NCBI GenBank assembly: GCA_946699065.1
Contig: CAMPDV010002840.1
Location: 1-64,000, forward strand
DNA length: 64,000 nucleotides
Reading direction: 5' to 3'
DNA from: Loxodes magnus
Lineage: Eukaryota; Ciliophora; Karyorelictea; Loxodida; Loxodidae
The position numbers were made by a program, and so were the translations under genes. The number at the start of each line of letters is the position of its first letter. The first letter of the stretch is position 1. Below the pieces are notes generated by a model. The model ran no database searches, was not told where the DNA came from, and saw only the letters and a list, made by a program, of their open reading frames with translations. Below, in pieces: positions 1 to 64,000 of the stretch.

Positions 1-600
1 GTCATCTCTTTTAAAAAATAGAGAAAGAAAGTAGAAATACCAGCTGGGATTTATATTTCGGTAAAAACGGAAAAGAGTTTAAGAAAATACATTTTAAAAC
101 TTGAGGTTGATATAGATATGAAAAATATCAAAGAGGTAACACAAGTATTTGCATTTAAAGAATGGATACTTTTATCTTTATTTGATTGAAAATAGTAGGA
201 CCAGATTTTAAATATTATTATAATTAGTCGTTTTACTACTGAAGCACTGAAATCTACGTTTGTTTAGATGTAGTATATTAAATTTAATTATTACATAGAA
301 CAAAATGCTAGTGATATGCAATTAATATGAGTTGAACGATTGATAATCGAATTACTTTATAAAAGCATTGTAATGATTTAAATATCAGAAATATCTGAGA
401 TATAAAAAAATCGAAAGAGAAGTTACTTTTAAATCAATGATAGATTTAAAAAATAACACCAGAGAAAACAAAGGTAAAGAAAATGTCTACTCTATGCTAG
501 GTAAAGTTAAAAAAATAAAGAGCTGTAATAATTTAAATATCTTAGCCGTAATTTCGATCTATATAGCAGAGATCTTAAATTATGAATATCTTGACTTTTA
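1..600 (+). CDS. Unknown protein, 5' end outside window
   Basis: The frame is open from base 1 with TAR=Gln and TGA=Trp to about 400, with mixed, protein-like composition. In the D2 copy the same frame starts at an ATG at 55449 (MWNFCKPVSSGKLDKENRF), so about 27 N-terminal residues lie left of this window. In-frame TGA codons fall in SLFDW and MQLIW. The protein-like frame shifts at an A-run near 404-410 and continues to about 600 (segment ENVYSMLGKVKK). I recognise no family. The shift may be a real mutation or an assembly error; it is present in both copies. Confidence 0.45.
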
Positions 601-639
601 ATTTATATAAAATAGATCTTACATATATCAGCTTATTTA

Positions 640-1305
640 AAATAGAATGCTTATTTATTTTTTGATTAAGATACTACTTATTTCCTTAAAGCAACATAAA
701 AATTTGTTAATAATTTTTTTCATATTTCCTTAGTTTGATTCACAGCTGTATACGATTTGAGACCTTTGAAATTATTTAATTCTAAAAATTATTGATTCCT
801 TCAGACAATATTTTTATTTTGACTTCTATTTTTATATCAATTAGCTTTGCTTGGCTTTCTATATTACCAAACAACGTAAGCTTACTTATTGAATATCGAT
901 CTTTTATTTTATGATTTTCGCATGATTATAAACGTTTTAAGTAAAAACTCCTCATTACTATTTCTTGTTAGTGCAAATTTTTTTAACTATGACTGAATAT
1001 GAAAAGCTTTTTAGTTTAATATCTCTTTCATTTACTAAATTTCCTATTTGTTTCGGAATAAAAATGTTCGAATATCTTTTTTAGTAGATTATTAATTCAC
1101 TAAATTTTTATAGCATAAATTACCCAGTTTCTTCTTATCTTTGAACTTTAGATATTGTTTAATTTAAATCTGAGAATACTTCTAGCAAATTTTAGTATTT
1201 AATTTTGAAATAATTCAAATTTTATCTTATAGAGCTGTAATTATAACTCTCTATTTCAATATAAAATGGAACTATGAATGAAAAGAAAATTAAAGGTATA
1301 ATATA
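640..1305 (-). CDS. Unknown basic protein
   Basis: One frame on the minus strand reads as a continuous Lys/Asn/Gln-rich protein of about 215 codons. It includes LKFKDKKKLGNLCYKNL and NSNEEFLLKTFIIMRK. TGA appears in frame at several places (IWIIS, NWYKN, IVWRN), consistent with Trp. No domain is recognised. It lies directly downstream of the zinc-knuckle relic at 1350-1935 on the same strand and could be the 3' part of the same retroelement. The D2 copy carries a two-base insertion near 56586 that breaks the frame. Confidence 0.45.
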
Positions 1306-1349
1306 AGACTTTTTGCAAAAATAAATAAAAATAAAAATGCAAAATTAAA

Positions 1350-1935
1350 TGTTTGGCGATCTTGGAGATATTTCAACCTTTTTCCCGCCAACTTCTAGAT
1401 TGATCTAGAAACATAAAATAAAAGTTTGAAAATCTCTAAAACTCTTCTCCTTGCCCATGCTTGTTGTCCTTGAATTCTTAAATCACCTAGATACTAGATA
1501 TCATTTTTTCTTGCAAGTTTAACATATTTGTTACTATATAGTCTTTCTCTTTATAGTTTTAGTTGTTACTATCTCTTCTTTTATTTTTCCAAATACTTCT
1601 ACCAGTTTTAATATTCTTTCTTGAAATTGAGAAACTTCTAGCAGCTTTTTCACAGATATATTTGAGAATTACAATATTAACATCTTTTTACTTGTCTTTT
1701 AGTTGAAATCTTGAGTAATTTTTGTCTTCAATTATTATTAGATTATTTCTTATTCTTTCAGTTTCATTTAACGGAGCAATTTTATCTGATTTTCTAATAT
1801 TTTTCTAACTTGTGAATCAACTCTTTCTACTTCTATTGCTAGTTTTGAGTTTAGCTGTTCTAGTCTTGCTAAATATTTCAAAATACGTTAAGGTCTCTTT
1901 CTTATGCCTTTGATCCAATTCTGTATTTAAATTTA
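1350..1935 (-). pseudogene. Gag-like ORF1 relic with altered zinc knuckle
   Basis: Read on the minus strand, this contains a coiled-coil-like stretch (RLEQLNSKLAIEVERVDSQ) and then, at 1641-1682, the motif CQYCNSQIYLWKSC followed by QKFLNFKK. It aligns with CYYCNSKWHLYRNC plus QKFQNFKK from the gene at 47300-48112. That is a CX2CX4HX4C knuckle with the His replaced by Tyr. Proteins with such knuckles bind nucleic acid in retroelement ORF1/Gag complexes. The best frame changes at least twice, so this copy looks decayed. The same relic is present in D2 at about 56880-57470. Confidence 0.6.
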
Positions 1936-1999
1936 AATTTTTACAAAAATATGAAAATTCTATTTTTAATTTTTAAATAAATAAAGAAAAAACATACTA

Positions 2000-2465
2000 A
2001 TTTTTCTATAATTTAAATTTTCTCAATTAATTTACCAAAGTTTGTTTAAATCTTAAATTAAAAAAATTTTGCATCTATCGACTACATATCTTTACGTAAA
2101 AATAAAAGTTTTTAGTAATTTAAAAAAATTTATTTGAGATTAAATTAATTAAACGACAAAGTTAATTTATTTTTTTAAAAATTCTTTCTTTAAAAACATG
2201 AATATGAAAAAAAGTTGCCATTTATACAATAAAATAAACTTATATAATCTATGTTTATCTCATTTAATTTGGTTAAATTTATCTATTTTTTTTTATATAA
2301 TAAAGAATTTTAATTATAGAGTGCGTAGAACCCAGGTTGGTATGCAACTTTTTCAATATTAATATTAATATAAAAGTGTTTCTCATTATTCATGTTATTC
2401 ATTCTATTCATTCAGTAAATCACATCAGCTTTTCCAAGTGGAAAAAACGACCTATTAATAATAAA
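2000..2465. other. AT-rich spacer
   Basis: A/T-rich DNA with no frame of protein-like composition and no RNA gene that I can recognise. It separates the divergent genes at 1935 and 2470. Confidence 0.5.
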
Positions 2466-2469
2466 AAAA

Positions 2470-3098
2470 ATGGAAAATTACTAGTAAAAAATCTCTTCTA
2501 AAAAGGAATCATCTTAGTACAGTTTATGCGTAATAAAAAATAATTTAAAAAACTCTAAATCATGCAATAAAAAAATTTTAAGCTATAAAGAACTGTACAA
2601 GAAATTGAAAGAAAAAATGAAAACTTGATGAGTAATTCAAAAGAGAGAACATTGAAAATGAAAAGCTAGGAATTATAAGAATAGAATAACTAGAAACAAA
2701 ATTTAATCAAATCGTAGAGCTAACTGAAAGCATATTTACTGCAAAAATTTAGATGAATGATCCGATGATTGTAAAGAGAAAGCCTAAAGAAGATTATATT
2801 CCCGAATGGAAATCAAAAAGATGTTAAAAATTAAAGCAACCTAAGCAAAAGTTAGAAACTGCTTACATATCAAATGAAAAAAAAATAAAATAGAGAACTA
2901 ATAAGAAACAATCTCGAGGATTTTTTGAAAATAAGAAGGTAAATTATACAGGAAAAATAACTCAAGATAAACAAAGAAATTATTAACATAAAGAAGGGCA
3001 GCAAACAGTTTATTAAAAAAATGAATGAGAATCGATCTTTCAGAAAACTCTAAGAAAAAATAGAATAAACATTTTTAGAAGATAAGATATGCAAAATG
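2470..3098 (+). pseudogene. ORF1-like coiled-coil protein, frameshifted
   Basis: It starts at ATG 2470 (MENYQQKISSKKESSQYSL) and needs one or two frame changes near 2600-2640. It then stays open to about 3098 through QLETKFNQIVELTESI and MIVKRKPKEDYIPEW. Its end (QKTLRKN, DMQNG) resembles the end of the ORF1 protein at 6163 (KKTVRRN, RMQNS), and both share a Gln/Ser-rich start and an LMSN coiled-coil segment. I place it in the same retroelement ORF1 family. No zinc knuckle was found. Its 3' end abuts a tRNA-Lys relic. The D2 copy (57995-58612) has a further one-base deletion. Confidence 0.5.
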
Positions 3099-3101
3099 GC
3101 C

Positions 3102-3141
3102 CGAACCCACCAAATTAAGAGTCTGACTGAGCTAGCCGGGC
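3102..3141 (-). pseudogene. tRNA-Lys(CUU) fragment
   Basis: The minus strand reads GCCCGGCTAGCTCAGTC, then the CUU-containing anticodon loop and part of the T arm, matching eukaryotic tRNA-Lys(CUU). The 3' acceptor strand is missing here and the D-arm and anticodon stems are shortened. A fuller version is at 59272-59327. The ORF1-like element joins it at the broken end. Confidence 0.7.
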
Positions 3142-4450
3142 TTATTCTTTATAACTCATCTTTCTTAAATAATTTTTATTTGTTTTATTATTGTAATTTT
3201 TTTTTACTTCATTTTTTTTTTTACTTTTTTAAACTTTTATATCATTTTTTTTATCAATTTTTATTCGTTTCATTTTTTCTTATTTTTAAAGTTTTGATTT
3301 ATGTTTTATATTTTTTTTCTGTTTTTTTTCTAATTGCTTTATAATGATTTTTTCAATTATAATTTTTTTTTAAAGTAAGTGATTTGATATATAGATTTAT
3401 GATAGATACTTATTTTTATTTATTCGAAAATTATTTTAATTAATTTTTTTTAATTTTTTATTATAATTTAACTTTTTTTTTTTTTTTCGATGTTTATGTT
3501 TACATATACAATATTTAACTTATATACAAATTTTTAAGAAACGGTAAATTTTCTTTAAATTTAAATCTTTTTATGTTTGACTTTCTTTTAAATATTGATC
3601 AAATAGATTTGTAAGATTTTTTATTCTTTAATTTATGAATTTTCGTTTTAAGACATATTAACTAATATTAAAAAAATATTTTAAGTGATTTTTTTATTAT
3701 TAATCCAAAAAAAGTTTTTTAATCTATTCTTTTTGAATATAAATCATAAAAAAATTAAAATTAAATAAAAAATAAATAATTTGTTTTCTTTATGTTATGG
3801 GCTCTTTTTGATTTCTAAGGTTTTTTATATTTTTCTCGAATCAAGTTTTTTTTTCTTCCAAAAAATTTCTTTTTTCTAAGCAGCCTTTATTTTCAATTCT
3901 TTTCTCATTAGTCATAGTTGAAACCTCTATCTTGTTTTCATCTCTTTATATATAAAAGATAAATTTATTTTAAAGGCTTTTATTAAGTAAAGGAATGGAT
4001 ATGAAAACGTGGCGGATTTTTTTTTAATTATAATAATTAAGTCTAATAAATAGGTTTGAAATGTTTACATTCTTTAGTTTATATTTACTTTCTTAATTTA
4101 AAAAAAAATTCATTTTTCGAATGTTTTTTAGAATTTTTATTCTCTTTATAGGTGATTTTTTTATTATCATGCTTTTAAACTTTCTTAGTTAATAAAGTAT
4201 CTTAACTTCAATTAAGATTTAGTTTTTTAATTTTTTAATTTAGTAAATAGTTTCTTATTATTTTTATCTTTTGTTAATTATTAAGTTTTATTTTACTTTT
4301 ATATTGTAAAAGCTCTGTTTTTTGGTAAATTTTTCTTTGTATTTAGCTCATATAAAGAATTTCTAAAGGAAAGTTTCTGTTTAGGATTTAAACGTTCTAA
4401 TTTTATATTTTCGAAAAATTTTTAATTTTACTATCTTTTTTAGTGTAAAA
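3142..4450. other. T-rich non-coding spacer
   Basis: About 1.3 kb of very T-rich sequence on the plus strand with long homopolymer runs. No protein-like frame is seen on either strand. D2 has the same block at about 59328-60630 with different homopolymer lengths. Confidence 0.6.
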
Positions 4451-4451
4451 T

Positions 4452-4995
4452 GTTAGAGACTTTGAGTATGAATTAAAAAATTGGCTTATCAAAGATATAG
4501 ATGTAATAGTGCTAGTGATGAGGTTTTTTTGGTATTTATGTCCAAATTAAAGTACAACTAAGCTAAAAAAGATTAAAGCCATCTGTCCAGTTATTAAAAA
4601 TTGTTAATAAGAAATATAAGATATAAACCTTAAACTAGGGAAACATTTTTTAGATCATATAAAAACAAATTAAAGTTTTACATTTTTTCTGACCTAAATC
4701 ATTAGATAATAATTAGAAGTTTGAAATCAAATTAAGAAGATAACTTGAAATTTTTAGTTAAACATGAAGCGCTTTCTGTAATTTATAAACAGTTTCAATG
4801 AAATAGAATTAATTCCAATTAAAGAAATAAATAAAAATAAAAAGAAACAAAGAAAGGCAAATATCTCGGAACAAGTTATAGATTAAACAACAATTTTTGG
4901 CTTTACGTGTATTTAGATAATTTTATCTTAACATTCTTCACATTAAAAGCCTTAATTACAAATATTCTTGCTAGTTTATTGACTCTTTTAATTTA
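4452..4995 (+). CDS. Unknown protein
   Basis: One frame reads about 180 codons of varied composition, including EYELKNWLIKDIDVIVLVM, KLGKHFLDHIKTN and IELIPIKEINKNKKKQRK. In-frame TGA codons are read as Trp (LEVWNQIKKITW). No family is recognised. The D2 copy (about 60630-61180) has one-base losses that shift this frame. The true start may lie upstream because no ATG begins the frame. Confidence 0.4.
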
Positions 4996-5470
4996 AAATC
5001 TTAAAAGCAAAATGGTATTATGATTATTAAAATAGTGATGAAAAGAAGTTAATGTAAGAAGTAGCTATAATAATAATTAATAAAGAGATTGTTCAAAGAA
5101 CTATAAATAAAGCAAAATAATAATAAGTAAAATAATGTTTTAATTAAACATAGTTAACTATACTGCTTATATCATTTAATACTTTGAAGATTTATTAATA
5201 AATTTAATTTTTAATTAAAAAGAGTTCTTATTTAATAAGCAAATAAAATATTCTATTTTTAAAAGAAATGTTTGGAATACTTAAAAACCTTATCTAAATC
5301 CTATTTCTACAAGTACAAGCTGAGTAACAGTATAGAAAAATAAAATAATAAGTAATAGCTAGTAAAATAGAATAACTTAGAACAATAATCATTAGGGGAG
5401 ATATTCTATATAGCAAAAATTAAATTTTTATGTTAAAATAATCTATTTAAGCTGAATCACTAGTGAGGAA
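4996..5470. other. AT-rich spacer
   Basis: Mostly A/T with short words such as TTAA and AATAA. I see no gene or structured RNA in it. Confidence 0.45.
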
Positions 5471-5474
5471 TTAA

Positions 5475-5975
5475 GAACACTTGAAATCGAACTTGTTAAA
5501 AAGAAAATCTTCTTTTCTAATGTCTATTTAAAGATACTTAAGTCACTGAAATAGTTCTGCTCGGATTTGAATATTCGGACCCTTATCACCTTTTTCCATA
5601 CTTATTTTTGATTGAAAGGTAGTCAGAATCCATTTCTTTTACGCTCTGAATACTGTAAATGTCGTGCTTTTAAGAATATTCTTTTTAGGATGTAAAGGTA
5701 ATTTCATTCTTGATTAATCAGAAGTAGATACGTTAAAGATATCTCTTGATTTCTTCTTTCTATTTTAGCTATAGATCTTTTTACACAGATAAATCCCTTC
5801 TAGTGTTTTTCCGAGCAAAAGAATCAAATGTGCTATAGAATAAGAATCTTCTATCAATTTGATTATTTTAAATAGAAAGATTCATCTTTCATCTCTTCTT
5901 TATTTTCTAAATATTTGTTAGTTTTTATTTTTAATATAGATAAGTGTTTTTTAGTTGTGGCTGAATATTTTCCAT
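5475..5975 (-). CDS. Unknown protein, frame uncertain
   Basis: The minus strand is purine-rich and protein-like. An ATG at 5975 begins MENIQPQLKNTYLY. Further on, two different frames both look coding: one has SFARKNTRRDLSVQKDLQ, the other IEDSYSIAHLILLLGKTLEG and MEKGDKGPNIQIRAELF. I therefore call a coding region but not an exact protein. The D2 copy (about 61700-62155) differs by small indels near the 3' end. Confidence 0.4.
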
Positions 5976-6055
5976 TTTGTTTGGCTTTAAAATTTTAAGA
6001 TTAACTAAAATTAAAAAAAATTATTAAGCTAGATTACATCTAAAGCGTTTAAAGA

Positions 6056-6080
6056 GTTAAAGTTAAAGTTAAAGTTAAAA
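6056..6080. repeat. GTTAAA microsatellite
   Basis: The hexamer GTTAAA is repeated about four times here and about twice at the matching place in D2 (near 62227), a copy-number difference between the duplicates. Confidence 0.85.
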
Positions 6081-6135
6081 GATAATTAAAGTGCTTTAGT
6101 TAAGCTACTACATTTAATATCAAAAATAATCTTAA

Positions 6136-7004
6136 ATTAAAGGAAAACTAAGAAGAAAAAAAATGGATTAATCTCTTCGACTCTCAAAAAATTAACTTAG
6201 AAACCTAAAGAGAAAAGCGGCAAAAGAAATTTAGAAAAAATAATAACAATAGGAGGAGTCAAGCTCTTCTTCAGAAGGTAAAATTATGGTAGGATAAATA
6301 GAGATAAGTTAACCTAAAAACGAAACTAATCAAAAACTTTAAATTTAATTAGACCAAATGTAAAAAGTAATCTCAAATTATGAAGAAACAACTTACAACT
6401 TAGGCGAAAAAATACGGGAACTAATGAGTAACATAGAAGATTAGAACAACGAATTACTAATACTTAGAAGATAACTTATTTGTAGCAAATTAATAACGGA
6501 AGAATAACTCTGAACTTAATCATAATAAAATTTTAAATACGACACAAAAATGGAAATAGAAAAAATACCAATAGAATTAAAAACAGAATTGAATCCAGAA
6601 AAAGAAATGATTGCTACAAGTTTCATTAAAAGATTAGAAAATATAGAAAATAAATTATCATAAAAAAGAACGAAATAAAGATAATAATACAAACTTTGTT
6701 ATGTTGCAAATCAAATCAACATATTTTAAAAAACTGTTGATAATGAAAGAAAATAAACGAATAAGAGCAGAAAAGAACATGGAGACAACTCAATAAACTA
6801 TGAATAACTCCAACAGGGATCTACAAATAAAAGCTTTTTGCAAGACCACTCGAACGGTTACAGTGGTAACCTTCCACTTAATAAAAAGGTCGTGAATCAC
6901 ACCCACGTTAAAAAAACTGTCCGCAGGAACTGGTTGCAATTCCAGAGAATGCAAAACTCTACTAACTTTAAGTATATTATTATTATTATTATTAAAGGAA
7001 AACT
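6136..7004 (+). mobile_element. ORF1-only retroelement with target-site duplication
   Basis: D2 has the empty site at about 62295. Here the 14-mer ATTAAAGGAAAACT occurs at both ends (6136-6149 and 6991-7004) around an 841-bp insert. The insert begins 13 bases before an ATG and ends in a (TAT)n/(ATT)n simple-repeat tail (about 6973-6990). A target-site duplication of this size plus a simple tail is typical of target-primed (LINE-type) retrotransposition. It carries a single ORF1-type gene and no reverse transcriptase, so it would need the enzyme in trans. Confidence 0.85.
6163..6988 (+). CDS. ORF1/Gag-like protein with coiled coil and zinc knuckle
   Basis: The frame from ATG 6163 (MDQSLRLSKNQLRNLKRK) stays open to the simple-repeat tail if TAR=Gln and TGA=Trp. 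The TGA at 6511-6513 is in frame and is followed in the same frame by clearly protein-like sequence (MEIEKIPIELKTELNPEKEM). Order of parts: basic start, poly-Gln/Ser patch, coiled coil (IRELMSNIEDQNNELLILR), then a knuckle at 6697-6737. The knuckle reads CY, one missing base, then CKSNQHILKNC, giving CX2CX4HX4C if the lost base is allowed for. Past that base either frame looks coding. Inferred role: RNA-binding chaperone of a LINE-like element. Confidence 0.7.
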
Positions 7005-7009
7005 TTAGC

Positions 7010-7750
7010 TCTTTATAAATAATAAACTTCTCTAGTTTTAATTTTCTAAGTTTCTTTTGTCTATTATAAGCTTATAAGTCTAACTTAATTGTATTTTAAT
7101 TATTAGTTATGTGAACTATAAATAATTAAGTTTTAACTTGTAGATTCTATTATTCAATCTTATATCCAAAATAAAGATGCTATTTAAATACTTGAGGTAA
7201 ATAAATTTACCATAGTTTGCTATTTTAGTGATTAGATCTATATTTCTTTTATTCATTTATTCTAGCTGTGTATCAAGCTCAGTAGTTTACTTGTTTTCTT
7301 TTCAAATCTTTTGTATTTTTCTAATATTTTAAGATAATTTTCATCTAATGTAGTTCATTTAATTATTTTAGTGGAAATATTGCTTAATAATAAAAATAAA
7401 TAGAATGCTAATAAATATATAGTAATAGTATAAGATACCTATTGATTAAGATTAACTTAAGAAAGGAATAATTAATTTATTAGTTACTTTTAAAATACTA
7501 AGCTTCTTAATATTAGTTATATAGCCTTAGTTAAATTACTTATATAAGCTTACTAATGCTATTATTTTTAACTTTAATTTGTATTATAATTTCTTTATTT
7601 AGTTTATAATACTTTATTATTTTAGCTATATACATTTCCTTATAATTAAAAGCATTAATATCTATATATTAGTTAGTGCTTCTTTATCTATTATTAATAT
7701 AGTTTATATTTTAAAGAATGCTAAGAATAATAATTTAAATATAGTAAACT
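7010..7750. other. AT-rich spacer with a possible small minus-strand ORF
   Basis: Mostly A/T words (TTAA, TAGC, AGCTTA). The minus strand between about 7345 and 7220 has a short protein-like stretch (ENYLKILEKYKRFEKKTSK) that I cannot extend into a gene. Nothing else is recognised. Confidence 0.35.
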
Positions 7751-7754
7751 TAAA

Positions 7755-8528
7755 GACTTGTATTATGTCATTTATTTTTAATTCTCTATCTCTCTGCAAA
7801 ATTCAAAGGCTAGTTTTATAATCTCCTAATTTAGCTTAAGATATCTTTAATAATTTTGTGAAATCATTGTTAAAAATTCCTAAGTTCCTTTCTATTAGTA
7901 CATGATAACAAAATTTTATTAGAAGAAATAAAAATTAGCTTTCTAGGTTGCTTTTGGTTTTTAGATGCTTTTATTTGAGTCTTATTTCCTAAATTTTTTC
8001 TTATTCTATCATTAAAGAACTTCCTCTAAATTCTATTTTTTCACTTCCCATCTATTGAACTGAAGGTTGTAGCTCATTCTATGGTCTAAAATTATCTTAC
8101 TTCGTTATTTTTGCCACTTTTGTAATTATTTAATGAGGCATTTCTTTTGTTTTGCGAAGATTTTTCTAATTCTCAAAATCAGAATTCAAACTGATTATAA
8201 TATTTCCTATTTGTTTATTTTATACTTCTTAGATTTTATTCTTAACAGGTATTTTTTGTAGTTTTTTACTCTTATTCTGCTCAATTAATCCTTTTTCACT
8301 TTCAAATAAAAATAATTTCCAATAGCTTCAGTAAACCTTAAAATCTAAATATTTTATTTTTGATGTCTATTAATTTCTTTTTGATTTATGACTTAAAATT
8401 TCTTATTTGCAAATTATAATTGTTATTCTTATTTACTTGCTAAGTCTCAAATCCTTATTTTGGGATAATTTTTCAGTCAGTTTAGATGGAGTTAAGACTT
8501 TAGTGAAGTTTAGAAGGTATTAAAACAT
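7755..8528 (-). CDS. Unknown protein, about 258 aa
   Basis: This is one of the cleanest frames in the window. It runs from ATG 8528 (MFQYLLNFTKVLTPSKLTEK) to about 7755 without a frame change. The composition is balanced, e.g. KIPVKNKIQEVQNKQIG, GSEKIEFRGSSLMIEQE and KISQAKLGDYKTSLW. In-frame TGA codons fall at VYW, SYW-like and SLW positions. I recognise no domain; the centre is charged and may be helical, and a hydrophobic stretch (FLFLLIKFCYHVLI) follows. The D2 copy (63058-63832) has at least four one-base indels that destroy the frame. Confidence 0.55.
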
Positions 8529-8917
8529 TTATTGTTCCCAGTTAAGTCTTTTATTTCTTTAATTTAAATGAAATAGGAATCTTTCTTTTATTTAATAAAG
8601 ATTTATATAAAATTAAAGATATTCAATTAATATATTAATAGAAATACTTTTAGTTAAGAAGTCTTCTACTATTATTATTTTTCTTATTCTTAAAATTATA
8701 CTAATTTCCTTTATCTAAAATTGAGTCTTATTATTATTATTTTAATCCATTCCTTATTTTTAAATAAGATGATATTATGATTTTGCTCTAATGCTTTATA
8801 GCTAAAAGATTAAAATTTAAATTCTATTAAAAGATAACCAAGCAAACTAATCTTCTTAATCTTCTTAATCTAATGAATGTTAAAATTTTAGATAAATCAA
8901 GTTCACTTGAAGGCTTA

Positions 8918-9234
8918 AATCATTATTTCATATCTATAACTTGTTCCTAAACTCTTCCTTTTTCCACTTCTATTCCCTTTTAGTTATTTTTGTTTTTTGG
9001 AGTTCTTGATGTTCCAGCCAACCGAGAATTGACTTCTATAAAATCCTTGATCTTAAATTACAACTTTCAACTAATCTCTTCAATTAACTTCAATGCTTTT
9101 AAACATCTTATTTGGAATATTCTTTTCTGCTTAAAAATTGTCTCTTTAAGTTAATCCTAATATTTTTAAGAATTGATATCTCAGCATGGTACCATTTAAG
9201 AATTTTAAGTGGAGCTTGAAATTTACGCCTTTAA
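8918..9234 (-). CDS. Unknown small basic protein
   Basis: A minus-strand frame of about 105 codons with an internal ATG at 9187 (MLRYQFLKILGLTQRDNFQ). It continues through IEVNWRDQLKVVIQDQGFY to a basic tail (KKQKQLKGNRSGKRKS). The TGA in EVNW is in frame. No family is recognised. It lies just outside the part of the D1 unit visible in D2. Confidence 0.45.
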
Positions 9235-9685
9235 GTTTTATTATTATTAAGTTATAATTATACATATTAATGTATTAAAGTGTTCTTACCTTAGTCTTCA
9301 TTTGTTACTTCTAATGCTTATATTATTCTATTAAGATTTAAGTCTCTTCCTCAATCTTGCAAGCTAACTGTTCACAACTTGTTTATGAATATTATCACAA
9401 AATAGAAGGTTTAGCTGATTCTATAACTAATCTATAATAAAATTTAGTCTCTACAGCTAATAAAATCGCTTAGTAAGTTTTATTAAGTTGATAATGATTT
9501 ACTTGCTTCAATAAATTAAGGATTAGCTTTTTTTCTTTTTTAATAAATTTAATTTAAAAATTAATAAAATATAAGTGTTTATTTATTAAAATAGAGCCAA
9601 GAAAAGAGTTCATTAATAACTCTTCATTACAGTTAAGTCTTAAATTATTAAAAATTAATAAAGTAATTTAAGCTTTTTAAGTAAA

Positions 9686-10318
9686 CAGAACATAGATAGT
9701 CCAAGACTACAATTATAAAAAAAAGCCTGAATATTTACCTATACAGCTAAACATTCCTATAGATATATCTCATTGGAGATTAGATGAGAAGTTAAATTTA
9801 TAAAAGACGGAACTGTATAAAAAATGTAATAATATGAAAGATAATCTATATTGCAAGATGCATAAATAATAAAAGAGTAATTATTTGTAAATTTAGAAAA
9901 ATTAGAAGCATAAAGCTAATTAGAATCTTAATTAGTAAGATAATAAGACTAATTAGTTCATCAATTGAAGAAAGTTTTAATAAAGAAACTAAAATTTATA
10001 ATAAACCAGAGGAAGATTAATTATTAGGGAAATTTAAGAAAATAAGCTAATACCTATAGGTACTAAAAGATAATACCCTGCTTATATAAATTAGTCTTCA
10101 TTGATCTTCAAATTAATATCCTAAGATATATTCTTAGATATTATATTTCTCAGCTGATGGAATTTTTTAATGCAAAAATTATAAATTTAAGAAATAGAAG
10201 AGCTATGAAAATGCATAAATTTAATTGAGAAACACTAAGAAATAAAAAAATATGCAATTGATTTTGCTAGAATAATTAAAGGCAGAAAAATAAATTAAAA
10301 TTTAGGTTTGAAAGAACT
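9686..10318 (+). pseudogene. Unknown protein with two frame changes
   Basis: The plus strand reads PEYLPIQLNIPIDISHWRL and CNNMKDNLYCKMHKQQK. It then shifts to a coiled-coil-like frame (VNLEKLEAQSQLESQLVRQ) and shifts again to GKFKKISQYLQVLKDNTL and KNMQLILLEQLKAEKQ. Each part is protein-like, but no single frame holds them. It may be a decayed gene or contain small assembly errors. No domain is recognised. Confidence 0.4.
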
Positions 10319-10319
10319 C

Positions 10320-10860
10320 TAAAGGCTTAAATAAGCCAAAGCACGCACGCAAAATTATCATAGCATCTTTATAAATCGCAATTAGAGCTCTAATTCTTGT
10401 TCTTTTAATTTTTGTTCGAATTTCTACAGTGATATATTGAATGTAAGTTCTACGCATTAGAAACAAGTATTGCTTGAATTTATAGTTATTCAACTTTTTT
10501 TCTAGTTTTCTTTTCATAGTTATGTTTATATTCACCATGCATCATAGTTCTTTTTCTTTTAGCGCTGATATCTAGCAGAAAAATTACACAAAATAACTTT
10601 ATCAATAGATTTAGGCCTTCTTTAATTTTATAGCATTTTAGTTTTTTTCTTAAATTTTTCTTTTTATTATTGTTGTTTCTCTCATTTTATCTTTTGTTTT
10701 ATTCTATTTATCTTTCTTAAAATTGCTTTATGCAATAGCTATTTCATACAATTTTTCAGCTTTTGAAGGTAGTTTTCATCAAAATTGCAATCTCAAATTC
10801 AAGCTTTAACTTTAATATAATTTACTTAGTTATAAATTTTCTAGATGTAATTTATTTTGG
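10320..10860 (-). CDS. Unknown basic protein
   Basis: A minus-strand frame runs about 175 codons through FEIAILMKTTFKSWKIVWN, YKIKEGLNLLIKLF and MMHGEYKHNYEKKTRKKVE to SSNCDLQRCYDNF, with TAR and TGA codons in frame. A shorter standard-code frame overlaps it at 10302-10538 and is an alternative. The gene is tail-to-tail with the plus-strand region before it. Function unknown. Confidence 0.4.
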
Positions 10861-10869
10861 TTGATTTAA

Positions 10870-11420
10870 TGAAGTTCTTATTTTATTAGATTATAGATTT
10901 TCATTTAGCTTTTATCATATTAGACTTGCTATCTTTTTCTTGATAAATGTTTAACTAGCTTTAATTTTATTGTTTAACAGCAACACCTAGCATGATTAAA
11001 AATGAGATCCTTAATTATATAGTAAAATAGCTTATTAATAGAGTAGATTGTTAGCCTTAGTTAAAGAAATGTAAAGTAAGTTAAAGCTAAAGGCTTAATA
11101 TTAAGATGATAGTAAATTTAGTATAAATAAGTAATTTTGAAAGGTTTAATCCATAGTTATTATATAAGGAAGTCTGTTTTTAGTTGTTAGAGACTTAATT
11201 TTAGTTTGAAATGGATTGATTAAAATAATTAGAAAGTTAACTTTAGTTTAGTTGATTGATTTTATAATGATAATTGATGTGAGTATCTGATTAATAGAAA
11301 TGAGATTATGCAATCTAATACAATTTAATTAAAGATAAGTGGTTAAAATAAGATATAATTTTAGCCTATGGTTGGCTTTTAATTAAGCATAATATATATA
11401 ATTAACTAATTCTAAACTTT
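10870..11420. other. AT-rich spacer
   Basis: A/T-rich with frequent TTAG, AGCTAA and TTAAT words and no convincing frame or RNA. Confidence 0.45.
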
Positions 11421-11424
11421 TTTA

Positions 11425-11873
11425 CGCTTAATTTTAGTTCTTAATTTTAGTTCTTAATTCATTTTCACTATCTGTTAATCTTTTTTTCACTTACCTTAGA
11501 TTAAATTCAACTTTTCTCTAAAATTCCTCTTGCTCTCCCTTGCTTAGTTTCTATTTTCTTTGTTTAGTTAATTCATTATATAATAACGTATGTTCATTAG
11601 ATCCCAAAAAAATATTTGTCAATTACTTTTTTATTTGATAAAATTCTTTCAATGTATCTTTTCTTCCTTTTTTTAATATTTCTTTAATGTAATCTTTTAC
11701 TATAAAGTCTATTTATTACTTCAGTTTTTCTTATTGGTTACGTATTCAGTAATTAAATTGTTAACTGCCTCATATATGTGTATTAGTTCAAAGTTTGGTA
11801 AATCTATTAATTCTAACCTGCTATTGAGATAAATGTTGTACAATTAAGATTTACATCTTTCTCTTTCTTCCAT
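11425..11873 (-). CDS. Unknown coiled-coil protein, one frameshift
   Basis: From ATG 11873 (MEERERCKSQLYNIYLNSRL) the frame reads ELIDLPNFELIHIYEAVNN. After a shift at an A-run it becomes a strongly charged helical region (KDYIKEILKKGRKDTLKEF, SKGEQEEFQRKVEFNLRQV, RLTDSENELRTKIKN). This composition is hard to get by chance in such A/T-rich DNA. The family is not recognised. It ends just before inverted segment C begins. Confidence 0.5.
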
Positions 11874-13233
11874 ATATTATTCTCATGTACTTATGATGGG
11901 AGTTTCGTCTTATACCCCAATATTGCAGAATTTACAAATTATGATGTGCTATAAAGCAAAACATGAAGTATTGCTGATTAGGAACCGAAAGATATAGAAT
12001 AATAGTAGACTAATAAAATGTATTAAGAGTAAATAATAATCTATTAGATTAGTTTTAAATAGTTTATATTAGCTAATCTAATACTTATATTATCTAATAC
12101 TACAAAGAAACATATTATGTTAAGTTAACTCTTTCTATTAATTCAGAAAATAATAATAGAAGATATTAAAAATATGCTTTCTTAAAAGCTTATAATTTTC
12201 TAAATATCAAACAACTAATTTTAATAAAGAGAGTATTAATAGTGTTAGCAATACAATATAGATTTGTATAGAATAATAGAATTAAGTTTTTATCTTTAAA
12301 TAATCTAGAATAAAGGTATTATTAGATTGAAATGATAATTACAAAAATAACATAAATAATAAATATAATATTAGTTTGCTATAAAAAGAGAAAGTTATCT
12401 AAATGTATTTATTACATTTATATATTTTGCTTAGAATCAACATTAAAGGTAATAAATTATATTAGTTTATTATTTTAAGAGAGACCTTTATAAATAAAAA
12501 GTTTTAATTAAATAATAGTAAGAAAGTGGACAAATAAAAGATTTATCTTATAAATTCTAAAAATACTTTGTTTTAAATAATTTAGAGTTTTTTAATATTT
12601 ATTCAAACTAATTAATAAGAAACTCAATTTTATTTACTTTTTTTTAATTAGTAAAAAGCTTAAAGAAATCCTTTTTTTTAATTAAATGTAAGTGAAAAGT
12701 AATAATTAATAGCAATAGCCTTAAAAAATGCTAATATTTTATTTACCAATTAAAAGAGTCTATAAAGAAATAAGGTATTCTTATTAAGAGTCTTTGATTT
12801 AAAGCACAAATAAGTTGTAATTAATAAATGCATATTAAAGTTATTATAATAGGGATATAAATTCTTCGTTATAAACTTTTGAAATAATAAATTATCCTTT
12901 TATTTAAAAGTAAAAGGATATAAAATAATTAAAATTGTAAAAGTTTGTACATTATTAGTTTTATATATTGTCTTGTTTTAAGACAAAAATAGAAAAATCA
13001 ATGTTTTAGAAGATACTTATAAGTATGCTTAATAAATAATTTAATAGTTTAATTGTATTGAAATTAAGTAAGTAAAATTTATTGAGTTATTTTAATTAAA
13101 TAGTTATTTAAATAAGTTATAAAAATTAAAACGGAGAAAAAAGAAAAGCAATTTACTAAAATTATTTTTTTAAGAAAACTCTTAAGAGCGAGAAGCCACA
13201 TTCTAGGGAAAATATCTCTACTTCATTTTAAGT

Positions 13234-14202
13234 ATGAAATTCTGCCTAACTTATGCTACTAAAAGTTAATAAACAAGATCAGTTATGACCAAAGTAAAGG
13301 TATTTCTTTAATATTTTTTAGATTAAATCCTTACTGTTCATTCTTCAGCTGTGTTATCGTTATCCATATCAAGTGACCTGAATTGAATAGTATCAAGTTC
13401 AGGATATCCTGAAAATTCGATAAAGATCTGGAATTTCCAGACAGGTGCTCTCCAAAGAACTATAACAGGACATACTTCTAATATTTTATCGGTAGTAATA
13501 TCCCCAGACTCTAGATATATTATATCGGGATCTTTCGATAACACGATAAAGATCTGAAATTACCACAATGGAACTCTCTAAAGAACTATAACGGGACATA
13601 CTTCCTCAGTTTACTCGGTAGTAATCTCCCCTGACTCTAACTATATAGTATCGGGATCTTATGACAAAACCATAAAGATCTGAAATTTCCACAATGGTGT
13701 TCTCCAAAGAATTATAACGGGGCATACTAATACAGTTATATCGGTAATAATCTCCTATGACTCTAGATATATTATATCGGGATCTTGGGATACAACAATA
13801 AAGATTTGGGATTTCTAGACTGGCCAGCTTGTGCGAACTCTTACTGGGCATTTAGGTTCTGTTTTATCGGTGATAGTGTCTAAGGATAATAGATATACAA
13901 TATCAGGTTCTGGTGACAGGACTATTAAGATATGGGACTTCTCTTCTGGTTAGTTTATTCGTACTCTTCAAGGTCACGTAGATGGTGTACGTAGTATTCA
14001 GTTAAGTGTTGATTCAAGTGTTATATTTTCTGGTTCATGGGATAAAACAATCAAGATCTGGAACTTTGATAAGGGTGAGTGTATATAGACTTTGTAAGAG
14101 CATACAGATCCAATATCTTCTATAACATTGAGTGTTGATAATAGATGGTTGGTATCGGGAGGACATGACAATACTGTGAGAAAATGGAGCATTTCGAGTT
14201 GA
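13234..14202 (+). CDS. Seven-bladed WD40 propeller protein (copy C)
   Basis: A 322-codon frame runs from ATG 13234 ([13 protein letters not shown]; another in-frame ATG is at 13285) to TGA 14200-14202. After about 30 residues come seven WD40 repeats of the type GHTxxVxSVVISxDSxYIxSGSxDxTIKIWNF. Three in-frame TGA codons lie exactly where Trp belongs (LNW and two KIW), so I read them as Trp. The repeats are much alike within the protein. The family forms beta-propeller protein-binding platforms. No effector domain is attached. The length is identical in copies A and B, which argues that all three are maintained. Confidence 0.9.
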
Positions 14203-14829
14203 GTAACTTGCTATTTGACTTAATTTAATTTTACGATTAAAGATATAAGATATTGATTATTCATTTAAATGAATGTTTAATGGTAATAATGTTTTAAGTT
14301 TTATGAATTTTTTTTAATTTATTTAAAATTTGCTATATTCTTAAATATTATTGGTTTAAAAAAAAGGTTGAGTGATATGTTATAGAAATTAGTGAGGTAT
14401 GTTGATTTAAAGTGGTAATGTTTAAAAAGTATTAAAATATAATTTTGTTAAATGAAAGAATGAAATAAGTTAAAGTTTAAATTTATGCTATAAAATTTTA
14501 TAGATTTATTTTTAGATTTTGTAAAAATTTCAAGTTGAGTAAAAATTTTCGTTTTTTTTTGTGAAGTAGTTAAAATATTATTTATAAGGTTAAAGTTAGT
14601 TTATAATTTTGATTATTAATTAAAAAATTTAATTAAGTATATATTTTATTTTAAATTAAATTAAATTTTGTTTTTTAATTTTGTTTTTTTATGATTGATA
14701 TTTAATATTAATTATTATTATTATTAATTATAATTAATTATTAGTGTTTATTATAATTATTAAATTTTAAAATTTAAGTTTAATATGTTTCGTTTCCGAT
14801 TTGGAAAATTAATTTTTCTGATGGTAAGT

Positions 14830-15760
14830 TTTTATCTTTCAGGTTTAGAGCTTAAATTTCATGAAAACAAAAATTTGTTTTTTGCTCATAGTTTTACACT
14901 ATCAAAGATTTTTGGGACGGAATAAATTTAATTATTTCGGGATAAAAAATCCTAAATAGGAATAAATTTTTTTATTTCGGAATAAAAAAGCTAAAAAGGA
15001 ATAAAAAATACCTAAATAGGAATAAAAAATTTAAAAAATATTTTTATAAAATATTTTTGAAAGCGATTTTTGAAAATATTTGTTGGAAAATTTTTTAAAA
15101 ATTTGTTTTTTTTTAGGAAAATGAATTTTTATAGCTTCCTTTGATTAAAAATTTTTTCGAAAAATTACAAATTTGTTATTTGCTCAGTGATTTATACTAC
15201 CATAGATTTCTGGGACGGAATAAATTTAATTATTTCGGGATGAAAAAAGTTAAAAGGGAATAAAATTTCAAAAAAAATTTCAAATATAAAAGATTTTTGA
15301 AAAAAATAGGAATTAAAAAAATTTTTTAGTATAATTAGAATTTGTAAATCTTCTTTTTAAAATGGTATTTTGTAAAAATGAAAACACTTATTTTTGTTTT
15401 AAGGAAAAATATTTGATTTTTTTTGATTTTAGTAAATTTTTTGTTGCTTTTTTATTTCAAGAAAAAAAATTTGATAAGTTTAATTTTTTTGAAATTAAAA
15501 AAAAAAGCTATTGTTTATGTTTTTGATAAAAATGAATTTTTTTTGACTTGAACTAAAATTAAAAAAATTTTAATTTCTTTTCAAGTAAATGAAAAACTAG
15601 TGATAAAATTTTTTAATTTTATAAGAATTTATTTAATTGAGAAGGATCTCAATTAAAAAGAGAGAAAAGAAAGTAAAGAATGAAATTGGGAAAAATTATT
15701 TTTTATTTTTTAGCTCTGAGTCTTACACTTCAAAAGATTTTCGGGATGGATAAATTAAAA
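14830..15760. repeat. Repeated GC-richer motif downstream of WD40 gene
   Basis: The motif TTACACTACCAAAGATTTT, then an ACGG/GACGG junction, then AATAAATTTAATTATTTCGG and GGATAAAAA occurs near 14894, 15188 and (degenerate) 15715. The same motif occurs in A (27510 and 28000-28050) and B (49970, 50430-50490, 50990-51035). The CGGAATAA...TTATTTCG arms can form a short hairpin with one wobble. Function unknown. Confidence 0.7.
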
Positions 15761-15799
15761 AAAGGGTTAAATTTTTGATAGATATAAAAATTGTTAACA

Positions 15800-16085
15800 A
15801 AGGTTTTTAAATTAAGATATCAAAGATTAAGCTTATGAACTTCTTGACACATTACTAAATAAGTTTGATGAGAATCCACATATACTGAAGGGAAATTTCA
15901 ACACTCTTTTATAAGGTTTTGCATACAATCCTGAAAATAATTTGATAATACATATAAATTATAAGAATTTCTCCTACAAAATGATCTTGAAATAATGAAT
16001 GATAGTAAATTTAAATACATGTATACAAAGAAACTGTATAATTGTGGTGTAATGATTATATCATTATAAGCACCAATTTAAAGTA
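15800..16085 (+). pseudogene. LINE endonuclease fragment
   Basis: The reading DQAYELLDTLLNKF, ENPHILKGNFNTLLQ, then after a frame shift YKLQEFLLQNDLEIMND, aligns with the endonuclease at 18990-19200 (DQAYDYINLLLNQF, NSPHILMGDFNTPLQD). The catalytic Asp of the GDFN motif is changed to Asn. Only this middle part of the domain is present. It lies between the end of segment C and the larger LINE that follows. Confidence 0.75.
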
Positions 16086-16246
16086 AAAAAAAATGAAAAT
16101 AATTAAAATTCACTTGTTTAACTAGCGACTCTTCTTTAATTGATTATAAAGAAGCTTTAAACTCGTAGATAAAGCACAGGCAGGTGCATAAAAACCTCCA
16201 AATAAAAGAATTAGAGTTGCTAAAAATCAAATAAGTAAACATAATA

Positions 16247-18690
16247 ATGGATTTATTAAGAAAATTACTAAGTATCTGTAGTTAAAAACTAGAAAATGAG
16301 TTCTTACGCGTTCCACTGAAATCACTTCGAAATTCTCTTCATCATGGACATCAATTTTAGCATCTATTGAAAGAAAAATAAACCTATAGGTAGAAAACTA
16401 GCTTAACCGCCTAAAATACTTACGCCGAATATTTAAAAAGATCATCCAAAAAATCTTCTCAAAATTAAGATATTATCTAAGATACTCCGATCTCTTAAGA
16501 TATGCTTTCAAATCTGAATTAAATATTAAATAAAAATATACTTTTACAATAGTCAAAAAGTACGTAAAACTTGATTTATTTTTGAATAATAGTAACCAGT
16601 AATTCGATTAAATTGAATGTAATAAAAACAGTTAAAAGTAAGACAATAATATTAATTCTGTTAATTCAAAGTATCACTATTTATCTGATCTTAAGAATTA
16701 AAATAAACAACTTTAATAAAATGTTGACCCAATAAATGCAATATAAAATTAAGCAATTAATAATTAATTTAATGAAAATTAGTTTATTTAATAAATAAAA
16801 GTACTTAAATAGGATATATAAAGACTAATAGATAAGAACTTTTTATTAAATGAAAAATTAGATAGTACAGAAACAAAATACGAACTAGAAAAATAAACCT
16901 TGATAAATAACTAAGAATCATCAAAAGCATATTATAAAGCATATATTAATAAAATTAATTAGAAATTAAAAAAAAATTAGTTACTAAAATTTGCCTTATA
17001 ATATTATTAGAAAAAGCTATTGAAAAATAATTAAATATTATAACAGATAAAAAATAACCTATTAATAATTTTAAAGTAGAAGATTAAACTGAACAATTTC
17101 ATTAGATAATATTACTTATTAATAATATCTTTCTTTAGTAAAACATAATTAATAACTACTTTTAGAAAATTTTTCAATAAAAATTTGAGAGGAATTAGTT
17201 TTAATTTTAATCCAAAGAGTAAATAAGAATTCATGAATAATCAGTATAAACAACTTATGTCAATTCTAAAGAGATAACTGTTTAAACAGATTTTATAATA
17301 AAATATATTGAATAAAGAACTTAAACTAACAATAGAGTTTTTATAAATTAAGAAGCGTAAACGCAATAGATAAATTAGAAATGGACCAAACATAAACTGA
17401 AGAATCCTAATTATATTCAAAATAGGAATATTTAAAATAATAAATTTCTCTCTACTAATAGTAATTTTCTGGACAACAACACATTTGGTAACTACTTTAA
17501 GAAGTTTGATAATAAAAGGCTAATATTGAACTTGAATTAAACTATATTTTTAATTATAATTAATAACTGAAATCTTAAAATTAAAAAGTAACTGATTAAG
17601 TATAAATATTATAAAGCTAACTTGAAATTTTTAACTTTGAATGAGAAAAGAAATATTCTTAGAAATAGGATTTATGTAATAATCTTTAATAGAATCTATA
17701 ACATAAAGAATTGGATTATTAAAGCATATTAAGTTCATTACATTTACAAAAAAATAAGTATATCCAAAAATTTAAAAATTCTTTCATATAAGCATTAACT
17801 ATAGAATGATTACACATTTGTCGAAATTTAATCCAGTGATTAAAAAATTCAAACAATTATTTTGACTTTAGATATGGCTACTGGAACAGACCTACTATAT
17901 TTGAATTAAATTTCCTAGTGCGACTATATTGATTCTAAATACATAATAAATAATATGATCAATTAAATGAGTAACTAATCAATCGAATCAAAGCTTTTGA
18001 TAAATTTGCATCGGAAAAATGTACTTTAATGGAAAATCTGAAATAGAACCAAATTTTTAAGTAGTTAATTTCTTCCAATTTAACATTTCTATCCATAAAA
18101 TTCTGTGAATAATCTTTTTAGATTTTCAACAACTCTCATTCATAAAATCTAAAATAGAATACTTAAGCAAATTCTTTGGAATAAGATTCTATAAATTAAT
18201 TAAAGAGAAAATATCCAGATCCATATTTTCCATCTACTAAATAACATATCAATAAAATGGAACAAAATTAAGCTTTTATAAAAAATTACAATGCTAATTC
18301 AAAATAGCTAAGAGACTTAATATTATCTAACTTTTGAAGAAGAACTAATTTCTAAACTATAATTTAAAACAGATACGTTGTACTTGACTAAGAACTTGAT
18401 AAAGGATAGATTGACAGTCAAGTAGTTAAAATTAATATTGATAAGAGATTATTAAAGATATATAGCAGAAAATATCTCTATATTATAATTTAATTTTATG
18501 ACTTAAATAAATAACATTAAAAAAATAGGTTCATCTTGAAATCAGCGGACAAAAAAGAAATTTTAATTTATGAACCTGGGTGGAAAGCCGGCTCTTAACT
18601 AAATCAACAAGGAAGGCATATTACTTTATATCAAGATAATCACAAAAAAGAAGTAGCGTCAATCAAATTAAGATTGGATATGTCAACATA
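16247..18690 (+). pseudogene. LINE ORF1, frameshifted
   Basis: It starts at ATG 16247 (MDLLRKLLSICSQKLENEF) and continues as a Gln/Asn-rich, partly coiled-coil protein of roughly 800 codons. Frame changes are needed near 16570, 17035 and 17870. Parts include KVLKQDIQRLIDKNFLLNE, ERNQFQFQSKEQIRIHEQS, YDQLNEQLINRIKAFDKF and YEPGWKAGSQLNQQGRH. In-frame TGA codons occur (INNWNLK, SNFWRR, RLYWFQ). It ends where the endonuclease frame begins, the usual ORF1-ORF2 order of a LINE. I found no zinc knuckle. Function in retrotransposition is inferred from position. Confidence 0.6.
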
Positions 18691-20720
18691 AATGGATTAG
18701 CAAGTAAACTATATAAAGTAGAAGAATTCATAAGAGAAAATAGTATTGACATTTTTTCAATTAATGAAACTTGGTAAAAACAAGATTTCCCTCCAATATT
18801 AATATAAGGTTATAGGACTTATTGCAAAAATTCAGGAAAAGGAGGAGTGTATGTCTAGTTATTAAAGAAGAATTCAGTAGTACTGAAGAAACTAATATAA
18901 TTGATGTATCCTAGAATCGATTCATCATAGCCAAACTAGATAATATATTTATTACGTTCTGTTACATGCCAGATAATAGCTAAAACGAGAACATAAAAGA
19001 CCAAGCATATGACTATATTAATTTGCTACTTAATCAATTTCCAAATAGCCCACATATTCTAATGGGAGATTTCAATACTCCTCTATAAGATTATGGAGAT
19101 AATCCTAGTAATGACAATGATAATACAAACAGATTCTAGGAATTTCTTATTCAGAAGCATCTTGAAATAGTAAATAATATGAATAGTAACACTTGCATAC
19201 ATAAAGGAACATATTGTAATAAACAATCACCTGAAAATTAATCAATTTGAAAACTTCTAGGTTCATTATAACTAACTATTTACTGATCACATACCAAATA
19301 TGGTAAATTTTCTCTTCAACACAATTCTCTATTTGGACATAATTACCTAAAGATAATATAAAATTAGCAGGCTAAAAGACCCTATTGACAGATAAAAATA
19401 TTAAGAATCTTTTTTTGTAACTTATAATGAATTTTTCAAATTGATAGGAATAATTTAGAGGATTAATACTAATGTATTAAACGCAATATATAATATAATG
19501 CAGATGTAATATTAGGTTCATTTATTCCAGACCCTAAATATAATAAACTTACAAAAGACCTCATGAAGAAGTATATTGAAGTTAAAAGAGCTAATCAAGT
19601 ATATAAAGAAACTCACACGTAGTTTGGAAGAATTAATTAATAAGTAATTCCCTTTTTAAGAACAATTGGTAAGAAGGATATTAATATAGAGATTAAGTAA
19701 CAAAACTATCTGAATGTTACGAAATAGATATTAATAATTAGGAATATAGTAGTAGCTTTAATACTTTTACAAAATATATTAAAAGTAAGATTCAACATTA
19801 ATTTTATGAAGTAACTATTAAAAGACTAAAAAGAATGACCACTGTAAAGTTATTTATAGAATAATTAGAATAATAATAATAATTCCCGTAAATTACCTAT
19901 CCAAAACTAAATAAATAGTATCGAAAAGAAATAATTAGTATATACAAACTCAGAACCTGAAGTTACAATTCTCGCAAGGATCTTTAAGACAGACATTATT
20001 TAGTTGAGAATTCCCATTGTATGTGTGGAGATTTGATTAATTTGAACATATTCTGGAATGCGATTGCTATATAGATATGCGAGAATGGTTAATAGCAAAA
20101 ATTGGAAAATGCGACATTAGAAAATTAATAACCTATGACCAAATTATATCAATTAATTTCCAAAAAACAAATTAGAATACATTTATCTGCAAATTAAAAT
20201 TTTTCATAGGATGTTACTTAAAAGGAGATTAGAATTATTCGAATTAGAAAAAAAACTTATAATAAGAAAGTTCTGAGACTAAGGGTAAAGAAGCGAAAGA
20301 GCAAAATAAAGATGAAGAGAATAATGAAAATAAGGAAGGAAAAGAAGAACAAGAAGAAAAAGATGAGCAAGTGGAAGATTAGAATGAATAAACTGATAAC
20401 GAAGATAATAAAGCTGAAGAAGAAGATGAAGTAGAAAGTTTTTGAGTTGAAAAACTTTAAAAAAACATTATAACAACTTTAATTGAAGGAAGTAATTCCA
20501 ACAATGAAAAGATGTCTCAAGACTCTTTTAGTTAAATTTGAATTTAAGAACAACATGTGTAAGAGAAGGATTTAGATTAGCTATCTATAATTAAATATTG
20601 CACTAGTGTTGGGAATACTAGTTGATTTTTGCCTTTCATTATAATATCAGTAATGCTAGCTCCAATTTAACAAAAAAAATTCTACTTAGTAAAAAGATAA
20701 AAATTACACCATTTAATCTT
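18655..20720 (+). pseudogene. LINE ORF2: endonuclease and C-terminal zinc finger, RT core missing
   Basis: An AP-type endonuclease reads GYVNINGLASKL, DIFSINETW (Asn-Glu-Thr motif), GDFNTPLQD at 19065-19085 and FTDHIPNMV (Asp-His motif). A linker follows (SRLKDPIDRQKYQESF, LGSFIPDPKYNKL). The sequence then passes directly to the ORF2 tail (RKEIISIYKLRT, CMCGD...FEHILECDCY, DMREWLIAKIG) and an acidic tail at 20275-20445. No LPVSL, FADD or other RT motif lies between, so the polymerase is deleted. At least three frame changes occur. The TGA after the acidic tail (ESFW) matches a TGA at the same site in the copy at 25400. Confidence 0.85.
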
Positions 20721-20729
20721 TATTCTCAA

Positions 20730-21160
20730 AATCAGAGCAAAGAAATAAATCTGAAGTAAGATAACTATTTATTAAAAATTAAGAGTTGTCAAGATAATCA
20801 AAATCTTGCTTACTTATGAATATTTGCAAATAGATATTATAATTGATGATTTCAAAGAGTTTAATAAGCATAGCAATATTTAAATAAAAATGTTTATTCT
20901 AAGAATGCCTTTAAAGAATGCAGTCATATCAACAGTAAAAAGATTTGCTAAATTAATAAAATATATATAAAACATTTTCTCTTTAATAATATACGCTAAA
21001 TACAATAGATATCTAATTTAAGAAACTATTTCAATCTAAAAACTAATTACTTATACATATAATTTTTAATATGAACTGAATCATCGATATATCAAATTCA
21101 ATTTAATAAACTTTGCTTAAGTAAATAGGAATTTGATACATTTGAGTACATTTTCAAGTG
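20730..21160 (+). CDS. Possible unknown protein
   Basis: One frame reads about 140 codons with varied residues (KSCQDNQNLAYLW, SKNAFKECSHINSKKI, NKLCLSKQEFDTFEYIF). It has TGA codons at plausible Trp sites. No family or start codon is recognised. It could be a 3' extension of the LINE or an unrelated gene. Confidence 0.3.
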
Positions 21161-21169
21161 TAATATTTT

Positions 21170-22730
21170 CAAAAATATTTAAATTTTTTTTTAATAAACT
21201 TAAAATAATTAATGGAAAATAGTGTAAAAAACTTTTTTTATATGATTAAACTATATGAAATCGTTTTCAAAAGATAAGATAATTAAATTAAATAAGTACA
21301 TAAAAATATTTAATAATATTTAGAAGACCATTAGAGATTTTAAGAACTAGAGTAAATAGAAAATAGATTATATTAAAAACCCATAAACAGATTTAACGAG
21401 CTAAAAAATTCTTTATCAAGATGAGAGTGAAAGAGAGCCATGAATGAAATATAGAAACTTTTAAATTTAGCTTAATTTGCATGGTTAAATGCCAATAATT
21501 ATAAAATTATGTCTCAATATTTAAAATATTTAAACTCTTATAGTTTATTATTATTACTTATTATTTAAACTTTTAAATAGTAAATAAGATTTTTTAACTA
21601 TTAATTTTTAAAAATTAAAATAAATTATTTTAATAATTATCATTTATTTTATTAATTTAAGCTAAAATATGAAAATTTTATAATATAATTCTTGATATAT
21701 ATCAATAATAAAAATGATAGGATAAATAAAATTTAATCTTTTAGCATTTATAATATTAAAGGATAGTTTTAGTTAAAATATGTTTTTAAATAAAAGAAAT
21801 AAAGTAATTTAATTATAGTTAAATATTTTATGTAAGTATAATTTTCTTATTATTAGCAAATTAATAATAATGACTTATATTTAAATTTCTTTAACTAACA
21901 ATGATAAAATAATTAATTTTACATAATTATACTAAGTTTAATTAAATTTTGATATATAAATTAATAATTTATACTTAACTTTAAAATATAATAAAAGTTA
22001 GTTAAGATTATTATTATAATTACTTATATTACTTAGAACTAAAAATTATACATTCATTAAATTTATAATTATTGATAATTCTTTATTAATTTTATTTTAT
22101 ACAGTTATCTCTAAAGATATGTTTAACTATATTTACTTTTTAATTAACTAAATTATTGTTTTAATTATTGTAGACATTAATTATCAAATGTGAACTTTTA
22201 TATTTTTATAATCTAGTAATCAAATGCTTATTGTTAACCAATTATTTAAAACTCATATCAAAATTATGAAAAGCATCCTCTTTATTAGTTTTAAATTGAT
22301 ACAAAGATAATTAATTCTAGCATATAATTATTTAATTATTTTAGATTTTTGATATAGTATTTTTAATATTAATATCTTAATATTATAAAGGATTATTTTA
22401 AACTATATTTTGCTATCATTTAGAATTTATATTATTAAAGTAATAAAGCTAAAGTTCTCTTTAGTTTACTTAGAACTTAAATTCCTTTTAGATATTTCTT
22501 CCTTTATATTATCTATGTTTTATTAATTGTAGTTAAATAAAGAATTCTTTAAATGGCTTAATTAGCAATTTAATTAGTTTTTAGAACTTAAATTTTAATA
22601 TTTATTTATAAAAATAAATGGTATAAATTAAAGCTATTTAGTAATAATATATCAATTTAATAATAGAGTTATTGTATGAAACTGTTTATTTAAATTTTAA
22701 ATTAAAATAATTTTTTACATCTATAACTGC
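21170..22730. other. Very AT-rich spacer
   Basis: Over 1.5 kb of nearly pure A/T with TTAA and ATTATT words. No protein-like frame or RNA gene is visible. Confidence 0.6.
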
Positions 22731-22739
22731 ATGAATTGC

Positions 22740-25055
22740 TTCCTTCAATTATAGACATTAGTAAATGTTTTTAATGCTTTTTAATTATAATCTTGATTTC
22801 ATCAATTTTAAATTACTCTTGTTATAGTCTCTCTTTTATGTCTTCCTTTTTTACTTTTTTCATTTCTAAAAATCTAATCTTCTTGATATAAGTTACTTGT
22901 GAAATACTTTTATTTATAAATCTAAATATCCCAAATAAGACTTTGGAAAGAAGTTTATAAGTATTTAATCATATATTATAAAGCGTCTTAAGTCATAATA
23001 CCCAATCTTTTACGATAGTCAATCTCTTATATTAGAATAGTATATACATCTAAAAATGTGCTAAATTTTACCATACTCTCCATACATACAGTAGGGATTA
23101 TCAATAGGATAATAATGATCTTAAAGATATTTTCGAAAACTATAAGATTGGGTTCTAAGTTTATATATACTGATAATTTATTTTCTAAATTTTTTGTTAA
23201 ATTTGGTGTAAGCAATTACTAGAAATTGGTTAAGATACGAAATTGTTCAGTATATATTTTAGTTTTTCATTCTCTTAAACTTTTGAGTAGCTGTATTATA
23301 GAAATATTATTGTATTTTATCTCTTATATATTTAGTAAAAATTTTTTAATTTGTACTAATCTTAGAATTCTACTGATCGATACTATAGAGGTCTGATAAT
23401 TGCTAAACTTGATCATAGCATTGAAATCCTTTTTTTCAGTTGGTAATGAAAAGAGAGCCTATTGTCGACGTTGGAAAATCAATATTTTCTTATTTCATTT
23501 TATAATAGAATTAAAAAAACTTTATTGCCATAATGTGTTTGAAAGATAACCAGTTTAAATCTATGAAGCATAACTTATTTATGTGCTTAAAGTGCTTTTC
23601 TTGAAATCATTCTCATATTTGATTCAATTCTATTCAAAACTCAAGTTATTCCTCTCTGAATACACCATGGTACTAGTTCTCTCCATATTCTGCTTTAGGT
23701 AATGTAAAAAGTCTGCATAAAGTTTTAAAATGTCAAGAAATCACATTCTTATATCTCATAAGTTAAAAACAGCTTTTTCATTGCAACTAAATACTTGATC
23801 ACGACTTCTCTACAATGAGAATTAAAATTCTTCTTCTAATGTAGCATTACATCTAAATATGTAACTAGTTCCTTTTAAATAATTGGTTAGATATCTAATC
23901 ATAAATTTAAATTTTATTATTTATAATGTTTCTTTAAAATTTAGATGTATTCAGATTTGATAAACTTGATCTTTAATTGATTTTATGTAAAAATGCTTAT
24001 CTTTAGCACGTTTCCGATAGTTATCAATTATTCGTTATATTATTCAAATTTATTAAGTTGTTTATCTGTTTTTCATAAATCCCATTTATGAAGAACGAAT
24101 CAAATTTCTCTAATAAATTAGATTGTATAATCTTTTTGTTAAAGCTTTATCATATAGTTTTATAATAATATTAATAAGAGAAACAGGTAGTCAGTTTTTC
24201 CAATCATCTTTGATTCCTTTTTTAAATATTGAAATTATCGCCAATGTATTTAATTCCTAAGAGATTCTTCCAAATCTTAACATATTATTCAGAAAAGAGT
24301 GAAGAATTATTATCAAATATTATCCACCATATTTCAGAAATTCACCTTTTATTCTGTCTGAATCAGCTGATTTTCCATTCGTAATTTCTTGTATTTCTTG
24401 TATGGTAAAAAGATAAAATCCTAATAAATATGAGAGTTGATAATTTTTAATTTCCTATATACTATCTTATATTTTATCTATTTTTTAATTACTGAGAATT
24501 ATATTATTTAGTTAGATTAAAATTTTTCTTAAAAATAAATTCTTCCATGACTCAATGGATTTATTTTTGATTTCTTAATCAAAGTTCATTTAATTTATTA
24601 TTTTAGGGTTTTTAATTTTCTTAGTATGTGAAAATATTTCTTTAGCATCTCCATTTAGAAGTAAAAGTTTCTTTTTTGCTTTGTTTTTTCAAAATTTCAC
24701 AAATTAGAATTGAAGTCATTCAGAATGTCGTTTCACTTTTTCATGAATATTAGTTACTTATTAGTTTATTCTTCCAGATATAATGTATGCTTCTTATATA
24801 CTGAGTTAGCTCTTTTAGGCCTACATATTTCTTAGTAAGATCTCGAGGAAATTTGTTATAACTTGAGTCTGGAATAAAGGATCCCAATGTTTAATCAGCA
24901 TATTATTAGATGTTATTTTTGATAAATTCATATTAAACTTCAAGATTATCTTAATCTATCTAAAAGAATTCTAGATAAGTTTGCAGGAAAGATTCTAAAT
25001 ATTTTTGACGATATATTGCATCTTATAACCTATTTATTTTATATTTCCTCAAATT
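22740..25055 (-). pseudogene. LINE ORF2 copy on minus strand, RT catalytic region lost
   Basis: Reading from 25055 downward: KYKINRLQDAIYRQKYLESF and LGSFIPDSSYNKF match the plus-strand LINE linker. RT motifs follow: GKSADSDRIKGEFL, ISIFKKG, KNWLPVSLINIIIKLYD (Trp = TGA, 24182-24196) and QMGFMKNRQTT (24062-24090). The next recognisable part is already the thumb (YLDVMLHQKKNFNSHC), so the palm with the FADD box is missing. The tail reads RKQIISIYKLRTQSY, CMYGEYGKIQHIFRC (one zinc Cys changed to Tyr), NIRDWLSQKIG (Trp = TGA) and IEGSNS. The element is 5'-truncated at 25055. Confidence 0.85.
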
Positions 25056-25394
25056 CTTGCTCATCTTCAATTAATCTCATATAAAATTAAGTTTTGTTTT
25101 ATAAATAAATTTGCAGAAAAAATTTTCTTTTTAAGCTATAATATCATCTTATCACTGTTTATTTTATAAAAGAATTGTTTTAATAATTAAGTTTTTATCT
25201 TTAAATAATCTAGCAATTTTCAGTTGATATCATACTTTATGAATAAATATAATTACAATCTTTAAAACATTAATAAAATAGATAAATAAACAATAAATAA
25301 TGACTATTTAATTAGAAAATGAATATGAAAACATTTTAATTTAATTTCTTGATAAGATATTTTAAATTTAAATAAGTGTTTAATCTTTTAAAAA

Positions 25395-26190
25395 TCATAT
25401 TTATTAAACCACTATAGAACAATTTTAAAACCTAAGATAATTCCCCAAAATAACATACACGAAATTAAACAAAAAATATTTGAAAGAAATAATTTGCATC
25501 TATAAGATTAGAAGCCAGTCTTACGCATTTCGAAAGACTCTGAAAGATCGAAATTATATTATTGAAAATCCTTTTTGTATATGCGGAGAATATGACACTC
25601 TCCAACATGTAATGGAATGTATATATTACATTGATATAAGAGAATGATTGGTCTCCAAAATTGGTTAATGTGATATTTTTAAACTAATAAATTACGATTA
25701 ACTATATATAAACTCTTTTCCTAAGAAAAAAATAGAAATTGTGGATGAATAAATAAAAATATTCATTCAAATGTTTATCAAAAGGAGGCAAGAAATTCTA
25801 TAACAAGAGAAAGTAGAAGAGCAATAAGAGAAATAATAAAAAGAAGCAAATCTAAGAATAGAAAATTTTAATGAAGAGAATGAAGAATAATAAAATCAAG
25901 AAACAAAGAATAAGATGTCCAACAAAATTAGATGAAAAATGATGAGGAAGAAGAAGATTGGAACGAAGAGGAAAACGATAGCGAAGATGAAGAAGAAGAA
26001 GATTGACAACAGAAAATAGAAAAAATGAAAGTTAGCTTGAAAATGAACAAGAAAGGAGATACTCAGAAGAAAAAAAAACCTAAACTAGAAAATTAGTTCT
26101 GAAGAGCAATAAACTTGATATATAATAACATTTAAAAACAATATAATACCTTCAATTGGAAGAACATATTCTGAAAATTGAAGGTACCAC
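25395..26190 (+). mobile_element. 5'-truncated LINE tail insertion
   Basis: Block B has no such sequence between the matching flanks (about 48640-48660), so this is an insertion, probably flanked by a short AAATTTAAATAAG-like duplication. It reads the ORF2 tail: YKIRSQSYAFRKTLKDRNY, CICGEYDTLQHVMEC (intact Cys-Cys-His-Cys), DIREWLVSKIGQC (Trp = TGA), then an acidic stretch (DEEEEDWNEEENDSEDEEEE). Near the 3' end, TACCTTCAATT (about 26149) and AATTGAAGGTA (about 26179) form an 11-bp perfect hairpin. Such a hairpin could be the 3' RNA structure recognised by LINE reverse transcriptase. Confidence 0.8.
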
Positions 26191-26199
26191 AAATTTTTT

Positions 26200-28740
26200 T
26201 AGTTAAATTAAATTAAATTTATTAAATCACTTTAAATATTATTATGTTTTGAATATTTAGTATCTTAAATTAAAAATTACTATATTGTATAATAACCAAA
26301 CATTTATTAAAGGAATGTGAAATTAAAAATTATAGTTTAGTTGTCTAATAATTTAGAATAGAACAAAAAATAGCTCATTATTAAGATCATTTATGAAATT
26401 GTGTACTATTAGCATTATTGGCTTAGTAGAAACTTTGCTTTTTATTATGCTATATATGTTTCTTTTTATATTGTACGAAATATTTCCCATTTTTTATAGA
26501 TATAATTATAATAGTTATTAACTTACACTTTGTATATTATTTTAATTATACAAAAGATTAAAGCTTTTAACCTTTTTTGATATAATCAAAACTATATTGA
26601 TTTCTTAATTATTTACACTTTCATTTTGCTAATTCTTATTATTTAATATTAGAATATAATTTTATTCTTATTTTAGATGGAATATAAGATAATTTACAAG
26701 AAAGTGAAGATTTTTATAATTTTGCATATATTCAAATTATTTATATAGTTTACTAGCAAATGCTTTTTATATGATAAATAATCAATCTATTTTTTAAAAA
26801 AGCTTTCAGCTTTAATAAAATAGCTTCATTAGAAATTCAAATTTTAAGATTAATAAATAAAATCGATTTTCTACATGCACAGTAGATATGCTTAAGTTGC
26901 TTATAATCAGAAAGTTTATCTTTAAAGCTTTTCTTTTAATATTACAGAATGAGAAAAATTTTAAAGAGAAAAAATACTTAATATAGCAATTTTTCTTAAA
27001 AACTTGTTTTCCTCTTCTAAATTAACATCTTTTCGCAAACTAAAAACAGATAGTTAGTCGTAGTAAGCTCTTTTCAAAACTCTTTTACTAATCTTAAATT
27101 TTTATAATTATTATAATTATTATAATAAAGCAGAATATTTTTAAACTTGATTAATAAATTTTTGTTTCTATATTTTATATAGTTAGGTTAGATACATTAT
27201 TTAGATCCTTGTTTAATTCCTTTTTTTAGATTCTTTGTAAATTGGCCTAAAATTTATTATTACAGATGTATTTACCTCATTTTTTCTACTTGATTGATCA
27301 TATTTTTATAAAGAGATTTTTTAGCTCTTTTTAGATTAGTTATTTTTAAAAATTTACAATATCCATTAAAAAAATAGTTTTAAGCCCTCTTATAAAAAAA
27401 AATTTTACTGATTTTGTTTCTTCCTAAAATTGTCATTTATTTTTTTATATTTACTTCTTAAAAGTCATTTAAAAAACTTTTCAAATCTTTTAAAATTCTA
27501 TCCTTTAAGAAAAGGATTTATCCACCCGAAATTCTTTTGTAGCGTATAACTCAGAGCGAAAAAAGGATAATTTTTTCACGATTTCATGGTTATTTTATTA
27601 TATCTCCTTTTTTCTTGAGATCCTTTTCATTTAAGTAAATTCTTATAATATTAAAAATTTTAAAACTAATTTTTTCATTTACTCAAAAAGAAGTTCAAAA
27701 TTAAAAATTGTATTTTTTCCAAAGCATAAACAATAAATTTTTTTTATAATTTCAAACATAATTAACCTTATCAAAAATATACTTTTAAATAAAAAAGAAA
27801 AAAGTTTTGATGAAAATTTTTCAAAAAATTTTCTTAAAAACAAAAATTTTTTTTTATTTTTACAAAATACCATTTCGACAAAAAAGATTTCCAAATTCTA
27901 TTTTAATATAAATTTTTTTAATTCCTATTTTTTCTCAAAAATCTTTTATATTTGGAATTTTTTCTTGAAATTTTATTCCTATTTAGGATTTTTATCCCGA
28001 AATAATTAAATTTATCCCGTGCCGAAAATCTTTGGTGGTGTAAAACGATGAGCAAAAAAACAAATTTTTAATTTTCATGAAATTTAAGCTCTAAAATCGA
28101 AAAAATAATGATAAATAAAAAACTTAATATCAAAAAATTTTATAATCCAATCGGAAAAGAAACATATTAAACTTAAATGTTAAAATTTTATAATATCAAT
28201 AAATAATTAATAATTAATAATAATAATAATTAATAATAATTAATAAATAATAATAATCAATCATAAAAAATAAATAATAAAAAAACAAAATTTAATTTAA
28301 AATAAATACTTAATTAAATTTTTTCAATTAATAATCAAAATTATAAACTTACTTTAACCTTATAAATAATATTTTAACCACTTCACAAAAAAAATGATAA
28401 TTTATACTCAACTTGAAATTTTTACTAAATCTAAAAATAAAATCTATAAAATTTTATATGATAAATTTAAACTTAAATTTATTTCATTCTTTCATTTAAC
28501 AAAATTATATTTTAAATATTTTTAAACATTACCCAGTTTAAATCAACATACCTCACTAATTTCTTTAACCTATCACTCAAACTTTTTTTTAAACCAATAA
28601 TATTTAACAATATAACAAATTTTTAATTAATAAATTAAAAAACTTCATATAACTAAAAACATTATTAACATTAAACATTCATTTAAATACATTACCAATA
28701 TCTTATATCTTTAATCGTAAAATTAAATTAAGTCAAATAG
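26200..28740. other. AT-rich flank of block A
   Basis: A/T-rich with two copies of the repeated motif described at 14830 (near 27510 and 28000-28050). A short minus-strand frame at about 26815-27035 matches a slightly longer one in B (49253-49480, MRKDVNLEEENKFFKK). It is shifted here by one base and I give it little weight. No other gene is seen. Confidence 0.4.
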
Positions 28741-28748
28741 CAAGTTAC

Positions 28749-29717
28749 TCAACTCGAAACTCTCCACTTTCTCACAGTATTGTCCCATCCTCCCGATACC
28801 AACCATCTATTATCAACACTCAATGCTATAGAATATATTCCATCTGTATGCCCTTACAAAGTCTATATACACTCACCCTTATCAAAGTTCCAGATCTTGA
28901 TTGTTTTATCCCATGAACCAGAAAATATAACACTTGAATCAACACTTAACTGAATACTACGTACACCATCTACGTGACCTTGAAGAGTACGAATAAACTA
29001 ACCAGAAGAGAAGTCCCATATCTTAATATTCTTGTCACCAGAACCCGATATTATATACCTATTATCCTTAGACACTTTTACCGATAAAACTCAGCCTGAA
29101 TGCCCAGTAAGAGTTCGTACAAGCTGACCAGTCTAGAAATCCCAAATCTTTATAGTGTTATCCCAAGATCCCGATATAATATATCTAGAGTCATAGGAGA
29201 TTACTACCGATCAAACATAGTGAGTATGCCCAGACAAAGTTCTTTGGAGAGCACCATTGAGGAAATTTCAGATCTTTATAGTAGTGTCATCAGATCCTGA
29301 TATAATATAGCTAGAGTCATAGGAGATTACTACTGATCTAACTGAGGAAGTATGCCCCGTTAAAGTTCTTATGAGAGAACCAGTCTATAAGTTTCAGATC
29401 TTGATCGTGTTATCAGCAGATCCCGATACTATATAGCTAGAGTCTGAGGAGATTACTACCGAGTTAACATAATCAGTATGTCCTGTTATAGTTCTTATGA
29501 GAGTACCTGTCTGGAAATTCCAGATCTTTATAGAATTTTCAGGATATGCTGAGCCTGATACAATTCAATTCAGGTCACTTGATATGGCTACCGACTAAAC
29601 ACGTGAAGTGTAACTATTAAGGATTTAATCTATAAAATATTAAAGAAATACCTTTACTTTGGTCATAACTGATCTTATTTATTAACTTTTAGTAGCATAA
29701 GTTAGGCAGAATTTCAT
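28749..29717 (-). CDS. Seven-bladed WD40 propeller protein (copy A)
   Basis: A 322-codon frame runs from ATG 29717 (second in-frame ATG at 29666) to TGA 28751-28749, exactly the length of copies B and C. Seven WD40 repeats are present. Five in-frame TGA codons stand where Trp is expected: LNW, two KIW, HYVWSV and HSGWVLSV. Differences from the other copies cluster just after GHT, just before SV and around SGSxD, while the core (DSxYIxSGS, TIKIW) is nearly fixed. The last two repeats are almost the same as in C. Likely a cytoplasmic protein-binding scaffold; partner unknown. Confidence 0.9.
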
Positions 29718-29719
29718 AC

Positions 29720-31165
29720 TTAAAATGAAGTAGAGATATTTTCCCTAGGATGTGGCTTCTCCCTCTTAAGAGTTTTCTTAAAAAAATACTTTTAGTAAAT
29801 TGCTTTTCTTTTTTCTCCATTTATTTTCTCTCCATTTTAATTTTTATAACTTATTTCAATTTAATTAAAATAACTCAATAAATTTTACTTACTTAATTTC
29901 AATATAATTAAACAATTAAATTATTTATTAAGCATACTTATAAGTATCTTCTAAAGCATTGGTTTTTCTATTTTTGTCTTAAAACAAGACAAAGTATTAA
30001 ACTAATAGTGTAAAAGCTTTTATAATTTTAATTATTTTATATCTTTTTACTTTTAAATGAAAGGATAAATTATTATTTAAAAAGTTTTATAACGAAGAAT
30101 TTATTTCCCTATTATAATAACTTTAATATGCATTTATTAGTTACTACTTATTTGTGCTTTAAATCAAAGACTCTTAATAAGAAAACCTTATTTCTTTATA
30201 GACTCTTTTAATTGGTAAATAAAATATTACAATTCTTTTAAATCTACTGTTATTAATTATTATTTTTCACTTACATTTAATCAAAAAAATTGTTTCTTTA
30301 ATCTTTTTACTAATTAAAAAAATGAAATAAAATAAGTTTCTTATTAATTAGTTTGAATAAATATTAAAAAACATCAAATTATTTAAAACAAAACATTTTT
30401 AGAATTTATAATATAAACTCTTTTAATTGCCCACTTTCTTACTACTATTTCATTAAAACTTTTTATTTATAAAAGTCTCTCTTATAATAATAAACTAATA
30501 TAATTTATTATAATGTTGATTCTAAGCAAAATATATAAATGTAATAAATATAAGTAGTAGAAAGTAAATATTTAAACTAACTATAAATGGTGTATCACTA
30601 ATTATATCTTACAATTATTAAATAGTAATATTTAATTTTATTATTAAAATAAGCTTTAATATGTTTAATTATATCTATTAAATACTTAATATTTTATCCT
30701 TTTAGCTTTATTAGTTATTAATTAATTTCTCTTTAATTTAGATATTAGATTAGTTATAATTAATACATTTAGATAACTTTCTCTTTTATAGCAAACTAAT
30801 ATTATATTTATTATTTATGTTATTTTTGTAATTATCATTTCTAATTAATAATACCTAAATTATTCTAGATTATTTAAAGATAAAAACTTAATTCTATTAT
30901 TCTATTCTTATCCAAAAAACATAGTTACCACTATTAATACTCTCTTTCTTAAAATTAGTTGTTTGATATTTAGAAAATTATAAGCTTTTTAAAGAAAGCA
31001 TATTTTTACTATCTTCTATTATTATTTTCTGAATTAATAGAAAGAGTAAACTTAACATAATATGTTTCTTTGTAGTATGAGATAATATAAGTATTAGATT
31101 AGCTAGTATAAGTTATTTAAAACTAAAATTAAAGCCACTATAAATCCTAGTCTAGTTGACTTTAG
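29720..31165. other. AT-rich flank of WD40 copy A
   Basis: Shared with B and, inverted, with C. The first 120 bases upstream of the WD40 start are well conserved in all three copies and may hold the promoter or an N-terminal extension, because the WD40 frame stays open through them. No other gene is seen. Confidence 0.45.
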
Positions 31166-31169
31166 TCAT

Positions 31170-31790
31170 AAAATTTAAAAAGAATACAGTCTTTAGTAGT
31201 AATAAGAAAGTATTTAAATAAACATAATGAAAGTGAGAAAAAAATTAAACCTACAAGATAAGAGTTTTAAAGCTTAAATTTAAATTTATTAATTAAAAGA
31301 TTTAAGAATATCATTTGCTATCTAGAATGAAATAGCTGCTAAACTTTAATTTTTTTCTGAATAAATTAAAATAATCAATTGCAGCAAAAAGACATGCTTG
31401 ATATTTAAAAAATATTTAAGTTTGCAAGTAGTTACAAATTGGATATTGAGCATGGTTTAACAAGTACTTCTTAAGAAAAATAGAATAACAAAAGTTTTAT
31501 AGAAGAATAAATATTATAGAATTCCAGTGCTTCTAAATAGAAAAAAAAGAAGTCACTAAAATTTAATTAATCAAAGTCTTAAATAAAAAAACTGTGATTA
31601 AATGAGAAATGTACATGTCCAAAGTGGTTGCCAAAATGTCTATTTTGAACTTATAAATCTAAGAATTGTCCTTTTGAAAAAAACAAAAAAATGTAAATCC
31701 TTCTAGAACTAGAATATTCAATGGCTTTTATAAAATTTAGATTGAAATATTCATGCAATAGCTCGAGATTTAAATTCTCGAAGTAGCATA
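31170..31790 (+). CDS. Unknown Cys-containing protein in block A
   Basis: A single frame of about 200 codons reads KIKPTRQEFQSLNLNLLI, MLDIQKIFKFASSYKLDIE, HGLTSTSQEKQNNKSFIEE and a Cys-rich part NEKCTCPKWLPKCLFW followed by YKSKNCPFEK. TGA falls in frame at several Trp-like places (LEWNSC, KLWLNEK, LFWTYK). The Cys cluster suggests a zinc site but fits no pattern I know. The copy in block B (about 54180-54790) has indels and substitutions that break the frame. Confidence 0.5.
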
Positions 31791-32399
31791 ATTTTACACA
31801 CTCTTTAAGTTTTTCAATTTCTTGATTATCTTAAATCATAAATTTTCAGTTACGTTTATTTTTTATTCTCTTAGGATATAAAAAATTGCTGTTTTTTCTC
31901 CAACTTTGCAATATCTTAGATTGAATTTGCTACTTCATTCACTACACTATTCAATAGGCATAAATTTAAATCCCAAAACTACAACATTCATACTTTAGTC
32001 TCTTGAAAACATTATCAGTCTAATCCTTTAAAGCTCTATATGCTTAACTTCCCTTTTCTTAATTTAAATCATATTACACTACTTTGATTTCCTTATATCT
32101 TTAAGCTAAAATAAACCTAAAATATTAACTCCCATAAAAAAGCATTAAAGCTAGATTTTATTTTTAAATTAGTTTAATATACTTATTAGCAAATATCTTG
32201 TAAATAAAAGCTTAGAATGAAATATATAGTATATTTAAAGGTTTAATGTATCTTGTTAGTTTATTAAGATACATAAATAAGAAGTATTATACAGAATTAG
32301 GCTATCTTTAATTAAAGATACTGAGTCTAGTAATCTTAATAATATATTAATTTAACTAGTAATGCTCCAATAAATAATCAATTAAATACTTTAATGGAT

Positions 32400-33913
32400 T
32401 TATTAACTCTGAGGCTAGTACTTTGAAGTTGCTTTTTTGGTCAGTTTGAACTTGCTTTCTTCTCTAATCATTTCAATTTACTGCTCATTGATATGTAGTT
32501 CCTCGCTCTTACACTTAGTTTGTCTTTCTTTAACATAAATTTTAAGAAGATAAACTGAAAGAAACTAAGCCAGCAACTAAACTATCTTAATTGATTCATA
32601 TAAGCAAACAGCTACTTTGAAGTTAAATCTACTTCTTAGCTTCAATAATATAAATCTTCTAAAAAAGAATCATATGAAGTTGTCTATTTTCTTTTACGAA
32701 AAGCTTTAAAATAAATCTATCAAATTTTTTTGTTTTAAGCTCCAGATTCCACTTATTAGGTAAGTAAATGATATATATGTTCCTTAATCCTTAAATCTTA
32801 TAGCTTAAATTGATTATTTTTTTGCTTTTTTCTTCCCTTTCAAAGAAAGTTGCTTATTATCTTTTTACTGCTAGATTAAACTCCTCATTGTAGCGTAGCT
32901 CTGAGACTAAACTTGCAATTTAAAAAATTGAAAGCAGGGAGTTTAAAAATTTTTTACAAGTCAGCTTTACTTGGCAGTTATATTCAGCATGTTAAAAACA
33001 ATAGGAGACTCATTAAGATTCTTTAATTTTAAATATCTATCGTTGATGGGATATTCCTATACTTTTTTCTTTTTTTAATTCCTTTAGTTCAAACTATTCT
33101 TTCATAGTAAGAATTCTTCTAAACCTCTGATGGTTTTATCAGATAATCTTTAAACTATATTTAGTTTCTTTCAAATCTACCCGTTTATATCCAACGAGGT
33201 CTGGATTAAAAGCTAACCGTCTATTTCGTTTCTATCTTTGAAGATGTGACTTTATTTTAAAGATTAAGTTTCATACTGGGAATGTTTTGTTTTTGGTATT
33301 TCGTCTTTTTCTGTTTCTTTGATTTTATTCGGGTATCAGGCTTAATATTATATATATCAAAATATAGCGAAAAAACTTCCAAAGCTTGATTAGTCTTCTA
33401 TATATTTTTCTGTTTATCAAGCATTTCTAACTACAAAAATATCGCAATTCTAGCAATGAAGTTAAGTAGAAATCAGACAGCAATTTAATGTTCTCCGCAG
33501 CCTTCATCAAAGAGTTCAAAATTTTTAGCAATCCTTAGAGAAATTAACATCACTAATAAGAATCTCTCGTTTGGAAGTATTTGAGGCTTTTAAATATTTC
33601 TTAGATGAATTCATAGACAAAACCAGTCAAGCAATTAATGACAAATATAAGATTGTCCAAATACCTCGCTTTATCTTAATTTTAAGCTCATTCTTAGTGT
33701 CTATTATTTGCTTCATTCAACATTCTCTACTTTTTACTAAAATTTGGACTATAGAAATTGATATCTGACTCTGTCTTTTAGATCACTGTTTCTTATTAGA
33801 ATAGAATTAAATTTTCATCTTGCTGACTTTTCTTTAATGTTCCTTTATTCACCATATAAAGATCTAAAGGAATTGCCAATAAACAACTTCAAGTAAGTTT
33901 TTAAGCTTCACAT
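32400..33913 (-). CDS. Coding region for an unknown protein, frame uncertain
   Basis: The minus strand is protein-like over about 1.5 kb. A frame from ATG 33913 (ATG TGA start, MWSLKTYLKLFIGNSFRS) reads through FELFDEGCGEHQIAV and PSMKLNLQNKVTSSKIE. Between about 33350 and 32600 other frames look equally or more coding (KETEKDEIPKTKHSQYE; FNPDLVGYKRVDLKETKY; NLAVKRQQATFFEREEK). I take this as one gene with frame changes rather than several genes. No domain is recognised. A 65-codon plus-strand frame at 33571-33768 lies opposite and is probably a shadow. Confidence 0.4.
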
Positions 33914-33919
33914 ATTACT

Positions 33920-35000
33920 AGACTAGACTAAGGTTTTTATTAGATCTCACTATCTTGAATCTATTAAACTGATTGGTATTCAAACGTAGTAAGCTAATTA
34001 CACCTCACTCACTATAACTACAAATAATGGTAAACCTTAATATATTTAAAAGAAGTAAAAGCTTGTTATTTTAATAGCAACTTATTTTAACCTAAATAGA
34101 CAAATAATTAGATATTAAAGTAGCAAGGATATAAGATTAACAACCTAGCTTAATTAACTAATCACTATATCCTAATTTTAATAGCCTAGCATTATTATAT
34201 TACAGTTACTAAGACTATTAGCAACCCTTTATTTTAACAAAGCAGCTTATTAGTATTATATATTTAGTGCTTTAATGTAAAGACTATAAGAGATATACTT
34301 ATAACATTTAAATAATTATTAACCATGTATCTTAGTAATAGCACATCTATATACTATTGTAGAACTTTTAATTTTATAGTGGAAATAGTTAATATGCTTA
34401 ATTTATTATATTTTTGGTTATTAAACAATATAATGCTAAAAAGGCTAAAGACTTTTTTAAAAAAACTAATACAAAATTTTATCCTTCAAACAAATTCCTG
34501 GAATACAAATTCTATCAATATTGGAATTTTCGCAAAAGATTTACCCAATAGGTGGAAAATTCTAAAGAGCCTTAAATGATTATTTCTTTTATCCATAGGC
34601 TATTAGCAAACAGACTTGAATAATATTGTACGACTTTATAATTATAATATGTTAGATTAAAAGTGAAGATTAGTAAGATTCTTAAGAAATAATATAACTA
34701 GGAATAAAGCTAAAATATCAATTCCATTTTGAGGGTTTCTAATACTTATTTACTAATAAGTATCGAATAGCATTTATTTGATAATTATAAACTTGATAGT
34801 GTTTGTTTAATATAATATAGAGAAGGTATTAAAACATTTTGTTAAAAGTAATAATTAGCTAAACTTAAATAAGTCAAAATAATAATAGAAAACAAAGATT
34901 TATTATTTGCTATTAAGCTTCTTATATTAGTTATAAACTTAATTAATTAATATAAGCCATATATTAGACCAGGTAATAGCAAAATAATTACTATCACTAA
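33920..35000. other. AT-rich spacer
   Basis: A/T-rich with TAGC and TTAA words. The short standard-code frame at 34325-34579 has poor composition and I do not accept it. No gene or RNA is recognised. Confidence 0.4.
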
Positions 35001-35009
35001 AAGAATGTA

Positions 35010-35893
35010 GTTTTACCATGCTTTTTCCTTACTAAAAATTAATAAATAATAGAATTCCATTAAGCTCCTTTTCTCTTACTCTTCTGATGTTTCCTTCTTA
35101 AAATAAGGATAATTTTATTTTTCTGCTATTTGGCAATTGTTTTTTCCCTGAATCGTAACATCTAAGTGTTTATCACCTCGACAAATATGTAAACCTTTCA
35201 GAAATTTATTTTGTTCTTCTTTATTTTAGCTCTCATTTACTAATGAAAAGGTTTTTTTATAAATCTGCACCTTAAAATAGTAAATTTTACCTATCTCTGC
35301 CTATTCCTTCATATCTTGTATATGCACAATTGCTTAAGCTCTGTGTTATTCCGTAATTTTTTATACTCTTCTAAATAGTCAGAGTTAGTTTCAATTACCT
35401 TCTAGAAGTTATGTAAAAAATGCCCGCTTACTTTCTCTGCTTTTACTCAAAAGGATGTTCATTTCTTCTATATCTTTCTATCTATATTTATAATATCGCT
35501 ATTCATTCTATTAGCTGTTGCTAACTTATTTGGCTTCATTCTATTTATTGTCAATCTTTTCTGAATTAATGTGGATTATAATATTTTGCTTTAAAAGCTT
35601 TTTTACTGCAAAACTTAATGGTTTTCTTTGGTTTACTCTTACAGTTTTATTCTCTATGGAGCACAAATTTTTTCATCGATTGCTACTTCTTTTTGAGTTT
35701 AATCTTGCTAACATGTTTATCCTGTCTCTTCATTATACCAAGAAACCTTTGGTTTTTCTTCTCGTTTTGGTATAAAATTCAGACCCGCTTACAGTTCCAC
35801 GAAAGACTCTTATATCTGTTAGTAAATTTACATTTGAAGCTTTTTATTCTCTCATCCAATTTTTAGAAAAGCCTCAACATCTGCTATAAGCAT
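35010..35893 (-). CDS. Unknown hydrophilic protein, one frameshift
   Basis: From ATG 35893 (MLIADVEAFLKIGWENKKLQ) the frame reads IQESFVELQAGLNFIPKREE, KPKVSWYNEETGQTCQQD and EVAIDEKICAPQRIKLQEQ. Near 35575 it shifts, then continues with YRQKDIEEMNILLSKSRES, HRAQAIVHIQDMKEQAEIG and GLHICRGDKHLDVTIQGKN. Composition is clearly coding on both sides of the shift. The family is not recognised. The plus-strand frames at 35518-35866 are hydrophobic shadows of it. Confidence 0.55.
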
Positions 35894-35899
35894 AGTTCA

Positions 35900-36530
35900 A
35901 AGATAAAATCAAAAATTTAATTTCTATTTTTATTTATTTTTCTTACAGATGAAATCATAAGTAAATTAAGCCAATATGCTACAATCTTCAATGTCTTTAT
36001 TTTTTATTATATAAAAGTAAGAAAAAAACCTAATTTTATTTAAAAAATAGATTTAAGTAGCTCAAAAAGTAGATCTTTCTTGAAGGAATATCTTTAAATA
36101 AATACATTAAACTGCAATAATAATAAAAGCTACAAATTTACCTTTATAGACTAAAATGAGAAGCCTGTTTTTTAATTGCTATAGTGGTAGACTAGAATAT
36201 TAATTTATATATAGATTCATTTATAAGATTAAATATTTAAAAATACAAGAAAGATATGAATGTCCAAAAGTACGTTAAACATGATCTAATTGACTTTATA
36301 ATTTCATTTATCTTATCTGATATTTTGGAACCATATACAATCATCTTTCGCATCAAAAGTTATTTAATCAAACTCCATTCAAATTTACTTTACTTAATGT
36401 ATTGCTGACAATAGATCTAAGGTTTTCCATCAATGCGTTTATTAACGAATGAATCTCTGTTAATTTCTAGTTTTTCAGCAATCCTATGAACTAATAAAAT
36501 TCTTAATTTATTACCTTATTTCTTATCGTA
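35900..36530. other. AT-rich spacer
   Basis: No convincing frame or RNA gene. Confidence 0.35.
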
Positions 36531-36539
36531 AGTAAATTA

Positions 36540-38001
36540 TTATATTTATTAAATTGGAACATAACAATCCAACTATTAAATCTGAACAATCTTTAACTGT
36601 TTTAAATAAATATAATAAATTTAATTTATTGGTAGTATTCATCCTAAGGCACCAACATATATTATATTGTAATTTCCAATTGGTACCTATTTATTAGCAA
36701 TTTCTTTTAATCTTATTTATAACTTTTCAAATATATGATACTGGCATATTTATTTAGTCTACTATTAATAATCTACCTCATTTTAATTATTTTCACTCTT
36801 TCTTTATTTTTATTTTGAAACAGTTAATCAATTACTAAAAGCTGGTAAATTATGTAATGAATAAAGTGTTATTATGTTTAGGAATTATGCCAATTTCTTA
36901 TAATTTCCAGGATTTTACTTATTTAGTAGTATCATATTGTTAAATATTTTTAATAGTTTAAATTTTCCTATTCCAGTTGATCCTAAAGGAAGAAGTATGT
37001 ATTGGATATTTTGCTTTTCAAAATTAAATAAATTAAATTGGTAACTTTTAATTTATTTATAGTTGAATATCTATAATTTCTAATATTTTAAGTTTAACTT
37101 TATTTTTTTATTTTTCATTTTCTAGTCTTTTTTCTGAATTTATAAGTTAATTTTGTTGGATAATGCTTATTGCTTATTAATTCTGTATCAAATATTTAAA
37201 ACGCATATTCATTGTTACTTTCTGTAGTATTATTTCTTTTAAATATACAGTTAGTATCTTCTTAATGTGACATGTTTATATAAAAATGAGTTAATTTTAG
37301 CAATTTTAGGTAAAAGATTTTTGTTTATACTTTTAGAGTCTAAAAAGTAACTTATTAGATTATTATTTTTTTAATTTTAGTTCTTATAGTAATTACTTTT
37401 TTTCCTATACTAAATAATAGAATCAATTCATAACAAGTTATTTTTTTAAATTCTTTGCTACTACTCTCAAATAAACGATTCGGAGTAAAGTTTGCTTTAG
37501 TCATATGTAAAAAATATCGTAATTTATCTTCGAAAATAATGCTTATTTCTTATATTTTTCAAATTAATAAATATTATTAGATATTAGATTAGATTAATTT
37601 TTATTAAATTTAAGTTTTCGTTATTTATCTCGACTTAGTTTTTCATTTAATGAGAACATTTGCAAATTATTCTACTTTCCAAACTTCTCAGTATTTCTAA
37701 AATTTTATATTTCTCAAAAAAGGATTAATTCAAATATATTTTAATTTACTATTCTACGTTATAAAAGTTTTAATAAATATCTATTTACAAAATCCTTTAC
37801 AATCCAATATTTTTATTTTACTTTTTGTCATGTTTTTGATTTTATACTTTAGTACATTATTAATATCTAATACAAGTTAAGCATCCTAATTGGTTATTCA
37901 TAATTGAAGTTAAGGTTTAATGAACGGCAATATAAATTTATCATTCCGTCGATTTTATAATTGCCTTTTAATAAAAAAGCCAATTTCTTATATCTTAACA
38001 T
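36540..38001 (-). CDS. P-loop-containing protein, frameshifted
   Basis: It starts at ATG 38001 (MLRYKKLAFLLKGNYKIDGM) and runs about 470 codons through KDFVNRYLLKLLQRRIVN, MFSLNEKLSRDKQRKLKF and MSHQEDTNCIFKRN. At 36963-36983 the frame reads LLPLGSTGIGKFKLLKIF, a good Walker A (GxxGxGK) loop for nucleotide binding, although Phe follows the Lys instead of Ser/Thr. A second loop-like segment (YNIIYVGALGW) lies near 36650. Frame changes are needed near 37450 and 37100. Inferred: an ATP/GTP-binding protein of unknown family, or its decayed copy. Confidence 0.45.
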
Positions 38002-38009
38002 ATAATCTT

Positions 38010-38575
38010 AATTTGTTGGTTTATTTAGTTTTTATTTAATGTTAGGTGCATTAGTGTAAAATGATAGTAACTATAATTGTAATTAGTTTGATTAATTTAA
38101 TTTTATAACATCAATAATGATGTTTTATTTTAGCTAAAATTAAAGTATTATTCTCTAATGTTGCTGTTTATACTTATATATAATTAATATGATTAATGAT
38201 ATAAAATGTATTATGTAATATATGCTTCATACTTATAATTCAAATCTAAATTAATCTTTATTATAATTTAGTGAAGAGAAAGTTCCCTATAATTCTCTAT
38301 TAAAGTAACTAGTTTTGCTATTTTACTAACTGCTACTTAATTTATTACATATCCCTTTTACATAATCTAGATATTTTCATCTATTTTTAGTTATTTTTAA
38401 ACTAAATAACTAAAAATAAAATAAATCTACTAAAGCTAAAATTAATAGAATAGCTTCTATAATTTATTACTTTTAAACTATTATTAAATTACAATACTTT
38501 AAAACCTTAAACTTTGCTAGATAAGAAAGGAAAATAACCTATTAAGGATATAATAGATTAGATATAAGCATTAAT
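38010..38575. other. AT-rich spacer
   Basis: A/T words only; nothing recognised. Confidence 0.4.
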
Positions 38576-38579
38576 TTTT

Positions 38580-38990
38580 TATTTATTGCTAAATAAATTT
38601 AATTCGGAAAGATAATTGAAATCTCATTAGTACAAGAAATATTCCATTATAAGTCTTGCCTTACGTTACTATATTAACTTTGAGTAAGTTTCATTAAAGC
38701 ATAAAGTAAACATAGCTACAGACCTCAAGACAATCATATTAAGAATCTCTCTTAGAGCATAAATTTATTTCCTCCTAGGTATGAATTTAATATTTTTAAG
38801 GATTTTAGGAGATTATTTAGTATACTAAGATTGAGAGAAGCACATAATGATACTCCTACAGACTTTTTATTTTATACTTAAGCATTTTTTTAAATTTTCT
38901 TTGTAATTGAATATTCTTTTTAATAATCTAAGTTATAATGAAACTTAGAGCTATTGAAATCCCTAATACTTTTAACTAAATAATTTTAGA
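38580..38990 (+). CDS. Unknown protein
   Basis: A single plus-strand frame of about 130 codons reads FGKIIEISLVQEIFHYKSC, KHSYRPQDNHIKNLSQS, FPPRYEFNIFKDFRRLF and REAHNDTPTDFLFYTQ. Composition is balanced and includes Pro, His and Asp, which is unusual for spacer DNA here. TGA occurs in frame at QLWVSF. No start codon or family is recognised. Confidence 0.45.
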
Positions 38991-38999
38991 ATGCTGTTA

Positions 39000-39630
39000 C
39001 AAATGTTAAATGATATAGGAATTAAAAATAGAAATAGTATCCAGTTTATAAAAGGATATAATAATTAAAATTAATTTTAGAGATTATAATAAGTAATTGT
39101 ATGATATAATAATAATACTTCCAGTTATTATTAGTAAACCATATAATTATACTCAATCTATCATACTTTTCATTTATTTTCTATTACCATTCATCTTACA
39201 TAAGTTAAACCAATATAATAGTAAGCCAGGCTTAAATTAAGGCATCAAGAATAACTTTTTTGGGCCTAGATAATTAGTTTTAAATAGAAAATTATCAAAA
39301 CAATATATACTAAAGTCTATATAATTAATTTAACACTTTATAAAGTAAGCTATTAACATTAGAGTTTAAAATATCTTAGGTAAAATAATAATAACAAAGA
39401 GAAATAATAGTATTCTCATATATTCACTTAATTATCCTAATAATAAACCATGTAATATAATATTTTACTTAAAAAGCATATAGTTAAAATAAATACATTA
39501 AGTGGATTAAGATTTATCAGATAATAAATAATTATAATGTAACTTTAAGATATTCAAGCATAGTTATATCAACAATCAGTCCTTTAATTAAAATAATTTA
39601 TTCACTTAATAAATCTTTCAGCTAATTAGT
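39000..39630. other. AT-rich spacer
   Basis: No gene-like frame or RNA recognised. Confidence 0.4.
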
Positions 39631-39639
39631 GAATTATCT

Positions 39640-39965
39640 TAGTTATAATAACCCTTCTTAAATTTTTTAAGGCTTTTTCATCCTTATGATCTCTAAATAA
39701 GAAAATTCAGTAGTACATTCATTTTCTCTTTATTTTTAAATTCTAGAAGCAATTTTTTCTTTCTAACTTGATATCAAATTAAAACTTAATTATTGCCTTT
39801 AATTTTCAATTGTTTTTTCCGGATATTTCAAAGATTTGAAATAAAGCTTAATTGGTTTAAGTTTTTCGTTTTTCAATTATCTAGATAATCCTTTTAAAAG
39901 AATTCTAAATTTTACTTGTTTTTGAAGTAATTTATAAGCAATCTCCTTCTTTATGAGTTTTTATA
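39640..39965 (-). CDS. Possible unknown protein
   Basis: A minus-strand frame of about 105 codons reads KTHKEGDCLQITSKTSKIQ, IIEKRKTQTNQALFQIFEI, FDIKLERKNCFQNLKIKRK and FRDHKDEKALKNLRRV. No start codon or domain is recognised. Confidence 0.35.
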
Positions 39966-39969
39966 TTCT

Positions 39970-40750
39970 TATTATTTATATAAAAGTGAGAATCAATACA
40001 TGATACTTTACTATGATAAGAGAATTATCTAAATGGCATAAGATATTATTAATTTTATGAACATTTAAAACATTTTTCTAACTTCGATACTATTATTAAG
40101 TTTCATATCTAAAACTTAGCAAGACTGTTTACTATGACTTATCAGTAATTATTTCAATTTTCAAATTAAGAGTTTATTTTGATGTTAAAATATCTTTAAT
40201 TTTGATTTACTTTAATCTTAAATAAAAGTATGCTACCACTTTATTAATTTATTTATCATATTTAAATTTACCAAATGTTTATTCTTATTCTCATAATACC
40301 TATTTTTCCTATAGTAAATAATAATTTTATTAGTAAAAGATTAATATATTATCTATTAATATTCTATGATCTAGAATATCTTTGCTATGTCTAAATTACT
40401 TACTCTAAATTTATAAATTTTATTACTTTTTATAGTTTAAAATAGTATGTTTACTATAAATTATAATTATTTAAAATTATTATTTAAACAGATACTTTAC
40501 TAAATGGAGAGAATGTATAGTTTCATTAGTTAAATATTTATTAGTATAAATATAGATAGTTTTGTTACTTATAAGAATTAAATAAAAAAGTTAATTTTTC
40601 ATTAAGTTTATTCTGCACTTTGTTAGAATTAAAAAATAGATCTTTTGATGATTAAGATTTAAAGCATATAGCATAAGTAAAAAATCTAAAATAATAAGTT
40701 TGATATATTTACTAACATTATTTAAAATTAAACATTATACAGAAACTAAA
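39970..40750. other. AT-rich spacer
   Basis: No gene-like frame or RNA recognised. Confidence 0.4.
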
Positions 40751-40756
40751 ACTTTT

Positions 40757-41345
40757 ATGAATGAACAAGATTAATAAATAGATTATAATCTTTATAAAAA
40801 TATCAAAATAATAATAAAGCAAATAACTTGTAAAATTAATTAACTATGATCAACAATTGTACTATATAAAATCAAATTAAAAATTAGAATTTAAATAATC
40901 TAAAAAAGTAAATCAATTCTTAGAAGCAATAGAAAGAGATATAAGCACTCTTCAAAGAATATTAAAAGAGAATTAATTTTAATTTCTATTTAAATATTAA
41001 TTTATTCAACTAATAAAAAGTACTACGAAAATAGAATAATTCAACCTTAATTGTAAAATGACAATTCCTGAGAGATTTAAGTTTTAATCTTAAAGAGAAA
41101 AATATTTTCTTTAAGGAAGTCTCTTTTGCAAATTTTTCTTTAGATAGTCTATTTCTCGATAATTTAGATTTGATCCTTTGCTTATTTTACAATAAAATTT
41201 TTGTGCAAACAAAAGTTAAACTTATTGTGTTTAAAGTTTAAGTTTAGAAATCAATTTTCCTTAAGTCTTGAAATTATCTGCAAATGATACAGATTCATTT
41301 CAAGATTTTTGGTAAAAGTTTCTCAAGTTTTCCATTAGTTTTTTT
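40757..41345 (+). CDS. Unknown protein, one probable frameshift
   Basis: An ATG at 40757 (MNEQDQQIDYNLYKN) begins a frame that shifts once. It then reads KKVNQFLEAIERDISTLQR, CKMTIPERFKFQSQREKY, RFDPLLILQQNFCANKSQ and LKLSANDTDSFQDFWQKF. The second part is continuous for about 170 codons. No family is recognised. It borders the longest A/T desert of the window. Confidence 0.45.
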
Positions 41346-41349
41346 ATCA

Positions 41350-43550
41350 TATAAACAAAATCGTAATTAGCAAAAATATTAAGTATTTTCTTATAATTCA
41401 TAAAATTAAAGTGATTCCTAATTAGAATTAATATCTTGAAGAGAACGCATCCAAAAGATTGAAATTGGAATTTAAATTTTATAATATGAATTTTACATAG
41501 AAATTCGTATTTGTGTTAAATGCCTTGTAATATATCCTTGTTAAATTATTAAGAGACACGTTAAAAATATAACGATTAATAGTTATGCTTTTCAAATTTC
41601 ATAATCTAAAAATTATATATTTTTTAAATTATACATATTTATTTTTCCATCTAAATTAATTAAAAAAATTATTAATAAATTGAAGTTTTTTAAGAATTTT
41701 AAATGTTTAAATTTAAAATTTTATTTTGACTAATTCTACTAAATTTATGCTTTAATTATTTTTATTACTGTAAATTAGATAAATTATTATCATTATAAAG
41801 TGAAGTTTTTTTTAAAATTATTTAATTATTTAAGTAAAATCATTTTAATATAAAGAAATGCTTACTTTTTTAACTAAAATACTAAGATTTTTGGCATTAA
41901 AAATATTATATTTTATGAAATTCTTTAATTTTAAAGATTTTTTTATTCTATAAATTTTTTAATTTTTAATCAAATTTTACCATTTTTCTTATTTCTATGC
42001 AACCGATTAAGAAATAATTAAACTTTTTAAAATTTTCGAAAATAAATTATTTTACTTTCTTTAACTTTTATTATGTATTGATATCCTAAATTTGCTTAAG
42101 TATTTTTATAATATAATGGTAATAACTCGTATATCATATCTTTAATCATAAAATTTAAAAATTAATTTAATAGTTTATTTTTTAATCACCTTTTACTTAC
42201 TATCTTACTAAAATTCCAAATTATTTAATATATTAGGATTATAACTAAAGATTTATTTTGCATTTTTATAATTAGATGTTGATAGTAATGCTTTTTAATA
42301 AACTACGGATAATTGGAAAAAATTTTTCGAATGAATGAAAAAATATTTAGAAGTAATAGTAATTTAGAATTATTAGGTCATTGATGCTTAAATTTTTAGA
42401 TTTAATACAGATTTGTTAATTATTAAAAAAAACTAAATACTAATTAAAAAAAACAATTAAAAATGTTTTTAATTTAAAGAAATTGAGCAAAAAATTTGAA
42501 ACTTACAGCAAATAAAATAAAATAATTTGATGACTTCAATATTTTAAAGTTCAAATCTTAAAAACAACTTAAAATTCAAATTTTATATTATTCATACATA
42601 AAAATTAGTTTACAAAAGGAAAATAAAATTATTTTCTTTAGTTTAAACAATAAAATTATTTATTTCCCAAATAAGAAAAAAGTTTAAATTACGAAAATTA
42701 TAAATTTAAAATATAATAATTTTTACTATTTTTCATCGTAATTCTAATATTTATTGGAATTTAAAATGCTTTAAGTATATTTTAAGAAATGTTGATTACT
42801 GTAAGAAAGATACAAGAAAAGTAACTAGTTTATGTTTTAATATGTTAATATCTATAAAGGATAAGTTTTATTAAAAATAAAATAGTATCCCAAAGAAATT
42901 AATATTTCTTTACATTTTATCAAATATTATAAGAATTAATTTTTTAGTCTCTATAATTTTCTTAGTTTATAACATATTAAAAAATAATATCAAGATAGTT
43001 TATATTCATAAGTCTGAAAATTATAAATTTATTGCAAATTATTTTCAAATAAAAAAAATTAAATCATAATGCAAAATAAACTAAAAAATCTAATTAGTAA
43101 TGTAAAATAAAATATTATTTTTATTATTAAATTACAGATTTATAATTAAAAATGCTAAATTAAAAAGAAAATCATTTATAAGACCATATTTCATTTATTT
43201 TCTTAAATAAAGCATCTTATAAAAATGTAATTTAAATAAATAAAATGAAAAAGATTGTACTTTTATAATTTACGATTAAAAAAATTTCTCTAATTAGAAT
43301 TGGAAAATATAAAATTACGAACAATTTTTAACTATATATGACTAAGTGCAAAATTATTGTAAAAATAAAAATATTATTCTTTTATAATTATTAAATATCT
43401 CTTACATTTTTTAAATTTATTAAAATAAAATCATTTAATATAAAGAATTGCTTATTTTTTATCTAGATATTAAGATTTTTGGAAATAAAATTATTATATT
43501 TAATGAAATTCTGTAATTTTTCAGATTTTTTTGTTTTTATTCAATGAATT
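41350..43550. other. AT desert
   Basis: About 2.2 kb of extremely A/T-rich DNA without any protein-like frame or RNA gene that I can see. Confidence 0.6.
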
Positions 43551-43559
43551 TTTAAATCC

Positions 43560-46240
43560 TTAATTCTTTAGATATTTTGTCAAGCTTCTCGAATTTTCTA
43601 TCATATACTGTTTTTAACAAAAGAATTATCTTTTAAAAATCTTCCAAGAAATCTAGTTTACTTCCTTTAATCTTTAATTGTAAAAGAATCATAGATTTAA
43701 TCAGGTTTTTTTAATAGCTCTTTATTCAAATTTTTAATAGTAAAGTACTTCTCTTTAGGATATTGTTGTTTGTACTAACTGATCTCTGGAAGTCCAAAAT
43801 CCAGAGCTTTATAGCATATTATATTTTCATAAATTCATAATTTTTTTTAATCAAGCCTTATTTTTATTGTTTTATTATAAATTTACAAAATTAAAACAGA
43901 ATTATTTTCTTAATTTTTTAAAAGTAAAATTATAATAAAAGTTAGTCATATTATTTTTAATTTTTAAATAATTTTATAGTACCAAAATTTTATATCCATA
44001 CTCAAATAATTAATAGTTAAAAAATCAAAGTAAAAATAATTTAAAGTTTATGCTTTTTATTTATTATGAAAAATTTGACTGTTGCTAAGCTAAAATTATT
44101 TTAGATTGCATTATATCTTTTAAGGTATTAATTTAAATTTCAATGAATTTGTTTTTTAAATTCATATTCTCAAACTTACTTCATATTCGACATTTTCTTG
44201 ATGCTTTTATTCGCCACTATTTTCTCAAAACTACAAATTACTATTTGAATGGAAGATATCTATTGTAATTCTCTCTAAATTCACTCCTATTTATATTTAA
44301 ATTATATACTTACCTTCTTTTATACTTAACCATCTTTAAGATCTTGCAATAATTTTGAATATTTCACTTCCTTATCTATTTCTCTTATCCTCCTGATATT
44401 ATTCCTTTTATATCTCCAGTCAGCACTAATTCGTAAATTTCTCCCTAATGTCCTCGTAATAATATTAACCTTTCATCTGTTTAGAAATTCCATATTTTAT
44501 AGTGTTGTCATATGATCCAGATATTATAAAATTATTATCAGTTGCTATTACTAACATTCTCATTAAATTTGTAGCAATAAAGTTTTTATGTTTTTTTTGT
44601 TGAAAAGTTTCATATTTTGATTGCTTTTTTCATGACATCCAGATATTATTAATTTTTTTCATGAATTAATACCATTATTCTTATTGAATCTTGATATCCT
44701 TAGAGAGTTCGAATACATTAACCAGTTGAAAAATTTCATATCTTTATAGTTTAATCAGAACTTCCCGAAACAATTCTTTTGTTACCACTACCGATCTAGC
44801 ATAATTCATGTGTCTCATCAAAGTGCTTTTTAAGGTCACATTCAAAAATTCTCATACTTTTATTGTACTAGCATAATTTCCCGAAACTATTTATTTTTTA
44901 TCCCTCTTTACAGCTATCGATAAAACTTCACTCGCTCGTTCGGTCAAAGTACTCTTATAGAAATCACTCAGAAAATCCCAAATCTTTATAGTCGAATCAT
45001 TACTTCCTGATTATTTCTAGTCACTCGTGTCCGCTATCGAATAAATTCAATCCATATGTTTCAGTAAAATATCAAGAAATTAGAGCAATTCAATTACATC
45101 TTAGTTTAATTTACTCCATTTAAATTGCAGTTGGTTAGCTTCCCATTCCTTAGATTGACCACTTATAAATTTGAGTTTCTTAGATTACAATCTTGAAAAT
45201 TTGATTCATTCAATTAGCACCTTAGATTCTTATTCCCTCAAATCTTTTTTATATAAAATTATAGTTAAAACATTTTAAGATTGCTATCGCATTTGCAGAA
45301 GCTTATTCTACTTTGATATCAGCCTTAGATAATTCTATGACATCATTCAATTTTTTTTTATCAAACCTTAACTTGGTAACTGTTTTAATTTAATCAAAAT
45401 ATCTTAACTATTACATATGTTAGAAAAATTTAAAGGCTTTTCTTGCAAATTAGCATTTTTCAAAACTTTATTTTAAAATTTTTCTAATAATTAAGCAACA
45501 TTCTCTACTGTTAATAATGTAAAATCATATTTAATTTATTATTTAAAATATTTATTTAATATATCTGTAATATTATAATGTTATGGATTTTAATTCTGCA
45601 CTTTTCCGCAATAAAACTCATAATGAAAAAATAATTTTAATTAACTGATCTGAAATTTAATTAACATTTACTTCTTCATTTTAACTTAGTTATATTTCTA
45701 AATCATTATCTTTATTTGCTCATACTGCTGTTTATCTATATTTACTATCTATATATTTCTTCTTGTTACTATCTAGTTTATGATGGTAAATGTAATGTTT
45801 TTTCTAAATTTAAATTATTTCTTCGATTTTTCTTATATTATTTTATAATTCCCTCTAATATTATTTAAGGTTTGAAGTACATACTTAATTGATGATATTA
45901 GAAAAGAGTTTTTAGATCATCACTAAACTTTAATGAAGTTAATTTACTATATCTTTTATTATTTTAATATTTGCAAATAATTCTATAAATTTTCATTTAG
46001 TTTTGCTTGTTATTGAAATTCACTATGCTCTTCTCAAATTTTCAGTTGAAATCTAGTCTTTTAACTCAGATATTTAGCCTTTAAATATTTACTAATGTGT
46101 TTTACAAAATATTTATTGAGCGATATAAGGCCAATTTTAATACACTTTGAACACATTAAGCAATTACATTGAAGTATCTTAGGAATTCTTTTCTAAGAAC
46201 CAAATTATTTTTTAGGACTTTTATAATTTTACTAATCCAT
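43560..46240 (-). pseudogene. RING-like, coiled-coil, pentapeptide and WD40 protein, decayed
   Basis: From ATG 46240: MDQQNYKSPKKQFGSQKR, then IPKILQCNCLMCSKCIK, which resembles the first half of a RING finger. A coiled coil follows (KIWEEHSEFQQQAKLNENLQ), then a helical linker (VENVAQLLEKFQNKVLKNA; DVIELSKADIKVEQASANAI). GIRIQGAN and pentapeptide repeats come next (LNESNFQDCNLRNSNL), then several WD40 repeats down to about 43760 (SGSYDNTIK, STIKIWDFL, IKLW). The ANAI...GIRIxGA block before the WD repeats is typical of STAND/NACHT-WD40 proteins, although no NACHT P-loop was found. Several frame changes show decay. Confidence 0.6.
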
Positions 46241-46249
46241 TTATTAAAC

Positions 46250-46835
46250 TAAAACAAGCTTATAGATTTTAATTAATTATATTATAAATTAAAATTAAAG
46301 AGAATTTGTTTAAATGAAAACAAAGTAAAATTAATAAAATAATAAATTTGTTAAAATAGATATTATTTAATGCTTATAGCTAAGCAGTTTATTAAGCTCT
46401 TATTTATATTTTATTTATTTATTTTTTACATTTAAATATTTTAATTTTAGTCTTATCTTAAAAATTAATTCAAATTTTATATTTTTTCATGTCTATATTT
46501 TGGTAATATTTCTATATAATAATAGCAATATCGAGATATAGTGATAATACCTTGGTAAATACTTAAACCAATTTAAAATAATTTCCTTTACTAAATACTT
46601 CGCTAGTCTTCCTCAGTTTTATACTATATCATGACAATTCTACTTATTTTCTTTTCACCTATTTTGATTTAGATATTAAACTGAAACGGGGACTATTTTC
46701 GAATATTTATTAATACTGACTTATAAAGATTTCTACAAACATAGCAAGCAAATATTTTCAATTAAGTATTTTAAATCTTTAAATATTATCCTTAGGAGTA
46801 ATAAGCAGTTTACAATTAATTAATTATAAACTTTA
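46250..46835. other. AT-rich spacer
   Basis: No gene-like frame; ends abruptly at the GC-rich island. Confidence 0.4.
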
Positions 46836-46839
46836 AAAT

Positions 46840-47128
46840 TTCTCTTTCGAGGGACTGGAAACTCCTTTCCAGCTAGACGACTCAGGGCACTCTCTCAATG
46901 CATATAGAGAGGATATCCTGTTGCTTAATTCAATAAGCATCAGTCAGGTGTTCCATAACTAGGAACCGACAGTCTTCAAGTTGCTAGGAAGAGTGGATAA
47001 TCGGAAAGATTTTGTTTTCCTGCTGAGAATGACTCTAGCCATGGACCTTCTCAGTGGATAGGAACTTGACCTTATCCAAAATGCTAAAAGGTTTTATGAG
47101 AATCAACTTCAGCTCCCATCATCTTTTT
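46840..47128 (+). other. GC-rich island: foreign ORF or structured RNA
   Basis: By eye about 45% GC inside about 20% GC surroundings. The plus strand reads FQLDDSGHSLNAYREDILLL, TVFKLLGRVDNRKDFVFLL, MTLAMDLLSGQELDLIQNA and FYENQLQLPSSF, with two in-frame TAG codons. The minus strand also has a protein-like frame (STEKVHGQSHSQQENKIF; LVMEHLTDAYWIKQQDIL). Consecutive short hairpins are present, the best being CTGGAAA/TTTCCAG near 46855 and CTGAGAA/TTCTCAG near 47020-47055. I cannot decide between a horizontally acquired coding fragment and a structured RNA. Confidence 0.5.
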
Positions 47129-47299
47129 AATTATCTAATTTTTAAATAATTCGTACATAATTTTAATATAACTATACATATAATAAAAAGTTTTAAAATT
47201 ACATAGTAAACTCTTAATTTTACTATTATTTAATAATGATAATGAAATTAAAATGTTCAAAAGTGCCAATCTGGACACTTTTTAAAATAAGTTGTTTTA

Positions 47300-48112
47300 T
47301 CAGCAATACTACTCATCATTCTTGACTTTCTAATGAAATTATCTTCACTAAGGTCTTCTCAATTTCTTTGATTTCTTATTCTTATTATTTCAAAAGGTAC
47401 TTCACATCATTTTCTTCTGTAAATATCTCCATGCTAGTTGCAATAGAGCCTCTAATATTTTTCTTATTCTTTACACCAAAATTTTTTCTTGAAATTCTAA
47501 AATTTTTAGCAATTCCTGTACAAATGTCACTTACTATTACAGTAGTAGCATTTCTTCCTTACTTATCTGATTGGTTTTCGATTTATAACCTCTTTTTATT
47601 CTAATTCCATCTAATTTGTCTAATTAGCTATGTTGTGCTAATATTCTTTTGCTTAATAAACTCCAACTCTTGTTTTTATACGATATTTCCAAGCCTTGCT
47701 GTTTCTTATCTATGTTCAGTTTAAATGTTCGAATATGCTTGGAGTTCCCTTTCTTGATTAATAATTCTAATCTCTAAGTTATCTTATCCAAGCGATAATA
47801 AATTTCTTAGTTCTTAATTTTCCTACTTAAGCCCTTTAATCTCTTCCTAGAGATTGGATATTTCAAATACTAACTAATAAACATTGATTTCCTTTTTAAT
47901 TATCTTTGATGGAAGTTCTTTTCCTGTTATTATATTAGATTCCTTTCTTTTCATTACTTTAGGAGGTGTTTATTATAGTTATTAGGTTTTTATTAGTTTT
48001 GTAAGTGGGGAGAAGAAGACTCTTGCTAATTTTTTTATGGCTGCTTTTTCTCCAGAGCTTTTTTCTCTTCTTTGCTGAAGAAAAAGCCGGGAACAAGATT
48101 TTAAGAATCCAT
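47300..48112 (-). CDS. Gag-like ORF1 protein with CCHC zinc knuckle
   Basis: It starts at ATG 48112 (MDSQNLVPGFFFSKEEKK) with a Ser/Gln patch (NQQESSSPHLQNQQKP) like the 6163 protein. After one frame change it reads ESNIITGKELPSKIIKKE and a long coiled coil (EISNLQEEIKGLKQENQEL; ERELQAYSNIQTEHRQE). A second change then leads to the knuckle CYYCNSKWHLYRNC at 47509-47550, a perfect CX2CX4HX4C with TGA as the Trp. A Cys-rich tail follows (WCKEQEKYQRLYCNQHG). Such proteins package retroelement RNA. The hydrophobic plus-strand frame at 47368-47604 is a shadow. Confidence 0.75.
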
Positions 48113-48149
48113 TTTTTTTAATTACTATTATTTAATAATAAATAAAAAA

Positions 48150-48395
48150 GATATTAAGTTTGAAGATAAATTAAACTTCTCAATAAATCTGTTAAAGCAA
48201 TGCCATATTTCTTATTTCTAGATTAATTTACCAAATAATAAATCTATTTGTAGTTTAATTTGAGCATCAATTTTTGCATCTATGGCTTTTGGATTACAAT
48301 ATTTTGATATTAACTGTAATATTTTTGCTCTCAAATTCTTGCACATCTTCAATTGATCTCTTATAAAATTAATTTTTTTGTCTTATAAATTTGTT
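48150..48395 (-). CDS. Unknown protein at the left edge of block B
   Basis: A minus-strand frame reads RDQLKMCKNLRAKILQLIS, KYCNPKAIDAKIDAQIKLQ and LLFGKLIQKQEIWHCFNRF. It is cleanly protein-like over about 80 codons. In block A the same start (RDQLKMSKNLR) is joined directly to LINE ORF2 at 25055, so the LINE appears to interrupt this sequence. It lies just upstream of the gag-like gene on the same strand and may belong to the same element. Confidence 0.5.
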
Positions 48396-50419
48396 TGTTA
48401 GAATTTTTTTAATTATAATTCCTCTTATTTCTGTTTATCTTATAAAAGGATTGATTTTAAGAGTTAATTTTTTATCTTTAAATAATCTAACAATTTTTCA
48501 GACATTATGAAAACATTAATTACAATCTTTAATCATAAATAAAATAGATCAATGAACAAAAAATAATAACTATTTTTAATTAGAAAATGAATATTAAAAC
48601 ATTTTAATTTAATTTCTTGATAAGATCTTTTAAATTTAAATTAGTTGCTTTTTTTTATTTATTTTAAATAAAGCACTTTAAATATTATTATATTTATGAA
48701 TATTTAGTATTTTAAATTAAAAATTACTATATTGTATATTAAACCAAACATTTATTAAAGGAATCCTTAAATTATCAATTATAATTTAGTTGTCTAATCA
48801 TTTAGAATCAAACTAGCTCATTATTAAGGTTCTTTATGAAATTGTGTACTATTACCATTATCGGCTTAGTAGAAACTTTGCTTTTTATTATGCTATATAT
48901 GTTTCTTTTTATATTGTACGAAATATTTCCCATTTTTTATAGATATAATTATAATAGTTATTAACTTACACTTTGTATATTATTTTAATTATACAAAAGA
49001 TTAAAGCTTTTAACCTTTTTTGATATAATCAAAACTATATTGATTTCTTAATTATTTACACTTTCATTTTGCTAATTCTTATTATTTAATATTAGAATAT
49101 AATTTTATTCTTATTTTAGATGGAATATAAGATAATTTACAAGAAAGTGAAGATTTTTATAATTTTGCATATATTCAAATTATTTATATAGTTTACTAGC
49201 AAATGCTTTTATATGATAAATAATCAATCTATTTTTTAAAAAGCTTTCAACTTTAATAAAATAGCTTCATTAGAAATTCAAATTTTAAGATTAATAAATA
49301 AAATCGATTTTCTACATGCACAATAGATATATTCAAGTTGCTTAAAATCAGAAAGTTTATCTTTAAAGCTTTTCTTTTAATATTACAGAATGAGAAAAAT
49401 TTTAAAGAGAAAAAATACTTAATATAGCAATTTTTCTTAAAAAACTTGTTTTCCTCTTCTAAATTAACATCTTTTCGCAAACTAAAAACAGATAGTTAGT
49501 CGTAGTAAGCTCTTTTCAAAACTCTTTTACTAATCTTAAATTTTTAATATTTTTATAATTATTATAATAAAGCAGAATATTTTTAAACTTGATTAATAAA
49601 TTTTTGTTTCTATATTTTATATAGTTAGGTTAGATACATTATTTAGATCCTTGTTTAATTCCTTTTTTTAGATTCTTTGTAAATTGGCCTAAAATTTATT
49701 ATTACAGATGCATTATACCTCATTTTTTCTACTTGATTGATCATATTTTTATAAAGAGATTTTTTAGCTCTTTTTAGATTAGTTATTTTTAAAATTCGCA
49801 ATATCTATTAAAAAGGTAGTTTTAAGCCCTCTTATAGAAAATTTTTTTAACTAATTTATTTCTTCCTAAAATTGTAATTTATTTTTTTATATTTACTTCT
49901 TAAAAGTTATTTAAAAAACTTTTCAAATCTTTTAAAATTCTATCCCTTTAAGAAAAGGATTTATCCATCCCGAAAATCTTTTGTAGCGAAAAAAGGATAA
50001 TTTTTTCACGATTTCATGGTTATTTTATTATATCTCCTTTTTTCTTGAGATCCTTTTCATTTAAGTAAATTCTTATAATATTAAAAATTTTAAAACAAAT
50101 TTTCTCATTTACTCAAAAAGATGTTCAAAATTAAAAATTGTATTTTTTCCAAAGCATAAACAATAAATGTTTTTTATAATTTCAAACATAATTAACCTTA
50201 TCAAAAATATACTTTTAAATAAAAAAGAAAAAAAGTTTTGATGAAAATTTTTCAAAAAATTTTCTTAAAAACAAAAAAACTTTTTTATTTTTACAAAAAA
50301 CCATTTCAACAAAAAAATTTCCAAATTCTATTTTAATATAAAATTTTTTTAATTCCTATTTTTTCTCAAAAATCTTTTATATTTTGAATTTTTTCTTGAA
50401 ATTTTATTCCTATTTTAAA

Positions 50420-51165
50420 ATTTTTTATCCCGAAATAATTAAATTTATTCCGTGCCGAAAATCTTTGGTAGTGTAAAACGCTGAGCAAAAAAACAAATTT
50501 TTTATTTTCATGAAATTTAAGCTCTAAAATTGAAAAATAATGATAAATAAAAAACTTAATATCAAAAAAATTTATAATCCAATCGGAAACAAAAAATATT
50601 AAAATAAAAATAAAAATTTATTATTGAACTTAAATACAAGAATAAACAAATTTAAATAAATTTATTTACATATAACTTAAAAAATTAAATAAACATCCCA
50701 AAATTCAAAATTTTTTTAGTTTTAAGTCTATTTAAACAAAACCCTTTTTTACATATTAAAAAAATGTATCCCGTCCCAGAAATATTTACCAAAAAAAGTT
50801 TTCAAAAAAATTCCTTAAAAAAATTTAAAGATTTTTAAAATTGATTTCCAAATTTAATTTCAAAAACGATTTTAGATAATTATTTTCGAAATTATTTTAG
50901 AAACGCTTTTCTAAGAAATTTTAAAAACTTTTTTAAAAATTACTTTCAAAATTTTTATTCCAATTTTATAATTTTTTATCCCGAAATAATTAAATTTATT
51001 CCGTACCGAAAATCTTTGGTAGTGTAAAACGCTGAGAAAAAAACTAATTTTTTATTTTCATGAAATTTAAACTCTAAAATTGAAAGATAATGATAAATAA
51101 AAAATTTTATATCAGAAAATTTTATAATCCAATCGGAAACGAAAAATATTAAACTTAAATGTTAA
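50420..51165. repeat. Tandem duplication inside block B
   Basis: About 190 bases around the motif (TTCCGTGCCGAAAATCTTTG, then GTAATCCAATCGGAAAC-like sequence) occur at 50425-50605 and again at 50985-51150. Unrelated A/T-rich DNA lies between them. Block A has one copy at this place. Confidence 0.8.
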
Positions 51166-51746
51166 AATTTTATAATATCAATAAATAATTAATAATAAAT
51201 AATAATAATAATTAATAATTAATAATAATTAATAATAATCAATCATAAAAAATAAATAATAAAAAAACAAAATTTAATTTAATTTAATTTAATTTAAAAT
51301 AAAATAAATGCTTAATTAAATTTTTTAAATTATAATCAAGATTATTAACTTACTTTAACCTTATAAATAATATTTTAACCACTTCACAAAAAAATGAAAA
51401 TTTATACTCAACTTGAAATTTTTACTAAATCTAAAAATTAATCCATAAAATTTTATAGCATAAATTTAAACTTTAACTTATTTCATTCTTTCATTTAACA
51501 AAATTATATTTTAAATATTTTTAAACATTACCACTTTAAATCAACATACCTCACTAATTTCTATAACCTATCACTCAAACTTTTTTTTAAACCAATAATA
51601 TTTAACAATATAACAAATTTTTAATTAATAAATTAAAAAACTTCATATAACTAAAAACATTATTAACATTAAACATTCATTTAAATACATTACCAATATC
51701 TTATATCTTTAATCGTAAAATTAAATTAAGTCAAATAGCAAGTTAC

Positions 51747-52715
51747 TCAACTCGAAATCCTCCACTTTCTCACAGTATTGTCTCTAGCTCCCGATACCAA
51801 CCATCTATTATCAACACTCAATGCTATAGAATTTATTGCATATTTATGTCCTTATAAAGTCTAGATACACTCTCCTTTATCAAAGTTTCAAATCTTGATT
51901 GTTCTGTTATCAGAACCAGAAAATATAACACTTGAATCAACACTTAACTGAATACTTGATACATAACTTGAGTGACCTTGAAGAGTACGAATAAACTAAC
52001 CAGAAGAGAAGTCCCATATCTTAATAGTACTGTTAACAGAACCTGATATTATATACCTATTATCCTTAGACACTTTTACCGATAAAACTCAGCCTGAATG
52101 CCCAGTAAGAGTTCGTACAAGCTGACCAGTCTAGAAATCCCAAATCTTTATAGTTTTATCCCAAGATCCCGATATAATATATCTAGAGTCATAGGAGATT
52201 ATTACCGATATAACTATATCAGTATGTCCAGACAAAGTTCTTTGGAGATCACCATTGAGGAAATTTCAGATCTTTATAGTGTTATCGTAAGATCCCGATA
52301 CAATATAGCTAGAGTCTGGGGAGATTGCTACCGAGGTAACTCTAGAAGTATGTCCCGTTATAGTTCTTAGGATAGCACCAGTCTATAAGTTTCAGATCTT
52401 GATGGTTGAATCACCATATCCTGATACTATATAGCTAGAGTCTGAGGAGATTACTACCGAGTTAACTGAGGAAGTATGTCCTGTTAAAGTTCTTATGAGA
52501 GCACCTGTCTGGAAATTCCAGATCTTTATAGAATTTTCAGGAAATCCAAAACCTGATACAATTCAATTCATATCACTTGATATGGCTACCGATAAAACAG
52601 GTGAAGAGTAACCAGTGAGGGCTTAGTCTAAAAAATATTAAAGAAATACCTTTACTTTGGTCATAACTGATCCTATTTATTAACTTTTAGTAGCATAAGT
52701 TAGGCAGAATTTCAT
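51747..52715 (-). CDS. Seven-bladed WD40 propeller protein (copy B)
   Basis: A 322-codon frame runs from ATG 52715 (second in-frame ATG at 52664) to TGA 51749-51747, the same length as copies A and C. Seven WD40 repeats are present. Five in-frame TGA codons occur, all at Trp positions: MNW, three KIW and HSGWV. The KIWNFD site is TGA here but TGG in copies A and C, a silent difference if TGA is Trp. Variable residues again sit after GH, before SV and in SGxxD. A standard-code frame at 52098-52370 on the other strand is a shadow of this gene. Confidence 0.9.
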
Positions 52716-54179
52716 ACTTAAAATGAAGTAGAGATATTTTCCCTAGTATGTGGCTTCTCGCTCTTAAGAGTTTTCTTAAAAAAATACTTTTAGTAAATTG
52801 CTTTTCTTTTTTCTCCGTTTCTTTTTTCACCATTTTAATTTTTATAACTTATTTCAATAACTATTTAAATAAAATAACTCAATAAATTTTACTTACTTAA
52901 TTTCAATAAAATTAAACAATTAAATTATTTATTAAGCATACTTATAAATATCTCATTTCTTAAACATTGATTTTTCTATTTTTGTCTTAAAACAAGACAA
53001 TATATAAAACTAATAGTGTATAAACTTTTAAGATTTTAATTATTTTATATCCTTTTACTTTTAAATAAAAGGATATATTATTATATCAAAAGTTTATAAT
53101 GAAGAATTTATATCCTTATTATAATAAGTTTAATATGCATTTATTAGTTACTACTTATTTGTTCTTTAAATCAAAGACTCTTAATAAAAAAACCTTATTT
53201 CTTTGTAAATTAATTTAATTGATAAATAAAATATTACAATTCTTTTAAAAGCTATTACTATTAATTATTATTTTTCACTTACATTTAATCAAAAAAATTA
53301 TTTATTTAAGCTATTTACTAATTAAAAAAAAATAAAATAAAATAAGTTTCTTATTAATTAGTTTGAATAAATATTAAAAAACATCAAATTATTTAAAACA
53401 AAGCATTTTTAGAATCTATAATATAAACTCTTTTAATTGCCCACTTTCTTACTACTATTTCATTAAAACTTTTTATTTATAAAAATCTCTCTTATAATAA
53501 TAAACTAATATAATTTATTATAATGTTGATTCTAAGCAAAATATATAAATGTAATAAATATAAGTAGTAGAAAGTAAATATTTAAACTAACTATAAATGG
53601 TGTGTCACTAATTATATCTTACAATTATTAAATAGTAATATTTAATTTTATTATTAAAATAAGCTTTAATATGTTTAATTATGTCTATTAAATATTAAAT
53701 ATTTTATCCTTTTAGCTTTATTAGTTATTAATTAATTTCTCTTTAATTTAGATATTAGATTAGTTATAATTAATACATTTAGATAACTTTCTCTTTTTAT
53801 AGCAAACTAATATTATATTTATTATTTATGTTATTTTTGTAATTATAATTTAAAATTAATAATACCTAAATTATTCTAGATTATTTAAAGATAAAAACTT
53901 AATTCTATTATTATATACAAATCTATATTATATTGTTACCACTATTAATACTCTCTTTCTTAAAATTAGTTGTTTGATATTTAGAAAATTATAAGTTTTT
54001 AAGTAAGAAAGCATATTTTTAATATCTTCTATTATTATTTTCTGAATTAATAGAAAGAGTAAACTTAACATAATATGTTTCTTTGTAGTATGAGATAATA
54101 TAAGTATTAGATTAGCTAATATAAGCTATTTAAAACTAAAATTAATGTCACAATAAATTCTAGTTGGTTTTAGTCATAA

Positions 54180-54790
54180 AATTTAAAAAGAATACAGTCT
54201 TTAGTAGTAATAAGAAAGTATTTAAATAAACATAATGAAAGTGAGAAAAAAATTAAACCTACAAGATAAGAGTTTTAAATCTTAAATTGAATATTATTAA
54301 TTAAAAGATTCAAGAATATCATTTACGAACTAGAATGAAATAGCTGCTAAGTTACAATTTTTCTCAATAAAATAAAATAATCAATTACAACAAAAATGCA
54401 TGCTTGATATTTAAAAAATATTTAAGCTTTTAAGTAGTAATAGATTGGATATTGAGCATGGCTTAACAAGTGTTTCTATAGATAAAATAGAGTAACAAAA
54501 GTTTTACAGAAGAATTAAATAATTATAGAATTCCAGTGTTTCTAAATGAATAAAAAAGAAGTCAATAAAATTTAATTAATCAAAGTCTTAAATAAAAAAG
54601 TTGCTATTAAATGAGAAATGTACATATCCAAAGGGGTTGCCAAAATGTCTATTTTGAACTTATAAATCTAAGAATTGTCCTTTTGAAAAAACAAAAAAGT
54701 GTAAATCCTTCTAGAACTACAAATATTCAATGATTTTTATAAAATTTAGATTGAAATATTCATGCAATAGTTTGAGATTTAAATTCTCAA
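54180..54790 (+). pseudogene. Degenerate copy of the block A Cys-containing gene
   Basis: It matches the gene at 31170-31790 (KIKPTRQEFQ; DIEHGLTS; KCLFWTYKSKNCPFEK). Indels near 54370 and 54510 shift the frame and one Cys of the cluster is changed (CTYPKG). Confidence 0.6.
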
Positions 54791-54873
54791 AGTAGCATAA
54801 TTGTACACACTCTTTAAGTTTTTCATTTTCTTGATTATCTTAAATCAAAAATTTTCAGTTGCATTTATTTTTT

Positions 54874-54981
54874 ATTTTCTAAAGAACCTAAGTGCTTCAG
54901 AATGAGAGTGATATCCTAAAAATTATTTTATTAAGCTGAAAGGCAAACATTATTTAATTTAATTTAATATTTTCTAAGGAA
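54874..54981. mobile_element. 95-bp insertion with 13-bp flanking repeats
   Basis: Block A has a single site here (near 31867-31880). In B, ATTTTCTAAAGAA (54874-54886) and ATTTTCTAAGGAA (54969-54981) flank extra sequence. The size fits a short non-autonomous element or a ciliate internal eliminated sequence. It has no ORF. Confidence 0.55.
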
Positions 54982-55448
54982 TATAAAAAATTGCTGTTTT
55001 TTTCTCCAACTTTGCAATATCTTAGATTGAATTTGCTACTTCATTCACTACACTATTCAATAGGCATAAATTTAAATCCCAAAATTACAAAAGCATTCAT
55101 ACTTTAGTCTCTTGAAAACATTATCATTCTAATCCTTTAAAACTCTATCTGCTTAACTTCCCTTTTCTTAATTTAGATCATACTAATCTATTTTGATTTT
55201 CCTTATATCTCTAAGCTAAAATAAATCTAAAATACTAACTACCATAAAAAGCATTAAAGCTAGATTTTATTTTTAAATTAGTTTAATATACTTATTAGCA
55301 AATATCTTGTAAATAAAAGCTTAGAATGAAATATATAGTATATTTAAAGGTTTAATGTATCTTGTTAGTTTATTAAATCTTATTTAAAAATAAATGTTTT
55401 TTGTTTTCCTTTATTTTAACTTTTATTTTATTTTATTTTTCTCTTAAA

Positions 55449-56110
55449 ATGTGAAATTTCTGTAAACCTGTTTCATCTGGGAAACTAGATAAAGAGAATC
55501 GTTTTGAAATTTTAGATATGTAGCGAGGCGTCATCTCTTTTAAAAAATAGAGAAAGAAAGTAGAAATACCAGCTGGGATTTATATTTCGGTAAAAACGGA
55601 AAAGAGTTTAAGAAAATACATTTTAAAACTTGAGGTTGATATAGATATGAAAAATATCAAAAGGTAACACAAGTATTTGCATTTAAAGAATGGATACTTT
55701 TATCTTTATTTTATTGAAAATAGTAGGACCAGATTTTAAATATTATTATAATTAGTCGTTTTACTACTGAAGCACTGAAATTTACGTTTGTTTAGATGTA
55801 GTATATTAAAATTTAATTATTACATAGAACAAAATGCTAGTGATATGCAATTAATATGAGTTGAACGATTGATAATCGAATTACTTTATAAAAGCATTGT
55901 AATGATTTAAATATCAGAAATATCTGAGATATAAAAAAATCGAAAGAGAAGTTACTTTTAAATCAATGATAGATTTAAAAAATAACACCAGAGAAAACAA
56001 AGGTAAAGAAAATGTCTACTCTATGCTAGGTAAAGTTAAAAAAATAAAGAGCTGTAATAATTTAAATATCTTAGCCGTAATTTCGATCTATATAGCAGAG
56101 ATCTTAAATT
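55449..56110 (+). pseudogene. D2 copy of the gene at window start, frameshifted
   Basis: It has the real 5' end: ATG 55449, MWNFCKPVSSGKLDKENRF, in frame with the D1 reading (81 bases before the D1 start point). A one-base loss near 55662 (AAAAGG instead of AAAGAGG) breaks the frame, and further indels follow. Confidence 0.55.
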
Positions 56111-59100
56111 ATGAATATCTTGACTTTTAATTTATATAAAATAGATCTTACGTATCTCAGCTTATTTAAAATAGAATGCTTATTTATTTTTTGATTAAGA
56201 TACTACTTAATTCCTTAAAGCAACATAAAAATTTGTTAATAATTTTTTTCATATTTCCTTAGTTTGATTCACAGCTGTATACGATTTGAGACCTTTGAAA
56301 TTATTTAATTCTAAAAATTATTGATTCCTTCAGACAATATTTTTATTTTGACTTCTATTTTTATATCAATTAGCTTTGCTTGGCTTTCTATATTACCAAA
56401 CAACGTAAGCTTACTTATTGAATATCGATCTTTTATTTTATGATTTTCGCATGATTATAAACGTTTTAAGTAAAAACTCCTCATTACTATTTCTTGTTAG
56501 TGCAAATTTTTTTAACTATGACTGAATATGAAAAGCTTTTTAGTTTAATATCTCTTTCATTTACTAAATTTCCTATTTGTTTCGGAAAATAAAAATGTTC
56601 GAATATCTTTTTTAGTAGATTGTTAATTCACTAAATTTTTATAGCATAAATCACCCAGTTTCTTCTTATCTTTGAACTTTAGATATTGTTTAATTTAAAT
56701 CTGAGAATACTTCTAGCAAATTTTAGTATTTAATTTTGAAATAATTCAAATTTTATCTTATAGAGCTGTAATTATAACTCTCTATTTCAATATAAAATGG
56801 AACTATGAATGAAAAGAAAATTAAAGGTATAATATAAGACTTTTTGCAAAAATAAATAAAAATAAAAATGCAAAATTAAATGTTTGGCGATCTTGGAGAT
56901 ATTTCAACCTTTTTCCCGCCAACTTCTAGATTGATCTAGAAACATAAAATAAAAGTTTGAAAATCTCTAAAACTCTTCTCCTTGCCCATGCTTGTTGTCC
57001 TTGAATTCTTAAATCACCTAGATACTAGATATCATTTTTTCTTGCAAGTTTAACATATTTGTTACTATATAGTCTTTCTCTTTATAGTTTTAGTTGTTAC
57101 TATCTCTTCTTTTATTTTTCCAAATACTTCTACCAGTTTTAATATTCTTTCTTGAAATTGAGAAACTTCTAGCAGCTTTTTCACAGATATATTTGAGAAT
57201 TACAATATTAACATCTTTTTACTTGTCTTTTAGTTGAAATCCTGAGTAATTTTTGTCTTCAATTATTATTAGATTATTTCTTATTCTTTCAGTTTCATTT
57301 AACGGAGCAATTTTATCTGATTTTCTAATATTTTTCTAACTTGTGAATCAACTCTTTCTACTTCTATTGCTAGTTTTGAGTTTAGCTGTTCTAGTCTTGC
57401 CAAATATTTCAAAATACGTTAAGGTCTCTTTCTTATGCCTTTGATCCAATTCTGTATTTAAATTTAAATTTTTACAAAAATATGAAAATTGTATTTTTAA
57501 TTTTTAAATAAATAAAGAAAAAACATACTAATTTTTCTATAATTTAAATTTTCTCAATTAATTTACCAAAGTTTGTTTAAATCTTAAATTAAAAAAATTT
57601 TGCATCTATCGACTACATATCTTTACGTAAAAATAAAGTTTTTAGTAATTTAAAAAATTTATTTGAGATTAAATTAATTAAACGACAAAGTTAATTTATT
57701 TTTTTTTAAATTCTTTCTTTAAAAACATGAATATGAAAAAAAGTTGCCATTTATACAATAAAATAAACTTATATAATCTATGTTTATCTCATTTAATTTG
57801 GTTAATTTATCTATTTTTTTTATATAATAAAGAATTTTAATTATAGAGTGCGTAGAACCAGGTTGGTATGCAACCCTTTCAATATTAATATTAATATAAA
57901 AGTGTTCTCATTATTAATGTTATTCATTCTATTCATTCAGTAAATCACATCAGCTTTTCCAAGTGGAAAAAACGACCTATTAATAATAAAAAAAATGGAA
58001 AATTACTAGTAAAAAATCTCTTCTAAAAAGGAATCATCTTAGTACAGTTTTGCGTAATAAAAAATAATTTAAAAACCTAAATCATGCAATAAAAAATTTT
58101 AAGCTATAAAGAACTGTACAAGAAATTGAAAGAAAAAATGAAAACTTGATGAGTAATTCAAAAGAGAGAACATTGAAAATGAAAAGCTAGGAATTATAAG
58201 AATAGAATAACTAGAAACAAAATTTAATCAAATCGTAGAGCTAACTGAAAGCATATTACTGCAAAAATTTAGACGAATGATCCGATGATTGTAAAGAGAA
58301 AGCCTAAAGAAGATTATATTCCCGAATGGAAATCAAAAAGATGTTAAAAATTAAAGCAACCTAAGCAAAAGTTAGAAACTGCTTACATATCAAATTAAAA
58401 AAAAATAAAATAGAGAACTAATAAGAAACAATCTCGAGGATTTTTTGAAAATAAGAAGGTAAATTATACAGGAAAAATAACTCAAGATAAACAAAGAAAT
58501 TATTAACATAAAGAAGGCAGCAAACAATTTATTAAAAAAATGAATGAGAATCGATCTTTCAGAAACTCTAAGAAAAAATAGAATAAAAATTTTTAGAAGA
58601 TAAGATATGCAAAATGGCCCGAACCCACCAAATTAAGAGTCTGACTGAGCTAGCCGGGCTTATTCTTTATAACTCATCTTTCTTAAATAATTTTTATTTG
58701 CTTTATTCTCAATAAAAATGTAAATATAATGTGCGTTTTTTTCGAACTTAGAAATAACTCTTTTATGACTGATTTTCATTACTCAAGTATATTCACATAT
58801 TTTTCAAACTAAATTGTATCTATTTTAACCAGTTTTTAAAACTTAAACATCGTAATAGTTATATCAAAAGAAAACGGGCCATAAAGATGTGCTTATTTTT
58901 AACTATATTAAACTTTTTTACTTTTTAGGAAGTTAAAGATGACTGTATATGGCAGGAAATATTCTGAGATTAAATCTCTTTTTTACAAATTTATTTTTAG
59001 ACCAAAATCTTAAATAAATGTTATTTGAAAATATTAAAAAAAATATTAGAGCATTTTAAATATGCCTTCAAAACTTATGATTTCAAGTTTATAGCAACTA

Positions 59101-59175
59101 CTAAAATGACTAATTTGCTGTTTTTAAAAATAACATCCTTATAGATACTCATATGAAATAATTTTGCACTAAAAA

Positions 59176-59246
59176 GATTCAAATGTCCAGTGGTTAGAAT
59201 ATTCTACTATAACTCGAAAGCCCGAGTTCAAGTCCTGATATTATCT
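59176..59246 (+). pseudogene. tRNA-like relic, tRNA-Glu type
   Basis: GTCCAGTGGTTAGAATA matches the D arm and A box of eukaryotic tRNA-Glu (GTCTAGTGGTTAGGATA). CCCGAGTTCAAGTCC looks like a B box and a T run follows as a pol III terminator. The anticodon loop reads CTATAAC and the anticodon, T and acceptor stems are imperfect, so it is probably not functional. Confidence 0.5.
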
Positions 59247-59271
59247 TTTTATTAATTAATAAAAATAAAAA

Positions 59272-59327
59272 CGCCCAACGTGGAGCTCGAACCCACCAAA
59301 TTAAGAGTCTGACTGAGCTAGCCGGGC
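59272..59327 (-). pseudogene. tRNA-Lys(CUU) pseudogene, internally deleted
   Basis: On the minus strand GCCCGGC pairs with GTTGGGC as an acceptor stem, GTGGGTTCGAGCTCCAC gives a full T arm, and ACTCTTAAT keeps the CUU anticodon. Compared with normal 73-nt eukaryotic tRNA-Lys(CUU), most of the D arm and the 3' side of the anticodon arm are missing, leaving 56 nt. It cannot fold as a standard tRNA. Confidence 0.8.
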
Positions 59328-62300
59328 TTATTCTTTATAACTCATCTTTCTTAAATAATTTTTATTTGTTTTATTATTGTAATTTTTTTTACTTCATTTT
59401 TTTTTACTTTTTAAACTTTTATATCATTTTTTTATCAATTTTTATTCGTTTCATTTTTTCTTATTTTTAAATTTTTGATTTATGTTTTATATTTTTTTCT
59501 GTTTTTTTTCTAATTGCTTTATAATGATTTTTTTTTTATTATAATTTTTTTTAAAGTAAGTGATTTGATATATAGATTTATGATAGATACTTATTTTTAT
59601 TTATTCGAAAATTATTTTAATTAATTTTTTTAAATTTTTTATTATAATTTAACTTTTCTTTTTTTGTTTTTTCGATGTTTATGTTTACATATACAATATT
59701 TAACTTATATACAAATTTTTAAGAAACGGTAAATTTTCTTTAAATTTAAATCTTTTTATGTTTGACTTTCTTTTAAATATTGATCAAATAGATTTGTAAG
59801 ATTTTTTATTCTTTAATTTATGAATTTTCGTTTTAAGACATATTAACTAATATTAAAAAAATATTTTAAGTGATTTTTTTATTATTAATCCAAAAAAAGT
59901 TTTTTAATCTATTCTTTTTGAATATAAATCATAGAAAAATTAAAATTAAATAAAAAATAAATAATTTTTTTTCTTTATGTTATGGCTCTTTTTGATTTCT
60001 AAGGTTTTTTATATTTTTCTCGAATCAAGTTTTTTTTTTCTTCCAAAAATTTCTTTTTTCTAAGCAGCCTTTATTTTCAATTCTTTTCTCATTAGTCATA
60101 GTTGAAACCTCTATCTTGTTTTCATCTCTTTATATATAAAAGATAAATTTATTTTAAAGGCTTTTATTAAGTAAAGGAATGGATATGAAAACGTGACAGA
60201 TTTTTTTTTAATTATAATAATTAAGTCTAATAAATAGGTTTGAAATGTTTACATTCTTTAGTTTATATTTACTTTCTTAATTTTAAAAAAAATTCATTTT
60301 TCGAATGTTTTTTAGAATTTTTATTCTCTTTATAGGTGATTTTTTTATTATCATGCTTTTAAACTTTCTTAGTTAATAAAGTATCTAAACTTCTATTAAG
60401 ATTTAGTTTTTTAATTTTTTAATTTAGTAAATAGTTTCTTATTATTTTTATCTTTTGTTAATTATTAAGTTTTATTTTACTTTTATATTGTAAAAGCTCT
60501 GTTTTTGGTAAATTTTTCTTTGTATTTAGCTCATATAAAGAATTTCTAAAGGAAAGTTCTGTTTAGGATTTAAACGTTCTAATTTTATATTTTCGAAAAA
60601 TTTTTAATTTTACTATCTTTTTAGTGTAAATGTTAGAGACTTTGAGTATGAATTAAAAAATTGGCTTATCAAAGATATAGATGTAATAGTGCTAGTGATG
60701 AGGTTTTTTTGGTATTTATGTCCAAATTAAAGTACAACTAAGCTAAAAAAGATTAAAGCCATCTGTCCAGTTATTAAAATTGTTAATAAGAAATATAAGA
60801 TATAAACCTTAAACTAGGGAAACATTTTTTAGATCATATAAAAACAAATTAAAGTTTTACATTTTTTTGACCTAAATCATTAGATAATAATTAGAAGTTT
60901 GAAATCAAATTAAGAAGATAACTTGAAATTTTTAGTTAAACATGAAGCGCTTTCTGTAATTTATAAACAGTTTCAATGAAATAGAATTAATTCCAATTAA
61001 AGAAATAAATAAAAATAAAAAGAAACAAAGAAAGGCAAATATCTCGGAACAAGTTATAGATTAAACAACAATTTTTGGCTTTACGTGTATTTAGATAATT
61101 TTATCTTAACATTCTTCACATTAAAAGCCTTAATTACAAATATTTTTGCTAGTTTATTGACTCTTTTAATTTAAAATCTTAAAAGCAAAATGGTATTATG
61201 ATTATTAAAATAGTGATGAAAAGAAGTTAATGTAAGAAGTAGCTATAATAATAATTAATAAAGAGATTGTTCAAAGAACTATAAATAAAGCAAAATAATA
61301 ATAAGTAAAATAATGTTTAATTAAACATAGTTAATATACTGCTTATATCATTTAATACTTTGAAGATTATTAATAAATTTAATTTTAATTAAAAAGAGGT
61401 TCTTATTTAATAAGCAAATAAAATATTCTATTTTTAAAAGAAATGTTTGGAATACTTAAAAACCTTATCTAAATCCTATTTCTACAAGTACAAGCTGAGT
61501 AACAGTATAAAAAATAAATAATAAGTAATAGCTAGTAAAATAGAATAACTTAGAACAATAATCATTAGGGAGATATTCTATATAACAAAAATTAAATTTT
61601 TATGTTAAAATAATCTATTTAAGCTGAATCACTAGTGAGGAATTAAGAACACTTGAAATCGAACTTGTTAAAAAGAAAATCTTCTTTTCTAATGTCTATT
61701 TAAAGATACTTAAGTCACTGAAATAGTTCAGGGCTCGGATTTGAATATTCGGACCTTATCACCTTTTTCCATACTTATTTTGATTGAAAGGTAGTCAGAA
61801 TCCATTTCTTTTACGCTCTGAATACTGTAAATGTCGTGCTTTTAAGAATATTCTTTTTAGGATGTAAAGGTAATTTCATTCTTGATTAATCAGAAGTAGA
61901 TACGTTAAAGATATCTCTTGATTTCTTCTTTCTATTTTAGCTATAGATCTTTTTACACAGACAAATCCCTTCTAGTGTTTTTCCGAGCAAAAGAATCAAA
62001 TGTGCTATAGAATAAGAATCTTCTATCAATTTTATTATTTTAAATAGAAAGATTCATCTTTCATCTCTTCTTTATTTTCTAAATATTTGTTAGTTTTTAT
62101 TTTTAATATAGATAAGTGTTTTTTAGTTGTGGCTGAATATTTTCCATTTTATTTGGCTTTAAAATTTAAGATTAACTAAAATTAAAAAAGTTATTAAGCT
62201 AGATTACATCTAAAGCATTTAAAGAGTTAAAGTTAAAAGATAATTAAAGTGCTTTAGTTAAGCTACTATATTTAACATAAAAAATAATAATAAATTAAAG

Positions 62301-64000
62301 GAAAACTTTAGTTTTTTAGAAATAATAACCCCACTCTAGTTTTAATGCTCTAAGTTTCTTTTTGCTATTCTAAGCTTATAAGTCTAACTTAATTGTATTT
62401 TAATTATTAGTTATGTGAACTATAAATAATTAAGTTTTAACTTGTAGATTCTATTATTCAATCTTATATCCAAAATAAAGATGCTATTTAAATACTTGAG
62501 GTAAATAAATTTACCATAGTTTGCTATTTTAGTGATTAGATCTATATTTCTTTTATTCATTTATTCTAGCTGTGTATCAAGCTCAGTAGTTTACTTGTTT
62601 TCTTTTCAAATCTTTTGTATCTTTCTAGTATTTTAAGATAATTTTCATCTAATGTAGTTCATTTAATCCTTTAAGTGGAAATATTGCTTAATAATAAAAA
62701 TAAATAGAATGCTAATAAATATATAGTAATAGTATAAGATACCTATTGATTAAGATTAACTTAAGAAAGGAATAATTAATTTATTAGTTACTTTTAAAAT
62801 ACTATGCTTCTTAATTCTAGTTATATAGCCTTAGTTAAATTACTTATATAAGCTTACTAATACTATTATTTTTAACTTTAATTTGTATTATAATTTCTTT
62901 ATTTAGTTTATAATACTTTATTATTTTAGCTATATACATTTCCTTATAATTAAAAGCATTAATATCTATATATTAGTTAGTGCTTCTTTATCTATTATTA
63001 ATATAGTTTATATTTTAAAGAATGCTAAGAATAATAATTTAAATATAGTTAACTTAAAGACTTGTATTATGTCATTTATTTTTAATTCTCTATCTCTCTG
63101 CAAAATTCAAAGGCTAGTTTTATAATCTCCTAATTTAGCTTAAGATATCTTTAATAATTTTGTGAAATCATTGTTAAAAATTCCTAAGTTCCTTTCTATT
63201 AGTACATGATAACAAAATTTTATTAGAAGAAATAAAAAATTAGCTTTCTAGGTTGCTTTTGGTTTTTAGATGCTTTTATTTGAGTCTTATTTCCTAAATT
63301 TTTTCTTATTCTATCATTAAAGAACTTCCTCTAAATTCTATTTTTTCACTTCCATTTATTGAACTGAAGGTTGTAGCTCATTCTATGGTCTAAAATTATC
63401 TTACTTCGTTATTTTTGCCACTTTTGTAATTATTTAATGAGGCATTTCTTTTGTTTTGCGAAGATTTTTCTGAATTCTCAAAATCAGAATTCAAACTGAT
63501 TATAATATTTCCTATTTGCTTATTTTATACTTCTTAGATTTTATTCTTAACAGGTATTTTTTGTAGTTTTTTACTCTTATTCTGCTCAATTAATCCTTTT
63601 TCACTTTCAAATAAAAATAATTTCCAATAGCTTCAGTAAACCTTAAAATCTAAATATTTTATTTTTGATGTCTATTAATTTCTTTTGATTTATGACTTAA
63701 AATTTCTTATTTGCAAATTATAATTGTTATTCTTATTTACTTGCTAAGTCTCAAATCCTTATTTTGGGATAATTTTTCAGTCAGTTTAGATGGAGTTAAG
63801 ACTTTAGTGAAGTTTAGAAGGTATTAAAACATTTATTGTTCCCAGTTAAGTCTTTTATTTCTTTAATTTAAATGAAATAGGAATCTTTCTTTTATTTAAT
63901 AAAGATTTATATAAAATTAAAGATATTCAATTAATATATTAATAGAAATACTTTTAGTTAAGAAGTCTTCTACTATTATTATTTTTCTTATTCTTAAAAT

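Follow-up and report, generated by a model that had tools for sequence, protein, structure and literature searches.

The WD40 repeats of the Podospora anserina proteins HET-D and HET-E are reported to be subject to positive selection at codons 7, 9, 25 and 27 and to purifying selection at codons 8 and 26 (PMC1805685, PMC2873952, PMC12222747). HET-D, HET-E and HET-R (NWD/HNWD) are described as having repeats of 42 residues, which number about 11 with a variable count, are more than 80% identical and are exchanged to some extent between family members. For fungal NLRs in general, PMC4986451 likewise describes a sensor made of repeats whose variable contact sites are positively selected. A further group, the highly repetitive WD40 propellers, which were amplified from single blades, was gathered by requiring a median identity of over 60% among the blades of a protein (PMC9218822). 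At the level of single residues, those termed R1-2, R1 and D-1 (residues 16, 18 and 34 in G-beta) are WD40 contact hotspots and are described as generally needed for top-face binding (PMC3419727).

The window, i.e., the whole 64-kb stretch of Loxodes magnus DNA that was analysed, has a G+C content of 21.6% and contained no ORF of at least 100 aa when read with the standard bacterial code. Reading TAA and TAG as Q and TGA as W or stop (table 27) revealed three WD40 genes of equal length (969 nt), each an intact ORF.

13234-14202, + strand: WD40 copy A, 969 nt, intact ORF
28749-29717, - strand: WD40 copy B, 322 codons and TGA in table 27
51747-52715, - strand: WD40 copy C, 969 nt, intact ORF

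The repeats of each copy held three to five in-frame TGA codons and five or six TAA/TAG codons, and the final 46 codons before the terminal TGA were TGA-free in A, B and C. Condylostoma-type codes would be compatible with this codon usage as well. In the karyorelict code, as described in PMC11441545, UGA is read as tryptophan upstream and as stop near the end, and the three genes, the only ones considered, fit this description.

The three copies are parts of duplicated segments, and a fourth, degenerate relative lies between B and C.

26223-32267: segmental duplication with copy B; its partner with copy C is at 48669-55376, in three pieces, 92-94.5% alike
12049-15830: inverted, more diverged duplicate segment with copy A, in pieces 74-94% alike to the B and C segments
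44309-45335, - strand: degenerate relative D, a pentapeptide-repeat stretch followed by WD40 repeats over shifting frames

Relative D is probably a pseudogene of related but distinct architecture. The repeats of A, B and C differed at 12.1% (A-B), 14.6% (A-C) and 11.4% (B-C) of nucleotide sites, and flanking blocks (up to about 0.9 kb upstream and about 0.4 kb downstream) at 1.8 to 9.9%. For the B-C pair, every flanking block examined differed by 0.5-7.3%, in comparison with 11.4% in the repeats. A general statement that repeats were more diverged than flanks in all pairs was dropped, since copy A beyond 14600 was 12-30% diverged from B and C, much of this flank at least as strongly as the repeats, and the repeats of A exceeded the flanks only close by, as far as 12420 on the 5' side and 14600 on the 3' side. 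All seven repeats were open and free of gaps in A, B and C, whereas many gaps were present in both flanks.

The PF00400 profile detected seven WD40 stretches in each copy (E 2.7e-80 for B), which in copy B were arranged as follows.

29612-29481, - strand: repeat R1
29480-29355, - strand: repeat R2
29354-29229, - strand: repeat R3
29228-29103, - strand: repeat R4
29102-28977, - strand: repeat R5
28976-28851, - strand: repeat R6
28850-28752, - strand: repeat R7

Counted from the His of GH, R2-R6 were 42 residues long, with two extra residues in R1. Because R7 stopped after 33 residues, the strand preceding R1 would close the propeller ring. The AlphaFold2 model of B, calculated from B together with 20 further sequences, namely copies A and C and 18 proteins from the database search, had a mean pLDDT of 92.7 and a pTM of 0.88, with residues 1-21 below a pLDDT of 50. 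The structures nearest to the model were WD40 propellers, seven-bladed ones included, namely the prokaryotic domain 5yzv, the design v13WRAP-T (7big, seven-bladed) and the highly repetitive 2ymu; among the lower-ranked structures listed, WDR5 chains gave TM 0.87-0.89 at about 34% identity. By profile matches and predicted fold, A, B and C were confirmed as each encoding a seven-bladed WD40 propeller.

In the protein search, 7991 candidates were scored, 7168 of them at E ≤ 0.001. Among the 120 matches listed, those named by organism were mostly cyanobacterial, with a few from other bacteria, one archaeal and two fungal; none of the 120 was named as a ciliate, although many carried no name. A separate search with residues 1-48 alone gave no match, and no relative encoded on viral contigs was found. 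Among these matches there was no close relative of the three genes. The best relatives in both the protein and the PDB searches were the highly repetitive propellers, mainly bacterial or fungal (2ymu, WRAP designs), and in the alignment with the 18 protein-search matches the same loop positions were variable. Unlike the propellers collected by the identity threshold quoted above, A, B and C lay just below 60%, with a mean amino-acid identity between the repeats of one gene of 56% (R1-R6), and their notable variation was that between paralogues at fixed positions. The fold is also shared with WDR5-type seven-bladed adaptors. WDR5 is a conserved protein with a fixed face, and the contact residues of its WIN site occupy positions equivalent to the variable ones of A, B and C; unlike in WDR5, the face was the fastest-changing part of the three copies. 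A ciliate precedent for hypervariable WD40 families was not found among the titles and abstract openings listed from open-licence papers.

The sequence-only reading had proposed that the copies differ chiefly at the positions that vary in the fungal non-self recognition repeats. When the His of GH was numbered as position 1, the Podospora codons 7, 9, 25 and 27 corresponded to positions 4, 6, 22 and 24, a register checked against het-E-2 (S, W, D, K; table of PMC2873952) and a HET-E repeat in PMC12222747. Amino-acid differences among A, B and C were present in 24 of the 28 slots at these positions in comparison with 50 of 259 elsewhere, a clustering beyond chance (P=2.7e-12), and all three copies differed from one another in 11/28 and 4/259 slots, respectively. 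Out of 111,930 sets of four positions, two reached that count, positions 4, 6, 22 and 24 being one of them. The 35 codons before R1 were excluded from these slots and the two extra codons of R1, both invariant, were counted in the 259.

The individual sites named earlier were mostly found to be variable. This applied to the two residues after GHT (SN/DY/SS in R2 and NT/HY/DI in R4), to the residue before SV, which is position 6 (L/N/N, Y/R/T and I/W/I), and to the residues flanking Asp in SGSxDx. The residues after IWN (positions 31 and 32), also named as hypervariable, varied in only 4 of 14 slots, with omega of 0.77 and 0.50, so that the clustered variation among the three copies is real with these residues excepted. 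Positions 2, 3 and 9 were also often variable (4/7, 4/7 and 5/7 repeats), with omega values of 1.5-1.8, indistinguishable from 1. Of the codons between the variable ones, the residue of codon 5 was changed in 1/7 and that of codon 23 in 3/7 repeats.

The faces of the propeller were assigned from the strand order of R3 in the B model. In this model, the d-a connection (positions 42 and 1-4) and the b-c connection (22-24) are predicted to lie on the same side of the propeller, with positions 11-15 and 31-35 on the opposite side and position 6 in strand a. Variable slots made up 31/55 of the top-side loops (31/57 when the two extra R1 codons were included) and 13/68 of the bottom-side loops a-b and c-d (P=3e-5), a contrast resting mainly on positions 4, 22 and 24, because with these three removed the top loops retained 13/34 variable slots against 13/68 (P=0.053). 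The spacing of positions 4, 6 and 22 (+2, +16) was the same as that of R1-2, R1 and D-1. The variable sites thus appear, as modelled, in top-side loops or at the start of strand a and not scattered, which agrees with the earlier suggestion that they share one face.

Selection was evaluated by fitting a codon model to the three copies, all from one assembly, with a star tree of three branches. The estimated omega was 4.9 at positions 4, 6, 22 and 24 and 0.39 elsewhere. Fixing omega=1 at the four positions resulted in a loss of 22.4 lnL units (P=2e-11), and omega=1 was still rejected when branch lengths were free per repeat (P=9e-13, on a coarse grid with kappa fixed). The site-wise omega reached 8.4, 6.8, 4.4 and 2.8 at positions 4, 6, 22 and 24 (P=2e-8, 3e-6, 1e-4 and 0.013), and these were the only 4 of 42 positions with omega above 1 at nominal P<0.05; the P value of position 24, which was named in advance, is nominal and would fail a correction for 42 tests. 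At positions 5 and 23, equivalent to Podospora 8 and 26, omega was 0.26 (P=0.07) and 0.62 (P=0.39), and purifying selection there is only suggested. The pairwise dN at the four positions was 0.67, 0.91 and 0.81 (A-B, A-C and B-C) and dS over the remaining repeat codons 0.155, 0.252 and 0.149, whereas dS from the four codons alone was 0.32-0.58, giving a purely local ratio of only 1.4-2.5. These values point to positive selection of the HET-D/E type at positions 4, 6, 22 and 24, subject to the caveat of a mutation hotspot considered below.

Concerted evolution had also been suggested on the grounds of repeat-to-repeat similarity. Comparison of R1-R6 showed that the same repeat was 87.1% identical between different genes, whereas different repeats were 59.7% identical within one gene and 59.6% between genes, with different repeat positions 46-86% alike at the DNA level. 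Gene-wide concerted evolution is unsupported because the repeats are orthologous by position. Two repeats nevertheless stood out by their divergence.

51855-51971, - strand: R6 tract of copy C with 22 polymorphic sites in a row, A and B identical and C different
13471-13596, + strand: R2 of copy A, the most diverged repeat of A, branch length 0.336

The run of 22 sites (13978-14094 in A coordinates) spanned almost exactly one blade, and its length was reached in 0 of 20000 shuffles. The C branch had a length of 0.284 in R6 in comparison with 0 to 0.113 in the other repeats. A second run, of 15 sites grouping B with C, was located in the 3' flank (14256-14378, P=0.0002), and the longest A-C run comprised 5 sites (P=0.08). 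Among the other repeats of the window there was no good match as a donor for the C R6 tract (best 12 of 23 private sites) or for A R2 (best 12 of 21), and in codons 26-37 of A R2, 7 of 9 private sites carried the base common to all three R3. The C R6 tract reads as roughly one blade brought in from a donor that was not found in the window, and the exchange looks like an occasional import of a whole or part blade. Because donors for the imported tracts were lacking in the window, we infer that the family has further members beyond the copies present here.

The three genes thus resemble the HET-D/E/R proteins in the 42-residue WD repeats of similar consensus, in the same four selected codons (for HET-D/E) and in that members of the family have exchanged some of their repeat sequence. 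Unlike the Podospora proteins, they have a constant number of repeats, seven, which are positionally orthologous and 56% identical on average within a gene; the exchange is only local, and repeats are not homogenised irrespective of position as in HET-D/E. They also use a non-fungal genetic code, and no NACHT or HET domain was detected beside them. The domain search covered three coding-strand frames in unspliced reading around A, B and C. No NACHT, NB-ARC or HET match was obtained in some 2.3 kb of upstream sequence, with E up to 1, or in 2.2 kb of downstream sequence, with E up to 0.1. The matches that did occur were below the curated cut-offs and judged to be due to chance: MlrA_C upstream of A (0.0022) and C (0.072) but not B, zf-CCHC_4 upstream of C (0.14) and 3keto-disac_hyd downstream of A (0.04). 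Unlike in fungal NLRs, a nucleotide-binding or effector domain was not detected near the three genes, and because NACHT and HET were not among the matches, the likeness concerns the sensor repeats and not the whole protein.

The sequence pattern, the omega contrast, the predicted fold and the mosaic tracts are, in our judgement, fairly probably explained by a family of free-standing WD40 binding proteins that is diversifying, with a scaffold under purifying selection, a top face driven apart and blade import helping, which together would constitute a repertoire of faces. A, B and C would be intact members of a locally duplicated family of free-standing seven-bladed propellers, in which the scaffold may be held by purifying selection, the top-face contact residues (4, 6, 22 and 24) of nearly every blade may be driven apart by diversifying selection and variation may be added now and then when a single blade or part of one is imported from a sister gene. 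Most likely, each copy would present a different binding face to changing or diverse protein ligands, as in a recognition repertoire. The variable face presumably binds ligands, and these may be non-self or otherwise antagonistic.

Adaptor function is the usual role of WD40 propellers. If a scaffold protein, e.g., a substrate receptor or a cytoskeletal adaptor, was duplicated and each duplicate was selected for a different cellular partner, with no arms race involved, this would leave the same sequence signature and would be in keeping with the lack of a detected immune-type domain near A, B and C. We regard such an adaptor origin as unlikely, since all three pairs differed strongly at the contact sites (dN 0.67, 0.91 and 0.81) while their scaffolds were alike, and the presence of three copies within 40 kb fits a recognition repertoire somewhat better than settled adaptors.

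Less credence is given to relaxed constraint, in which exposed surface residues would drift freely in redundant duplicates. The variability of the same positions among other WD40 proteins (consensus of the 21 aligned sequences) speaks for such drift. Drift, however, gives an omega of at most 1, and 4.9 was obtained relative to the synonymous rate within the repeats; at positions 4, 6, 22 and 24, dN was about 2, 3 and 11 times the divergence of the most diverged flanking block of the same pair (A-B, A-C and B-C); and the bottom-side loops, although also exposed, varied in only 13/68 slots.

A dedicated or template-driven process could also mutate or overwrite the loop codons more often than other codons, the result being under little selection. 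A hotspot model with a 4.1-fold rate and omega=1 had an lnL of -1849.74 in comparison with -1848.83 for selection, i.e., it was worse by only 0.9 units, and a combined model with hotspot and selection, applied to three sequences, retained omega=1 (P=0.10). Moreover, among the 84 codon pairs at positions 4, 6, 22 and 24, 38 showed two or three base differences. With three sequences, there is no formal way to tell selection from codon-targeted mutation. Of the earlier proposal of selection on a binding face, the match to the HET-D/E positions and the top-side location stood, and the dN/dS test gave a ratio above 1 provided that the synonymous rate is uniform; the test did not set selection apart from a hotspot with omega=1, which fitted nearly equally well. 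Codon-targeted diversification is nonetheless considered very unlikely, as it must strike four separate codons in repeats as diverged as reported above and change the residues of the codons in between less often. No synonymous excess was seen among same-residue pairs of the four codons either (0/11, 1/8 and 0/6), although these numbers are small. Diversifying selection is preferred because separate codons in seven diverged repeats carry the excess, because the in-between codons show less of it and because it has no synonymous counterpart. Adenine-directed mutagenesis, of the kind known for diversity-generating retroelements, was rejected, as by inspection the changes at the variable codons affect every base and each of the three codon positions.

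That the WD40 copies are passengers of a repeat-rich segmental duplication with no current function is hardly credible: the window does hold large repeats and an endonuclease-reverse-transcriptase relic, and relative D is degenerate, but all seven repeats are open in the three copies with a scaffold omega of 0.39, and they are indel-free between flanks with many indels.

Within the preferred reading of a diversifying family of binders, a broader proposition can be put forward, conceivable but doubtful, that free-standing seven-bladed WD40 receptors arose in a ciliate as a genome-wide repertoire, separately from the fungal systems and with no NLR chassis. Single-blade gene conversion and positive selection would diversify their binding face one blade at a time, and they would serve self/non-self or parasite recognition in a single-celled organism. 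If the pattern were family-wide, the same four contact positions of the WD40 blade would have been put to use for diversification both in fungi and in a distantly related protist, the top face of the propeller would be a general evolvable recognition surface, and the family would offer a specific candidate for variable recognition among unicellular eukaryotes.

The start of the three genes is uncertain, because a conserved GT-AG stretch of 22 nt precedes R1.

29630-29651, - strand: candidate GT-AG mini-intron just upstream of R1, copy B
13300-13321, + strand: the same, copy A
52628-52649, - strand: the same, copy C

This stretch, conserved in all three copies, is likely, though not proven, to be a mini-intron, and its length fits the karyorelict introns, for which PMC11441545 gives a mean of 19.3 and a mode of 17 nt. 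If it were spliced, the repeats would no longer be in frame with the ATG at 29717, and exon 1 would be read in another frame; the N-terminus would then differ and the repeats would be unaffected. A candidate upstream ATG in the alternative frame was present in B and C and absent from A. The 5' flanks of all three copies also contained a conserved, nearly palindromic stretch, GTCTTGTTTTAAGAC, located at 12970-12984 (+ strand) in the case of A and at the corresponding sites 5' of B and C.

Outside the WD40 genes, no tRNA (scan with bacterial settings) and no Rfam family at the gathering score were detected in the window. Its ends, 1-8696 and 55530-64000, form a large repeat of about 8 kb present twice in direct orientation, in three pieces of 97.6-98.8% identity, and no Pfam match at E ≤ 0.01 was obtained in six frames over 1-8800. 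An endonuclease-reverse-transcriptase domain (PF14529, E 2.4e-8) was found at 18948-19202 (+ strand) and is probably a relic of a LINE-like element. An isolated island of 41.6% G+C was located at 46838-47128, with no Rfam and no plasmid match. It ends in TTTTT on the + strand and, relative to shuffled sequences, folded better on the - strand (z -2.6) and not clearly so on the + strand (z -1.4); it may be a structured RNA of unknown type or an insertion of foreign DNA.
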